64,000 nt of DNA from Aurelia coerulea (taxonomy: Eukaryota > Cnidaria > Scyphozoa > Semaeostomeae > Ulmaridae), in NCBI GenBank assembly GCA_039566865.1, contig CM076947.1:8811501-8875500 (forward strand). The letters run 5' to 3'. Position numbers and translations under genes: made by a program. Below are positions 1-64,000 of this stretch, piece by piece. Position 1 is the stretch's first letter. Each line of letters begins with the position of its first letter. The notes under the pieces are model-generated. The model saw nothing but the letters and a program-made list of their open reading frames with translations, made no database searches and was not told where the DNA came from.

Positions 1-150
1 TTCACACCATCTACAAATTTGAAGTAAATTTGGATGGGTTCCTTTCTGCTGTTGTAGTCAATTACAGTGCTGATGGATCAAACAAAAAGGATATTGAAAT
101 AAATACTTTCAAGAGTTTTACAGATGCCCTTGAGATGGCTGCTTATGACA
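1..150 (+). CDS. Partial exon of an unrecognised gene at the left edge
   Basis: The frame starting at base 3 is open from the window edge and runs into a good splice donor (GTAAGT at 151-156), so this looks like the 3' part of an exon that continues to the left. The translated piece contains HTIYKFEVNLDGFLSAVVVN and later a Phe/Thr/Asp/Ala-Leu rich helix-like stretch. I do not recognise the family. Nothing downstream up to 2.4 kb clearly continues it. Seen: the open frame and the donor. Inferred: that it is an exon. Confidence 0.3.
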
Positions 151-473
151 GTAAGTTATGTACCAATATGCAAATGAGCCCTGTCATGTTATTTCAAAAG
201 AATTCTCAAGAATAAGAAATCTTGTGCTTGTAGCTGCCACACTCTGCAGACTGGTTGCTCAGTGAAGGTCCCTTTTTATGGTCTTGAACTGCAGCAAACA
301 ACTCTGTATGTTTTTGGTTATACCAGAACCATGGGTGCTGTGTTAGTTTCAGGGAGGTGGCATCAAATTTGTCTGCATCTTGCAGAATAGGATTTTCTTG
401 TATCACTGGTTTTCTTCACTTTATCTTTGTGCCTGGTGAATTCTGCAAAAATCATTTACATTTCGGGACTCCC

Positions 474-930
474 TAATTCAAGATTCAAGATCCAAGATCC
501 AAAGATCGGGAATTCAAGATCCAGAATGAAACACCCTAATTCAAGATCCGGAATTCAAGATGAAAATGAAACACCCTCCCTAATTCAAGATCCAGAATTC
601 AAGATTCCAAATGAAATACCCTAATTCAAGGTCCAGAATTCAAGATTCAAAATGAAATACCCAAATTCAAGATCCAGAATTCAAGATTCAAAATGAAACA
701 CCCTGATTCAAGATCCAGAATTCCAGAATCTTGAATTCCGAATCTTTGGATCTTGAATCTTGAATTCCAGATCTTGAATTAGGGTGTTTCATTTTGAATC
801 TTGAATTCCGGATCTTGAATTAGGGAGGGTGTTTCATTTTGAATCTTGAATTCTGGATCTTGAATTAGGGTGTTTCATTCTGTACCTTGAATTCCCGATC
901 TTTGGATTTTGGATCTTGAATCAGGGAGTC
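474..930. repeat. 40-bp minisatellite in two opposed arrays
   Basis: Bases 474-720 repeat a unit of about 40 bp built from ATTCAAGATCCAGAATTCAAG and AATGAAACACCCT. Bases 721-930 carry the same unit as its reverse complement (TTGAATCTTGAATTCCGGATC, TTAGGGTGTTTCATTTTG). The two halves form one long imperfect hairpin. The same unit returns as a one-direction array at 61046-61425. Confidence 0.85.
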
Positions 931-2452
931 CCTTAAATTTCAGGAGGCTTTAACTTTCATTATCACTTTTGAAGAAACCAGAGATGAACGATATTAAAGC
1001 TTGATTGAAAGGCAAAAGATTTCCATATAATTGAAGTCACACCATGTGATCAACTTCATTCCTGCCGAAAAACCTATTCTATGGAACCTACAGTACTGTT
1101 TATACTAGAACGAATGTCTTCTGCATTGTCCATGACTTGCTTGAAAGTCACATGGCATTGTTTTTGCAAACTGTTTGATATCTTGATGTTTTGTCTCAGG
1201 TGAAAATATTGGAATCAAGATTTGTGATGTCCTACATTTCATAACTGGTTGCTCGGCTTCTCCACCCCTTGGATTTGCAAATAACATTACTGTTGACTTT
1301 CTGCACTCTTGCTGCCATGGATGTATGTGCAGACCAACTGCATCAACATGTGCACTTAACCTTACTCTGCCTGTTCATATTCAGGATGCAAGCCAAATGC
1401 AGGAGCTTTTGGTGTCTGCCTTGAAGGACTGCAAAGGATTTGGCAAGATTTGAATTACTTGATAACATCATTATACCACAGAATATAGTTATGTTCTCAT
1501 GACATGATACCTGATGACCCAAAAAGAAGAGAACTACAAGCAAAATTCTGCTCCCCAAAAAAGTATTGTCATTACAAATAGATATCACCACAAACTTTTT
1601 GAGACCAGGCAGTTCTAAAAGTCATCAAAAGCAAGGGCAAGACCATCACCATAACACCTTTTGCACTAGGTTGGGAGTAAGCATTTCTAATTGAACAGAG
1701 AGAAGTTTCCTTTTGGTATGCCAGATGCAGATCATGCAAAATATTTCAGGGGCAAGCAAGATTCTAATAACACAAAACGACTTTATTTTGGTTCATCTAC
1801 TGTAAACTTACTTTCATATTCTCATGATGAAATTTCCATTGTGGGATAGAACTGCAGGTATAGAACTGATCCCCATTTTGTAGACATTTGAAGGGTTCTA
1901 GTTTTGCCTGGTTTCACTAAACCAATGTGTTTGCTAATTTGGTCTGTAGATACAGTACAAATTACAAAAACATTTGTGATCTATACAGTACGCAGTTGAT
2001 AACTTTACATTGTGAAATTAACTGTTATACACTTTTTGGGCCAGCAAGGTTCATGTTCTGTTCTTTGCTGTTCATGTTCTGTTCTGTTCTGTTCTGTTCA
2101 TGTTCATAATTCAATGGCAAAGGCCGATCTCCATTAAAGCGAATTGTAGTGATTGGTTTGTGAGATCACAGGTTAAAATAACCGTGTGAAAATAGATTGA
2201 AATGGGAATTGAAATTTTGAGTCAAATTGTATAACTTTCGCTGGCGCTAGCTGAAAATTTCAAACAATTTGAGCTCCAGGGCGAACCGCAGTGACCTGCG
2301 GACTATCCGACCTGACCCGCCGACTACATGACCTGCTGACCCATGGATCCAGTAGCCGCTCAAAATGCTGTGATTGCTGACGATCGCTGTGATTCACTTT
2401 GACGGAGATTGGCCGTAAGACAGTGGTTAGGGTATACTATCAGGGGCTTAAA
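931..2452. other. No gene seen; short GTTCT run
   Basis: I see no supported gene here. A short GTTCT/GTTCAT simple repeat lies at about 2045-2105, and a GC-richer stretch with repeated GACCTG words at about 2280-2340. Small open frames on both strands carry no recognisable motif. Confidence 0.6.
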
Positions 2453-2454
2453 AT

Positions 2455-2914
2455 AGACCTTTTCGGAGATTTTGCCGCCATGTTGAAGAGTGGACAAGTT
2501 GGACTTTGTGACCCCACCATGTGGCGTAATGGCTGCCATTGCTCCCAAGCTGTGGTCTGTCTGATTTCTGAGAACAAACCAGTCTAGAATTCTTGTAATC
2601 GATCTTGGTGAGTACATATTACCTTTTAAATATATTTTTGCTTTCATTTGAACTCTACTAAAATTCTTTCAGCTGAATTAATGCAAGTAATACATAAAAA
2701 TGGTAGTTAGATTTAGGCCCAATTATTAAACTCTACCTAAGACCTTTTCTTCAACGTATCTTGGCTTAAAGCTAGTTTATTTCTGGATAATAACAAATTT
2801 TAATCCCCCCAGAATCATTTGTTGGTATTTATTTAGCTTATAAAATTGCAAATCGTTACACTTTTTATTGATATTATATTCCTTTATCAACCAGCTATCT
2901 GTTCTCGTATATGG
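2455..2914 (+). repeat. Left TIR of ISL2EU element A
   Basis: About 460 bp, matching the reverse complement of 6438-6894 with few differences, up to the words CTGTTCTC and ATGG. The long open frame of the nuclease starts inside this TIR, but its better start codon (2936) lies just beyond it. Confidence 0.9.
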
Positions 2915-2935
2915 TGGACATCAAAAGATTTTGAG

Positions 2936-4663
2936 ATGGGAGAGGAGACAGAGAAGACAATCAGTTATGATAAATTCCTTGCTCTTGGGACAAACAAACT
3001 GTCAGATTTCCTAGCAGTGAGAGGTTTAAAAACTTCTGGCACTCGTGTAGAGCTGGTTGCAAGAGCATTTGCAGCAGCAGAATTGAATATGCCTATCATA
3101 GCCACCTCTGAGGAGCAGCAACAAACACTTAAAGTTCAGTATGAGAAACTCTTGAATGATAGTGGGATTATTGATCCACGAGCGATTCCTGAGGATGAAA
3201 AAGTAGATGATATTACAAAATGGCCACCAGTCACTCTTGGTTGTATATTCAGCTTTATCTTGAAAGTGAAAGATTTTGACCGAGAATATATTGGTAAATA
3301 CAAAGATCAAAAGGCGTACTCTTACTTTGATAGTGGTTTCGTTGGTGCTATCCTCATCAATTTTCCAGACATAAAGCCAAACCATGCTCTTATATTCTGC
3401 AATGTAACTGCATCACAGTCTATCAACGTACAAAAAGAATTGTGGATATTGATCAACAAGCAGACAGGTGAAATTGTAGGCACAAGTCGCTGTTGCAATC
3501 ATGTGATAGCAGCCTTATATAAGATAGATCATGCAAAAACTCATGGATACTGTGATCCCCTCTGCACCTCAGTGCCATGTGGATGGAACAAGGCTAACAA
3601 AAGAAATGTAACTGGGAGGAAAATATCAGCAATTTATGTCAGAAAAAAAGAGAGATCAAATTTGGAAAAGAAGCGTGGTGCAAATTGTGAAGAAATAAGG
3701 TGTCAAGCATTGTCTGAATTTGATCCACGCATAGCATCACAGCGGAGAATAACAAATGAAGAGGTTTCAGATCTATTGGCCTCATTACATGAATGTTCCC
3801 CTTCTGCAGTTATCTTCAAGAGTATCGAAGAGCCTCACGACAGCACTTGCATGAAAACTTTGTGCATGTCTGAACTTGCCAAAAATTCAAAAGATGGAGA
3901 CAAAGACCAACAAGTTGAGCACTTTCTTCAAGGATTAGTCACAACTCAACAAGAGATAGAACAAATTGAACAGCTAACACGGGGTCAATCTGGAAATAAG
4001 TTATGGTTCAGAGCTAGAGAAGGTCGCTTAACAGCATCAAAGTGCCATGAGATCTATACCAAGGTTAATTCTTTAAGTCGGTCAAGAGGCCCAATCAAGC
4101 CAAGAACAACGCCATTGGTTGCATCAATAATCAATAGAACTAATGATCTCTCAAAATTGCCTGCTGTTAAATGGGGGATGCAGCATGAAGATGATGCATT
4201 GAAACAGTTTTATGCAACTGAAGCTGTGCAACACAAGAGCTTCAAACTAAAGAATTGTGGCATTTTCATTCACCATCAGTTCCCCTACATTGCAGCTTCT
4301 CCTGATGCCATATTAGAATGCAAATGTCATGGAAAGATAACAGTTGAAGTAAAATGCCCATTTTCAATCAAAGATCAAGCAGTTGATGATTCTTGTGATT
4401 TCCTAACAAAAGATGTCTCTGGCAAAATTTGCTTGAAAAAATCCCACAAATATTATACACAAGTAATTTCACAAATACATATTACTGATGCCAGGTTTGC
4501 ATATTTTGTGGTATGGACAAGCAAGGATATCTTGGTAACCAAAGTAGAACCAGACAAAGACTATTGGCAAAAAAGTCTTGAACAACTTGGTTGTGTTTTT
4601 CAGAAGTTTCATCTGTCCTGCCATGCTGGGCTTGAGGGAAATCGCATTTTGTGCCAAGTGTGA
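2936..4663 (+). CDS. SAP/YqaJ-type nuclease of ISL2EU element A
   Basis: This is the accessory nuclease of the element, presumably nuclear and acting on DNA during transposition. The frame is open from 2846, but I prefer the ATG at 2936 because earlier codons lie in the TIR and 2936 is followed at once by domain sequence. Residues about 22-50 form a SAP DNA-binding motif (LSDFLAVRGLKTSGTRVELV). A degenerate SWIM-like zinc site follows (RCCNHVIAALYKI). The YqaJ/RecB-like nuclease core lies at about residues 354-480: GRLTASKCHEI, GMQHEDDALKQFY, SPDAILEC and VEVKCPF carry the usual acidic and Glu-x-Lys catalytic positions. The reading frame then slips near 4616, so the C-terminal PHD finger is out of frame. 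Element B keeps SWIM, YqaJ and PHD in one frame and adds a protease. Domain calls are by motif recognition. Confidence 0.8.
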   Translation: MGEETEKTISYDKFLALGTNKLSDFLAVRGLKTSGTRVELVARAFAAAELNMPIIATSEEQQQTLKVQYEKLLNDSGIIDPRAIPEDEKVDDITKWPPVTLGCIFSFILKVKDFDREYIGKYKDQKAYSYFDSGFVGAILINFPDIKPNHALIFCNVTASQSINVQKELWILINKQTGEIVGTSRCCNHVIAALYKIDHAKTHGYCDPLCTSVPCGWNKANKRNVTGRKISAIYVRKKERSNLEKKRGANCEEIRCQALSEFDPRIASQRRITNEEVSDLLASLHECSPSAVIFKSIEEPHDSTCMKTLCMSELAKNSKDGDKDQQVEHFLQGLVTTQQEIEQIEQLTRGQSGNKLWFRAREGRLTASKCHEIYTKVNSLSRSRGPIKPRTTPLVASIINRTNDLSKLPAVKWGMQHEDDALKQFYATEAVQHKSFKLKNCGIFIHHQFPYIAASPDAILECKCHGKITVEVKCPFSIKDQAVDDSCDFLTKDVSGKICLKKSHKYYTQVISQIHITDARFAYFVVWTSKDILVTKVEPDKDYWQKSLEQLGCVFQKFHLSCHAGLEGNRILCQV

Positions 4664-4859
4664 AAAAGTGCTGTTGGAAGATTATGAAATAAAGCCAGAG
4701 GAAGAGCAACAGGAAAACAGTATCTGCTGTGATGAATGCGGATGTTGGTTTCATTACAATTGTCAAAATATTAAACTAAGTGACTATACACCTGAAACAG
4801 AATGGCTCTGTTACCAGTGCTTGGATTCTTTTGCAAGTGCAGAAATAGACCATATCTAG
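4617..4859 (+). pseudogene. PHD finger cut off from the YqaJ protein by a 1-base frameshift
   Basis: In the third plus frame this stretch reads CAKCEKVLLEDYE, then CCDECGCWFHYNC and WLCYQC, giving the Cys4-His-Cys3 spacing of a PHD zinc finger. In element B a PHD finger follows the YqaJ core directly and in frame. Here one extra base at about 4616 separates them. The break is therefore probably a recent mutation or an assembly error. PHD fingers usually bind histone tails, so a chromatin-targeting role is a fair guess. Confidence 0.75.
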
Positions 4860-4899
4860 ATATATGATTTATGCAAATAAATCAGTTTTTGATCACAAA

Positions 4900-6294
4900 T
4901 TAGACAACTAAAGGTTCTTTTAAGTTACAAAGTGAACAGCAAACTTTTACTATGTCATCACATATCGGCAAAAGTAAGAGACTTAATTCTGTCTTGAGAA
5001 TCCTGTAATCCTTCATGCGTTTGATTGCTTGCTCAACAAATATTCGAACATTTGCAATTTGTGAAGTTTCCTTCACATCACCCTCAGTCATCTGAACACC
5101 TTTTGCAGCACTTGGTGGTATGCATAGGGTGCATCTAACCATTGCCAAATCAGTCTTTATTTTGAATCCCCTGTCTGCCATTACTTGACTATATGGTTCC
5201 AGAATATCCAAGAAACCACTGTCACGCACTATAAAAACATCTGAACATCTTCCACCATAACCAGGGGATATCCAAGAAATGGCTCCTGTAGGAGTAATAC
5301 CAATTAAATATTTTATGGTGCAATGGTGTTTGTAGTCACTCCACAGTACTGCCTGAACCTCCAAGGAACTTGGGGTTTCAGTAAAGATCTCAGTGCAGTC
5401 TATGATGATCTGGACTCTAGGATAAAGCCGTTTAAAACAGGCTGGTAATGTGGCTGAAATTTGTCCCTTGGATGGCCAGACAATCAATACTCCAAGTTCT
5501 CGACTCATTAACTTGATCCAGGTAATGATGATCTGAGAAACCTTTCCCTGGGAAACTTGAAAGCGAAAGGCAAGATCATTTGTCAAAAGACCTAAGCGAA
5601 GCTTCATCATTACCATGAGAAACTCTTGATCAAGTCTGAGCTTTCTTGATGGCCCAGCCTTTTGAAATTCAATTTCAAAATCATCTTTAAGATTAACTTC
5701 TGCAGAATCTAGCAAGTTCTGTAACTTTTCATTGGCAGATTCTGCTTTCTTGCTTGACTTCATCTTCTTTATACCATCCCAATAAGTCATTACTGCAGCT
5801 TTTTTCTTCAAATGATTGAGAATAGCTGCACACTGAGGAAAGTTCTGGAATCCAGTGAAAAATCTCAAGTTGTATTCTTGGTTAAGCTGTTGTAAGTACA
5901 TTGGAACTGGTTCCTTAATTAGTAATTCTCCAACTTCCTCTTCGGTAAGGTCCTCTGTAAGAATCTTCTTTGTTGGGGCAACTGTTACTCGTTCAACTAA
6001 AACCCTTTTCCTTGGGCTTTTCTTCTCCCAGTCAGATACAGTTAGATGAAGGGTAGGATTGGGGTTGGCATTTGTTGGCTCTGCATCCTTGAAATGATTA
6101 GAACATACATGTGTCCACTTTCCTGCTATGAAATTTTGACGCCCTTTGGATATAAGGATACTCCATGCTCTTCTTCTTTCAGGGTCTTTTGGCAAAATGT
6201 GGAACTTCAAATTAGTAACATGCCCTTTCTTCAATATCAAATCCGGGTATCTGTCATCATTGTTGCAGGGTCCAACACAACAATGACGTCCCAT
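4900..6294 (-). CDS. THAP-domain DDE transposase of ISL2EU element A
   Basis: A 464-residue protein that should bind the element ends and catalyse cut-and-paste transposition. Residues 1-75 are a THAP zinc finger (start MGRHCCVGPCNNDD, then a Trp and CSNHF, the C2CH pattern). A helix-turn-helix-like stretch (FQVSQGKVSQIIITWIKLM) comes at about residues 240-265. The catalytic domain resembles the DDE_Tnp_4 family: first Asp in IIIDCTEIF at about residue 299, second in MADRGF at about 374, and Glu in FVEQAIKRM at about 421. The frame is intact and about normal length. Its 3' end lies 41 bases from the end of the converging PHD sequence. Confidence 0.88.
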   Translation of the reverse strand: MGRHCCVGPCNNDDRYPDLILKKGHVTNLKFHILPKDPERRRAWSILISKGRQNFIAGKWTHVCSNHFKDAEPTNANPNPTLHLTVSDWEKKSPRKRVLVERVTVAPTKKILTEDLTEEEVGELLIKEPVPMYLQQLNQEYNLRFFTGFQNFPQCAAILNHLKKKAAVMTYWDGIKKMKSSKKAESANEKLQNLLDSAEVNLKDDFEIEFQKAGPSRKLRLDQEFLMVMMKLRLGLLTNDLAFRFQVSQGKVSQIIITWIKLMSRELGVLIVWPSKGQISATLPACFKRLYPRVQIIIDCTEIFTETPSSLEVQAVLWSDYKHHCTIKYLIGITPTGAISWISPGYGGRCSDVFIVRDSGFLDILEPYSQVMADRGFKIKTDLAMVRCTLCIPPSAAKGVQMTEGDVKETSQIANVRIFVEQAIKRMKDYRILKTELSLLLLPICDDIVKVCCSLCNLKEPLVV

Positions 6295-6437
6295 TGCTGC
6301 ACCTAAAACAAGCAGAAAAATTTGAAAGTGAAAGGATGACCTATCTTTGAAAAATTACCATTAAATTATAAAAATTGATGTTGATAAAAGACATGATTCC
6401 TATCACTCCCTCGATTCTTCTCAGGGTCTAAAAAGCC

Positions 6438-6894
6438 CATGTATGAGAACAGATAGCTGGTTGATAAAAGAATATAATATCAATAAAAATTGTATTGATC
6501 TGCAATTTTATAAGCTAAATAAATACCAACAAATGATTCTGGGGGGATTAAAATTTGTTATCATCCAGAAATAAACTAGCTTTAAGCCAAGATACGTTGA
6601 AGAAAAGGTCTTAGGCAGAGTTTAATAATTGGGCCTAAATCTAACTACCATTTTCATGTATTACTTGCATTAATTCAGCTGAAAGAATTTTAGTAGAGTT
6701 CAAATGAAAGCAAAAATATATTTAGAAGGTAATATGTACTCACCAAGATCGATTACAAGAATTCTAGACTGGTTTGTTCTCAGAAATCAGACAGACCACA
6801 GCTTGGGAGCAATGGCAGCCATTACGCCACATGGTGGGGTCAAAGTCCAACTTGTCCACTCTTCAACATGGCGGCAAAATCTCCGAAAAGGTCT
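6438..6894 (-). repeat. Right TIR of ISL2EU element A
   Basis: Inverted copy of 2455-2914, ending CAAAATCTCCGAAAAGGTCT. The transposase start codon (6294) is 144 bases inside it, so the TIR may hold that gene's promoter. Confidence 0.9.
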
Positions 6895-6896
6895 AT

Positions 6897-7210
6897 TATT
6901 CGGTACTCAAGAGTACATTTGAAAACAAAAAATCTTTTGAAAGAGCCATCAAATGCATGTGACAAGCAATCTAGTTTCTAAAGAAAATAAAAGAAGGCCA
7001 CATGACATGACATGACTATGATTAATTATTATAAATAGTTTCTTAACATATACTTTCCCAGTACTAGAGTTTCTTAACTTATAGCGACGATCTGAGAGTT
7101 GAGTTTCTTATGGACAGTGTAAAAAATACCTGTATGCCCCCACACCCTCCATTAATGTTTGCCCTTTAATTTTTTTTTTGGCTATGGTGAACACCACTGC
7201 AGCACATGGT
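6897..7210. other. No gene; AGTTTCTTA-rich stretch
   Basis: There is no supported coding sequence. Copies of AGTTTCTTAAC at about 7040-7110 look like fragments of the TACACG-ended MITE family that is better preserved at 37836-40825. Confidence 0.5.
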
Positions 7211-7250
7211 ACTAAACGCCCAGGGAGGGTACTCAGGTATATTTGGGATA

Positions 7251-7719
7251 CAGTAGAAACCCGCATAAAAGAACCTGTTTTTATAAGAACCTAGAGGCTG
7301 AAATTCAATCTTTTAAACCCCCTAAGTAAGAACCTCTAAGAGGCTGAAACTGGGAAAGGTTCTTATGTAATAGCTTTCATGTAAATTATGAAAATGACCA
7401 GAATTTTTAGAATTCTTCACATTCTGATCAGACTTCTTCATTGGTACAAAAGATTTGTTCTCAAGGATTCTCAAGAATTCTCAAGGATTCTCAAGAATTC
7501 TCAAGGATTCTCAAGAATTCTCAAGAAATCTCAAGAAATCTCAAGAAATCTCAAGAATTCTTGGGCTGGAATACAGTGTTAATGTGTGCAAGGCCTGCTT
7601 GTATATAAGAACCTTTTTAAGAACCTTACAGGCTGGAATTTAGAATAGCAGCCATTTAATTAAGAACCTATTCAAGCTGCCCAGAAAAAACCTAGGTTCT
7701 TTTATGCGGGTTTCTACTG
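7251..7719. mobile_element. TA-flanked MITE inserted in another MITE
   Basis: It starts CAGTAGAAACCCGCATAAAA and ends GGTTCTTTTATGCGGG then TTTCTACTG, with TA on both sides (7249-7250 and 7720-7721), as for Tc1/mariner/pogo-type insertions. AAGAACCT words recur inside. A related element lies at 18725-19145. Confidence 0.8.
7461..7560. repeat. 10-bp tandem repeat AATTCTCAAG
   Basis: About ten copies of GATTCTCAAG/AATTCTCAAG, drifting to AAATCTCAAG at the right end, inside the TA-flanked MITE. Confidence 0.85.
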
Positions 7720-8139
7720 TAGGGGTGCTCAGGCTGGGGTACAACGCATAAACCCAAAAAATAATTTCTAGCATGAAAATAGACCCAAAAAAATAATTTT
7801 TCCGATCATACATACCCAAAAGTTATGAAGTCAGTATTTCAAATCTGCATAAAAGTGCTCTAACTGATTAGATTTCTCATAATGTGTTTGGATATTTATG
7901 TTATTTTATTTTAGTACTGTTACTTGACTCTAATTTTGTTTGTAACTTATGTTTTTCTCAATTTTTTTACTTTTTCTCATATTTGAGACCCAAAAAAGTA
8001 AGCCAGAATTTCTTGAACCCAAGAAAATAACTGTCCAAATCATTGACCCAAAAAAATAATCCTTGCCTAAATTTTAGACCCAAAAAAGTAACCTGAGCAT
8101 CCCTATCCTGAATATACCAGAGTACCCCCCCCCGGGACT

Positions 8140-9382
8140 AAAACGTTTCTTAACTTCACATGAAATTTTTTTTCTTTTCAGAAGCTAATTTCTTAATTGA
8201 GTTGTGACATAGCTTCAATGGAAGGGGTGGGGGTTTCATGTTGGCCTAGGTTGGCACTCATACCTTTGGTATCCCTGCTCTACTGGGGAGGAGCACAATG
8301 CTTGCAATGGTATGTTAATTCGGGTATTTCTAGTCACGTGATTGGCATCAGTTGATGCCATGTAGGTTTTCTCATGGTACCATGTCATACCACCAGCCAG
8401 GTATTGCGCCCAATCAAGTTAAATAGTTCATGATTGGCTGTCCTTATTTGGATAGTCCTCCATTTTGGCCTACAACGGTCTAGCCAAGGGTATCATTTTT
8501 GACAATATTGGTCTAGGGAACGGTAATGATATCATTTTTTGGACAAATTTGACAAAATTGTACCAAGAAATTGTCAAAATTGGTCTAGCCAAGGGTATCA
8601 TCTTCGTAAAATTGGTCCAAAAAATGGTCAAATTGGTCTAGCCAAGGGTACCATTTTCGTAAAAGTTAGTCTAGCCAACAACGGTACCATTTTGAATATG
8701 CTCGCGGCAGACCAAAATTTGGCCAATAACCCCCCCCCCCCCCTCCCCCTCGTTGCATGCTGTACCTCTTCAGTCACTATTCTTGAGTCAATGTGCGATT
8801 GCTGCTGCTAATCTTCTGCTTTTCCCCTCCCACCACTTCCCTTTAGCTTTATCTAGAACTAGGAATATTTATCTACCGTGTATTCTATTTGTTAATTTTC
8901 AGTTATAACTTGTTTTATGCGTAACGTGGGGAATTTTATGGTATGTCCGTTAGATTGTATTTCATAAATGAGTTTTCGCCTATAGCCCAACCCATGCCTA
9001 TTCTCTTGTCGCTCCTTCATTAGTAATATAATACATATTCGATTTTTGACAATTCTAATGCACTTGTTTATTATAAACCAATTTCTTATAAGAAAACAAA
9101 TTTTAACATCTACTCTGTACGCAATTTTTGCCTAATAATCATGAGTAAGTTTTGTTTACATCACAATGTAGGACCTTGACATTTTTTTAGGGAAGGGGGG
9201 CTAAATGAAAATATCAAAACGTAATGAAAATGAGCACTTTGTTCTTCAGCACGAAATGAAGACCACAAGTACAGGCCGAGAAATGAAGAAAAGTCTAAAA
9301 ACTGAAAAGAGGCAACAAATAATGGAATCGAGGCTAGTAATCGTTATCTTTCGTGGTAACGTCCTTTGCTGTTGATTCTTGT
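8140..9382. other. No gene; degenerate GGTCTAGCCAAGGGTATCAT repeats
   Basis: Bases 8478-8690 hold about five degenerate copies of a 40-60 bp unit with TTGGTCTAGCCAAGGGTA. Poly-C lies at 8730-8745. No coding sequence is supported. Confidence 0.5.
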
Positions 9383-9492
9383 TGGTGGTTGTGGGTCGTT
9401 GTGTAGGTCATTGTGGGTTGTTGTGGATCATTGTGGATCATTGTGGATCATTGTGGGTTGTTGCAGGTCATTGTGGGTCATTGTGGGTCATT
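9383..9492. repeat. 10-bp tandem repeat TTGTGGGTCA
   Basis: About eleven units of TTGTGGATCA, TTGTGGGTTG and TTGTGGGTCA in register. Confidence 0.85.
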
Positions 9493-9780
9493 CCTTACTT
9501 TAGTAAATACCTTCAGAAACTAGCAATTCTGTAACTGAACATTTTGAGAAAATGACGATATTTGAGTAGATGTACACCATCTGAAAGCACAAATCCCTCT
9601 TCTTTCCAATGCTATGCTGGATATGCATTTGTTAGAATGCTAAAGTAAGCTCCCATGAAGATTGGTGTTTGTCTATGTAAACGTCCTGTTACTTTTTGGC
9701 ATCTGAAGTACTGTATGTAGGCCATGCTTACGAAAATGTAAATTAAGCGATAAATAATTCAATTACAACAAAGCTGGATA

Positions 9781-9910
9781 CCCCCGGGGGGGGGGTACTT
9801 AGTATATTTTGCTGACGCCATGTGCACTCCTTTCCGGGTATCGTTTTCGCCTCTTTTTTCTAACGACGGGTATCAAAAGAAGGCAATTTTTCTGGATACC
9901 ATGGGAAAGA
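9781..9910. mobile_element. Solo end of a poly-G MITE
   Basis: CCCCCGGGG plus a G run and GGTACTTAGTATATT resemble the GGGTACTC... ends seen at 7219 and 8136. I could not find the partner end, so this is a fragment or a diverged element. Confidence 0.35.
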
Positions 9911-9986
9911 AGATAGATTGTGCTTCAAAAACAGTATAAAGTTGATTCATATTTCATCATTGGGTTGCGTTTTTCCCCGAAACACC

Positions 9987-10260
9987 TAGCCTACGCGTAG
10001 ACCCATTATTCCAAAGGAGGAAAGGGTCTACGAAACAAAGAGCAAAAGCTTGCTACTGAGGTTTCTAGATTTCTGGAAACTTAATTTATGCAGCCTTTGT
10101 TTCAGCCATAGAAATATTTCTTTTTCTATGGTTTCAACACGTTTCACAAATAATTTGAAAAGGGGATTAGAATGATTAATTGGGCGGCCGTAGCAAGCCT
10201 TTGCTCTTTGTTTCGTAGACCCTTTCCTCCTTTGGGATAATGGGTCTACGCGTGGGCTAC
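9987..10260. mobile_element. Fold-back MITE, 274 bp, with 70-bp TIRs
   Basis: Bases 9987-10058 and 10190-10260 are inverted repeats of about 70 bp (TAGCCTACGCGTAGACCC; AAGGAGGAAAGGGTCTACG). Flanks GAAACACC (left) and AAAACACC (right) suggest an 8-bp duplication with one change. Confidence 0.8.
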
Positions 10261-10781
10261 AAAACACCCTGCACTCTGTGTGTGCATAGTGATTGCTGCC
10301 CAACATAAAACAAATTAATTTTGTGAAATATCTCCTGTCGTCTTCAACTGAACCATGCCGTTGTTTCTGTAACAAGTTTGCGCAGGTACTGGAACTGTTC
10401 AAATGGAAGAAGATGGAATATTACATTCTTTTTTCCTTTTACTGCAGCACATTTCTTCTGTGTGTGAATATTCAATTATCTTTTTCAATTTTTCAATTGA
10501 AAGTGACAGAGATATTTGTCAACATCAACTGGCTCTTTGATGTCAAACAGAAATCACAGCACAAAAGCAGTGCAGAATACACAGTTTGCTTTCAACACAC
10601 ATACAGTAAGGTCCCATTTACCAACCGTACCAAAGTGCATTGCTGAAAAGGGACAAAAGCAAACAGTTCTGCGATTTTTTCATGGCAATAAAATCCATGC
10701 ATCAGTACAAACTTTCTAGGTCCTTGTTCTAGTTGGGCAAAGCAAGGAAGCACACACTTGTAGAAAATACAAGTTAACGGT
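10261..10781. other. No gene seen
   Basis: Overlapping small open frames on both strands share no motif I know. This is the 3' flank of the integrase gene. Confidence 0.4.
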
Positions 10782-13700
10782 TTATTGGCCCCGTATTTCA
10801 TGGAGGTAATTCACCACTTCAGAGTAGACATCCATACCAAAATTTGCATCTACAAAGACATTAGGCACTGTCATAAGGAGCCCTGCTTCTTCATTCTCAG
10901 TTAAAACAATGGTTGATCTTGGAACCACAACATGATTATTTGTCCGTAAGTCTGGTACAGGCCCTTCTTCATCAATACCGTAATCTACAGTTGTTCTCTC
11001 CAAGAGGTCCACTATTGTTGACCCATTGCTACTCACATGTTGATAAAATCCTCTTGTCCAAACCTGCAAGGGTGACATATTACCAACTGTTCTAACTGGG
11101 TGATTGTTCCATTGTTGACAAAACATGCTCAGGCAATTGTTTATTCTTGGTTGGAACACATAGTGCAAGGCAAATAGATTACTTTCATTATCTAGATCCA
11201 GCAAGCTGACTGACTCCATGTAATAAAATAGATTTATAAAGTGCTCTGAGACATAGCGATACACATCGACCCACAGTCGCTCAATACGCTGATTATGTAC
11301 GGACAACCCAGTTAAAACTGGGTTAGAAGCAGTGCCATAGTGGTCTAGCATCCATCTAGCTACCTGAATGTTCTCTGTGCCATGGTCAGTTCTAATGCGG
11401 AGAGGACATCGAAACGATGCAATCGATTCTATGAATAGAGTATAGACAGTATATGCCTCATTGTTTGTGGAACAGTGAAGAAATGTTATGCAGCGAGAGT
11501 ACCCATCAATACCACCATGAATCACAAATCTCCACCGAATCATTTTATGATTTCCATCAATATGCCTGTAAACATCAAACAATTCATGAATATGTTTGAC
11601 AACTATAGGCAAATGTAACAGGCCCAGAGCATGAATTGAGTGAATGCACAATCCAAAGAGCGAAATGTTATAAGAGCCCCTAATAAGAGATTTGATTGAA
11701 AGTAGGCCCAAAAGTTCCCCCTCCCCTCCCCCCACTTGGATTAATTTGATAACAAGCTGCAGGAAATGATATTAATTTCATTTTGAAATTTTTGCCCATA
11801 AATTAGGACCACTGCTTATCCTTTTTGGAACTTTTCCCACCCCCCCCCCAGTTACGAAGAACACCCCTTATATTTGGAAGTTGTACAGCTGCCCTATATG
11901 TTATAGTAGAGCTCCTCAACTGATTTTCAATATGTGGCAATTTTTACAAAAAAATGCAAACGCTACGGTAGGGACAGCCCAAGATTGTTGTTAACCCTAT
12001 CTGTACTGGGCGATTTTTTAGGTATTTTATACTGGGGGGGGGGGGCGTTTTTGGCCCCCCCTCCCACTTTTTCTCCAAAATTACAAAAAATATAACAATA
12101 AGACTTACCCCTATTGTCCTTTAGACAATTGGCTATTCAAATATAACAATGACAATTAATAAGTCACGTGATTCGTTGCTAGGCAACCGAAAAACTGACA
12201 AAAATTGGAAAATATATACCTTCTTAACCGGAAAAATTCTATTTAATCAACTACTCAACCGATTTTCTCCAAATTTGTTTCAAATAGTAGGAAACATGTC
12301 ATAGTTCAAATATACATACTTTGCAAAATTGTTTAGTTTCTATTTTTAGCACAATTAGCCTTAAATTAGCCTTTTGTTGCATGCATTTACTTTCATCGCA
12401 GGTTTTTGCCAGTCCTGCCCTTTTATCTGGTAAATATAGACTCAAAATGAATCAAATTAATAAGATGAAGCAAATTAGACTAAAAAAAATTATATTTGAC
12501 ACTTCTTTATTAGGTAAATGACGTCATAAATGTGAATGACGTCATATATATTAAATTTTGCTGACATCAGCAAATATGAAAAAATTATATATCACATGAA
12601 AGTACTCATCAAATGCAATCGAATGGTGCATGTTTGAGATCGATCAAGCAAACGACACGAAAACTATGGACATTTTAAGATTTTTTTTGTTGACCACTCT
12701 CCAAATATGGTATTACTGTGGTCACATGATCAGAGGTAGAACAATGAAATGTTAAGAATTTAATTGCCTATGAAATTTGAGTAAAAGTCACCAAAACTGG
12801 TGGTTATATCTCTTGTCGTTTTAGTGTAATGCAGCAAAAACTGGTAGGGGGGGGGGGCGAAAAACGCACCCCCCCCCAGTACGAATAGGGTTAAATTAAC
12901 CAAATGCTATGTAGTTTATTTTCAGAATATGATGATTTGTTTCATGTCTTGCTATAAAATTACTTAATCATACTGAATCTCAGAAATGCGGGCTATTCCA
13001 TGTTTACTCTGTACAGGGAAATAGAAGTAAAATTCCAGGGGGTCTTTTAAAAACAATTTCTGGGGGGGGGGTCAAAAATTCTTAATGATGCTTTTCTAGT
13101 GAGTATAAAGATTTTTTAACAAATATTTTCCAGGGAGGTTGTCAAAACTATCTCCTCTAAGCACATGTGTTGTTCATCATTTCCGGATAATCAAATTTAA
13201 GTACCATTTCTAAGAAGGGGTAGCTGGACCTAACCGATAACTTTTTTCCAAGGGATGCCTATCTGACAAAAATCTTGCTTCCATCCCCCTGTATGGCTGG
13301 AAGATTTTGACCATGAATCCACATGAAACATGTATTATTTCACTTTCAAGACATGGTGAAACATGGTGTTTACAACATGTTTCACCATGTTTCAAACATG
13401 GTGTGTTTGCAAGGGATTGCTACAAAAGACATTATGGAGTTATAAGTTGTTTTTTAAACTGTGAATGGAAGAAGATATTACTGTACCATAATGCGTTTGG
13501 GCAAGGCACATTATAAACCCTCCTCCTTATTGCACGTCTTTGGGCCCTGAGTGCACGCCCCATGGGGTCCACTCGCAAGATTGATTCACGAACTCTCATT
13601 CTCTGGACAAAGACACCTCGCGCTCGAAGGGAACCAATGACCATTCGCTCACCAGCGTTTGGGCACTCTTGTATTATGTCCCTCATAATGTTATCTAGAT

Positions 13701-14373
13701 CTGCATCAGATAGATTGGTAAAATTGTCACTGCCGCCCACAGTTACAAATTCAGCACGTCGCCTTCGCAATGTCCTTTCTGAAATACCAATCATGTCTGC
13801 AATTTGGTTCCAACGAAATCCAATGCTACGCAGACTGATGACTTGTTCTTCAGAAACTGCGTAGCTTGGTCTACCCTGCAGTTCATTGTTTATTGTCACA
13901 GCATGCGATGTGCCACAACCAGCCTCTCGTAAATGAAAAAAACTTATTCGCTCAGCTATCCGAGTCCTATATGAATGTATGATGCAAAGGACTTCATCGA
14001 TGATGGATTCTATTTGAGTGAAAATAAGTTGAACACGATTGCAGTTAGAATCTTGCACAATTATCATGCACTCGGTTCTGTAAGATGTCACCAACTGTGA
14101 AAGAGCAATGCACCTCCTTGCCATCTCTTCGAGGACATGTTCTTCTCCAGAATACAAATGCCTTCCTACCTCCATAAGTGACCTTGCAAGTTCAGGGGCA
14201 AAATTTTCAAGGTCATCAAGGTATTCCCATGCCGTCGTACTTTCGACGACATAAGCGTCGAAGCAAAAACAAAGCACGAATAATAAGCTGAACCTGATAA
14301 GCTTGCACATGTTGAAACAGCACCCATAAAACTGGACTACTCTGCTTGCTGCTTGGTGTGTTTGGCTTGGCAT
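10782..14373 (-). CDS. Two-exon integrase (rve-type DDE) gene with HTH N-terminus
   Basis: This is a DDE integrase-like protein of an animal mobile-element family. Exon 1 is 14373-13487 and exon 2 is 11565-10782. The donor (TG|GTACAG) and acceptor (TTTACAG|GC) rejoin a Trp codon and give NALW-HIDGNHK, which is how I remember uninterrupted relatives. The joined frame codes about 556 residues. Exon 1 has a helix-turn-helix near GRPSYAVSEEQVISLRSIGF then WNQIADMIGISERTLRRRR. Exon 2 has the catalytic triad: Asp in GGIDGYSR, Asp in IRTDHGTENI and Glu in VHNQRIERLW. No lesion is visible. The first Met is uncertain; Mets further in would give a shorter N-terminus. I found no clear terminal repeats, so it may be a domesticated gene or an element whose ends I missed. 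Confidence 0.75.
11995..12890. mobile_element. TTAA-flanked MITE inside the integrase intron
   Basis: It starts CCCTATCTGTACTGGG and ends CCAGTACGAATAGGG, with TTAA on both sides (11991-11994, 12891-12894), the duplication used by piggyBac and Kolobok elements. Poly-G/poly-C runs sit just inside each end. Palindromic GACGTCAT words lie near 12520-12545. It has no coding capacity. Confidence 0.8.
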
Positions 14374-16229
14374 TACGCCATTCCTTGGTGTGTTTGGCGG
14401 CTTTTTGGCGCGAAATGCACTTGTGAACGAGGCTCAAGCAGTCTGCAGATGGCACTTGTGAACGAGGCACGTGACTGATAGACAGTGATAGACCGATTGA
14501 TATGTGATAGACCAAAGTCTTATGAAAAGCGCAGATAGTACTTTAAACGAAGTGAGAAATATAGTACTATGTGAGTTGTCAAAGTACTTTGAAATTGTGA
14601 AAGTATTCCAAATGTATAATTGGTGATGAAATTAAAGAAAAAGTCTACGAATTGGAGGAATGTATTGAAATTATATAGATTAGTAACGGAAATGTAGAGT
14701 AAGTAGAGTAAATACAGAGAAAGTACTTTAAATATTGGACTAAGTATTTATGTCCGCTTTGGCGCGCCATAGTGACAGCTCATTCTGTTCATTGGCAAAT
14801 ATTGTCTCTTGATTGCATAGACTAGATGCAAACAAGAAAGGTGATGTAGCAATACTGGGGATGTAACATAGCTCATTGAGGCCATAATCATTTGATGTTA
14901 AATCCAACAATTTTTTGACATTATTAATGGTTGATGAACACAATTTTTCCATCCTTAGGTATACAGTGTTTGATGTAGGAAAAACTGTTTCGCTTTGCAG
15001 TAATCTTTCTGAGGGCATGTTAACCAACTCTATACTTGGTTAACAAGCCACCACCTAAAAGCCAATTAGTTGAAGAGAAGCTATCAAGAATTCAAAATAT
15101 CCATAGCAGCTGTTTACGTGTAAAAAAGAACAATTGAAGATGTGTCCACTCTAAGGTGCACCTAATCAAAAGGATTAGTTAAAGGCCAACTAATAATTAC
15201 AGGAATCAAGGGTAAACTGATTGTGATGATACAGTACATGTCATGTTCACAGTAACATAATTTGTCTGTCAAATAATTTTCTTTATAGTTTCTTAACCCT
15301 ATCAAGGCAACCCCCCCCCCCCCGTTTTGGCTTTTGTTCAGTGGATTTTAACCAAGTGCACTTACTGTATACTGTACAATGCTAAAACTTTCTCACTGTT
15401 AGGTTTTATCCTTCTTGTAATTAAAAAATTAACTTAATTTGAATTTATATGTCGTTCATAGAATAAATGGCGTTTAGAGAATACAAATTCAGTTAATACT
15501 GAGTTTAAATAATACGAATACGAGTTCAGCCTATTGCATCACATCTAAAATGTTGACTGGAAAATTAGGCCGTTTCTTTCTAATGCCATCTAAAGCTTGA
15601 ATTTGAGCAAGTTTATCGATCTTCTTTTCGACATGAAAGCGCTGTGGTAAAAGTGCAACCAACATCTTAAAATACAATTTAGCCATTAGGCAGTAAAATA
15701 AAACAAAGGTTTTGAAAATCAGTTCATTGGTTATGGACATGTAAGCAATCAAACAATAATACATCATTTTGGGACACACGGTACAATGATAAAAAGTAAA
15801 TGTTACATCTTCAACAATAATCTGACTAATTCAGTCATTTAGCATTATTGGTTGTAAAAGCGTATAGGGTATAGCGTATGAGTCATTATCTGTTTAATAG
15901 ATTTTAGTTTGTTCAAATTTCAGATTTTCATGAATAGCAAATAGAGCAAATATAATTTTCTGGGCTAGAGTGCAGTTTAGCAGGCGGCCCCTGCGCAGTA
16001 ATGTTGCATTTGACAGGATTCAAATTCAAATAAAAGTTGGTTTGAGACAAGCGTTCTTTCTTTTCATGCAAACATCAACTGATAAACAACGGGGGTTTGG
16101 GGGCAGTAGCCCCCAATTATCAAGGAAATAAACTACAATTAAAATACGATTGAATCATCTTGACAACAACGCTATAGCTAAAAGTCATCTAAGCTGTTCG
16201 TGCTGCAGTCCAAGTTGGTTTTTGGAGGA
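14374..16229. other. No gene recognised; solo TTAACCCTATC end at 15294
   Basis: A 95-codon minus-strand open frame ends at 14740 and another of 82 codons at 15531, without motifs I know. TTAACCCTATC followed by poly-C at about 15294-15322 matches the end of the TTAA-flanked MITE family, but I see no partner end. Confidence 0.4.
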
Positions 16230-16239
16230 TTTTGGTGAA

Positions 16240-16860
16240 TCACAACCAGTGGCCTACGTATCTTCACAGGATACACTTTTGTGATCAAGTTCAAGAATGT
16301 TTTGAATTTATCGTCAGACAGCTTCAAATATTGTTTTCGCACACAGTATTCTGCAAAGTACTAGTCGTAAAATTCTTTCCTGGTACCAGTTTTTGGCAGG
16401 GATTTCTTCAATGCGTTCCAGGTACTTTCAATCCTGTTTGTGCAAGCGCCGTTTTCTTGATTTACAAATTGTATCGAGTGGTTCAATTGTATCAACAGTC
16501 ACTCATAATAACTAAGCCTGGATGGACATACCGTTGAATAATGGGGATGAGCGTTGGAGCACTTCTGTCGGGGACAGCCTCAAATAAACACTTCTTCAAT
16601 TCTCTTTCGATGCCTCCGAACACCCAAATGCATTCTACCCGTTTGCCCCGATGGTATTTGCACTTTCCAAACTTTGATTCATCAATTTCAACCGTCTTGC
16701 CTGGCCCAACGATTGGCTGTGATTCCTTTTTGATAATTTCAAAGCAAACTTCCCTCGCAAAATTATACCAGTCAACAGTGATGTGGTTGCTGGCAATGGA
16801 CAACTCATGCCTGGCGAGCTCTTCCGGATACTTATAAACCCAATAGTAATTTAATTTTAT
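16240..16860 (-). pseudogene. Decayed Merlin (IS1016/IS1595-like) transposase
   Basis: Read on minus, the remnant runs YKYPEELARHELSIASNHIT, VDWYNFAREVC, VEIDESKFGKCKYHRGKRVE, WVFGGIERE, VIMSDC, a frame change, then FVNQENGACTNRIESTWNAL and a C-terminal tail to about 16240. These are the DDE blocks of ISXO2/IS1016-type transposases, which in animals belong to Merlin elements: Asp in EIDESKFG, Asp in MSDC, Glu in NRIEST. A stop and frameshift after MSDC (about 16494) and another stop near 16360 make it inactive. I did not find its TIRs. Confidence 0.8.
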
Positions 16861-16926
16861 TATTTTCTCGAGCGACAGATGAGATTTTGAGAACCATGAG
16901 TCTGCACTTGGCTGTCTGTTTCAAGC

Positions 16927-17200
16927 TTGATTAAATATGACAGGGCTATCATTATTTATAAGATAACTAATGATCTGCGCCCTGACAGCTTGACAGGAAG
17001 GTTCTTAACAAGGTCACAGCTATCTAACTATACATTAAGAAACTCATTATATATTGACGTGCCAAGGCACAATTTGGAATTTTTAAAGAGGAGTTTCCAT
17101 TATTCAGGAGCCAAAGTTTGGAATCAAATTCTATTGAACATCAGAACTAGTCCTACAATTTACACTTTCAAAAAGAAATTGAAGGATTGGAAAATAGGAA
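16927..17200 (+). pseudogene. 3' end of a non-LTR retrotransposon RT (plus strand)
   Basis: It encodes YKITNDLRPDSL, SNYTLRNSLYIDVPR and SFHYSGAKVWNQI followed by an FKKKLKDW end, the typical C-terminus of CR1/L2-like reverse transcriptases. Only the last 90 or so residues remain, so it is strongly 5'-truncated. It runs head-on into a minus-strand copy of a related element whose own C-terminus lies at the same place. Confidence 0.65.
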
Positions 17201-17908
17201 AATTGTTGTATACATGCGCTGCAGTCACAGAAAAACTTTTACGACCAAATTCAGTTCTCATCTTTGGGACTTTTACAGTTAAGTTATTATTTCTTGTATT
17301 TTGACAATGTTCCTTTCTCTCAAAGTAATTTGTAAATGGGTCACACACGTTGTTTTGGAGGCAATCAAATACATGATCTTATGATATTGCTGCTTCGCTC
17401 TTCAATTTTTCGTATTTGATTAACTCTTGAATTCGACCATCCGAGTACAATTGAGCCACAATATGTGAAGACAGGCATGATCCTAGGTCTATAGATCTTT
17501 TCTGCAGTTGCTGAGTCAATGGAACTTCGAATGCGGAGTAAATTTACTCTTCCTGCAGCTTTTTTGTAAGTTGCATTAAAGTGGGTTTCGAGATTTAGAG
17601 AGGGATCCAATGTTACTCCAAGGTATTTGTAAGTTGCAGTTGATGCATGTTCCACCAACTTGTATGTTTAATTGCCTTCCATTAAAGAGGTTTAATCGCT
17701 TTGATGTTCCAAAAAGCATCGCCTCTGATTTCCCTTTTTTTAAATTCATTATCAGTTCATTTTCACAAAACCACGTGGACAAATTGTTGACATCATCGTT
17801 AAGATGATTTTCGATGATGTTAAAGTCATTGGATGAAGTAAAGATAACGGTATCATCTGCGTATGTAATGAACTTTGTATACTTCAGTGTTCTATTTGCA
17901 TCATTAAA
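17160..17908 (-). pseudogene. 5'-truncated non-LTR RT fragment (minus strand)
   Basis: On minus it reads FITYADDTVIFTSS (RT catalytic YADD), WFCENELIMNLKKGKSE and TYKYLGVTLDPSLNLETHF, then a C-terminal block with FGRKSFSV. It closely resembles the element at 47010-48609, for instance in YKYLGV.LDP. The reading frame breaks near 17640. It starts abruptly at about 17908, inside another coding remnant, which fits 5'-truncated insertion. Confidence 0.75.
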
Positions 17909-17910
17909 AT

Positions 17911-18105
17911 GGGGAACACATACACAAGTAGCTCGTCTTTCAAATCATTGTATTTCTTATATTCTTTCACGGCCTCAAAATTGTCACCCTTAGGAAGAAA
18001 GTGCTTTTTTTGCTTGGCTTTCTCGTTAGCAATTGCCTTCTTATTTGCAACTCTTTTGACACTGCTTTGGACATCATTCCACAATTTTCTTTTAGACAAC
18101 GCCTA
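17911..18105 (-). pseudogene. Lys-rich coding fragment of an unrecognised gene
   Basis: An open minus frame starts SKRKLWNDVQSSVKRVANKK and continues through KHFLPKGDNFEAVKEYKKY to DELLVYV. It is highly charged and helical in character. It stops where the RT fragment begins, so it was probably broken by that insertion. Function unknown. Confidence 0.35.
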
Positions 18106-18109
18106 GAGT

Positions 18110-18540
18110 TCCTCATAAAACCCTTATGTAAAACCCTCTTTTATGGGTTTTTCCAAGAACCCTTCCTTTGGGTTTTTATAAGAACCCCATGGATGGGTTT
18201 TTCAAAAAACCTTTTGAGTGTGTTATAGCAACCCCAAGGTGTTTTCAGCAGCCTACAAACACGCAACCCCTAGAGGTGCTTATAAAAACCCTTCTCAGGG
18301 GTTTTTATAGAAACCCTAAGCTTGCTTTATAAAAACCACTACAGGTTTTTCTGGATGTGTTATAACAACCCATGGGGGTTTTTCGGTAGCGTACAAATAC
18401 GCAACCCCTGGAGGTGCTCTTAAGAACCCTTCTCAATGGTTTTTAAAGAGACCCTTAGGTTGCTTTACAAAATCCCCAGGGGGTTTTACTGGATGCGTTA
18501 TAACAACCCATATGGTTTTTTTAGCAGCCTACAATAGGCA
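18110..18540. repeat. Tandem repeat of about 140 bp, continued at 19148-19260
   Basis: Units begin near 18249 and 18390, and another begins near 18527. Each contains CAACCCCTGGAGGTGCT and alternating AAAACCC/GGGTTTTT words that could form small hairpins. The array is cut at 18540 by two stacked MITEs and resumes at 19148 with the expected AATAGGCAACCCCTGGAGG. Confidence 0.7.
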
Positions 18541-18722
18541 GCATAGGAATCATTTGTTGTACATAGCCGATTGGATTGACGATAGGTCAAATTTAGAAAA
18601 ATCTTCAAGGGTTTCTTTTGTCTCGCTTTTTAGCCATCTGATTGGTTGGTGAAAATGAGGCTTTGGCGGTTTCCACCATGGGCCACAAGCAATCGGCTAT
18701 GTACGGCGAATGATTCCTATGC
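18541..18722. mobile_element. 182-bp MITE with 33-bp TIRs and an 11-bp target duplication
   Basis: The ends are GCATAGGAATCATTTGTTG... and its inverted partner CGAATGATTCCTATGC, 30 of 33 bases matching. TACAATAGGCA precedes it (18530-18540). The same 11 bases follow it once the next MITE is removed (18723-18724 plus 19148-19156). A 9-11 bp duplication is typical of Mutator-like elements. Confidence 0.75.
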
Positions 18723-18724
18723 TA

Positions 18725-19145
18725 CAGTAAATCCCCCCATTTAAGAACCTAAAAAAAAGGACCTACAGGCCTGTTTTCCTAACTTATGCACCTTGTAATT
18801 AAGAACCTGTTTGAGTTTGGTGAAAAATATGTTCTTATAGCAGGGGTAGCAAAGTTGATTTTGGATTGTCAGTGTTAAGTTCATTTTTGTCCCCGTGGGC
18901 TTTTAATGTTCGAATCGCCTCCCCTGCTGTTTGAAAGCTTAGTATTGGGTATTAGGTATATTATAACCTTTCCAAAACAAATAGTAGGGCTGAAAATCAT
19001 TGAAGAAGGTTCCAAAATGGCCTACGCAAGGTACTCTTCAAATAAGAACCATTTTACCTTGAAATTTGGCTTGGTACCTTTAGAATAAGAACCTATTTCA
19101 GCCTAGCTCTCAAAAAAGTATGTTCTTATATGCGGGGATTTACTG
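18725..19145. mobile_element. TA-flanked MITE next to the 182-bp MITE
   Basis: It starts CAGTAAATCCCCCCATTTAA and ends GTTCTTATATGCGGGG then ATTTACTG, with TA on both sides (18723-18724, 19146-19147). Inside it repeats AAGAACCT. It belongs to the same family as 7251-7719 and landed in the TA of the target duplication of its neighbour. Confidence 0.8.
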
Positions 19146-19156
19146 TACAATAGGCA

Positions 19157-19521
19157 ACCCCTGGAGGTGTCAGCAAAACCCTTGCCATTGGTTTTTATAA
19201 AATCCCGTAGGTCGGTTTATAAAAACCTTTGACCACAATGGTTTTCAACGAGAATAAACCTTGTTGGTTGTTTTTAAAACTTCAAATGAGCTTTCAATAC
19301 CAAACAAACAACCCTTTTTGAAACTTTTCAAGAACATGAAATCGGCAATTCACCAAATTATCAATATGGTCAACTGTGACGGAAAACAATGGATCTTGAA
19401 TAGAACGAATAGAATGCCCCTCATGCCATATTCTCAATTGCCACGCCACGCCCCTGGTTTGCTGTTCTAGTAAAATAGCAAAATGACCAAGTCCAATGAA
19501 TCATCATGCGCAAAAATTGCA
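19157..19521. other. End of the 140-bp repeat, then no feature
   Basis: The tandem repeat fades out by about 19260. The rest, up to the Kolobok insertion, has no supported feature. Confidence 0.4.
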
Positions 19522-19698
19522 TTAAAGGCCTTATGCAATGAAAAATTGCCTTCCGATTTTTGTTCGTATTTTCAAAGACAAAAATCCCGTGAAACGATTG
19601 CAAAAAACCAAATTGAAATATCTTTTATCGTTCAAGAGTTACAGCGCAGGAAAGTTTCTGTTTTGATAAGTTTTGCCGGGAAAAATTTGAGTTTGGCG

Positions 19699-19706
19699 TG
19701 ACGTCA
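19699..19706. promoter_or_regulatory. CRE-like palindrome upstream of the transposase
   Basis: TGACGTCA, the classical CREB/ATF half-palindrome pair, lies 45 bases before the transposase ATG within GCGTGACGTCACAGTTATGA. The same block is present, inverted, before the second gene at 26534-26541. Confidence 0.5.
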
Positions 19707-19750
19707 CAGTTATGATCAGACAAGGAACCAGGAAGTATATCGTATACAAG

Positions 19751-22700
19751 ATGGCTACCTCGACCGAAAAAACGAAGTCTTCAGCTAGACGTGGTGGGAG
19801 ATCTTGTGTTGCCGGTGGGCCAGGTGGCAGTAGCTGCAAAAATAAGCAATTTACGGAGGATATATCTATCCACACTTTTCCGAATAAAGATCTAGACTCT
19901 TCGAGATACTGGAAGTGGGTTTCCTTCGTTCGGCGGCATAGGCCTAACTGGTCACCAACCAAGTCGTCGATCCTCTGTTCGGTTCATTTTGAAGATAGTT
20001 GCTTCAGCATGCGAAGGGATGTTGCTAAAGAGCTTGGGATTAGGAACAAGCTTACTAACGATGCAATACCAACGATCGATGTTGCAAACACCGTTATGGA
20101 AACAGAAGAGCTGTCTGACAGGAGCAGGAGACGAGTAAGTTGGCCCAATGGGCCTAATTTTCAAGACTGCATTTTCGATGAATCATTATTTTCTCGTTAT
20201 TTTTTTTCTCGATATTTCATGACTTCAACATTGCCTATCATTCTCTTTCCTATCTCTCTTTTGCTGGCCCCTTCCTTACTTGCTAAAATTGTTTTCACAG
20301 ATATTAAGACAATCATTACCATCGACTTCAACGAGCACAAACGTTTCAGAGGAAGCAGAATTTGTTGAACCAGATCTCGAGCCTGTGTCATCACCAACCA
20401 CAGAATGCAAAAAGTGCCCCGTGTTGAAAGCAAAGCTGCTGCACTGCCAGAAAAAGTTGTGGCTATTAAAAAAGAAAATTCAATCCCAGGGATCTGCTGA
20501 CACTCATGATCGTCAGGAATTTGAGGTAATCAATTTTTCATCACGATAAATTTATGTTTTGAGTCATGTACTGTAGATCTCTCCTTCTTGCAAAATATTT
20601 GCTGTCTGCCAAGAAATTAATATGTGGCAGTGGTAGAAACTACATGCATCCAAAAGATAAGAAACAAAGTAAGAAACTTTAAGTTCGAACAGGCTGAAAT
20701 TTTCTCGTGAAATTAAGAAACTTTTAGTAGTATCTGCTTATCCAAGTTTCTTATGAAAGAAAAGGCGTGTGGTGAAGGAATTTTTACTGTGAACATGGCA
20801 CATAAATTATGATCAGCTGATTATACTATTGAGATTTGATGATAAATCAAGATAGATTACTAAATTACAAGAAGATCTTGTTTTATTCATTCTCTTTCCT
20901 CCCTTATGCAGTTGCAAGATGACCACGGAGAAAGTGTAGATTACGGAGACAAGGTGGCAGATTCTACTATGGAAGATTCCGACATTGAAATGGAGGAAGA
21001 AGACACTGATTGGAGTGAACAAGAAGCTTCAGCTTTGTTGTCGGATGATGATGATGATGAAATCAATGAAAACGAATCAAAGTACAGAGTAAGGTAATGT
21101 ACAAAAATAAGCATTCAGTTCTTTTTATTAAACATATTTTAGGTCAAAGATGAAGACAGTATTTAATGAGAATTTGCCTATTCACTTTGACAACATTCTC
21201 CTTCCAATAATAGACAAAATTTTGTTTTCTGAGATTTTGCCATAATTATATTGCGTGGTTTCACAATCAAATCTCTTTTGGACAAATAGATATTTTTGTA
21301 TGAAACAAATCTTTATTGAAATTCTTTTCATTTTCAGAGTTGAGCCTGACACCAAACCCGCAAATGAGCCAAAATTTGTTGTATTCTTCAGAGTGTTGTT
21401 AAATTTGTTCAGTTTATTTTGTTTCAATTGTAAATATGAAAAACCAAAAGTGCAGATTGTAACAAAAGGATCAATGGCAACTGTTGTTCAAGATTGCAGT
21501 CATTGTGGAAAGAAATTTAAATGGCACAGTCAACCTATGGTCTTCGGAAAGTATCCTGCTGGCAACTTAATGATAAGTTTTGGAATTTTAATGTCTGGAG
21601 TACGAATAAGTCAAATACTCCTAGCTTTAAAACACAAGGGATTGCATGCAATTTCTCCCAGGACCTTTTTCTACCACCAGCGCAAGTTTCTGTTTCCATC
21701 TATTCTCATGCAGTGGAGGAAATACCAAGCAAAGTTTGTAGAAGATTTGAAACAAAATGATGATGTTGAATGGTCAGGAGATGGTACATTCGATTCTATG
21801 GGGCACAATGCCAAATACGGAATGTATACAATGTTCTGCAATACAATTTCCAATTTCCCTGGTGCACTTTAAACTGCTGCAGGTGAAGTATAATTGGAAC
21901 CTGCTAAAAACTCCTGTTTTAGCAAGTTCTAACAGGGCATGGGGTGAATGAAGTTGCTCATGTTTCATTAGGTTTGAGAACTTGCACAGCATTAGTTTCA
22001 TTGGGTACTTGCAAAGCAGCTATATTCAAGTCAAAAAGCTACTTGGCAAGAAGTTTACAAATCAAATCTCAAACACCATACAACAAAATTAAAAAATATA
22101 CAATTTGGAACAAGTTACTGCTGTATGACAAATGTAGTCTTACAGACAGCAGTAAGATGTTTCAATTTGCAAATTTTGTCAATAAAGTATGAATTTATTG
22201 GTGCAGATAACATGCTGAAACAAACACTATTTTTGAAGTCTTGTCTACAAATTTTCTCCCAAGCCTTCAAAATGTCTCAGGACGTTCTGATCTCAAATAA
22301 TATTGAATTTAAGGAAATGTTTCACTTCGATTTTAGTCCAATGAAACGGGCAGCAGCAATGCAATGGAACTTGCTGGCGCAAAGCGGTGCTTTGAATTCC
22401 TCAAAACTGCTGGATTGAAAATATCTGCTTTCATCAGTGATCGGCATCTAGGCATCGCAAAATGGATTTGAGAATCCGAGACAAAAACAGTGCACTACAA
22501 TGACTTGTGGCATGTTTGCAAGGGTTTGACAAAGCGGATTTTGAATGCAGGAAAAGAACAAGGAAATGAAATAATCTTGGTTTGGCAAAGGGCAATAAAA
22601 AAGCATTTGTATTGGTCGGCAGCATCTACAACTCAAGGTTTCGGAGATCTTATAGTTGCAAAGTGGAAGTCATTTATTAGACACATTGCGGACAACCATA

Positions 22701-24760
22701 CTGATCATTCAGACCCGTTGTATGAAGAATGCGCTCATGCTGAGCTATAAGAACGTGACTGGATATATGTTGGTAAGTAGCGTTCTGATTTCACTTCAAA
22801 AATGCAGGTTAAATGAAGCAATTAGCTTGAAATTAGCAAACAGGTCCAAAATGAGGTTAGCAGACCACTTTTTTATCCACAGCACATTGTATTGTATGAC
22901 TAGCTGTCTTGGGAATGGTTACGTTATCAATTGTTAGAAATTCACTTTTGCATTTTTCACAGGGACTCAGCCATATGATCGCCTCAGTGGCATCATATTG
23001 GACTCGAGAGTGATTGCTGATGTGAGAAAGCTCTCATCTGATGGACAAACAAGTTGCTTGGAGGGATTTCATTCCCTGCTTAACCATTGGCACCCAAAAA
23101 TGATCCATTTTTCATGGCTTGGTACGATTTGCAGGTAAGAAAGAATCTTTTTCCTACAGTTTTAGCAATATGATGCCATCATTTTATATAATTTTTGTCA
23201 GAAGTTGAAAGTATACTTCTGTCACAGTGATAGAACTTCAAAAGGTTAGTTACATGCCTTTAGAACTCCCTTACCAGAATGTCTATGACCTAGGATGGTA
23301 GACTGCCACAAAATTAAAGCTAAGATGTTAGAAATGTTCAAAGGAAACCAATTGCCCAATATCAACTATGATGAAATCAGTTAGGTTTATAAAATCTATA
23401 CAGCAGCAAGCCAAACAACAATGCAAACATGATTGTTGGCTGTGCTAGCATCCACACAACTGACTAAAGATTATATGTAGAATTACTGTGTCTACAATCT
23501 AAAGGATAAATCATGAGCTTCCTCAATTACTATACAATAATAAACAAGAATTTCCAAATTGTACTTTAGGTTTTATAGCTAGGCCCCCATTATTGTAAGG
23601 TTAGTTCTAATGAAGCAAAAAGGGAATGATAAAGCCAAGTGTCTATTTTTTGAACATCCTAATTATGATGTAAAGAGTTTTTCTAATTCTAAAGGCATAC
23701 CCTGGCTATGTGCCATTTCAACGAGAACGTTTTCAGAGAGCAGCAGAAAGCACTGGATGGATCATTGTACTTCAACGTCATTTATCCAAAATACAAACTT
23801 GGAGATGAAGTGGTACGAGAAGTGGCTATTCCACCTACCTATAGTAAGTACAAATGTGTGACGGTATGTTTTGAACAAAACCTACACAAAATAAAGCACA
23901 GCATCTACAATTCAGTTTTTCAATGGGTTCATTTTTCTAACAGACTAAACTGCAAATAATTCACAGACTATTTCATAAATGCTGGAATAGAGAAAATATG
24001 TATCAAAGTTGGTTCCTTTTCTTTTGCTGCTAAATCTTCCGTTGCATTTAATACAGTGGTTTGTGTCGTCAAATTTTGGATGTGAAATTAAGCTTGGTCA
24101 TTTTCACTTCTTTAGATTATGTTTCCGATATCAAGAGCACCATGTTCCAAAGTACACTTGCAGAAATGAAAGAATTGACTGATTCTTACAAGCAAAATGA
24201 GCCAGAGCCATTGAATAGGCAATTTGAGAACAGGAGGTCCAAGGGTGATGCTATTGACCGTCATCTGGAAAGAAAGCAGAAAGTGACTGTGTTATTTCCA
24301 CCAGGTAATTAATACATCTTTGAGGAAATGTGTGCATGTGGATGGAAAAAGTTCTCAGTGAACTGACCACAGGCAGTAAATTTCAACACAAAGGCAAATT
24401 GTGTGACACGGTATCCAGCACCTATCACTTCTCTGTTTGGATATGCACATATTTCCTCACACGATGCCCTCTTGATGAAAGTGCCAAATGCTACTTTCTC
24501 TTTTTGTAAACTGCCAGGAAGAAATTTCTTTCAGCTCTAACTTTAGTGGAAAAGGCAAATGTTTTTACTGCATACTCTCTTTTTCAGCAAAAGAGCGAGA
24601 TGAAATGCTGAAAAAACATGAGGAGCAGCTGCAGAGAGAAAATGCTGCCAAATCTGGGAAAAAGCCATGTGCTCCACGCCATTGCCGCAAATGCAATAAC
24701 CCCCTGAAAGGTCATCCAAGGGGCAAATGCCCCACTACTGAAGACCAGCCTGGTCAATAG
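19751..24760 (+). pseudogene. Kolobok-like THAP transposase gene, nine exons, three lesions
   Basis: Exons by splice signals and frame: 19751-20134, 20301-20525, 20912-21093, 21338-21882, 22337-22772, 22963-23134, 23695-23843, 24116-24304 and 24588-24760, all GT-AG with matching phases. Exon 1 holds a THAP zinc finger (SSCKNKQ, ISIHTFPNK, WKWVSFVRR, LCSVHFEDS). Exon 2 ends in a Leu/Lys coiled coil and exon 3 is very acidic. Exon 4 has the first catalytic block (DVEWSGDGTFDSMGHNAKYG), exon 5 FISDRHLGIAKW and HYNDLWHVCKG, exon 6 the Glu block TSCLEGFHSLLNHWHPKM. The last exon ends in a C-x2-C-x6-H-x4-C zinc knuckle. Lesions: one extra C at 21857-21859, a TGA at 22469-22471 (CGA to TGA) and a TAA at 22748-22750. 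The otherwise perfect structure suggests it died recently. Confidence 0.8.
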
Positions 24761-25054
24761 GAATAATCTACTGCAGACATGTTTCATTAGCTTGTTCCTG
24801 TTGATGAAAATAGAAATGGCTAAATCATGACAAATACTGTACTGTAAAAATTGTTTGTACACTTTGATGTAACTTATATGAGATATACAATATCATATAC
24901 CGGTATGATCTTCATCAACACATATCAGCCATGTCTATGTTCATGAACAAGTACATGTATCAGTACTGTAGATAAAAATTGCATTTTTACCTTTATTCAT
25001 TATAGAATACATATATTTACAATTGAAGCATCAAGTAAAAGATGTAATTGTACC

Positions 25055-26414
25055 TCAAGCTCTATCTTGAGCTGATAAGTATCCCTTTGATTCATGTGTG
25101 GGATACTGGGATCTGAGATGATGGTATATGCAAGCTGGTAAAGGGCGGGTGTTATCCCATCCCATGTAACCAAACAGGTATCGTGCAACCCATCGATAAC
25201 CAACTGCTCTCATATACCTGAAAAAAGAATATTTCTCTTCAGATTTCCCCAAATTGTACACATGTTTACATCTGAAAGATAAAGATATGATAGGTGGGCA
25301 AACTATATGATTGTCTGAAAACAGGAGTTGCAAGTCTAGAATTAAATTGTGGATGTATGGGCAAAAGATTTGCATGGGATGTTTCTAATTAATGGGTGTC
25401 AGGTTATTAAGGACTCTTACCCATTTTTGGTCTGGCCAGCTCGTTGCCTGTACTGTCTGCCATCGTTGCCTCTCAATAGCGGACCAACATGGGTGAGGAC
25501 AACATTGCTTGTCATTGACTTGTAATCATTGAACAAGGCAATGCAATTAATATCATCGGAAAGTCCCTCAAACACCACTTTCCCGAATGCCTCATGCACT
25601 TCTCTACAGCATCGATGCTCCAGTGCTCCATTCAAACGTTCTATATGGCAGCAACCACAAGTACACCTGGTAAAAAATAGCAGCAGACTATAGTGTTCAA
25701 CCCAATGTAAATAACTAATGATAGCAGTGTGAGACATACTACTGCTGGCCAATGAAATTCAGAAACTGAAATTAGCTAACATCCAACTTGGTACTTCTGG
25801 TTCTAGAATACTCCTGTCCTTCTTGGCAGGCATTTGGCAAATCTAAAGGCTAGTAGGAATCATTTCAAAAGTCGGACTGTTGTATCTTGTTATATAACAT
25901 TTGGAGGTAAAAATGAATTATCAATAAACGAGAAGTCAAAAATTGGTGGTAATTCCAAAAGTATAGCAGATTTAACGGGCTGTGAAATTGAAAAATACCT
26001 TATTACTCCTGTGTGTTTCTTGGTATGCACTGATCCTATTTAGGCCAAGGACTGTGTAAACACAAAAAGCCTTCATAATACAACAGGTTGTGTCGACCCG
26101 ACCCCTCTTGTTTGTTTGGCAATGAAAGCTGAATTAGGATAAACGTGCTAATGACTTACTTACCATTCTTCTACTCGAGTACGACCTTCGTATCGATCAG
26201 CCAAAGTTTGACGAGAGAGGCCATCTTTGTCTTCCCCATCATCACGTCGACGTACTGCAGCGTCACCTTCCTTTGGCCTAGCAAGGGGCTCGTCTTGATA
26301 TGGAACAGCAGCAGCTCCCAGGCAAACAACTCCATAATCTTCTTCACTAGAGCTCTCTGGTGAAGTGTTCCTACTAGAAATACTCTCAGATCCACTTCTG
26401 TTACTGTCCGACAT
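25055..26414 (-). CDS. P2X7-receptor-type cytoplasmic (ballast-like) domain protein
   Basis: Three exons, 26414-26164, 25666-25421 and 25217-25055, join across GT-AG introns to give 219 residues with no lesion. The N-terminal 85 residues are Ser/Glu-rich and disordered-looking (MSDSNRSGSESISS...). The split codon at intron 1 gives EEW-CTCGCCHIERL, then HRCCREVHEAF. Further on come RYMRAVGYRWVARYLFGYMG and RPLPACIYHHLRSQYP then ESKGY. This Cys-rich W.C.C..C...CC plus R.PACI...R..YP pattern is what I know from the intracellular C-terminal domain of P2X7 receptors, which binds zinc and has stand-alone relatives in fish and invertebrates. There are no membrane segments, so it is not a channel. 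It starts about 290 bases inside the right end of the Kolobok element and points towards the transposase. Its role in the element is unknown; nucleic-acid or zinc binding is a guess. Confidence 0.8.
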
Positions 26415-26533
26415 CGTTGTCAATATAATACAGTGTATTTACCGAGGAATCGAAGGCAGGCAGGTGTAACAAAATTCTTGAAGCAGTCTCCACTCCAGCG
26501 GATTCATAACAGCGTGGGATGTGATCATAATTG

Positions 26534-26541
26534 TGACGTCA
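26534..26541. promoter_or_regulatory. CRE-like palindrome upstream of the P2X7-like gene
   Basis: TGACGTCA within TCATAATTGTGACGTCACGG, 120 bases upstream of the ATG at 26414 on minus. It is the inverted counterpart of the block at 19699-19706. Confidence 0.5.
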
Positions 26542-26749
26542 CGGCGCAAAAACGATTTTTCGCATGACCTGCCCAACTTTGCGGGGCAAAAAACCCTAGT
26601 TGACCACCAGAAACTGAATAAAATTATACATCAATAGAGCAAGCAAAGATTGAATTTTATGAAAAATAGAAAAAAAGTGGGTCAAAATTTTCATTGCATA
26701 ATGCCTTTAATCATGTGAGATAAAATCCTATATATACGATGGCCCAGAA

Positions 26750-26900
26750 GGCTCAGTTCAGTTTTGTTTTTTCGCGGTTCAGTTTTGTTTTTTGGCAGTT
26801 CAGTTTTGTTTTTTGGCAGTTCAGTTTTATGTTTTCGCAGTTTAGTTTTGTTTTTTCGCAGCTCAGTTTTGTTTTTTTGCAGTTCAGTTTTGTTTTGTAC
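26750..26900. repeat. 21-22 bp tandem repeat AGTTCAGTTTTGTTTTTT
   Basis: About seven units of CAGTTCAGTTTTGTTTTTTGG with small changes, starting 40 bases outside the right end of the Kolobok element. The frames open through it are repeat translations, not genes. Confidence 0.85.
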
Positions 26901-27790
26901 CCTCCCCCCCCCTCTGGGGACCAATTTTCAAAACTGAACCATTGCTTGGACAACTATATGCAAGCTTGAAACCCATAATTCATCTTGCGAATTCTAATTC
27001 ATCTTGCAAGTTCTAATTCATCTTGCTTGTGTTTATGCAATATTCTGCAATCATGAACTCACACATCATCTCAAAATAGTTTAAGAAATTTAAACTTTGC
27101 TACTTTCTGCAGAGATCACTTGAAAGTCATAGAAGATTTATTCAAACCCAGTCCCAATGAAGAAATCCCAGTTTCAACTGCATTTGCATTTTTAATGAAA
27201 AAGTTGAGCATGACAGTTTGAGTGTGGTTCTAGAAAATGTGCTTGGTGGTTTGATGCAGATGGTTTTTTCTGGACAAATCGTAAGGAAAAAGAAAAGAAC
27301 AACAGATGGGAATGGAGCAAACAGAATATGTAAATTTGATCTTGTCTATCTCAATTGATCAAGTCGTTTTCACAAGGCTTTATGTCAAACAAGAAACAAT
27401 TGGTTCAGACAATCAATCTCTTCGATCAAGTTTCAGATTTAGGTCAAAATGCATTTGTCATGCTGCCAAACAATTATTGCCTTAATAGGCCATCTGCTGT
27501 TATCCCATATCGTTCACTTCCATTGTGCACCTCTGAAATCTAGCATTTATCTAATGAAATCACAACTTTGTTAGATTGCATTTCAGATTATGAAAAGTTC
27601 CCATTTCCACCAGGCGCAGTTTCTTCGCAAACTGGAGTTTTCTTTTTGCAAAATGTTAATCTAATTTTGGATTATCGACACGGATTATGATAAAGTCTAT
27701 AAAACCCAGACCGACATTCTATGGTTATTTGACACCGCTTTCCAATAGTCCGTAAATTTGATGTGATGCGCAGCTATTGGCAACCACATA
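26901..27790. other. No gene recognised; possible decayed coding sequence
   Basis: Three copies of AATTCATCTTGC... occur at 26980-27030. From 27115 to 27540 one frame reads as protein-like sequence broken by several stops, but I cannot name it. Confidence 0.3.
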
Positions 27791-27796
27791 AACAAA

Positions 27797-28541
27797 AATG
27801 GCGGTAGCAATGTCTGCCCGTGAGGATTGTTGTGTCATCCATTTTGACAATAAAGGGGGAGATACCAGAATAGTTTCAGCTGGGACACGAAGACGTTGCT
27901 AGAAAGGAATGGCTCAGTTTGCCCATTGAAAGTTCACAGAGCTTTCAAGAAAATCTTTGGAATTCATTCCCTCTGGACACAAGCAGCACTAAGAAACTTA
28001 GGCCCATTGAATTTGAACTGTCATGTTTCTTGTTACCCGGAGGGGGGGGGTTACATAACATATTTAGGGTACGGGTATGTGACGCATATATGGGTGGGCT
28101 TTTAGGCCCAAATTTCTCTAAACAAGGGTCTTTTTCGGCAGATTTTCCATAAAAATGGGTGGGTATTGCTGAAATCTACACACAAAAAGTCGAAAAATTG
28201 CCAGTTTTCCGCAAAAATACATCATAGAAGTGGGTATCAAGGCAAGTTTCGGTAATTAGAAGAGGGTAGCTTTCTCAAAAACTGGGCGGCATACCTCCGT
28301 CCATCCACAAGTCATGTACCCCCCCCCCCCCTCCCTCCCCGGGTGGTACCCTCTGTTCACAAGCGCTAAGAGAGCCAGAATTGATGGTAAGGCAAAGACC
28401 AGTACCAACGATGATTCACGACGAAGGTCAGCAAGAAATGGACCAATATCAAGCACATTTTCTGAAAGACCAAAAAGAGATGTTCTTCCAGCTTTCTACT
28501 TGATTTGCAAAGTACCTGGTCCCATTTGGATTACTGATAAG
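27797..28541 (+). pseudogene. Exon of a host-like gene, interrupted by a MITE
   Basis: The ATG at 27797 opens MAVAMSAREDCCVIHFDN but meets a stop near 27900. Shifted frames continue to NLNCHVSCYP at 28038. After the MITE the frame resumes as LFTSAKRARIDGKAKTSTND, then SARNGPISSTF and PGPIWITDK, and stops at a donor (AAG|GTATTG, 28541). SCYP-LFTSAKRAR with GPIWITD recalls a family common in cnidarian predicted proteins whose function I do not know. The next exon is 34514-34731, across ISL2EU element B. Confidence 0.5.
28039..28343. mobile_element. Poly-G MITE inserted in the host-like exon
   Basis: It has a G-rich left end followed by TTACATAACATATTTAGGGT and a right end CAAGTCATGTA plus poly-C and GGG. 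Flanks TGTTACCC (28031-28038) and TGGTACCC (28344-28351) look like an 8-bp duplication. The element at 39197-39488 is the same family in the opposite orientation. Confidence 0.7.
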
Positions 28542-28773
28542 GTATTGATTTCAAAAATTCATTTGACAGTTAAATATCTATCGTTAAATCGTTATGTCCG
28601 TTTTAAATATAGGTTCCTTGGAGTGGCCAGAAAGCATCCTTTGCAATTCAGCCAAAAACGTTTCCAAAATTGGCCCTCTGAAACTCACAATTTGTATAGA
28701 GATTTTTCACGGTGACGTCACGGCTTATTGATAACGAGGCTGACGCCATGTTGGTGTTCCATTTTATACAAGC

Positions 28774-31587
28774 ATGGCGGACAGCAACAAAGAAACTGAC
28801 CGTGAAATTGAAAGTAATCACAATTTTAATGATTCTTTGCATTCGAAGAATAGTGTACCTCTGTCAGAATATGCTAAAAATCTCGAACCACACGTAAAGC
28901 ACCGGTATATGGAGAAAATATCGCCTCTAGGCGTCGATCCATTGCTACTTCCAGAGAAGACACTTGATCCAGGATGTTTACCACCGGTTGAGGCCACTGA
29001 TTTGTTATCGTACTTTGTATTGGATACAAGTTACTACACCAAAAGCCAGTTCAAAGCATTTCGGAGCTTAGAAGCATATAATCAGATGGTTTCAGGATTT
29101 GTCACCAGTATTCAAGGAAAAGTCATTGGGAACTACTATGTTGTCATTGGGAAAGTCAGGCATTCCCAGAGAATGAACGAGCCTCCAGTCCAAGCCTGGA
29201 TCATTACTGCAAAAGAAGGTACAGTCATTTGTGCACACTGTATTGGATGCATGGCTGGACTGGGGGAATGTTGCTCTCACATTGCAAGTTTACTCTTTTA
29301 TGCAGAAGTCTGGACAAGACTCAATGGAAAGCTCACTTGTACTCAAGTGAAATGCTCATGGATCCTGCCCACCAATGTCAAAGAAATTTCGTATTCCCCT
29401 GTTAGGAACATAAATTTCAAGTCTGCCAAAAAAATGAGAAAGATCCTAGATAGTGCTGTCGACTCTGTTGGACCAGTAAATGATCCTCAAAAACCCCAAC
29501 GACCTCGTAAACAGGACATGCCCTCCCCAACTGAAAAAGAGATGCAGGACCTATACAAGGCACTGAACAACTGTAAAGTGAAACCTGTTGCTCTCAGTCT
29601 TGTCCAGCCATATGCCAAAGAATTTGTTGCAAAGAGTAGAGATATTCCAACCATTTCTGATCTCTTTCATGAGAGCTATCTAGAACTTGAGTATCATGAC
29701 CTTCTAAGAGTATGCAGCTCAGTTGAAATCTCAATCACTGATCAAGACGTGCAAAAGATAGAAGAGGACACAAGGGACCAGGCAAAAGGAAATAGTTTTT
29801 TCCAGCACAGGGCTGGAAGGATCGGTGCATCTGCTAGCAAAGCTGCTTGCCATACTAATCCTGCTCAGCCAGCAAAGTCACTCGTAAAATCAATTTCTTA
29901 TCCAAACATTTTCCAGTTCAGCAGTGAAGCAACTGAGTATGGAAAGAGCCATGAGGAGGCTGCAATTAAAGCATTTCAGGCCGAAATGATCAAACATCAT
30001 AAGAATTATGTTGTAAGCAAATGTGGAACATACATAAGTAAAGAAAATCCTTGGTTGCTTGCAACTCCTGATTTCATGTCAGTTTGTGACTGCTGTGGAA
30101 AGGGATGTGGAGAAATCAAATGCCCATTTTCCATTGATGGCCTAGATTTTGATGGATACCTTGAAAAGAAGAGCAGCTGCCTTGCAAGAAATGATATGCA
30201 AATAGTTTTAAAGCGAGACCACCAGTACTATTTTCAAGTGCAGCAGCAGTTGTTTGTCACGAATGTAGAGTTTTGTGACTTTGTTGTTTGTGCCTTTTCC
30301 AAAGCTGGTGAAATATTGTATGTTCATGAGCGAATTTATCCTGACACAGAACACTGGAATTTGCAAGTACCAAAGCTAAAATTTTTCTGGCAGTACTGCA
30401 TTCTGCCGGAAATCCTTGGCAGATGGTACACAAGAAAGTGTGAATCAATAAAACCTGCTGAAAATTGCAAAGCAGTATGTTTTTGCAGAACAGAAACAGA
30501 GGAGTCAACAGTGAAATGTGGTAGTCCAGAGTGTCCCATATCAAACTATCACCCATCATGCCTTAAAATTGACAAATTTCCCAAAGCATGGTTGTGCCCA
30601 AATTGTCACAAAATAGCCAAGATCAAAAAGAAGAACAAGGGAAAGACTGACAAAGTAATAATTAAAAAGGACTCTACTCAAGAAAGGGCCCTCAAGATGT
30701 CAGCAATATGCAAATGTGGAATTAAACCAAAAGCATCAGACAAACTAATTGAGTGCCATAGCCCCACATGCAATGAAGGCAAATTCTTCCATCTGGAATG
30801 CCTTGGCTACAAGAAAAGGCCAAATAATAGCAAGTCAACATGGAAGTGTGACAGTTGTCGCACAAACAAAAATGACAAAGAAATAAGTCCTGATGTTGGG
30901 GTCATAATAGATAGCAATGACAAAGAAATAAGTCCTGATTTTGGGGTCATAATAGATATCAATGACCTTGATGAGGATATAATTGATAAAGAAATGTTTG
31001 AAGATGATGAAGTTCGAGTGACCAAGACAACAATTGGGCAAGTTAAACGTTATGAGGCTTTAGGTTCACTCACTGAGCAACACTACCATTTAATAAGTTG
31101 TTCTAGTGGATGGCTAGACTGTGATATTATTCAAGAGGCACAGGTTCTGCTACAGAATATTCATCCTGGAATTGCTGGCTTTCAAAGACCAACATTAGGA
31201 CCAGTCCTAAATTTCGAAATTGTCACCAGCGAATTCATCCAGATTCTACATGTTGGAAATTCCCATTGGGTGTGTGTTAGCTCAATAGGTTGTGATCCTG
31301 GAGATGTTAACTTGTTTGACAGCCTCTTCAGAAACATTGTGATAAGTGAGGTTGAAAGTCAAGTGAAGTGTTTAGTCGGAGAGGAATATTTCAAACAAAT
31401 AAATCCTGTGTCAGTGCAACAGCAAGCTAATGGCAGTGACTGTGGCGTTTTTGCAATTGCATTTGCAACATGTTTGGCATACGGTAATGCACCAGAGACC
31501 AGAAATTTTGACACAAATCAAATGCGGAAACATTTATTGAAATGCTTGAAGTCAAAGTCAATGGAAATTTTCCCAACATTGGACTAA
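28774..31587 (+). CDS. SWIM-YqaJ-PHD-PHD-Ulp1 protein of ISL2EU element B (937 aa)
   Basis: The start at 28774 is the first ATG inside the element (GCATGGCGGAC). Residues about 149-175 form a SWIM-type zinc site (HCIGCMAGLGECCSHIASLL). Residues 340-510 are the YqaJ nuclease core: HRAGRIGASASKAAC, YGKSHEEAAIKAFQ, ATPDFMSVC, GEIKCPFS and YYFQVQQQLFV. Two PHD fingers follow at about 564-611 and 643-695. A 48-bp tandem duplication encodes DKEISPD.GVIID twice. The C-terminal 110 residues are a C48 (Ulp1/SENP-like) cysteine protease: His831 in NSHW, Asp849 in NLFDS, Gln884 and Cys890 in QQANGSDCGVFA, a complete triad plus oxyanion Gln. It would combine DNA cutting, histone-tail reading and SUMO-type deconjugation in one nuclear protein. 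Confidence 0.88.
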   Translation: MADSNKETDREIESNHNFNDSLHSKNSVPLSEYAKNLEPHVKHRYMEKISPLGVDPLLLPEKTLDPGCLPPVEATDLLSYFVLDTSYYTKSQFKAFRSLEAYNQMVSGFVTSIQGKVIGNYYVVIGKVRHSQRMNEPPVQAWIITAKEGTVICAHCIGCMAGLGECCSHIASLLFYAEVWTRLNGKLTCTQVKCSWILPTNVKEISYSPVRNINFKSAKKMRKILDSAVDSVGPVNDPQKPQRPRKQDMPSPTEKEMQDLYKALNNCKVKPVALSLVQPYAKEFVAKSRDIPTISDLFHESYLELEYHDLLRVCSSVEISITDQDVQKIEEDTRDQAKGNSFFQHRAGRIGASASKAACHTNPAQPAKSLVKSISYPNIFQFSSEATEYGKSHEEAAIKAFQAEMIKHHKNYVVSKCGTYISKENPWLLATPDFMSVCDCCGKGCGEIKCPFSIDGLDFDGYLEKKSSCLARNDMQIVLKRDHQYYFQVQQQLFVTNVEFCDFVVCAFSKAGEILYVHERIYPDTEHWNLQVPKLKFFWQYCILPEILGRWYTRKCESIKPAENCKAVCFCRTETEESTVKCGSPECPISNYHPSCLKIDKFPKAWLCPNCHKIAKIKKKNKGKTDKVIIKKDSTQERALKMSAICKCGIKPKASDKLIECHSPTCNEGKFFHLECLGYKKRPNNSKSTWKCDSCRTNKNDKEISPDVGVIIDSNDKEISPDFGVIIDINDLDEDIIDKEMFEDDEVRVTKTTIGQVKRYEALGSLTEQHYHLISCSSGWLDCDIIQEAQVLLQNIHPGIAGFQRPTLGPVLNFEIVTSEFIQILHVGNSHWVCVSSIGCDPGDVNLFDSLFRNIVISEVESQVKCLVGEEYFKQINPVSVQQQANGSDCGVFAIAFATCLAYGNAPETRNFDTNQMRKHLLKCLKSKSMEIFPTLD

Positions 31588-31791
31588 TCGTGTTGACTCG
31601 TATAGTTTGTCAGTGAGTGAGATGTGCTTTTAATATGAAGCCCCATCAATAAAGACAGTAAAGATACAGTTTTACTGCAAGCTTTTTAATTTTGGGTGGA
31701 ATGAGCTCATGGCTGTTGGGGTTTTCTTCATTTTGCATATTTTGAATTTTACAGACCATCAGTAATATTCCCTATGGTGTGATAAGATCTC

Positions 31792-31947
31792 CAGGCCCGT
31801 AGGAAGCGGGGGGCAGGTGGGGCTCAAGCCCCCCAATAATTTTGAAAACAATGGTGCTACGTCACACAAATTTATTAGATGTATTGTTCTCTATTGTTTT
31901 AAGAACAATTGCCCCCCCCCAATCCGAAGCTTCTTCCTACGGCCCTG
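31792..31947. mobile_element. hAT-like MITE, 156 bp, with 8-bp target duplication
   Basis: Ends CAGGCCCGTAGGAAGC and CTTCTTCCTACGGCCCTG, flanked by AAGATCTC on both sides (31784-31791, 31948-31955). It inserted between the two genes of ISL2EU element B, so it is younger than that element. Confidence 0.88.
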
Positions 31948-32710
31948 AAGATCTCTAAGAAAACTAGGTAGGAAATTTAGCTGAATGAATCAACTGAACT
32001 AGCAGTAAGATATGAACATTCATTTTCAGTTCAGAGCACAAGGGCAAAGTTATTCCTTTAAAGACATTAGCCTCCTTGTCCACATTAACACGTCTATTAT
32101 TGCATCAAGCATTATTGAGAAATGATAAAGAAATTCTTCTTTGAAATCCCCAAAAGTTTGTAATATCTCTCAAGAATTCTTGTGAGAATCCTTCATGCTG
32201 ATGTACTCAAGGCTTCTGCTGTCACTTTTTTTACAAGGGCTGTGGAAATATTTTGGTAGCATAAACCTGTTTCTCCTAAATCCACCTTTGAAAAGCTAAA
32301 TTCTTTCAATTTTGATTTCACAAATGGTGGTCAAATACTGTACCTACAAAACCTCATAAAGCAGGACCTCCAAGAAAGTGCAAATTTGATATCTTAAAAC
32401 AAGAAATGACTTAAGTTGGTTGTCAATTTGAACAAGGATGCTTTTTCTATTAATATCCAAGACTTTTACCAGACTTTAGTTCATGTCCAGCTTCATGAAG
32501 ATATTGAGCATCTTGAATGCAAGGCAGCATCCTTTTTTGGATTCAATCCCAAACCAAGTCAAATAATGATACTCTTTGACATGTACTGGACATATAACTT
32601 GAAGCCTGGAACTGGTTTATGGTACAATTTGTTATCATGTTATGTATTTACTTTATGAATTACTGACGTATGATAACTAACTAACTGTGTTTCTTAATTT
32701 CTTACAAATA

Positions 32711-34246
32711 TTAATCAAAAGGAATTATAGCTGGGCAAAGATTGATTAAGGCTGAACAAACTCTCAGGATCTTGTCTATAATAGGTATGTCTTGGCCAGA
32801 GCCACAAGTCAGGAAAGTGGTTGGCAGAGTTGCTTGAAGTATTGTATACTTTTGACGAAGGATCCCAATCACACGCTCCACATGAATACGAACATTTGCA
32901 ATTCCTCTTGTTTTTTCCACATCTATTGGATCAAGCTGGCTCTTGCCCCTCGTAAATGCTGGTATTGTTAGCTTGGCTTGGTAGTACCAAACACTTTCCT
33001 CAATGGTAAATCCCCGGTCTGCCATAACAACATCCCCAGGTCTTAGAAGCTTGAGAATACCACAATTTTCTGTTAAAAATTTGTCAGATGTTCTACCACC
33101 CCAAGCTTCAGAAACAAAGCTAATTGTGCCTTGTGGAGTGATTCCAATAAGAACTTTCACAGTGTTGTGGTGTTTATAATTAGAGAATGTTTGTGCTCTT
33201 GCTAGAAGATTTGACGGCCTGTCAATGAAAACTTCAAAACAGTCAATTATGACAGTGGTTTTTTTTCCAAATGAATATTGGAAACATTTTGGCATTGTGG
33301 CAAGTAATGCCTCTCTTTCTGGCCACACAATGAGCGAACTTAGCCTAGAATCCATCAGGCAGATCCAAGATTGAAAAATCCTGGACACGGTTGCTACAGA
33401 TATTTCAAAGCGATAGCTTAAATCTTGAAATGGAACGTTCAGTCGCAATTTCATCAAAGTTAGAATAAATTCTTGAAAGCTGCTCAATGCTGATGACTTC
33501 CTTGTATCATAATGCTTGATAAAATCAAAGACAGTAAGCAATACATCATATGTTGGTAAACCAGTGTAGAATCGAACCTTAGCATCATCATTCATAAAAT
33601 ATGACTCATCAAATGCTTTTGATCTGATTGTAATGTTACTCATGGATTCATTGAGGTCTTTAGTATCTGTCTCTGCATCACATGTTTCCTTTTCCTGGCC
33701 TTTTCCTTTGTGCTCGCTAGAAGCTGCAGGCTCACTGTCATCATAATGTTCCCCAACATTTTCTTTATCAAAAAGGTCTCTTATAGGTAAGCCTGGTTCA
33801 TTAACCTTCTGCATTTTTGCCTGAATTTCTGCCTCGATTACTTCATTAAATCGCTTTCTTCTTTCAACTGCCCTCGTTGCTCTGTCTTCTACACTTTCAC
33901 GATCTTTGGCTTTGATTCTTGTATGTCCAAGAGACAGGGATGGAGCCCAATCAACATTGTGCCTATCCCAGTCAGCTGCCGCCTTCCCAGTAACGAAGTG
34001 ACGGCTACAAACGCGATCGTTGCTGAGTTTTTCGTCCGACAGATCATCTCTGCTTATGACCGAAATCCATTTTCGTCTCCTTTCTGTTGTAAGGTCCTCC
34101 ACTATCTTTCCCTGGTGCTTTACTATGGCCGGAACACGAAAGAAACTTGCATTTTGGTCTTTCTCCGTCTCCCACTGCTGCTGCTTTAGACTCTTTTTCT
34201 TTCCACTCTTAAAACCGCAATCAACAAACAAACACAGCACCATCAC
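32711..34246 (-). CDS. THAP-domain DDE transposase of ISL2EU element B (511 aa)
   Basis: The N-terminus is a THAP-type zinc finger with a long insert ([38 protein letters not shown]). A charged linker of about 130 residues follows ([20 protein letters not shown]). The catalytic domain has an HTH-like block ([19 protein letters not shown]), Asp in [11 protein letters not shown] at about residue 334, GGRTSDKF, Asp in VVMADRGF at about 409, and Glu in [10 protein letters not shown] at about 457. It is clearly homologous to the element A transposase but diverged. The frame is intact. It ends about 1.1 kb from the converging YqaJ gene; the hAT-like MITE and untranslated sequence lie between. Confidence 0.88.
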
Positions 34247-34513
34247 TACTCTAATACGAAAACTGTTTAAAAGCTATTCAAATATGTAAATATAATAAGC
34301 AGATATGTTAAAAGTTGAGAATTATCCGAGAAAACAACAAGTTCACGTGCGTACACAGCTTTCAGCTCTATTGTTTGGAACACCAATATGGCGGATAGCA
34401 ACCGTTGCGATGGGCTGAGTCACGTGACTGAAAAGACTCTATATGGTTACAATTTTTAGGAATTTTGCTATTTCCCTCTTTATTTATTTCTATATTAATT
34501 TGTATTATTTTAG

Positions 34514-34731
34514 GTGACTGACAAACGACTGACAAACAATTTGCAACGTGCCAATTATCAGTGCTACTTATGGAGGCATGCAATTATGCCAAATTCTAAT
34601 GCATCAGATACCAGCAATCACGGATGGAAAGTAGAAGATGGAAGGGTTTCAATAAAGTGGATGAATCTTGCACCTGCTCCTGATAGTATTGTTGCACTTG
34701 TCAACTTTTCATGCAAGAAAGGCTGTGAGAA
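34514..34731 (+). CDS. Next exon of the host-like gene, cut by a MITE
   Basis: After the acceptor TTATTTTAG the frame reads VTDKRLTNNLQRANYQCYLW, then GWKVEDGRVSIKWMNLAPAP and LVNFSCKKGCEN, where a MITE cuts it at 34732. The phase matches the donor at 28541. NYQ...W...GW....W....AP..L..L..C.CK.GC is, from memory, the C-terminal pattern of multi-exon proteins common in cnidarian predictions. With element B removed the intron would be about 230 bases. Confidence 0.5.
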
Positions 34732-34733
34732 TA

Positions 34734-35120
34734 CCGTAAAAGCTCTTGTAAGTCCCTCTCTCTAAAGCCCCCATCTCTAATAAGCCCCTTCCCTCTGAGC
34801 CAAAATTATAATTAAGCCCCCCCACTTTGATCAAATTCCAGAAGTTACGAAAAATTTTCCATCTGTTAAGCTAAATGAGTTTGTATGTTCATTTTGAAAT
34901 GGTTTGAGATAAAACTGTGCTGCATTTATGTATTTGACACGTAAAATGTTAAATCCGCACAATATGTTATAAAAGAACAAAAAAGCTATCATACATATCG
35001 TTATCATTTGATTTTGTGAATAAACCCCCTTCTCTAATAAGTCCCCTCTCTTTTAAGCCCACTTCTGAATTCAAAATTAAATAAGCTCCCCCCGGGGGGG
35101 GCTTAATAGAGCTTTTACGG
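34734..35120. mobile_element. TA-flanked MITE, 387 bp
   Basis: Ends CCGTAAAAGCTCTTGTAAGT and TTAATAGAGCTTTTACGG with TA at 34732-34733 and 35121-35122. Inside are repeated AAGCCCC/TAATAAGCCCC words. It interrupts the host-like exon. Confidence 0.82.
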
Positions 35121-35122
35121 TA

Positions 35123-37188
35123 TCTTCTTTTAGGGCATATGCAGTGCAGTGAACTTTGCGAATTTTCTTTCTGTTTAAAAACTGTTTCTGTTTCACCCTT
35201 CCGAAAAAGCGTACAAGATTTTTAAAAACAATAGGATTTTTAGGGATTTCTTACGGATTTTTCTTGGAAACAAAAAGATTTTTGACAAATGTGTACGAGA
35301 TTTTTAGAGAGTGATACGCCCCTCATTTAAATGCATAAAAAACAACGAGAATGGAGACAGTGACTATAACAATCTTTAGCGGGAAGATGTGAGGCTCGAG
35401 GACTCCGATGAAGAAAATGAGCTGGACGATTTTTGATTGCTGAATTTCAATATTGTTGGGAAGAAATTGTTGCATAGTTGATAGCATGAGGTCACATGTT
35501 TCTTTTGCAGTGTTTGGTTTTTAAAGCAAGATTTTCGACGATTTCAAGTCGTCATGTAGCAGCGCAGCCCTGAAAAAGTTTCTTTTCCTGAGAAGGCAAA
35601 TTTGATCAAAAATTCTACATTTCTTTCAATACCCTAAGACGCCTCAGAGTTTTGGAAGTGCAAAGGCATTCCCTAATTTTCAGCGTGGTACGAGGGGGTC
35701 CATGACAGTATTCCCTTTGCTAGCCTCCAAATATATAGTCTAATGTTTTAGAGACACCAAATATTGTTATAAAGGATAGCATTAGTTATTGACTAATGAA
35801 CATTAAAGTGCACGGCGTTATGAATGATTGAATGGGTTACTTTAATGAATCGCACCAAATTGCATCATTCTCCCTTTTTGCCGATTCATGGACCCCAGAT
35901 ATTGAATTTCGATTTATGTTGTTGTTCATAGACCTCAAATATTGATTCGCGATCCCCCTCCCCCCTGGGTTTAGAAAACCTGTTTACAAATTTAATTGCA
36001 ATCATTTATTAGCGCATATACCTATCTGATCAATTTCAGAATGAAAAGATATAGAACGTTTTAATTTTTCGATATGGCACATCATACTCATTAAACAAAC
36101 TTTATTGCCACGGTTTGCTTTAAATGATGACGTCATTGTCAACAAAGTTGTGTTTATTTATCAGTGCATTTATTTATTTATTTTAATGGCAGTGGATTAT
36201 GATAAAATCTGATCTCACTACTCTATAATATCATTTTTATACACCTGTCTTTTCCAATAATCACGGTATACTGCATTTTCCATTCTGCTGATGTCAGCAT
36301 TTTTAAGCAAACTTTACCCCCTCTTTCTACAAAAACTGCGGGGGCTAGGTATGGGAACTTTTCGGATTATCTTTCCTGGTGTACCTGAGCTCCTTTATCA
36401 ACTTTGAGAACTTAGATCTTAGATATGCACAATGGAAGTTACTTGTTGGGCTTCTTATCGTTCACACCAGATGGCCTATAAATTTTGTTTCATTATTTGC
36501 CTATAGTCATATCATAGGACCCCATGTGTGTTAATTTCAACAGGGAGTGTAGAAGTGACTTCAATGTAACATTTGGAAATATAAATATGCTTTTTGAAAA
36601 GGCATATCCTACATTTTGTATTTGGGACAGCTAGAATCCTGTTTTATTTGAGTATGGGGCACAGGTAAACTTTGAGTAGCTACTCAAAATCTGATAATCT
36701 AAAGAAACATTTATTACTTTCACTACAGGCCCAAATTGTTATTTTCTTATCAACTCGAACACATACTTTTATACCAAACTTGACCCCAGTTCTTCCGGGG
36801 GTAAAAATTCTCCAAGATTTCTTAATTTTTTACAAAATTGAATTTTACAATTTCACACAGCACAGGTGGCTTCTTTCTTGTAAAAATTGAGCGGAAATCG
36901 TTGTCAAAATCATCTTTTGATAAGAGTTTAAAATTTTGAAATGCTCTCACTGCAAGACAGAATAGAAGGAAAACTTACTTCATCTTAATCACTCCTGATG
37001 CAATGCCGTCATCTTCTTTGAGAATTTTTTTCAATGCTGTCAGTTTGGTTTCGCTCACACTCCATGAAAAGAAAGTGATACCACTTCCCTAAAAATTTAT
37101 TGTGCCCATATGGACGCCAAAGGCCCCTCCCACCCGATGAGAAACGCACTTTCTCAATCCTGATAAAACCAAAACATTTCTTCAGCAG
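35123..37188. other. Long stretch without a recognised gene
   Basis: I see no protein motif, RNA gene or clear terminal repeat in this 2 kb. It contains CCCCCTCCCC/poly-C spots at 35950 and a TGACGTCAT word at 36128. Confidence 0.4.
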
Positions 37189-37464
37189 ATTCGTCCCCTC
37201 GGAGATGTGCTGAAGAAGTTTAATCGGGACTACGAGGGGCCTAATACAGACAAAGATAAACGGGCAGCTGCACTAGGAATTGTCGATCCCTCTCCCCAAA
37301 TGAAAGAGAGCATGTTGGCCTCCATAGAAGTTGGGGGTGCCCTCTTTCAAATGGGCATCAACTTCATGGTTGCGAACAGGCTCTTTTCCAATCCTGCTAA
37401 TTATGCGAACTTGTTGACATTTGCTCCTCAACAGGATCCTCCATTTAAAACCGAGTGTTTCTAA
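37189..37464 (+). CDS. Possible last exon of an unrecognised gene
   Basis: After an acceptor-like TTTCTTCAGCAG the frame reads IRPLGDVLKKFNRDYEGPNT, then AAALGIVDPSPQMKESML, EVGGALFQMGINFMVANRLF, and a stop at 37462-37464. Amino-acid use looks like real protein rather than a chance frame. I do not recognise it, and no upstream exon is obvious. A minisatellite starts directly after the stop codon. Confidence 0.35.
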   Translation: MRPLGDVLKKFNRDYEGPNTDKDKRAAALGIVDPSPQMKESMLASIEVGGALFQMGINFMVANRLFSNPANYANLLTFAPQQDPPFKTECF

Positions 37465-37466
37465 TC

Positions 37467-37572
37467 TCCGAGCCTTCGAGCCTCGAGCCCTCGAGCCTCG
37501 AGCCTTCGAGCCTTGTATTTCGAGCTTCGAGCCTTCGAGCCTCGAGCCTTCGAGCCTTGCATTTCGAGCCTC
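37467..37572. repeat. TCGAGCCT minisatellite, left array
   Basis: Short units TCGAGCCTTCGAGCC with interspersed TTGTATTTCGAGC. The reverse-complement array lies at 40893-41091, on the other side of the nested MITE cluster. Confidence 0.85.
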
Positions 37573-39049
37573 GAAATCATTATCTTTTTGAAAATTTAGG
37601 ATTCAAGTGAAGGTAATAGCTAGAATTCTTGCGAAATTTGTAATTTGTATATTTGTAAAAATGTGCCAGAACACATTTTTCTCAAGGACTGAAAAGGCCC
37701 AATTTCAAAGAGTTTTCGTCACAGACAGTAAGACCATCCTACCGCTCAATCTTCGGCCGTTGTTTTAGCACAGGAACGAGAGAACGACTTGTTTAATGGT
37801 TTTTTTGAATTTCAATTTTGCCCTAATTTGACTCACACGTTTTTTTATAAGAAACTTGGATCAGCACTTAGTATTAAAAGTTTCTTAATTTCGCATGAAA
37901 CTTTCGGTGTTTTAGTACCGGGTGAGCCAGAAAAAAGTTCCCACTTTCAACAGGCCAGGATAAATCACAGACTGGACCAATTTTAGTTGTTTTTGATTTA
38001 ATCTTTTGTCAATACCCTGTATTATTCTGGGTTATTTTTTGTAGATTTTTCGGATGCCAATTTATCGATATAATAACGATTTCTTAAATTTTTTTGGCCT
38101 GCCAACTGCCCAAAAAGGTCGAAAAACAGTGATCAAATTTCTAACAGATTTACCTTGGCAGAACAAAGGGAGTGCTCTTCGAAATGACTAGGGAATTTGG
38201 AAATGGATTACGTACATTCTGTCGCACGAGCGGTCGTTCAATGATTGCGCAAGTTTAATGTCATTTTTATTAGCACAAATACTCTCAGTTGTTTTATCAT
38301 TTCTTTGAAATGATACTTGATAGCAATAGCAAATGTAAATTAATTCATGTTGGGAATTGAAAAAATATTTCAAACAGGCGTGTAGATTTAGGACTTTGTG
38401 ACGCGAAGACCTGCTAGCCGCGCGTTACTTTAACTATTCCCGACGTGTGCAAGCGTTTCATTCAAGGCGCCTAGCAAGTGCAGTTCTTCCGTGAAGCATT
38501 TCAAGAACATTTTGCTTTATTGAAGCGTTATTTGCTCAAGTTCACTTTCTGTTTTTGATATTCCTGTTGGCCTAAGAGCGGCAAATATCACGTAGGCCGA
38601 AATTAGCCAGTAGCAATTTTTGAACTCGAAAATTATGTTTATTATCGATTTGATGTGACCAGTCCCAGACGAAAATAATCAAGAAATTGTGACCTTTTCC
38701 TTGCACTAAATTTGGGCATCTGATTATTCTTTCGTCAATTTTCGGCTCAAAATAATCATTCATTAATTATTATCTGCACTGCAGCAAAAAGTTAAGAAAT
38801 TTTCCAATGGAGAAACGACTTTGTCAGTTGCCCTTTACCTAGCCTGCGTGCAGACTCTAATGATTTATTTTCATTTCAGAGATACTGGAGGGGAAACCTG
38901 GAGAAACCTCTCCGAAAAAGAAATCAGTAGAGTCTGCACTCAGGCTACCCTTTACCCAGCTTTTCATCCGTTTTTCCAAAGTAAAATCAGTTGTGCCCCT
39001 CCGCTTGTCACTGTCCAATTTAGAGAAGCATCGTTTTCAAAAGTTGCTA

Positions 39050-39696
39050 CACGTTTTTTTTTAGAAACTTGGATCAGCACATAGTACTAGAAGTTCCTTA
39101 ATTTCGCATGAAAATTTCGGTGTTTTAGTGGTAAAAGTTTCTTGGTTAGTTTCTTATTTTTGGGGTCTAAAATTGCGTTCTGGTTCGAAGTTGAACCCCG
39201 GGGGGGGGGGGGTACATGACTTGAGAATGGACGGGGGTCTGCCGCCCGGTTTTCAGAAAGCTACCCTCTTCTAATTGCCCAAACTTGCTTTTGATACCCA
39301 CATTTATGATGAATTTTGGCGGAAAACTGCCAATTTTAACCATTTTTTTGCAAATTTCAGTGAAACCCCACCCTTGTTTATGGAAAATCTGCCGAAAAAG
39401 GACCCTTGTTTAGAGAATTTTGGGCCCAAAAACCCGCCCATATGGGCGGCACATACCCGTACACTAAATATGTTATGTACCCCCCGGGAGTTGAGCCTTC
39501 TTTTCATAAAAAGGCTGTCCTTTTTTGCATTGATATTGTCACCACTGATAAGCCATATGCACATAAAGGCAAACAGTTGATAATTTTGGTACTCAAAACT
39601 TTATATTTACACACGCAACAGTGCCAGAGTTTCTTTAAATGTTAGTCATCGCAGTACTTAGTTTCTTATAAACCAGTTTCTTATAAAAAAAACGTG
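39050..39696. mobile_element. TACACG-ended MITE inside the fold-back loop
   Basis: Ends CACGTTTTTTTTTAGAAACT and TTTCTTATAAAAAAAACGTG with TA on both sides (39048-39049, 39697-39698). It is a second copy of the outer shell and is itself split by a poly-G MITE. Confidence 0.75.
39197..39488. mobile_element. Poly-G MITE, 292 bp, innermost
   Basis: It has a CCCGGGG left end with GGTACATGACTTGAG and a right end ATGTTATGTACCCCCCGGG. Flanks AGTTGAAC (39189-39196) and AGTTGAGC (39489-39496) form an 8-bp duplication with one change. Same family as 28039-28343. Confidence 0.82.
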
Positions 39697-40892
39697 TACT
39701 GGTCAATTTTGGCCTACGTAATATTTGCCGCTCTTAGGCCAACACAAATATCAAAACAGAAAGTGAACTCGAGTATAAATGAGGGATAAATGAGAGCAAA
39801 TAACGCATCAATAAAGCGAAATGTTCTTGACATGCTTCAAGGAGGAACTGCACTTGCTAGGCGCCTTGAATGAAAGGCTTGAATGCGTCAAGAAAAGTTA
39901 AAATAACGCGCGGCTAGCAGGTCTTCGTGTCACAAAGTCCTAAATCTACACGCTTGTTTGAAATATTTTCTCAATTCCCAACATGCATCAATTTACATTA
40001 GCTATCAAGTATCATTTCAAAGACATGATAAAAGCAATTGAGAGTCTTTGTGCTAATAAAAATGACATTAAACTTGCGCAATCATTGAACGACCGCTCGT
40101 GCGACAGATTGTGCGTAATCTATTTCCAAATTCCCCAGTCATTTCGAAGAGCAATCCCTTTGTTCTGCCAAGCTCAATCAGTAAGAAATTTGATCACTGT
40201 TTTTCGATCTTTTTGGGCAGTCTGCGGGCCAAAAAATTTCAAGAAATCGTTCATATATCGATAAATTGGCATCCGAAAAATCTACAAAAAATAACCCAGA
40301 ATAATATAGGGTATTGACAAAAGATTAAAACAGAAACAACTAAAATTGGCTTAGTGTGTGATTTATCCTGGCCTGTCGAAAGTGGGAACTTTTTTCTGGC
40401 TCACCCGGTAGTAAAAATTTCTTAAATTAGTTTCTTAATTTGTGAGGTCTAAAAAAACGTTATGGTTCAAAGATGAGACTTCTTATCGACAAATTTCACT
40501 TTGCATTGATATTGTCACCAGGAATAAGCAGTGCACATTAAGGCAAAAAGTTACCCATTTTTGCATTCAAAACTTGATATTTACAAATGCAATGCCACGC
40601 GAACCGAGGGGCCTTTCACTCCCAAAAAATCTCGTACACCTGTGGGAAAAATTCTTTTGTTTTCAAGAAAAATCCAATAAGTGAAGTGCCCCTCGACACG
40701 AATTGTAATCTACCGACTGTTATTCCAGACATAACATTTGAGAGTTTCTTAATTGTTCTTGAACGTAGTGCTAGAGTTTCTTAAATTGTTGGTCATCGCA
40801 GTACTAGTTTCTTATAAAAAACGTGTAATTGGGATGCATTCCTATATACCAATTAAAATTTGTTATTATTAGACATTGTTAGGCTTGAAATG

Positions 40893-41091
40893 CTAGGCTC
40901 GAAGGCTCGAGACTCGAGGGCTCGAGGCTTGAAATGCAAGGCTCGAAGGCTCGAGGCTCGAAATACAAGGCTCGAAGGCTCGAGGCTCGAAGGCTCCAAA
41001 TACAAGGCTCGAGGCTCGAAGGCTCGAGGCTCGAAATACAAGGCTCGAAGGCTCGAGGCTCGAAGGCTCGAGGCTCGAAGGCTCGAGATAT
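40893..41091. repeat. GGCTCGA minisatellite, right array
   Basis: Units GGCTCGAAGGCTCGAGGCTC with AAATACAAGGCTCG spacers, the reverse complement of the array at 37467-37572. The long frames open on both strands here are repeat translations. Confidence 0.85.
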
Positions 41092-41414
41092 AGAATACTC
41101 TTTAAAACCACCAAAAACATTATGGACTTGTTGCCCCTCCTCCACATTCCAAAAAGTGGAGCGGCAACAGGTGCTAACGACAATTCCGTGCAGCACCTCG
41201 TTGCTGCACTAACTGGCGCACCAGCACCAGCATATGCACAAGGACCAGCAGCAGCGCTCAGACAGCACAACTTACCACCCGCATCCCCACACCATCCAGG
41301 ACCATATCAGCACCCATTATATGCACAACAACAAAAGCAGCAACAACAACATTATGGACATCCTCCCACACAACAAGCACCAACATTGACATCTGCGCAC
41401 CACCAATATACAGA

Positions 41415-42229
41415 ATTTTCAAAATGCAAAAGACTTCATTTCATCACATTCCCAAAAGATAGCCCCAAAAAACATAATTTGTCACTTTGGCACAAATGAC
41501 TTGGACCACAGTCATTTCCATACAGTTGCTGACAACTTCCATAACACCGTTTTAGATATTGCCACTAAATTTCCACACTCAAAGATTTACATCTCCCTAC
41601 TTCTACCAAGAGGAGATCCAGTTGATGCTTCAATCCCAAAGTTGAATGATCTGGTAACAAAGAAATGTTCTCAAATTCCCAATGCCCATTTCATTCACCA
41701 TCACAATATCAATGATAACAAAGGTCAATACTTAAGGGACAACAAGCACTTGAACAGAGATGGCTTCATGCTTTTCATAGGAAACCTCAAGTCTGCAATA
41801 TTTGGTAGATCTACTTACACCAAACCAGGCACCACAGGAGCCAATAGACTGAGCATTCCAAAACATTCCCCCAACTTTCCAAGTAACCAGCCACAGCAGC
41901 TTTTCCCAACTTTCAACACTCAGGAAAGGACCCCCCATTATACCCCGCATCAAAATTTGCCATTTCCTCAACCACATGCCATGATGCAAGGAAACCCTTT
42001 CCAAATGCCTAGCCCATCTGTGCATCAATTCTACCCAAGACAAAAGAGTTTCCAAGAGATTCCAAATTACATGCCATACCAGAAAAATACACCTGGAACC
42101 CTGTGTGTTGACCGAAACAATACCAGGATGGACAATGTGCAAAAGCAGGAGCTTTCAGACATGAAAGTAAAAGACCTCAAGGGAAAGGACCTAATCAAAA
42201 CTCTCTACAACTTGTGGTGTCAAGAATAG
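41415..42229 (+). CDS. ORF1 with SGNH-esterase-like domain (5'-truncated)
   Basis: The open frame starts just downstream of the insertion point and reads QNFQNAKDFISSHSQ, NIICHFGTNDLDHSH, then ISLLLPRGDP and HLNRDGFMLFIGNL. GTND matches block III and the H-L-N-x-D-G stretch the last block of SGNH/GDSL hydrolases, a domain known in ORF1 of some CR1-type elements. The first block with the catalytic Ser is absent. The C-terminal half is Pro/Gln/His-rich (FPQPHAMMQGNPF, NYMPYQKNTPG). No start codon is needed upstream if translation came from lost 5' sequence. Confidence 0.6.
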
Positions 42230-42277
42230 GTTTTGCAAACGTCAGCCGTTGCAATTGTAAGTAATACTCTTTAGTCT

Positions 42278-45200
42278 ATGAGTCTGTTTTCAGTCTCATA
42301 TTGGAACATTGGAGGGCTGACCTCCTCTCTTTTTGGTAATAAACTTAACACTTTAGACTTTATAGATAATGCTAACTCTGACATTAACATAGTTTCTGAG
42401 ACATGGGGGTGCAACCCAAATTTTGATATATTACCAGGATATACTATGGTTAAGATAGATCCAAACAAGCATGATAATACCTCAAGAGGCCGTGCCTCTG
42501 GAGGAATTGCTGTCTTGCACAAATCAAATTTGAAAATTAACATTCTGAAAAAACATACAAACTACTTATGGTTCCAGGTTTTTAACTATCATATCTGTGC
42601 TACATATTTTCCCCCCTGTAGCTCAAAGTACTTTGATGAAAATCTCTTTGAAGATCTTGGTAATGATATTGCTAATTTTTCTGGAAGCAATGCCCAAGTT
42701 CTCATTATGGGAGATTTTAATGCCAGGGCATCTACTCTTGATGATTTTATTCAAAATGCAGACAGTCATTTCACAAATACAGGATTCTTGTCCTCAGAAA
42801 TCACCACATCACGAAATAATTGTGATGGTGAAGTGAACAGTAGTGGTCACGCTCTCTTGGATTTATGCAAGTCCCACAATTTAAGAATAATAAATGGCAG
42901 GAAAATTGGAGATACGTTTGGAAATCTTACCAGCTTTAACATCAGCGGCGGATGTAGTACCGTTGACTATGCTATGATCTCTGACCATTCATTCAACAAA
43001 GTTGATTCTTTCATTGTTAAACCACCCAAAGCTATCAGTGATCATAGCCAAATAGTTGTTTGGCTCCCAGCAGAATGTAAGCCACAACACTCCAATTCAT
43101 CAAAGTATAAATGGAATAAGATTTCAGCAAAATTTAGATGGTTGAGTAACAGTAAAGCGAAATTCACACATGCATTACAGTCAACCGAAATAAAGAAAAA
43201 AATTGATAAGTTCATCTCATCCCCATATGGAACAAGCGACAGAGACATGGAATATGCTAACAATGATTTTACTGACATCCTAATTAGTACAGCAAAGTTA
43301 TGTCTCCCCCAAACATCTCGTAAAAGAGCAAAGAAAGCATCTAAAAGTTCGAAAAAATGGTTTGATAAAGAATGTACACATAAAAAAGACCTCTTAGATA
43401 AAGCTCTCTTGAATAAACAAAAAAACCCTCACTGTAATGTAGCCAAAAACAAAGTGAATTCATATACAAAAACTTTCAGGAACTTGTGCAAGTACAAGAA
43501 AAAGCAATTTTGGGCTGACAAAATTGATCAATTAAATAAGACAGAAAACTCAGACTTTTGGGACCTGTGGAGAGAATTTGATGAAAATCACAGGCAAGGG
43601 TCTGCTATAAACATACAAGATGGGTCCGTTTGGGAAAACTTTTACAGCAACTTATTTAACGATAATACAACCAAAGATATAACCTATCCCCCTGTTGCTA
43701 CCCATACTACGAGAAGGAATTTTCCTAACCAAATGCTCAATGAAAAATTTTCACAAAAGGAACTACAAAGAGTAGTAAAGAAGCTAAAAAATGGTAAAGC
43801 ATCTGGCACGGACAAAATCTCAAACGAAATGATCAAGACCAGCTTCCCATACATGCAACAGGCCTACTTGAAATTATTCAATATGATTTTAAGCGCTCAA
43901 TGTATTCCTAGTATCTGGTGCAAAAGTATCATAACCCCAATCCACAAAGCAGGGAGCAAAAATGATCCTGAAAATTTCAGACCAATATGCGTAACCAGTT
44001 GCCTCTCCAAGTTATTCTGCTTGATACTAAATGAAAGACTTACCCTCTTTATCAACAAATATGAAATCATGAATCTTAACCAAATTGGTTTCAAAGAAAA
44101 ATGCAGGACGGCCGATCACCTTTTTACATTAAAAACTCTTATTAATAAGCATGTTCATAATACGAGAAACGGAAAAATTTATGCATGCTTCGTTGATTTT
44201 AGAAAAGCTTTCGACTCAGTTTGGCACAAGGGTTTGTTCCTCAAGCTCGAAAATCTAAATATAAGCGGAAATTTTTTAGAAATAATCAAAGACATCTATT
44301 CCAAAACTACATGTTCCGTTAAGGTAAACGATAAAATGACTCAATTTTTCAGCTACTCAAAGGGCGTCAGACAAGGTTGCCCCTTAAGCCCGACTCTTTT
44401 CAACCTTTATATAAATGACCTCATCAACGAGGTCGAGGAAATCAACCCTTCCCCCCTACACCTACATCATGATACTAACGTAAGCTGTCTTCTCTATGCT
44501 GACGATCTTATTTTGATGTCAAGAACCCAGCAAGGACTCCAAAAAATGCTCGATAGGCTAACCGATTTCTGTGCTACATGGAATCTTTCGGTGAATACGA
44601 AGAAAACAAAATGCATTACCTTTCAGAAAAAAAGTAGGCTAAACAGAAAAGATTCTTTTTATGTGAACAAAAATAAGATAGACAACGTCACTCAATACAG
44701 TTATTTAGGAATGGCCATAAACGCGGCGGGTTCCTTCCATATTGCCATCGAAACACTTAGTGGAAAAGCCAGGAGAGCCATTTATGCCCTAAACGGCAGG
44801 TACCAAATAAAACGACTCCCAATTAAGGCTGCACTTAAATTGTTTGACTCTGTGATATCTCCTATCCTCCTCTATTGCTGTGAGGTTAGGGGAGCATTTC
44901 ATTATACAGACTACGACAGGTGGGACAACAATATCATAGAAAAAATACACCTATCTTTCTGCAAACATCTACTTGGGGTAAACAGGTCAACTACAAATAT
45001 TCTGGTTCGTGGTGAATTAGGCCGCTTCCCTTTAAAAAACACGATAGACAGCAGATGTATCTCTTTTCTGCGACACATAGAGCAATCTCCGCAAAATAGT
45101 CTGGTGCATCTATCCTTACTTGCAAACAAGGACCTACCCTCTTATCTCAACTTTAAAACTCACATTGATAACATAAAAATTTTTACAAATACACCTAACA

Positions 45201-45724
45201 TTCTTGAAATGAATAAGAATAAGGTTAAAATTAGCCTACAAACGTCATACAAAAAATTTTGGAAGTCACAACTTCAGTACTCCAAAAAGGGGAAATTCCT
45301 ACGTGATATGGACAAAGAATTTAAATGCGAAACATATCTCCTATTACATGATTATAATTTCAGGCAAGAACAAGTTTTTACAGCAAAATTGCGCACAAGT
45401 GACCACGTTCTGCCAGTTGAATCCGGTAGACGAACCACACCAAAGATTAAATTTGAAAATAGATTGTGTAAACTTTGCAGTGCAGGAATTGTTGAAGATG
45501 AAATGCACTTTATCTCAGAATGCCCCCTTTACAACCACTCCAGAAGAGATTTCTTAGAAAAGTGTTACAACTTATTCCCAAATATAAGGCTTCTGAACAT
45601 GAATGACAAGTTTAGATTTCTTTTCTCCATCCCAGAACCGGTTGTCATGAAAGAAATAATTTCGTATTTATATAACCTGTCAAAAATTCGATCGGAAAAG
45701 CTAATTGTTGCACCCCCTTTGTAA
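42278..45724 (+). CDS. ORF2: APE-type endonuclease and reverse transcriptase (1148 aa)
   Basis: The N-terminus is an apurinic-type endonuclease: SYWNIGGL, VSETWG, ASGGIAVL, LIMGDFNAR, STVDYAMIS and ISDHSQIV carry the usual Asn, Glu, Asp-x-Asn and Asp-His residues. The RT follows at about residues 500-800: KASGTDKISNEMIK, PISVTSCL-like PICVTSCLSKLFC, YACFVDFRKAFDSVWH, GVRQGCPLSPTLFNLYIND and LLYADDLILMS (catalytic FADD-type box). A C-terminal Cys/His knuckle (CKLCSAGIVEDEMHFISEC) closes the protein. Length and order fit the CR1/Jockey-like group; I do not assign a clade. No lesion is visible, so the protein may be active. Confidence 0.9.
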   Translation: MSLFSVSYWNIGGLTSSLFGNKLNTLDFIDNANSDINIVSETWGCNPNFDILPGYTMVKIDPNKHDNTSRGRASGGIAVLHKSNLKINILKKHTNYLWFQVFNYHICATYFPPCSSKYFDENLFEDLGNDIANFSGSNAQVLIMGDFNARASTLDDFIQNADSHFTNTGFLSSEITTSRNNCDGEVNSSGHALLDLCKSHNLRIINGRKIGDTFGNLTSFNISGGCSTVDYAMISDHSFNKVDSFIVKPPKAISDHSQIVVWLPAECKPQHSNSSKYKWNKISAKFRWLSNSKAKFTHALQSTEIKKKIDKFISSPYGTSDRDMEYANNDFTDILISTAKLCLPQTSRKRAKKASKSSKKWFDKECTHKKDLLDKALLNKQKNPHCNVAKNKVNSYTKTFRNLCKYKKKQFWADKIDQLNKTENSDFWDLWREFDENHRQGSAINIQDGSVWENFYSNLFNDNTTKDITYPPVATHTTRRNFPNQMLNEKFSQKELQRVVKKLKNGKASGTDKISNEMIKTSFPYMQQAYLKLFNMILSAQCIPSIWCKSIITPIHKAGSKNDPENFRPICVTSCLSKLFCLILNERLTLFINKYEIMNLNQIGFKEKCRTADHLFTLKTLINKHVHNTRNGKIYACFVDFRKAFDSVWHKGLFLKLENLNISGNFLEIIKDIYSKTTCSVKVNDKMTQFFSYSKGVRQGCPLSPTLFNLYINDLINEVEEINPSPLHLHHDTNVSCLLYADDLILMSRTQQGLQKMLDRLTDFCATWNLSVNTKKTKCITFQKKSRLNRKDSFYVNKNKIDNVTQYSYLGMAINAAGSFHIAIETLSGKARRAIYALNGRYQIKRLPIKAALKLFDSVISPILLYCCEVRGAFHYTDYDRWDNNIIEKIHLSFCKHLLGVNRSTTNILVRGELGRFPLKNTIDSRCISFLRHIEQSPQNSLVHLSLLANKDLPSYLNFKTHIDNIKIFTNTPNILEMNKNKVKISLQTSYKKFWKSQLQYSKKGKFLRDMDKEFKCETYLLLHDYNFRQEQVFTAKLRTSDHVLPVESGRRTTPKIKFENRLCKLCSAGIVEDEMHFISECPLYNHSRRDFLEKCYNLFPNIRLLNMNDKFRFLFSIPEPVVMKEIISYLYNLSKIRSEKLIVAPPL

Positions 45725-46359
45725 ATTAGTTACCTTTAACAGTATTTGATTTGTTTCTATTATGCTCGTTTTGTTTTGTTACTCTTCTTAAACTTTGTTA
45801 GTAGGTTTTTACCTTTATATACATGTATGTTTAGAAGATTTATAAAAAAAAAAAAAAACAACAAATATACGAACCAACAACAACCACCATCATATGAAGC
45901 ACAACACCCATATTATCAACATCCTGCACCTGCACCACCAACACCATCCACATTACTGCTCCAATGTGCACCATATTTTCAACCATCCACTCCTCGCCAT
46001 ACACCACTACCATCCCATATCATTCAAGGGCCAGCACAACCATCCCCATTATTGCCTGCACCACCATCCCCCTTTACATTGCCTGCATATCCATCTCCAA
46101 CATACATTCCCTCTCCAGCAGCATATCCACCTACCAACATACCAACCACACAGCTCCCACAAAACAATCTCCATATCCAAATCCCATCATACTCATACAT
46201 GCAACAACATTTTCGAAGCACCCCCATGGAAAGATCTTCCCATGCAACTCTTGCAGCACCACCACCACCAGATACCTTCGTAAACACTGCCTCCTTCCAA
46301 AAGTTTCTAGACCAAGAAGGACACAAACATCACTACATTCAGACAGCCATGGCTTAACT

Positions 46360-46900
46360 TGCTGCTCTGAATGAATTGTACCTTCTTCATTGCGACATGC
46401 CTTACCTGTCACCACCCTAGATGTTGATCATCTACAAGCAACAGTCCATGATGCATTGGAAGGCCAACAGCTACCGGCATTTTCTTATTTTATATCAATG
46501 CTGGAGAGCAGAGAGGCATCCCTTCTCAATAATTCTTCTCGCGAAGCTGAATGGAAGAAATTATTTTTGTTGACTGGGAAACCAGGCAGGTATGTCTATT
46601 TCATTATTTTCTCACATCATTGCCACCGTCACCAAACTCGTAAGGAGACATATGATCATCATATGTGGCGATTTTGCACAGCAACAGCCGATATCTACTA
46701 TTAACAATGAAACACAACAAGTTGAAAACATCCGCACATCGCCACACATAATGAAACCTGTCAACACCACAACCTTGACACAACAATTCTGTGCCCAAGA
46801 CTTTACCCAAGGTGCTATGTGAAGATTTGATAGTTTCTGAAGATATATATGAAAAACTATCACAATTTCCAGATCCATAAATTTTAACCATGACAAAATT
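46360..46900 (+). pseudogene. PIF1-like helicase remnant, copy A
   Basis: Broken frames read LAALNELYLLHCDMPYL, then DVDHLQATVHDALEGQQ and LFLLTGKPG (start of Walker A). An internal deletion jumps to LFSHIIATVTKLVRRHMIII, then GDFAQQQPIS and TTLTQQFCAQDF. A second deletion leads to VLCEDLIVSEDIYEKLSQF. Comparison with copies B and C shows that the Walker A end, Walker B and a segment after FCAQD are missing. It directly follows the Pro/Gln-rich ORF and is the only copy that keeps that N-terminal part. Confidence 0.65.
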
Positions 46901-47009
46901 AAGTATTGCAACCAAGATACTTTTACGCGTTGTAAAAATGTGTTATGAGCTAAAAATAACTGCTCTTCAAATCATGTTCCTTATAAAATGGACCATCTTT
47001 TGTCGTATA

Positions 47010-48609
47010 AGATGGTGCAAGCTTGATAGCAAAACCATTAAGTTACGTCATAAACATGTCACTGAGTGAAGGGGTAATACCGACAGAATGGAAAGCTGCT
47101 AAAGTTACACCATGACATAAATCCGGTTCAAGTGCTGAAATTGAGAACTATAGACCGATCTCTGTTCTCCCTACACTTTCGAAAATTCTTGAGCGTATTG
47201 TTCACAGGCAGCTGTTAACTTATCTTGAAAGAAATCGCTTGCTCGTCAAATATCAATTTGGTTTTCGATAAAAAATGTCAACAGAATTAGCAGTAACATT
47301 CTTAACTGACTACAATAGAAAGCAAGCGGACAGTGGCAATTTGACAGGAGCTCTTTACATCTATCTGTCTAAAGCCTTTGATACCATAAGTCATTCTGTG
47401 CTTTTGAATAAACTCCCAAGTTATGGTATAACTGACGGAGAACTAGGCTGGTTTACGGATTACCTCTTTCTACGAAAGCAGTCTGTCGAAATAAATGGGG
47501 CGATTTCAAATGCTTACCCAGTTTATACAGGAGTTCCCCAAGGCTCAATATTGGGTCCCTTACTGTTCCTTCTTCATATGAACGATATAGGTGGATGCCT
47601 AAAGCATTCCTCAATCATCACCTACGCAGATGACACTGTTCTCTTCACCTCGTCTAAGTGTGTACATGATATAGAAAGAGGATTGAACGAAGACATTAAC
47701 AGTGTTCACAGATGGCTAAATGAAAATGAACTGATTTTAAATCTAAAAAAGGCAAAACGGAAGCAATGTTGTTTGGGACTGGAAAGAGGTTGAGTTTGCT
47801 TAATGGGAAACAGCTTGAAATTCGTGTAGATGGAAAGCTTATCAATTCAACGACAAGTTATAAATATCTTGGAGTGCATTTAGATCCTACTTTGACACTT
47901 GCCACGCACTTTGATAAAACCTGCAAAAGGGCTGGAAGTAGAGTGAACATGACGAGAAAAATAAGAAATAGTCTGACATCGGACGCAGCTGAAGCATTAT
48001 ACAGAACGATGGTATTACCAATTTTTTACATATTGCGGTACTTTATCATTTGGATTACCTGATTCTAGACTGAAAAAGATCCAAAGCATCGAGAAAAGGG
48101 GAAAGAACATAATTGCATCAACTCAACACTAGGAAAGAATATGGAAATTCGAATTCCATCAGTATCAAGCCTGATCAAAAGAAGAGCGTGTTCAATAGTA
48201 TTTGATTGTCTAAACAATAACATTTGTGAGCTGTTTCAGAATTACTTTGAGAAAACGGATCACAAGTATGCAACACGAAACAATCAGAAGTTAGTCAAAT
48301 TACCGAAAGTGAAGCTTGAGACTGGACGCAAGGGTTTTTATTTTCTTGCTGCTAAAACATTTAATGCACTACCCCCCCCCCCAACTTAGGAGCGTAAAAT
48401 ATAGAACTGTTTTCAGGAAAGCACTGGAAGAACATTGTAAAAAGACATATAAACCATGTTTTTAATCATCTCAATGACTGTAAATTTGAAATTTTGTAAG
48501 ATTTTATTTTTGATTTAACTTTAGGAACAGGACTCTAATGATAACAGTGATGTTTGCACTGATAGATTATCCTGTATAAAAATTCGATTTATTATTATTA
48601 TTATTATTA
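47010..48609 (+). pseudogene. 5'-truncated CR1/L2-like non-LTR element ending in (TTA)n
   Basis: The RT is recognisable from EGVIPTEWKAAKVTP and ENYRPISVLPTLSKILERIV through LSKAFDTISHSVLLNKL, GVPQGSILGPLLF and ITYADDTVLFTSS to a C-terminal SYKYLGVHLDP. Stops at about 47113 and 47270 and frame breaks at 47780 and 48050 inactivate it. The 3' end is a run of ATT/TTA triplets at 48589-48609, a typical tail for this group. The minus fragment at 17160-17908 is a close relative. Confidence 0.82.
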
Positions 48610-48666
48610 ATGAGAGGAAAGTTTGACGTTTGTAAGTATAATAAAATAAGAAAGACAATCAGCAAC

Positions 48667-50545
48667 TTGTTGTAAGAAATGATAATAAGATGAACGAAAA
48701 GAAATAAGGGGTATTACCAACCTGTTGTTTCTCCAGGTCTGTTCTCGTAGCCTCGTTGCGGTGTCAATGGTGTTATTTAAGTCTGAAGTGGGAGGTTAAT
48801 GGCAAAGCATCACTTACAGAAGGGGTCTTCATTTTTCTTGGCTTATTTGTTAAATTTGGTTGTGACAAGGATATCTTTGATATTTTTGTGTCTTTTCAAA
48901 GCAAGGAACGGTTCATTAGGCCAAATGGCTGATAGGGTGGGGTCTTCACGAATATAGTGCCAGTGCTCTTTGATAATTTTACCGATTTGGGAAGTAGTTG
49001 GGTCGTATGGTATGATGAATGGAAGGGACTTGGGGAGGGCATTTTCTGGGAGGTTATTAGAGAGAACGTGTTTTTGAGTCATTGTTGTAACCTTATTAAA
49101 TTGTGTATAAATTTGAGTTTTGTTGTATCCTCTTTTAAGTAGGTCTGTACCGAGGTCCGTTAAGCATGATTTCAGTTTTACATCATCTGTAATGACTCGT
49201 CTGCACCTAAGGGCTTGGCTGTAAATGATACCTCTTTTTGTGGAGGCAGGATGGAATGACGTTTCATGTAATAGCCCACAGTTATCTGTTGGTTTAATGT
49301 AAAGTGAGCTTTTCAATTCTTTGTTCTCGTTTATGTGTATTTTTGTGTCTAGGAAAGGAATGTTTGTTCTGGAATACGACATTTCGAATTTGATGGTCGC
49401 GTGAATGGAGTTGATGAACTGATGGAAATCTCTTAAGGAATTTTCTCCATGGCCCCAAATCATGAAAATGTCGTCGATAAATCTTAACCACAATGTTGGT
49501 TGTTCTCTGTGGGTTGTGACGTCAAGGATAGATTTTTCGATCTCTCCCATGAAAATGTTAGCATAGCTAGGGGCGAAAGGACTCCCCATACTAGTACCAT
49601 GTGTTTGGAGATAGTATTCATTGTTGAATGTGAAGTAGTTCTGTTTTAGGATGAATTCGAACATTTGTTTCAAGTCCTCTGCGGAGAGAGGCAGGTTTTC
49701 ACCATAGAAGTTGATAAGTTGATTCAAATTGTATCGGATGCCCTCGTTGTGAGGGATGTTTGTGTATAGTGATTTTACATCGAAGGTAACTAGTATTGGG
49801 TTGTCTGGGATGTTGGGGTTTGAAAGGAGTATTGTTTGGAGGAAGTGTGTTGTATCTTTTATATAAGATGGGAGAGATTCTACTATTGGCTTAAGGTAAA
49901 AGTCTAAATATTGCGAGAGGCCTTCCGTGGGGGAGTTGCAGCCAGAAAAGATTGGTCGGTCGGGGGGGATTTCACTTTTGTGTATCTTCTGTAAGAGGTA
50001 AAATACTGGTGTGCGTACGTTGTTGCTTAAGTGTAGGAAGTCTGCCGTATTATTATCAAGTTTGCCATGCTTCTTAAGGCTGCAGATAAAGGACTCAATT
50101 TGGATGGCTAGTTCTGTGGTGGGATCGTTGTATATTTTGAGATAATAGTTTTGATCGTTTAGTTGCTTGTATGCCTTTGCGAGGTAGAGGTCACGGGGCC
50201 ACAAAACGATTTTGTTACTTCCCAAATCGGTAAAATTATCAAAGAGCACTGGCACTAAATTCGTGAAGACCCCACCCTATCAGCCATTTGGCCTAATGAA
50301 CCGTTCCTTGCTTTGAAAAGACACAAAAATATCAAAGATATCCTTGTCACAACCAAATTTAACAAATAAGCCAAGAAAAATGAAGACCCCTTCTGTAAGT
50401 GATGCTTCGCCATTAACCTCCCACTTCAGACTTAAATAACACCATTGACACCGCAACGAGGTTACAAGAACAGAACTGGAGAAACAACAGGTTGGTAATA
50501 CCCCTTATTTCTTTTCGTTCATCTTATTATCATTTCTTACAACAA
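48667..50545 (-). mobile_element. Penelope-like element with inverted terminal arms (1879 bp)
   Basis: Arms 48667-48995 and 50216-50545 are inverted copies of about 329 bp, containing the end of the coding region plus 3' untranslated sequence (TTGTTGTAAGAAATG...; CATTTCTTACAACAA). The inner 1.2 kb codes for the RT on minus. So the element's 5' end is joined to an inverted copy of its own 3' end. Penelope-like elements are known for tandem and inverted partial copies of this sort. No matching target duplication is evident. Confidence 0.8.
48843..50217 (-). CDS. Penelope-like reverse transcriptase, no GIY-YIG domain
   Basis: On minus it reads NKIVLWPRDLYLAKAYKQL, FYLLQKIHKSEIPPDRPIFS, LVTFDVKSLYTNIPHNEG, HGTSMGSPFAPSYANIFMGE and LWLRFIDDIFMIWGHG, then IPFLDTKIHI. 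These are the RT blocks of Penelope-like elements, with IDD as the catalytic pair. The open frame reaches 50255, but its first residues come from the inverted arm, so the true protein is 5'-truncated. The frame stops at 48843 after ILVTTKFNK. No GIY-YIG endonuclease follows, which points to an endonuclease-lacking type or to a lost domain. Confidence 0.85.
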
Positions 50546-50614
50546 ATGTCAAGTTTGCTGTTACTATACAACAAAAGATGAGGAATTTCATGAGGAAATT
50601 GATGATGAATAGAC

Positions 50615-51476
50615 ATATTTGCTATTCCACCCCCCTCAAGGTTTTATTTGCCGCATTTTTAAACGACATTTGCTATGTCCCCCAGCCTCCCTGACTCTTA
50701 CTAATCATCTGTAAGCCACATTTTGGTGGAAAAATTTTTGAACAATAGGACTCGCGGGTCACGTGACATGCCCATATTTGGAAGGAGGTAGCAATAAAAT
50801 CATTGTTTTCAATGATTTCAATTGAATTATTTGATTGAATAATGAAGTATTATACAGCAAATGAATCAGCAAACAAAGGGCTTCAATTTGATATCGGAAA
50901 TTCTGGAATTTGATGATGTCAGCATTTTTTGATAATGACGTCATTTTGGCCGCCATCTTGGACTAATTAGCAATTTTTTCAAGTTTTTTCGAACTTTCTA
51001 AATGAAAAACACTCTAATGATACATTTATCATAGATAATCATCATTTTACAGGTTGTTTTGGTCTCTTTTTACATAGAATAAATTAATTGCACAAATGAC
51101 GTCATAAGAATCGGCTAATTTCTGCCAAAATATCACTCCAAAATCGTTATTTTCAATAAAATAATATTTTATCACCATTTTCGTTGACAAACTGAACCAA
51201 AAACCGCATAAAGTTCGTGCAAAATCTTCATTAAACTTTAATTCAACTTGGAAGCCTGATTTTCACAGATTTTCAGCTTTGTGACGTCACTGTGATGTCA
51301 CAAGGCGTGGCAGCCACACCCAAATTCCGCTACAAGCTGCAAATTACCTGTTCTATAACTGTGCCAAGTTGTATTGAATTCGGATGCGTCTAAGGCAGTT
51401 TTCAGAGGGGGGGGGTGAAAAGCACCCCCCCCCCCCCCATAAATGGTAGCTCGAAAAAAGCCCATATGGATTAGGG
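50615..51476. mobile_element. Insertion ending GGATTAGGG-TTAA, probable MITE
   Basis: It is present in copy B and absent from copy C, where the sequence runs straight through ATTTTAACAGTGAGG. The right end, poly-C then CCATATGGATTAGGG before TTAA (51477-51480), matches the TTAA-flanked MITE at 11995-12890. The left end is not clear and some flanking sequence was lost. Confidence 0.5.
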
Positions 51477-51607
51477 TTAACAGTGAGGAGATGCATTCAG
51501 TGAAAGAGCAATAAATAAGACGTTGAATAATGAATAGAAATATGCATGAAATAAAATAACAAAACGAATTAAGTACCGAAGATGTATTTAATTGTCATAC
51601 AATTAGT

Positions 51608-51740
51608 TTATTTTTTGGACTTCTTTTTCTTTGTTTTCTTCACTCCATTGTCAGCATCTGATTTTTTTGTCTCTGTAATTGTTGTTGTTGTAGTTTCAGT
51701 TGGTGTTTGTTTATTTGTTTTCTTTTTTTCCTTTGGGGAC
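51608..51740 (-). CDS. Lys-rich C-terminal tail of an unknown gene in the helicase element
   Basis: On minus the frame reads PKEKKKTNKQTPTETTTTT, then KKSDADNGVKKTKKKKSKK and a stop at 51608-51610. It looks like a nuclear-localisation tail. The rest of the gene is missing from the window. The same tail with a nonsense change occurs at 53382-53515, so it is a regular part of the element. Confidence 0.4.
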
Positions 51741-51941
51741 GCAAATAGACCTAAAGTTTAGACCCAGGAGAAACAGCCTCGAACAGCCGGTGAAAGACTG
51801 TAGACCTTAAGTTTAGACCTGGGAGATAGACCCACAAAGAGCCAGCGAGAAAGGTGAAATTGCGGGAAGAAGTAGAACAGCACCTCAACCAAATATTGAC
51901 AGGGAGATAATGTATAAGAGGCAAGTATGTAGACGTAAATT

Positions 51942-53028
51942 CCAGGCACGGGAAAGTCCCACACCATTCTCTATTGCATAAGACATGCGATATACCTTGT
52001 AAGGTAGCTGTTCCTGTTCCAACAGGTACCTTAGCATGTACTTATGCTTCTTTGCTTGACAATGATGCCACCTGCGACACTTTGCATAGTTTCTTTCAAT
52101 ATGCAGAACAGACTGAGAACAGGCATTACAGTTTTGGCATTGCTGCATTTGATGTAATATTGAAGAAGTTTCACCAATTTCTATTTCATTATTTTCTCAC
52201 ATCATTGCCACCATAGGCAAACTCGTAAGGAGACCTATCATCATTATGTTTGGCAAGTTTTCACAGCAGCAGCCCATACCTACTGTTAACAATAAAACAC
52301 AACAAGTTGAAAACATCTGCACATCGCCCCACATAATGAAACATGTCAACACAATGACCTTGTCACAAAAATTCTGTGCCCAAGACGCAACCTTTGTCGC
52401 CTTCCTTGATTATATAAGGACCAACAAGCCAACAGAACGCCAACTATTGGAAATTACATCTGGCAGGGTGCTCTGTGAAGATTTGATAGTTTCTGAAGAT
52501 ATATATGAGAAACTATCGCAATTTCCAGAGCACCAAATTTTAACAATGACAAAGGCAGCTGCCCATTTCATCAATCATGTCATCATCGAGGAAACATTTA
52601 ACGAGACACGTTTAAGTTCAGTGATCCTTGATGATGGCACTGAATATCCAATCTACAAGCACATGCGTCTTATGTTAACAAGGAACTGCAATAAAGACCT
52701 TGGCTTTGTCATTGGGCAGCTTGTCTCTGTTATAACAACGGAAGGTAATACAGTGGTAGTGAAAACATTGCAGGATAAAGTATTTTGTGTCTACCCCATT
52801 ACAGACCCAACCAACCACATGCAAAAGTTTCCCTGCCTCCCAGGGTATGCAACTACTATTGCCAAGATGCAGAGACAGACTTTATCCAAAGTTAGTTTGT
52901 GGGTTGACACAAATACTTTAACTGCGGGCACGGCATATGTTGCTTTGTCAAGAATTCGAAAACAACAAGACATGTTATTCCTTACACCAATACATAAATA
53001 CCATTTCATTCACAACAACATTGCTTAA
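51942..53028 (+). pseudogene. PIF1-like helicase, copy B (C-terminal two thirds)
   Basis: A superfamily 1 helicase of the PIF1 type. Walker A is PGTGKSHT at 51942. After a frameshift near 52005 come VPTGTLACTYAS and TLHSFFQYAE. A 4-base deletion relative to copy C destroys the Walker B box (IDEVSQ) near 52155. From about 52170 the frame is open to the stop at 53028: PIIIMFGKFSQQQPIP (motif III, with Asp changed to Lys compared with copy A), QILTMTKAAAHFINHV, and TAGTAYVALSRIRKQQDML (motif VI). PIF1 helicases unwind DNA 5' to 3'; here the gene belongs to an element I cannot name. Confidence 0.75.
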
Positions 53029-53381
53029 AATTGTTGACATCATTATATATTCATTCACATGAAGTATGTAGGCCTGAAGTTTACACCCGCAAGGTAGACC
53101 CTCAAACAGGCATGCTTTTTATGTGAAAATGGAAAATTGCGATCAAGATATGTCAAGTTTGCATTTACTATACAGCAAAAGATGTTTCATTTCATGAGGA
53201 AATTCATGATGAATAGACATATTTGGAATTGGTCTGTATTTTAACAGTGAGGAGCTGCATTCAGCGAAAGAGCAATAAATAAGACATTGAATAATGAATA
53301 GAAAGATGCATGAAATAAAATTGAATAAAATAACAAAACGTATTAACTACTGAAGATGTCTTTAATTGTCATACAATGAGT

Positions 53382-53515
53382 TTATTTTTTGGACTTCTTT
53401 TTCTTTGTTTTCTTCACTCCATTGTCAGCATCTGATTTTTAAGTCTCTGTTGTTGTTGCTGTTGTAATTTCAGTTGGTTTTTGTTTATTGGTTTTCTTTT
53501 TTTCCTTTGGGGGCG
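53382..53515 (-). pseudogene. Second copy of the Lys-rich tail
   Basis: Same as 51608-51740 but with an in-frame TAA on minus (in TCTGATTTTTAAGTCTC, plus strand). Confidence 0.4.
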
Positions 53516-53702
53516 CAAATAGACCTAAAGTTTAGACCCAGGAGATAGAGCCTAGAACAGCCGGTGAAAGAGTGTAGACCTTAAGTTTAGACCTGGGAGA
53601 TAGACCCTCGTACAGCTGGCGAGAAAGGTGAAATTGGGGGGAAGAAGTAGTACAGCACGTCAACCAAATATTGACAGGGAGAGAATGTATAAGAGGCAAG
53701 TA

Positions 53703-53992
53703 TGTAGACGCAAATTTCCAGGCATGGGAAAGTCCCACACCATTCTCCATTGCATAAGACATGCGCTATATCTTGTAAGGTAGCTGTTGCTGTTCCAACA
53801 GGTACCTTAGCATGTACTTATGCTTCTTTTCTCGACAATGATGTCAGCTGCGACACTTTGCATAGTTTCTTTCAATATGCAGAACAGACTGAGAACAGGC
53901 ATTACAGATTTGGCATTGCTGCATTTGATGTTATATTTATTGATGAAGTTTCACAAATTTCTATTTCATTATTTTCTCACATCATTGCCACC
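53703..53992 (+). pseudogene. PIF1-like helicase, copy C, truncated
   Basis: It carries the Walker A region (with PGMGKS in place of PGTGKS), VPTGTLACTYASFLDNDVSC, and an intact Walker B in FIDEVSQISISLFSHIIAT. It stops dead at 53992 where a MITE starts, and the helicase does not resume on the far side. Confidence 0.7.
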
Positions 53993-54646
53993 AACTAACC
54001 AACTAACCTGGGTTCGCCCCAGGTTAGAACTAACCCAGGTTTGACCCAGTTTTGTTTACACTGACATTTGCACACATGACAGTGTAAACACGAACCTGGG
54101 GTGAACCTGGGGCAAACCTGGGTTTGTTAATACGCACGCCTGCGCATAGTGGATGTTACGTTCCAGAAGCAAGATGGTGAAAGGAAATCAGCTTTGGGGA
54201 ATCCATTTGGCAAAGCAAATCTGTCTCTATAAATTAATCGCTTTTTCCGTGTATCAAATTTTGAAAGTTATTTCACTGAGGAGGAGAAAGCGCCAGGAAA
54301 GATGTTGGTTTTACTTTGGCTTTTGCTCATGGTAAAAAAGAAATCTTCAATGGTCTCCAACTCGCATCAACAAAACACGAGAATTTACAGCAACTGCTTG
54401 TTGGCGCGTAATTCACGAATGCGCATGTGTCCTACACATCCTAACCCAGGTTTGCCCCAGGTTTGCGTTTACACTGCATTTCATGAAAGCTAACCCGGGT
54501 TCGCCCCAGGTTGAACTCACCTCCAAAGGTGGGTTGGTTTAACCCAGGGCGAACGCAGGTTAGCTGCGTTTACACTACAAAAATCTAACCTAGGTTAGCT
54601 CTAACCTGGGGCGAACCCAGGTTAGTTGGTGTAGTGTAAACAGGGC
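53993..54646. mobile_element. MITE-like element rich in AACCTGGGGCGAACC
   Basis: CTAACCTGGGTTCGCCCCAG and its inverse occur at both ends and repeatedly inside. GTTTACACT/AGTGTAAAC words lie near the ends and the right side closes with GTGTAAACAGGGC. The left terminal dozen bases are not matched, so the boundary there is approximate. Confidence 0.6.
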
Positions 54647-55181
54647 TTATGTCATCAATATTGAATTTACAATTTACATTGTTTAACATTGAAACCATGT
54701 TTATAGGTAGGGGTTGGACAAAATGGAAGCCTGGACAATTTTGCAATACATCTAAGATATTTTTTTAAATGCCATCCTCTGCTTTGGCTTAGAACGACCC
54801 TCCCAGTTATTGTCATGCATTTCTTGTGAATATTCTAACTGTCGTCATGGGTCGACCTTTGCTCAAAACATTTAAAATCGGACCAACTTTGATTCAAACT
54901 ATCGTGAACCTTTCGAGCTTTGTCGTGGTTGGTCGGTCCTTGAAAAAGTCGGTCCACAAAGTCGGTCCATCCAATTTTGTTGTGGGCAGACTTTTAAGAA
55001 AATATTTAGACCGTCTGAGAAATTATGGGGGGGGGGGTGGACATCCCCCCACACCCCACCAACACCTCCTAATGTGCGCCCCTCAACATGGCTATGAACA
55101 CTTTATTCCCAAGAGTTAGAAAATGTCCCTGATGACCGCATTTAATAGGTTTTTGCCTGTGCGAAAACCTAAAACGTAGAC
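54647..55181. other. No gene; GGTCGGTCC-rich stretch
   Basis: AAAGTCGGTCC words at 54930-54975 and a G/C run at 55026-55060 suggest a decayed repeat. No coding sequence is supported. Confidence 0.4.
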
Positions 55182-55289
55182 TTGCAAATGGCACGGATAT
55201 GTCCCCGTTGTCTGCGTTTTAGAGCTTGCCAATGTGGATCTATGGTTTTCACTTGGACCAAGTTGGATTTCACAAAGTCTAAAATTTCA

Positions 55290-56275
55290 GCATGCCCGCT
55301 AGGCTCTTTAACCAAATTTTCTTTCATTCCAACAGGGCCGTGTTTTATATATCTGCATCGAGTGGCCACGCAGTAGATCGACTACGATTTGGAACAAACT
55401 TTCCGACAGGTTCTCAGCTTCCCGGAGCTTATGTGTATATACATGACCCAATAGTTACAATGGACCAACATGAAGAGTCAGAAGAAGAAGTAGCTCCTCC
55501 AACAGCCACAGTTAGTGATGGAGATGACGACGCAGACGATTTGACCCCCAATTTCAACTTGCTGACTCCTGAATCACAGTCGACTCCAGCTGCAGATATG
55601 ATCATTGTGGATGAAACGCCGCAGGGGCAACAAAAATGGCAAGAGGAGGGGGAGGGTGATGCAATCGAGCCAACATGTAAGTAAGAAGTTTTTGATCTAT
55701 TTTGCGAAAAATTTGCACCATGTCACATTTACATGTACAAAAAGCTTGATGAGTTTGGACTTGATGATGATAAGAGGCTATCTGATTTATTTGATCATGA
55801 ATTTAAGCAGCTTGAATAAACTGCGGAGAGTGGAAAGGCAGACCTTGAAGTTGAACCAGGATTCAAGCATGTCATTGACAATTTCAACATGCGGAAAGAG
55901 GTGTGTGATATGACGGAAGAGCACAAAAACATCAATGAAAATTGGGTCACCCATCTTGCGGTCAAAAACAGAGTCAGTGCCAAGGAGTTGTCAGATGCTG
56001 CTGAAAGTAATATTTTTGATATGGAAAATGGCACAGTTATTCCAAGTCAAATGGAACACAAGTTGCAAAAAAAGGATTACATGACACTCATCCAGAGGCT
56101 ACTCACAGAGAATTTAAAATGCTTTGAAGATGTAAAGCAATGTGTCACCATCCACATTCCTCATAGATATTCAAAGGAAGTGAGAGAAAAAACTGAAAAT
56201 GAGTTGAGTTACAAGATGAGTTGGTGTAACTTCTACGTCATTGACTGCAAATTCCATGCAACAAGACAAATTTGA
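55290..56275 (+). pseudogene. Decayed gene resembling DUF6589-type proteins
   Basis: The upstream part (55292-55684) codes for an acidic, Pro/Thr-rich stretch (EESEEEVAPPTATVSDGDDD) and ends at a GTAAGT donor-like site. Broken frames continue with KADLEVEPGFKHVIDNFNMR, then DMTEEHKNINENWVTHLAVK, NRVSAKELSDAAE, IPSQMEHKLQKKDYMTLIQR and VTIHIPHRYSKE. D.M...H.N....WV.H..V..RVS...LS and HIPH.YS are what I remember of DUF6589 proteins, often linked to mobile DNA. A stop near 55817 shows decay. Confidence 0.45.
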
Positions 56276-57949
56276 CAGAGCTGGAGACTGAGCTGAAGTT
56301 CTTCTTGTGTGACTCTCAGTCTGTTTAGAGCCTCCATCTAGTCTACCCTGTGTCGTTTCACCACCAAATTGCAATGCAAACCTTTCACAGCAATTGCTAT
56401 CTATACATCTCTGCATCCTCCAGTTGCAAATTCATTGATTTTAAGTGAAATTGTAGCTTCAAATGGATCATGCCAGCTTCTCCTTAGAACATCAAACTCT
56501 TCCATCTGCATTGTTACAATTCACAAAGCAATTTACAATTTACATTTTAAAGAAGACAGTGTTATCCATTGCATAGAGAGAGATATTGTAGGAAAAGATA
56601 AAAAATATGGCAAAACCAAAACCCTGTTGCAGATAGGCTGATCAATACCACAACAGCTTTATTCTTCAGGCCAGCAGGTCAAGTAATCTGCGGGTCAAAC
56701 ACAAAGGCAAACATGTGGGTCACCATCAGAGCCACGGGGCTGCTCAGTGGCCTCAGTCATGGCATGAAAGTATCTGTGAATGTATTGCTTACGTCAAGCA
56801 CGCTCCGCAATGGGTTTGGACAACAGTACAACAAATTATCTCTATCAGATTAAAAGAAATATGCAAGCAAGCAATGTGAAACTGAAATCATAAGAATAAA
56901 GCATCAGGGTTCCTGCCAATCGAGTTCAATTTGGAACTCAGCTAAATTTGCTGTCGTTCTTGCTGTCACTGTTATTTTGGTTTCATTTTAGCACCTACCG
57001 GGTGTCCCAAAAAAGTATGTGTTTGAACAGTTCTTGCAAAAGAGCCTTGTATTCAAAACTTTTTATTTTCAGTTTATGGTATAGATGAGATCGCAACGTA
57101 GATTTAGCAACCTCGCATGGTCAAATCGGATTTTCATTCCCAGAGCAATTCAGCTAAACAGGAAAAATGGTACGAGCAAGGCTGTGACAGATGGTTATTG
57201 AGTTATGCTACTACAATCAATGTATAATTTGAAGGAAATTTTTGAGGCAGCTCAACCATTGAAAGTTGTATTCTTAAAAATCTCCTTATTAATCAAACTG
57301 TTATATAAACTAGAGAAAATATTAAAAGAAAAGATGTGTTTACACTTTAACAGCTAACAGTGCAAGGTTCCAGGACTGAAAGAACTTTAACAGTATAGAG
57401 GAGTGTCTTTTAGAACTACAGCATCTTTTTCACCAAAGTTTAGTTGCAGTTGCGATTTTTCAGTAATACTGGGCTTTTCAACAGTGAACAGTAAATTGCA
57501 CTTTCATAGCTCAAATGAGCAAATAATCACAAATGAAAAAATTATTGCCAACATATGTTTCCCAATTTTGTGAATAAAATCAATTTATATGAATGTATAT
57601 TGCTGCTTCTTGCTCTTGCTTTTCTACATTGTATTATACAACAACCACAATATGTATACATATTTGGCTTGAGTCATTCTTTGTATGTCAAATTAAGTTC
57701 AAATTTATTACCACTGCACTTTTGATTCATGCATGCATCATTTTTATGCAAGTATTCTCTTCTGTTTTTATAAGAGCTACAGCATTATTCTCTTATATTC
57801 AAAAGTGCAATTATCTTTGTTTGTTTGCATTCACTCATATCTTGCAGATCTTGCCACAAAGCATAGATAATCGCCATTGCTTCAACAACCTGGCAAAGAG
57901 AAACATAAGCACTGCATTGTTTTCTTTGGCTTTGCTTTCTCTTTGTTAA
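56276..57949. other. No gene; solo Tc1/mariner-like end near 56998
   Basis: TACCGGGTGTCCCAAAAAAG at 56997 looks like the end of a TA-flanked element related to 60106-60428, but I find no partner. The small open frames carry no known motif. Confidence 0.4.
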
Positions 57950-58345
57950 GGCTATTATAAGCGATGCGGTGCAGATCTTAGAACTTGACAAGGAAGGTGT
58001 GAGAATAAGCAATGTTGCCATTATGAGTGCCATGGGAAGGAACCCATTAAAAAGATCGCGAACAGAGAGAAAGAATTGTTCAACAATTGAGTAACGAACT
58101 ATGTAGTGTCAAAGAATCAAACGCAGAACTCATTTCGAAAATTCAGGACTTAGAACTCGAGAAAGAAAGTGCAAAATGAAGCAATGATGCTATAGTAAAT
58201 GCCATTCAAGAGAATTATGAAACAGTCCAAGAACAAACAGAAAAAGAGGTAAAGAGAAACTGAGAAACAAAGCCTTGTGTCTCAAGAAATCAAACACAGG
58301 ACTCATTTCGAGAACTCAGCGCTTAGAACTCGATAATCGGTCCTG
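57950..58345 (+). pseudogene. Decayed coiled-coil coding sequence with an internal repeat
   Basis: Shifted frames read ILELDKEGVRISN, then QQLSNELCSVKESNAELISK, IQDLELEKESAK and AIQENYETVQEQTEKE, followed by a second, degenerate round (LKKSNTGLISRTQRLELD). The heptad-like Glu/Leu/Lys pattern indicates a coiled coil. Several stops break it. Parent gene unknown. Confidence 0.4.
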
Positions 58346-58540
58346 TTAAGGCCATTATAAACCCATTAGATCTATTTTTAATTCAAGTCCCATTACATTT
58401 GGAATAGTGGCAACACGAGGTTGTGCCTAAAGATGTTGGCAAGGAATTTTTTACCAAGATGCATTACGTTCTGATTATGAATCGTTGAACATTTTTTTGA
58501 TTAATTTTAATTAAAGAATGCAATACATATTGGTAAAAAG

Positions 58541-59555
58541 ACTAGCCGGTAAATACAGCAAAGCTCCGGCTCCGAAAATATTCCCGACAATATTATGGTT
58601 GAGACCAACCTTCGTATTTCTGTCTTTCGGGAAGATATAGCGGCATACGACATTTGTTTGAGCATGCGCTGCGACCTTCAGGGATCTCAAAGTGCATCAA
58701 AAAACAGTACGTCATAGTGTACAGTGTACTTGATGTACAGCATCACAAGCATGCGCAAAAGAGAAAACAGGGACTTCGCCAAATTCGTTTGAATTGTTTA
58801 GGGCCTTTACTTGAAGACGTAAATTGGTACTGCTAAGAATATTTTTGAAAGAACATGGCAATAAATAATTTTGATGCAATAATGGAATAAGAATAACATG
58901 CTTTCAATTTGCAAATGTAATTCTACCATTCAACTGAATTGCTTCACTATCTATTATTGTTTTCGACCTATGCGGAAGTTGTCTCTTATTTCAAACGTAG
59001 ACATTCAAAGAATGCTCTCTAATTGTTTATGTGCACAGAAATAGATTGATCTTTGACCATCTTCAAAGTTGGAACCACAGGTTGTCCATAATGATTTGGA
59101 CTCGATTTACTATTGGTTGGAAGGAAGGCAGACAGAATGAAAAAGAAATGTATACAGTTATACAGTTACTCATTATGTTAGACATTTTTTTGGATAAAAT
59201 TGCCGAATTTTATAATCAACATAAACCTTGATTTTTGCTACAATATTGTTAGCTGTACGAATTTACGTCATCAAGTAAAGGCCCTAAACAATTCAAACGA
59301 ATTTGGCGAAGTCCCTGTTTTCTCTTTTGCGCATGCTTGTGATGCTGTACATCAAGTACACTGTACACTATGACGTACTGTTTTTTGATGCACTTTGAGA
59401 TCCCTAAAGGTTGCAGCGCATGCTCAAACAAATGTTGTATGCCGCTTGTCTTCTCCGAAAGACAGAAATACGAAGGTTGGTCTCAACGATACATACCTGT
59501 AAATATTGTCGGGAATATTTTCGGAGCCGGAGCTTTGCTGTATTTACCGGCTAGT
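58541..59555. mobile_element. Long-TIR DNA element, 1015 bp, with 8-bp target duplication
   Basis: Arms 58541-58830 and 59255-59555 are inverted copies (ends ACTAGCCGGTAAATACAGCA and TGCTGTATTTACCGGCTAGT). GTAAAAAG flanks both sides (58533-58540, 59556-59563). The middle 424 bp has no intact coding frame. The 8-bp duplication suggests mobilisation by a hAT- or P-like transposase, though arms this long are unusual there. Confidence 0.85.
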
Positions 59556-59563
59556 GTAAAAAG

Positions 59564-60103
59564 GCCCTTGCTACCATCTTTAGCGCAATTGCCTATTGTA
59601 TTCCTCTATACCAGGTGTCTACAAAAAAACGCAACAGATTTGATTGAGACTAGTGACAAGGATTTAGGTCCAATCAATCCAAAATAATTTTTGATATAAT
59701 CCTAGTTAGCTAACTTGAAGATAGATATCAGTTTCTTATTAAATGCAATTGTTATTGATTGCAACTCATTACCAATACTCCTGGAGCAGTCTTGAAATCT
59801 GATTCCAAGCTGTACTGTGATATCATATTGCATGAGGTCTGAAGAGGATGATTATGGAAATAAGGACACATATATCTTTTAATGCTATCCCTGCCACTCT
59901 GAATAGGGGTGTTTTTTTAACTAATGGGAGTTTCCTAAATTTGTGGTCCATTTTGCTACCAATAGTTTCTTACAAGTGTTTTCAACGCCATAAGCATGTA
60001 ATAGTTAGTTTTATTTTGTCTAAAGGGCTCCCAAATTACTTGGTACAATCTCAAAACAAATAAATAACATACAGTATTACCCCACCACTAAGAAACTGAC
60101 TTA
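59564..60103. other. No gene seen
   Basis: No supported features beyond the right copy of the GTAAAAAG duplication. Confidence 0.4.
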
Positions 60104-60105
60104 TA

Positions 60106-60428
60106 CCGGGTGCGCCAAAATAAGCTATGCATTTTTGGCAAGCCATGATAAATCGTACGCTGGACCTAATCTATAGCAAAAGATTTATGACTTAATCTAT
60201 AGCAAAAAGCCTGCATTAGATTCTAAGATTTTTTACAAATTTTTCCTTTTTTACTTTTTTGAGCTACAAACGAGTTTCTTACAATTTGCAAACAGAAAAA
60301 TGTGCAAAAAATCTTAGAATCTAATTCAGGCTTTCTGCTAACTATTAAGTCATAAATCTTCAAAATCGGTCCTGTTTACGATTTATCGTGGCCTGCCAAA
60401 AGTGCATAGTTTATTTTGTTGCACCCGG
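60106..60428. mobile_element. TA-flanked MITE, 323 bp
   Basis: Ends CCGGGTGCGCCAAAATAAGC and TATTTTGTTGCACCCGG with TA at 60104-60105 and 60429-60430. GCATTTTTGGCA / TGCCAAAAGTGC continue the inverted repeat, and a second inner inverted pair (AATCTTAGAATC) lies further in. Same type of ends as the fold-back at 37918-40408. Confidence 0.85.
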
Positions 60429-60817
60429 TATGAAAGTGCAGCCTGCCAGATGGCACCATAGTCATTGTCCAAGATTTGGTTGATATAACATTTATATGAT
60501 ATTCATAAGAAACTAAGCAGCCTGGCTTTACAAAATTAGTTTCTTTGTGGAGGGGTAATACTGTAATTTCTACTCAAAAGTTTGCCAAACAAAGCTGCTA
60601 TAACTGTACAGTTTCAAAAAATTGAGTTCAGATGGGAAAATTAAAACTGCAAATGACAAGCGTTTCTTGGCAGTTTAAATTCAGTTAGGGCTGTTAATTA
60701 AGATTCTAAAAATTGGGCCTACGTTTTTCTGATGAGCAGCTTATTGTAAAGAAACGTTTATGCAGGCCAGCGCCTTATAGTCTATTTCTGAATATCCCTT
60801 CTATTTTGGTATTCAAG
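60429..60817. other. No gene seen
   Basis: No supported features. Confidence 0.4.
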
Positions 60818-60996
60818 GTGATTCAGGTCGCCATGATATAATAGATGACGATGATGCTTCAATATCTGATAATGGCATCAAAAACACAGAATCACAAAGA
60901 AAAACATACTGGAATATTAAATCAAAAGATATAGCAAACTGTTCAGAAATGAGAACACAGTTCCTGCAAGTAGCGATTGTTAATGAGGCCCTCTAG
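60818..60996 (+). CDS. Possible short terminal exon
   Basis: After TATTCAAG an open frame reads GDSGRHDIIDDDDASISDNG, then YWNIKSKDIANCSE and a stop at 60994-60996. The composition is protein-like. There is no second line of support, and I see no partner exon. Confidence 0.2.
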
Positions 60997-61045
60997 CCTC
61001 TCTCCCACACATTGATCCATCTTGTCATTTTAAAGATCACACAAA

Positions 61046-61425
61046 AAATCTTGAATTCTGGATCTTGAATTAGGGTGTTTCATTTTGAATCTTGAATTCC
61101 GGATCTTGAATTAGGGTGTTTCATTTTGAATCTTGAATTCTGGATCTTGAATTAGGGTGTTTCATTTTGAATCTTGAATTCCGGATCTTGAATTAGGGTG
61201 TTTCATTTTGAATCTTGAATTCCGGATCTTGAATTAGGGTGTTTTCATTTTGAATCTTGAATTCTGGATCTTGAATTAGAGTGTTTCATTTTGAATCTTG
61301 AATTCCGGATCTTGAATTAGGGTGTTTCATTTTGAATCTTGAATTCTGGATCTTAAATTAGGGTGTTTCATTTTGAATCTTGAATTCCGGATCTTTGGAT
61401 CTTGGATCTTGGATCTTGAATTAGT
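61046..61425. repeat. 40-bp minisatellite, second locus
   Basis: About nine units of TTGAATCTTGAATTCCGGATC with TTAGGGTGTTTCATTTTG, all in one direction. Same family as 474-930. Confidence 0.9.
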
Positions 61426-61430
61426 GACTC

Positions 61431-62708
61431 CCTGTTATTGAGGAGGATTTCCTTATTTGACAATTACAAGATTAAAACAGCTATTTTCAGGAAACAATTA
61501 GAAATAGATGGGAATTCTTAAATAGAAAAGTAAATAATTTGGGATGTGTTGACTAACTTTCTCCAGCATGACATCAATGCAAAGTTGCCATTTCCTGAAT
61601 TAGGATGAGGTCTCAATTGAACCATGTTTTTGGTTATGGGAAAAAGCTATTTTCTTTCAACAATGGCCTGTGATGTTGTTGCATGAGGCTTAACATGATC
61701 TTTATACAACCCAAAAATAGCCTTACAGAAAGACTACTGATGTAATAATCTTCTATAACAGAAGCCCTATCAAATTTACATGAAAATGCCACGTTTTTAC
61801 AAAAAATACAACAATGCCATTGTAGCATATGCTTATGAACTATAAGATCTAATAGGGACTCATTGGTATTCTGAGACTGATTGTGATAGAACCCATGCCC
61901 ACCCCATCTTTAAATTTTATGAGGAGCTTCAGTATGAGTGTGCCTTCTGTAAAATTTTTTTAATGAAAATTGAACTTGCCATTTGGGCGTGGTCAGCCAT
62001 TGAAAACTAACATTGTATCTCAGCCCTGGAGCCTTAAAGGCTAGCACCATTTTTCTACAAATACAGTTGTAGCTCGGCAAGAGCTTTTATTTGACACCAA
62101 TCCTGTCTTTATAGGTTGAATATGAAGGAAGATATCAATTTTAGGTGTGACGCGAGTAACGGCCGGTCACGCAAAATTTCCAAAGTTTGACCAGTCATAA
62201 TTCCAAAAACCGTTTGACCAATCCAAAAAAAATTTGAAATCCAGAATCAGTTCTCTGAACAAAATACCAGATTTCAAACAAAATCCATGACATAAATTTC
62301 AGGTTTCAATTTGTTTTGGTTACACTTGACATAGAATGTCCCGTGGGCCTTGGCCTATAGGGATACTTGGCAGTTCCTATTCATACCTTGATTTCATGCC
62401 ACCTACGTAGAAAGGTGGCACTCCCACTGTGGCATGTAGGTTCTCAATTTCGTGTTCCTTTTACGGATTCGTAGCACTCCCTCCTTGGTTGTTCTAATGC
62501 CTTATTTGGGGTTCTGGATATTCATATAAAATAAGGCTACACCCAAGGTTTAGTCACAGTTTAGTTCTCATGGCCTGGCATCAAAACTGATTTTGTTTCC
62601 CTCCCACGTCTCCCCCTTTTATATTTTTTTATATTCTATGTGTTTATATTAGGGGATTATTACATGGTCATAGATGTAATAATAGTATGCTTAATTGCTA
62701 CATTAAGT
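61431..62708. other. No gene seen
   Basis: Only short frames without motifs. A GTAACGGCCGGTCACGC stretch near 62150 and a GGTGGCACTCCCACTGTGGC word near 62412 stand out but match nothing I know. Confidence 0.4.
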
Positions 62709-62813
62709 GCAAAAATTTTCGGCGTGACAAACTTTCGGACAAAGACTTGTCCGAAAATTTATTTGTCCGTAATTTAGGGTTGTCCGAAAGTTTGTCACAA
62801 CGAAAATTTTCGC
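62709..62813. mobile_element. Small palindromic MITE, 105 bp
   Basis: GCAAAAATTTTCGGCGTGAC and GTCACAACGAAAATTTTCGC at the ends, with ACTTTCGGACAA / TTGTCCGAAAGT inside, make a near-complete hairpin. Confidence 0.7.
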
Positions 62814-62956
62814 AATGACGGCGCATGCGCAGTGAGAGTTGACTGAAAAACGGAAATCTCTGAAACCGTATTCCCATACGTTTACAATGCTATACAGTAG
62901 ACATGAGTCTAAGTATATCTCCAAAATTTTCGAAAATAATTGCTTCTAAGCTGATA

Positions 62957-63436
62957 TCAGTCCAAACAAATAACATCGTTCTCATCGTCTATCAAAAATC
63001 CACCCTCGCTTTCTTCTTCTTCTCCTCTTTCTGTTTCATCTAGCTCAAGATTAGTATGGATATTGATGCTTTCGAGAAATGACTCATCATAATTTGCTCT
63101 TATCATGGAATTTAATCTTGAAAGAATCGCTTGTTTTGCTGCTGAAATCTTGCAGGTAACGGTCAAAGCAATTTCCAGACCACCTTTTGGAATAGGAGAA
63201 GGTCAATATTTTTCATCCGCCACTTTTCCACCAACTTCACCTCCGTACTTCAAAAAATAGTAAATAGGCCTTGATATCTCACGAGGGACATGACCAACTG
63301 TTTGCGGCACAACCTTGTCATTGAACTTTATTTTCCAAGCAACAGCACATGGATCGGACTCCAAAGCTCCTTCATTGCAAACACTTTCTGCCCTTTAAAA
63401 GGTTTCTTCCAAGTTGTCTTCCCATACACATGCCAC
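62957..63436 (-). pseudogene. HIRAN-like domain protein remnant
   Basis: On minus the frames read WEDNLEETFKGQKVF, then SDPCAVAWKIKFNDKVVPQT, VGHVPREISRPIYYFLKYGG, a stop (about 63209), LEIALTVTCKISAAKQ and an acidic C-terminus (DETERGEEEESEGGFLIDDE) with a stop at 62957. D.CAVAV...VGHVPREIS....FL..GG is the core pattern of HIRAN-like domains found in many cnidarian predictions. A frameshift before the core and the internal stop show decay. The hAT-like MITE at 63437-63756 interrupts its 5' part, which seems to go on beyond it (HIHHGEYHSAQNCK). Confidence 0.5.
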
Positions 63437-63756
63437 CAGTGGCGGATTTAAGGGGGGGGGGGCAACTGGGGGCAATTGCCCCCCCCCTTCACCATGAAAA
63501 CTCAGCTTGGCGCCCCTGTTTTGGCGAGAAAAGCGCCCTTCATTCTGACTCTGACGCATAATCTTCTAACTGTTTCGATTTAGATATGGGGGAAACACAT
63601 AAATCAAGGCCTTATTTAGTAATGAATCAAAGAATTTTCTTCAAAAAGCGTTCAAAAAATGTTTGCGCGCCTTCGGCGCGCTTATTTTCAACCATCTTCT
63701 TGGCGCCCTCTTTGCAAGTTGCCCCCCCCTTCAACTTTGGGCTGGATCCGCCCCTG
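63437..63756. mobile_element. hAT-like MITE, 320 bp, with 8-bp target duplication
   Basis: Ends CAGTGGCGGATTTAAG and CTGGATCCGCCCCTG, flanked by CATGCCAC on both sides (63429-63436, 63757-63764). Poly-G and poly-C runs follow each end and GGCGCCC words recur inside. It inserted in the HIRAN-like remnant. Confidence 0.88.
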
Positions 63757-64000
63757 CATGCCACCCGCTACTTGCAATTTTGTGCACTATGATACTCTCC
63801 ATGATGAATATGGTTAAAACAAAATACATCGAATCTCCAAAGAAGAAATATTTGTTTTCATGCCGATATTGTAATTCCGGGGTTGGTACTTCAAGATTTA
63901 AAATCCTCATTTCGAAAGTTTTGCTGTAGCCCTAGAATGCACAGGTGAAACTAAGTTTTGGCAGAGCTTTTAATAGCTGGATGATAAAATGATGCTATAA

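Follow-up and report, generated by a model that had tools for sequence, protein, structure and literature searches.

In the Kolobok superfamily, the transposase excises the element at its inverted repeats and inserts it at TTAA. For the Kol0 elements of this superfamily, the available part of Kojima and Bao 2022 (PMC9587614) describes a second protein, KolX, which is similar to the P2X7 ballast and has seven cysteines; it derives P2X7 from a P2X4-like gene fused with KolX, and its list of Kol0 hosts includes cnidarians. The pairing of a transposase with a ballast gene has, according to that part of the paper, been known since 2022 (PMC9587614). The origin of the P2X7 ballast by capture of an ancient domain was proposed in the accessible portion of Rump 2020 (PMC7016195), and the earlier note on this DNA likewise mentioned a suggested capture of an older separate domain; the terms "transpos" and "thap" are absent from its main text. 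In a paper on Clytia (PMC10620158, in excerpt), the tail of P2X7 is regarded as a fused domain, and the Acropora "P2X7" is described as having no such tail.

The P element shares a THAP domain and an RNase H-type catalytic core with the element considered here, and Kolobok and P are, in the consulted portion of PMC9587614, among five superfamilies with a common C/DxxH motif. As stated in the excerpted text of PMC7776569, the P-element transposase requires GTP, and the GTP-binding domain built into it positions the transposon end, whereas Pfam recognizes only THAP in the present Kolobok transposase. The P2X7 ballast, for its part, binds GDP (PMC9859053; Rump 2020, PMC7016195; both in part).

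The window, as used below, is the whole 64,000-nucleotide stretch of Aurelia coerulea DNA that was analysed. What is added here to the published pairing is a genome-wide copy census, a convergence test and omega values between families, none of which was found in the available part of PMC9587614.

The element and its two genes

A DNA transposon flanked by TTAA spans 19526-26706 of the window and contains two genes. Its borders are formed by the following features.

19522..19525, no strand: left TTAA target-site duplication; TTAA also lies beside copies L009-L012
19526..19547, plus strand: left terminal inverted repeat (5'-AG...); the pair is 27 nt including TTAA, 93% complementary
19697..19718, plus strand: left subterminal inverted repeat; the pair is 22 nt, 95% complementary
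26522..26543, minus strand: right subterminal inverted repeat, partner of 19697..19718, 95% complementary
26685..26706, minus strand: right terminal inverted repeat (...CT-3'), partner of the left arm, 93% complementary
26707..26710, no strand: right TTAA target-site duplication

The arms were returned by an inverted-repeat search as 19521-19547 / 26685-26711 (27 nt, 93%) and 19697-19718 / 26522-26543 (22 nt, 95%). The termini, 5'-AG ... CT-3', have the 5'-RR ... YY-3' form given for Kolobok in the available text of PMC9587614, and TTAA duplications are present at the window copy and at L009-L012. Long terminal direct repeats of the KolobokP kind (about 450 or 660 bp) were not seen among the 20 largest of the 21 direct-repeat families in 19300-26900.

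An 80-nt left-end probe was compared with the element's own genome (574 Mb in 294 contigs) and gave 12 matches, including the window copy. Four of the 11 others (L009-L012) are full-length and align end to end with the window copy, one of them, L011, apart from a 164-nt insertion; in each of the other seven, the stretch examined shows an interrupted, rearranged or truncated element, and one of these, on C17, has KolX just past its end. The five full-length copies differ pairwise by 0.28-0.86%. L010, L011 and L012 are each bounded by TTAA at either end, their flanks differ from one another over the 15 nt compared, and no match to the window flanks was found at these three loci. The flanks of L009, on chromosome 22 (C22), agree with those of the window copy over about 1.4 kb to either side, apart from gaps; L009 and the window copy are therefore a single insertion that was later duplicated. 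The enclosure of two genes by TTAA duplications and matching ends, as the earlier note had described it, is thus borne out by the inverted arms, the TTAA sites and the full-length copies with the same borders.

The first gene encodes the transposase. Its exon borders were taken from the open copy L012, in which the entire 820-aa transposase is open over nine exons, and projected onto the window.

19751..20134, plus strand: exon 1, THAP domain (Pfam PF05485, E 1.2e-12), L012 exon borders mapped
20301..20525, plus strand: exon 2, mapped from L012
20912..21093, plus strand: exon 3, mapped from L012
21338..21882, plus strand: exon 4, first catalytic D; the window copy has a 4-nt frameshift near 21854
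22337..22772, plus strand: exon 5, second D and DxxH motif; window stops at 22469-22471 and 22748-22750
22963..23134, plus strand: exon 6, catalytic E, from L012 mapping and alignment
23695..23843, plus strand: exon 7, mapped from L012
24116..24304, plus strand: exon 8, mapped from L012
24588..24760, plus strand: exon 9 with stop, mapped from L012

THAP is the sole Pfam match in the L012 transposase, which may nevertheless contain an unrecognized insertion domain. In an alignment of 12 rows, some of them partial, D416, D483, D504-x-x-H507, C580 and E627 (L012 residues) are invariant, giving a DDE triad with C/DxxH between the second D and E. H564, H569, C580 and H582 are likewise invariant, with the third C of the zinc finger conserved, and may make up the zinc finger between C/DxxH and E. 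Relatives of the transposase occur in Rhopilema (62% identity), corals, amphioxus, oysters and a fish, and the proteins nearest to the products of the element are from Rhopilema, other scyphozoan or coral records and octocorals.

The window transposase has the three lesions that had been noticed before, namely a private 4-nt insertion near 21854, which shifts the frame, and two in-frame stops in exon 5 at 22469-22471 and 22748-22750, together with a missense change that affects one of the invariant positions of the 12 aligned rows. One of the exon 5 stops is shared with L009, while L010 and L011 have separate exon 5 lesions of their own. A full transposase is beyond the capacity of the window copy. 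The further frame breaks in 21882-22337 are best read as an intron, because they are present in all five copies, are spliced in the L012 model, and are read straight through by homologous proteins without an insert.

The second gene, KolX, converges on the transposase from the minus strand.

26164..26414, minus strand: exon 1, with the acidic N-terminus, a conserved stretch YxDEPLA and the beginning of the ballast domain
25421..25666, minus strand: exon 2, portion of the ballast domain with the zinc cysteines
25055..25217, minus strand: exon 3 with stop, C-terminal helices of the ballast domain

The description of a three-exon gene without lesions and with correct splice phases holds, since the 219-aa reading frame contains no stop, both introns are GT-AG introns of phase 2, and AATAAA follows downstream. 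Exon 1 has a short, nearly invariant motif within the acidic N-terminus.

The likeness of this Cys-rich protein to the intracellular domain of P2X7, claimed at first from the translation, was confirmed by several lines of comparison. The 219-residue KolX scores 26.7 bits against Pfam P2RX7_C, above the curated gathering cut-off of 23.5. With E values of up to 1 allowed, a KolX profile matches three PDB sequences, each of them a P2X7, with the best at 0.0056. The predicted KolX structure has the ballast fold and spans P2X7 393-590, with 20-22% identity over 127-134 aligned residues; it is weak over the first cysteines, where blocks 81-100 have a pLDDT of 55-58. The seven cysteines, C85, C87, C90, C103, C104, C125 and C195, are predicted zinc ligands, each of which is found in 31 or 32 of the 32 proteins compared (27 hand-picked from 138 returned, and five from this genome). 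The positions of P2X7 R546, Y550, R551 and R578 are also kept, in 28-32 of the 32 (R546 in 31, R578 in 28). No KolX-type protein among the 32 has the full guanine-nucleotide site of R546, H547, R574, R578 and K583, as H547, R574 and K583 occur in none of them.

A convergence on a cysteine-rich zinc fold instead of common descent would fit the low identity, and neither phmmer with a single KolX sequence against PDB nor Foldseek with the predicted structure gave a match at E 0.001. However, the Pfam score above the cut-off, the restriction of the PDB profile matches to P2X7, the retained cysteines and arginine and tyrosine positions, and the span of the model make convergence highly improbable. 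KolX differs from P2X7 in being a separate protein without a channel part. One P2X locus was found in the genome, at C7:612400-618745; no fusion of KolX with P2X was seen in this genome, as no KolX place lies near that locus among the matches listed.

The element resembles Kol0, as far as the consulted text defines it, in its TTAA duplications, its 5'-RR/YY-3' ends, its DDE with C/DxxH, and its second gene KolX with a ballast fold. Taken together, the locus is very probably a recently mobile two-gene Kolobok transposon with a THAP-DDE transposase and KolX, where the Kol0 type is assigned by the presence of KolX and not by a tree.

Convergent pairing, other families and selection

Two protein searches place KolX exon-2 matches at no fewer than 110 distinct places in the genome. 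At 59 of the 110, a transposase exon 5 lies downstream on the opposite strand within 12 kb, at a median of 3,635 bp, compared with one in the control arrangement of opposite strand upstream and 0 and 0 for the same strand on either side. When the test starts from the transposase, a convergent KolX accompanies 49 of the 82 best exon-5 places. Among the matches listed, no transposase exon 5 was found near 51 of the 110 KolX places, and no KolX at 33 of the 82 strong exon-5 places. The 110 places were compiled by hand from exon-2 or fused exon-1-2 matches, so that rows showing exon 1 or exon 3 alone do not count, and the exon-5 set consists of 106 of 150 rows, the weakest 44 being left out; the first KolX search gave 155 rows, of which 109 were used in one derived analysis. 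All place counts are lower bounds, because 150 of 643 and 150 of 789 candidates were scored for KolX and 150 of 378 for exon 5. Dozens of convergent pairs of KolX and transposase thus exist in this single genome. In comparison, the Nanor and ZCD proteins, which are short and end in the same zinc-cysteine domain, are described in the available part of PMC7016195 as host genes numbering fewer than 10 per species, without large families, whereas the domain is found here at 110 or more places, of which 59 are shown to have a transposase next to them.

Five 10-kb stretches from other families (L050-L054) were also read. The exon and gene order of the window element is the same in L050 (KolX 38-67%, transposase 34-64% identity) and in L053 (38-56% and 25-62%); no THAP exon was found in the 10-kb stretch of either, and KolX intron 1 is absent from L050. 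TTAA ends were sought in L050, L051, L053 and L054 and not found; the 10-kb stretch of L051 yielded no transposase piece, and that of L054 has transposase exon 9 only. L052 is a distinct element with perfect 19-nt ends, TTAA and an open KolX, in which transposase exons 1 and 4 are present and exons 5-9 absent. A nonautonomous family carrying KolX alone was ruled out for L052, and the locus is one internal deletion, because exon 5 is kept in seven of about 10 family copies (C9:1186656, C16:19873387, C22:6360818, C1:2388385, C2:18357038, C19:11153209 and C22:2833405). The KolX exons of these approximately 10 copies are nearly all open, with one stop in exon 3 and, among the matches listed, one copy without exon 2.

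Damage to KolX is frequent in the subfamily of the window copy. Of its nine copies, four have an intact KolX (L020, the copy in the window, L021, L022 and L024); the splice acceptor is changed in L023, the stop is lost in L027, a stop has appeared in L028, and L025 and L026 show loss of the start and a stop. The sister subfamily L038-L040 and L054 also has stops in KolX. As to whether other copies carry the gene, all five full-length copies do so, with the same borders, but none was seen among the matches of the deletion derivatives L017-L019.

Purifying selection on KolX is observed between families, and only there. The omega sets are the families at hand and not a random sample, and the between-family values are rough because synonymous sites are saturated. 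For five families over 131 codons (exons 2 and 3), omega is 0.064 in the final fit, with lnL -1941.6 vs -2083.9 for omega 1, a difference of 142 log units; a checkpoint of a rerun gave 0.074. Ten sequences give 0.123 (-2025.9 vs -2143.5, 118 log units) and three families give 0.097 (-1295.0 vs -1354.6), where the transposase of the same three families has 0.017 over 421 codons. For seven copies of the window family, exons 2 and 3 give an omega of 0.52, indistinguishable from 1 (lnL -707.2 vs -708.6). The dN/dS signal asked about in the earlier note is therefore present at 0.06-0.12 between families but not within the family of the window.

When the window KolX is compared with three intact relatives, 4-5 nonsynonymous and 0-1 synonymous changes separate them. 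By coding length alone, the chance of all three lesions hitting the transposase is 0.49, and five of the nine copies are damaged; the intactness of the window KolX is for these reasons no evidence of selection, and the gene looks like one that is drifting neutrally and is as yet unbroken. Low omega between families, near-neutral evolution within the family and damaged copies together point to selection among spreading lineages, with resident copies decaying.

The near-neutral evolution within the window family, its five damaged copies and the derivatives L017-L019 would fit either a host gene that chance TTAA sites happen to enclose or a passenger without benefit to the element. Such an origin can be given hardly any weight, as the borders are common to all five full-length copies, the convergent order is kept in the distant L050 and L053 with KolX 38-67% identical, the pairing occurs at 59 of 110 places but at 0, 0 and 1 in the control arrangements, and omega is low between families; the common borders, convergent order and between-family omega refute the trapped host gene in particular. 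The two outcomes that the earlier note had set against its own reading were not observed: Pfam and the PDB profile match P2X7, and other full-length copies have the gene within the same borders.

Possible role of KolX

By analogy with the superfamily, the transposase would cut the element out at its inverted repeats and reinsert it at TTAA. KolX, in our reading, would be an accessory of this cut-and-paste reaction supplied in trans. The protein combines an acidic tail with a ballast domain predicted to bind zinc, the domain that, as published, was later captured by vertebrate P2X7. KolX is probably such a trans-acting accessory factor in transposition, since the lineages that succeeded have retained it next to their transposase. 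It may act there as a partner of the transposase, as an adaptor to DNA or chromatin, or as a nucleotide binder. The overall interpretation from which the analysis started, that a transposon carries the ballast domain and that the domain has a job there, is supported.

KolX may otherwise be dispensable for cut-and-paste and serve the element in another way, for example in anti-silencing or in regulation of the transposase. A separate convergent gene under between-family selection fits a separately regulated protein, and we consider that the acidic N-terminus with its nearly invariant motif could bind a host protein; this alternative is nevertheless unlikely, and the accessory role in the reaction remains our preferred reading.

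A more specific form of the accessory role, which we regard as quite doubtful, is that KolX would be the guanine-nucleotide-binding subunit of the Kolobok transpososome, providing in trans the cofactor function built into the related P-element transposase, and that P2X7 would have inherited the pocket on capture. The idea comes from the P element, which needs GTP bound internally, and from the GDP bound by the P2X7 ballast. If true, it would explain both the persistence of KolX beside the transposase and the odd GDP-binding tail of P2X7. No such proposal was found among the top titles and opening lines of abstracts in the literature searched.

KolX lacks three of the five residues that Rump lists as nucleotide contacts of P2X7, which speaks against the guanine-nucleotide reading.

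A transposon origin of the P2X7 tail has already been proposed, and the interest lies in the role of the domain before its capture. The census bears on the statement in Rump 2020 (PMC7016195, available part) that there was no expansion into large families, and the two markers whose linkage to such genes that paper describes in various animals may represent fragments of the transposase. With its 110 or more KolX places, and with young copies in which the examined exons of both genes are open, this genome offers natural material for testing the role of KolX, to whose value the selection signal between families adds.

Duplication and derivatives of the Kolobok element

The segment at 18022-28210 of the window is duplicated between contigs C5 and C22 of the same genome, and its counterpart lies at G000:C22 around 7556510-7563700. 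The duplicated segment comprises the element and, at either end, approximately 1.4 kb of flanking sequence, and the identity between the two segments is 96-99.8%, with gaps in both flanks. A 21-bp tandem repeat is located at 26754-26900, near the right end of the element.

Three derivatives of the window family (L017, L018 and L019), all on contig C9, have a similar structure, in which an inverted piece of the transposase gene is joined to the left end; KolX, the second gene of the element, was absent among the matches of all three.

Other mobile elements in the window

Mobile elements are densely packed in the window, where the following frames were found.

2837-4663, +, long open YqaJ-type nuclease frame
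4900-6354, -, long open THAP and DDE_Tnp_4 transposase frame
10782-11771, -, integrase-core protein (rva_4 match, E 1.6e-69)
13432-14433, -, frame with a helix-turn-helix family match slightly below the cut-off of the family, on the same strand as the integrase-core frame
28744-31587, +, 947-aa frame with YqaJ and Ulp1-type protease (Peptidase_C48) domains
32711-34273, -, THAP and DDE_Tnp_4 transposase
42275-45724, +, 1149-aa frame for a LINE-type endonuclease/reverse transcriptase
48843-50276, -, separate reverse transcriptase frame

The first two frames are convergent, and the pair looks like a second two-gene DNA transposon, distinct from the Kolobok element. The 947-aa frame faces the transposase at 32711-34273, forming another pair of this kind.

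A possible KolX in Ixodes, and KolX families in cnidarians

In Rump 2020 (PMC7016195), a TolA or 'TAHP' domain is reportedly joined to the zinc domain in two Ixodes proteins. If 'TAHP' is a slip for THAP, the Ixodes protein with that domain would be a gene model merging the transposase and KolX.

In the tree of a hand-picked set of 32 KolX proteins, Rhopilema P0002 clusters with P0008 of the octocoral Dendronephthya, and L052, a different KolX element of the genome that contains the window, clusters with Rhopilema P0001, each with a support of 100. Such KolX families are shared by distant cnidarians, through either old coexistence or horizontal transfer.
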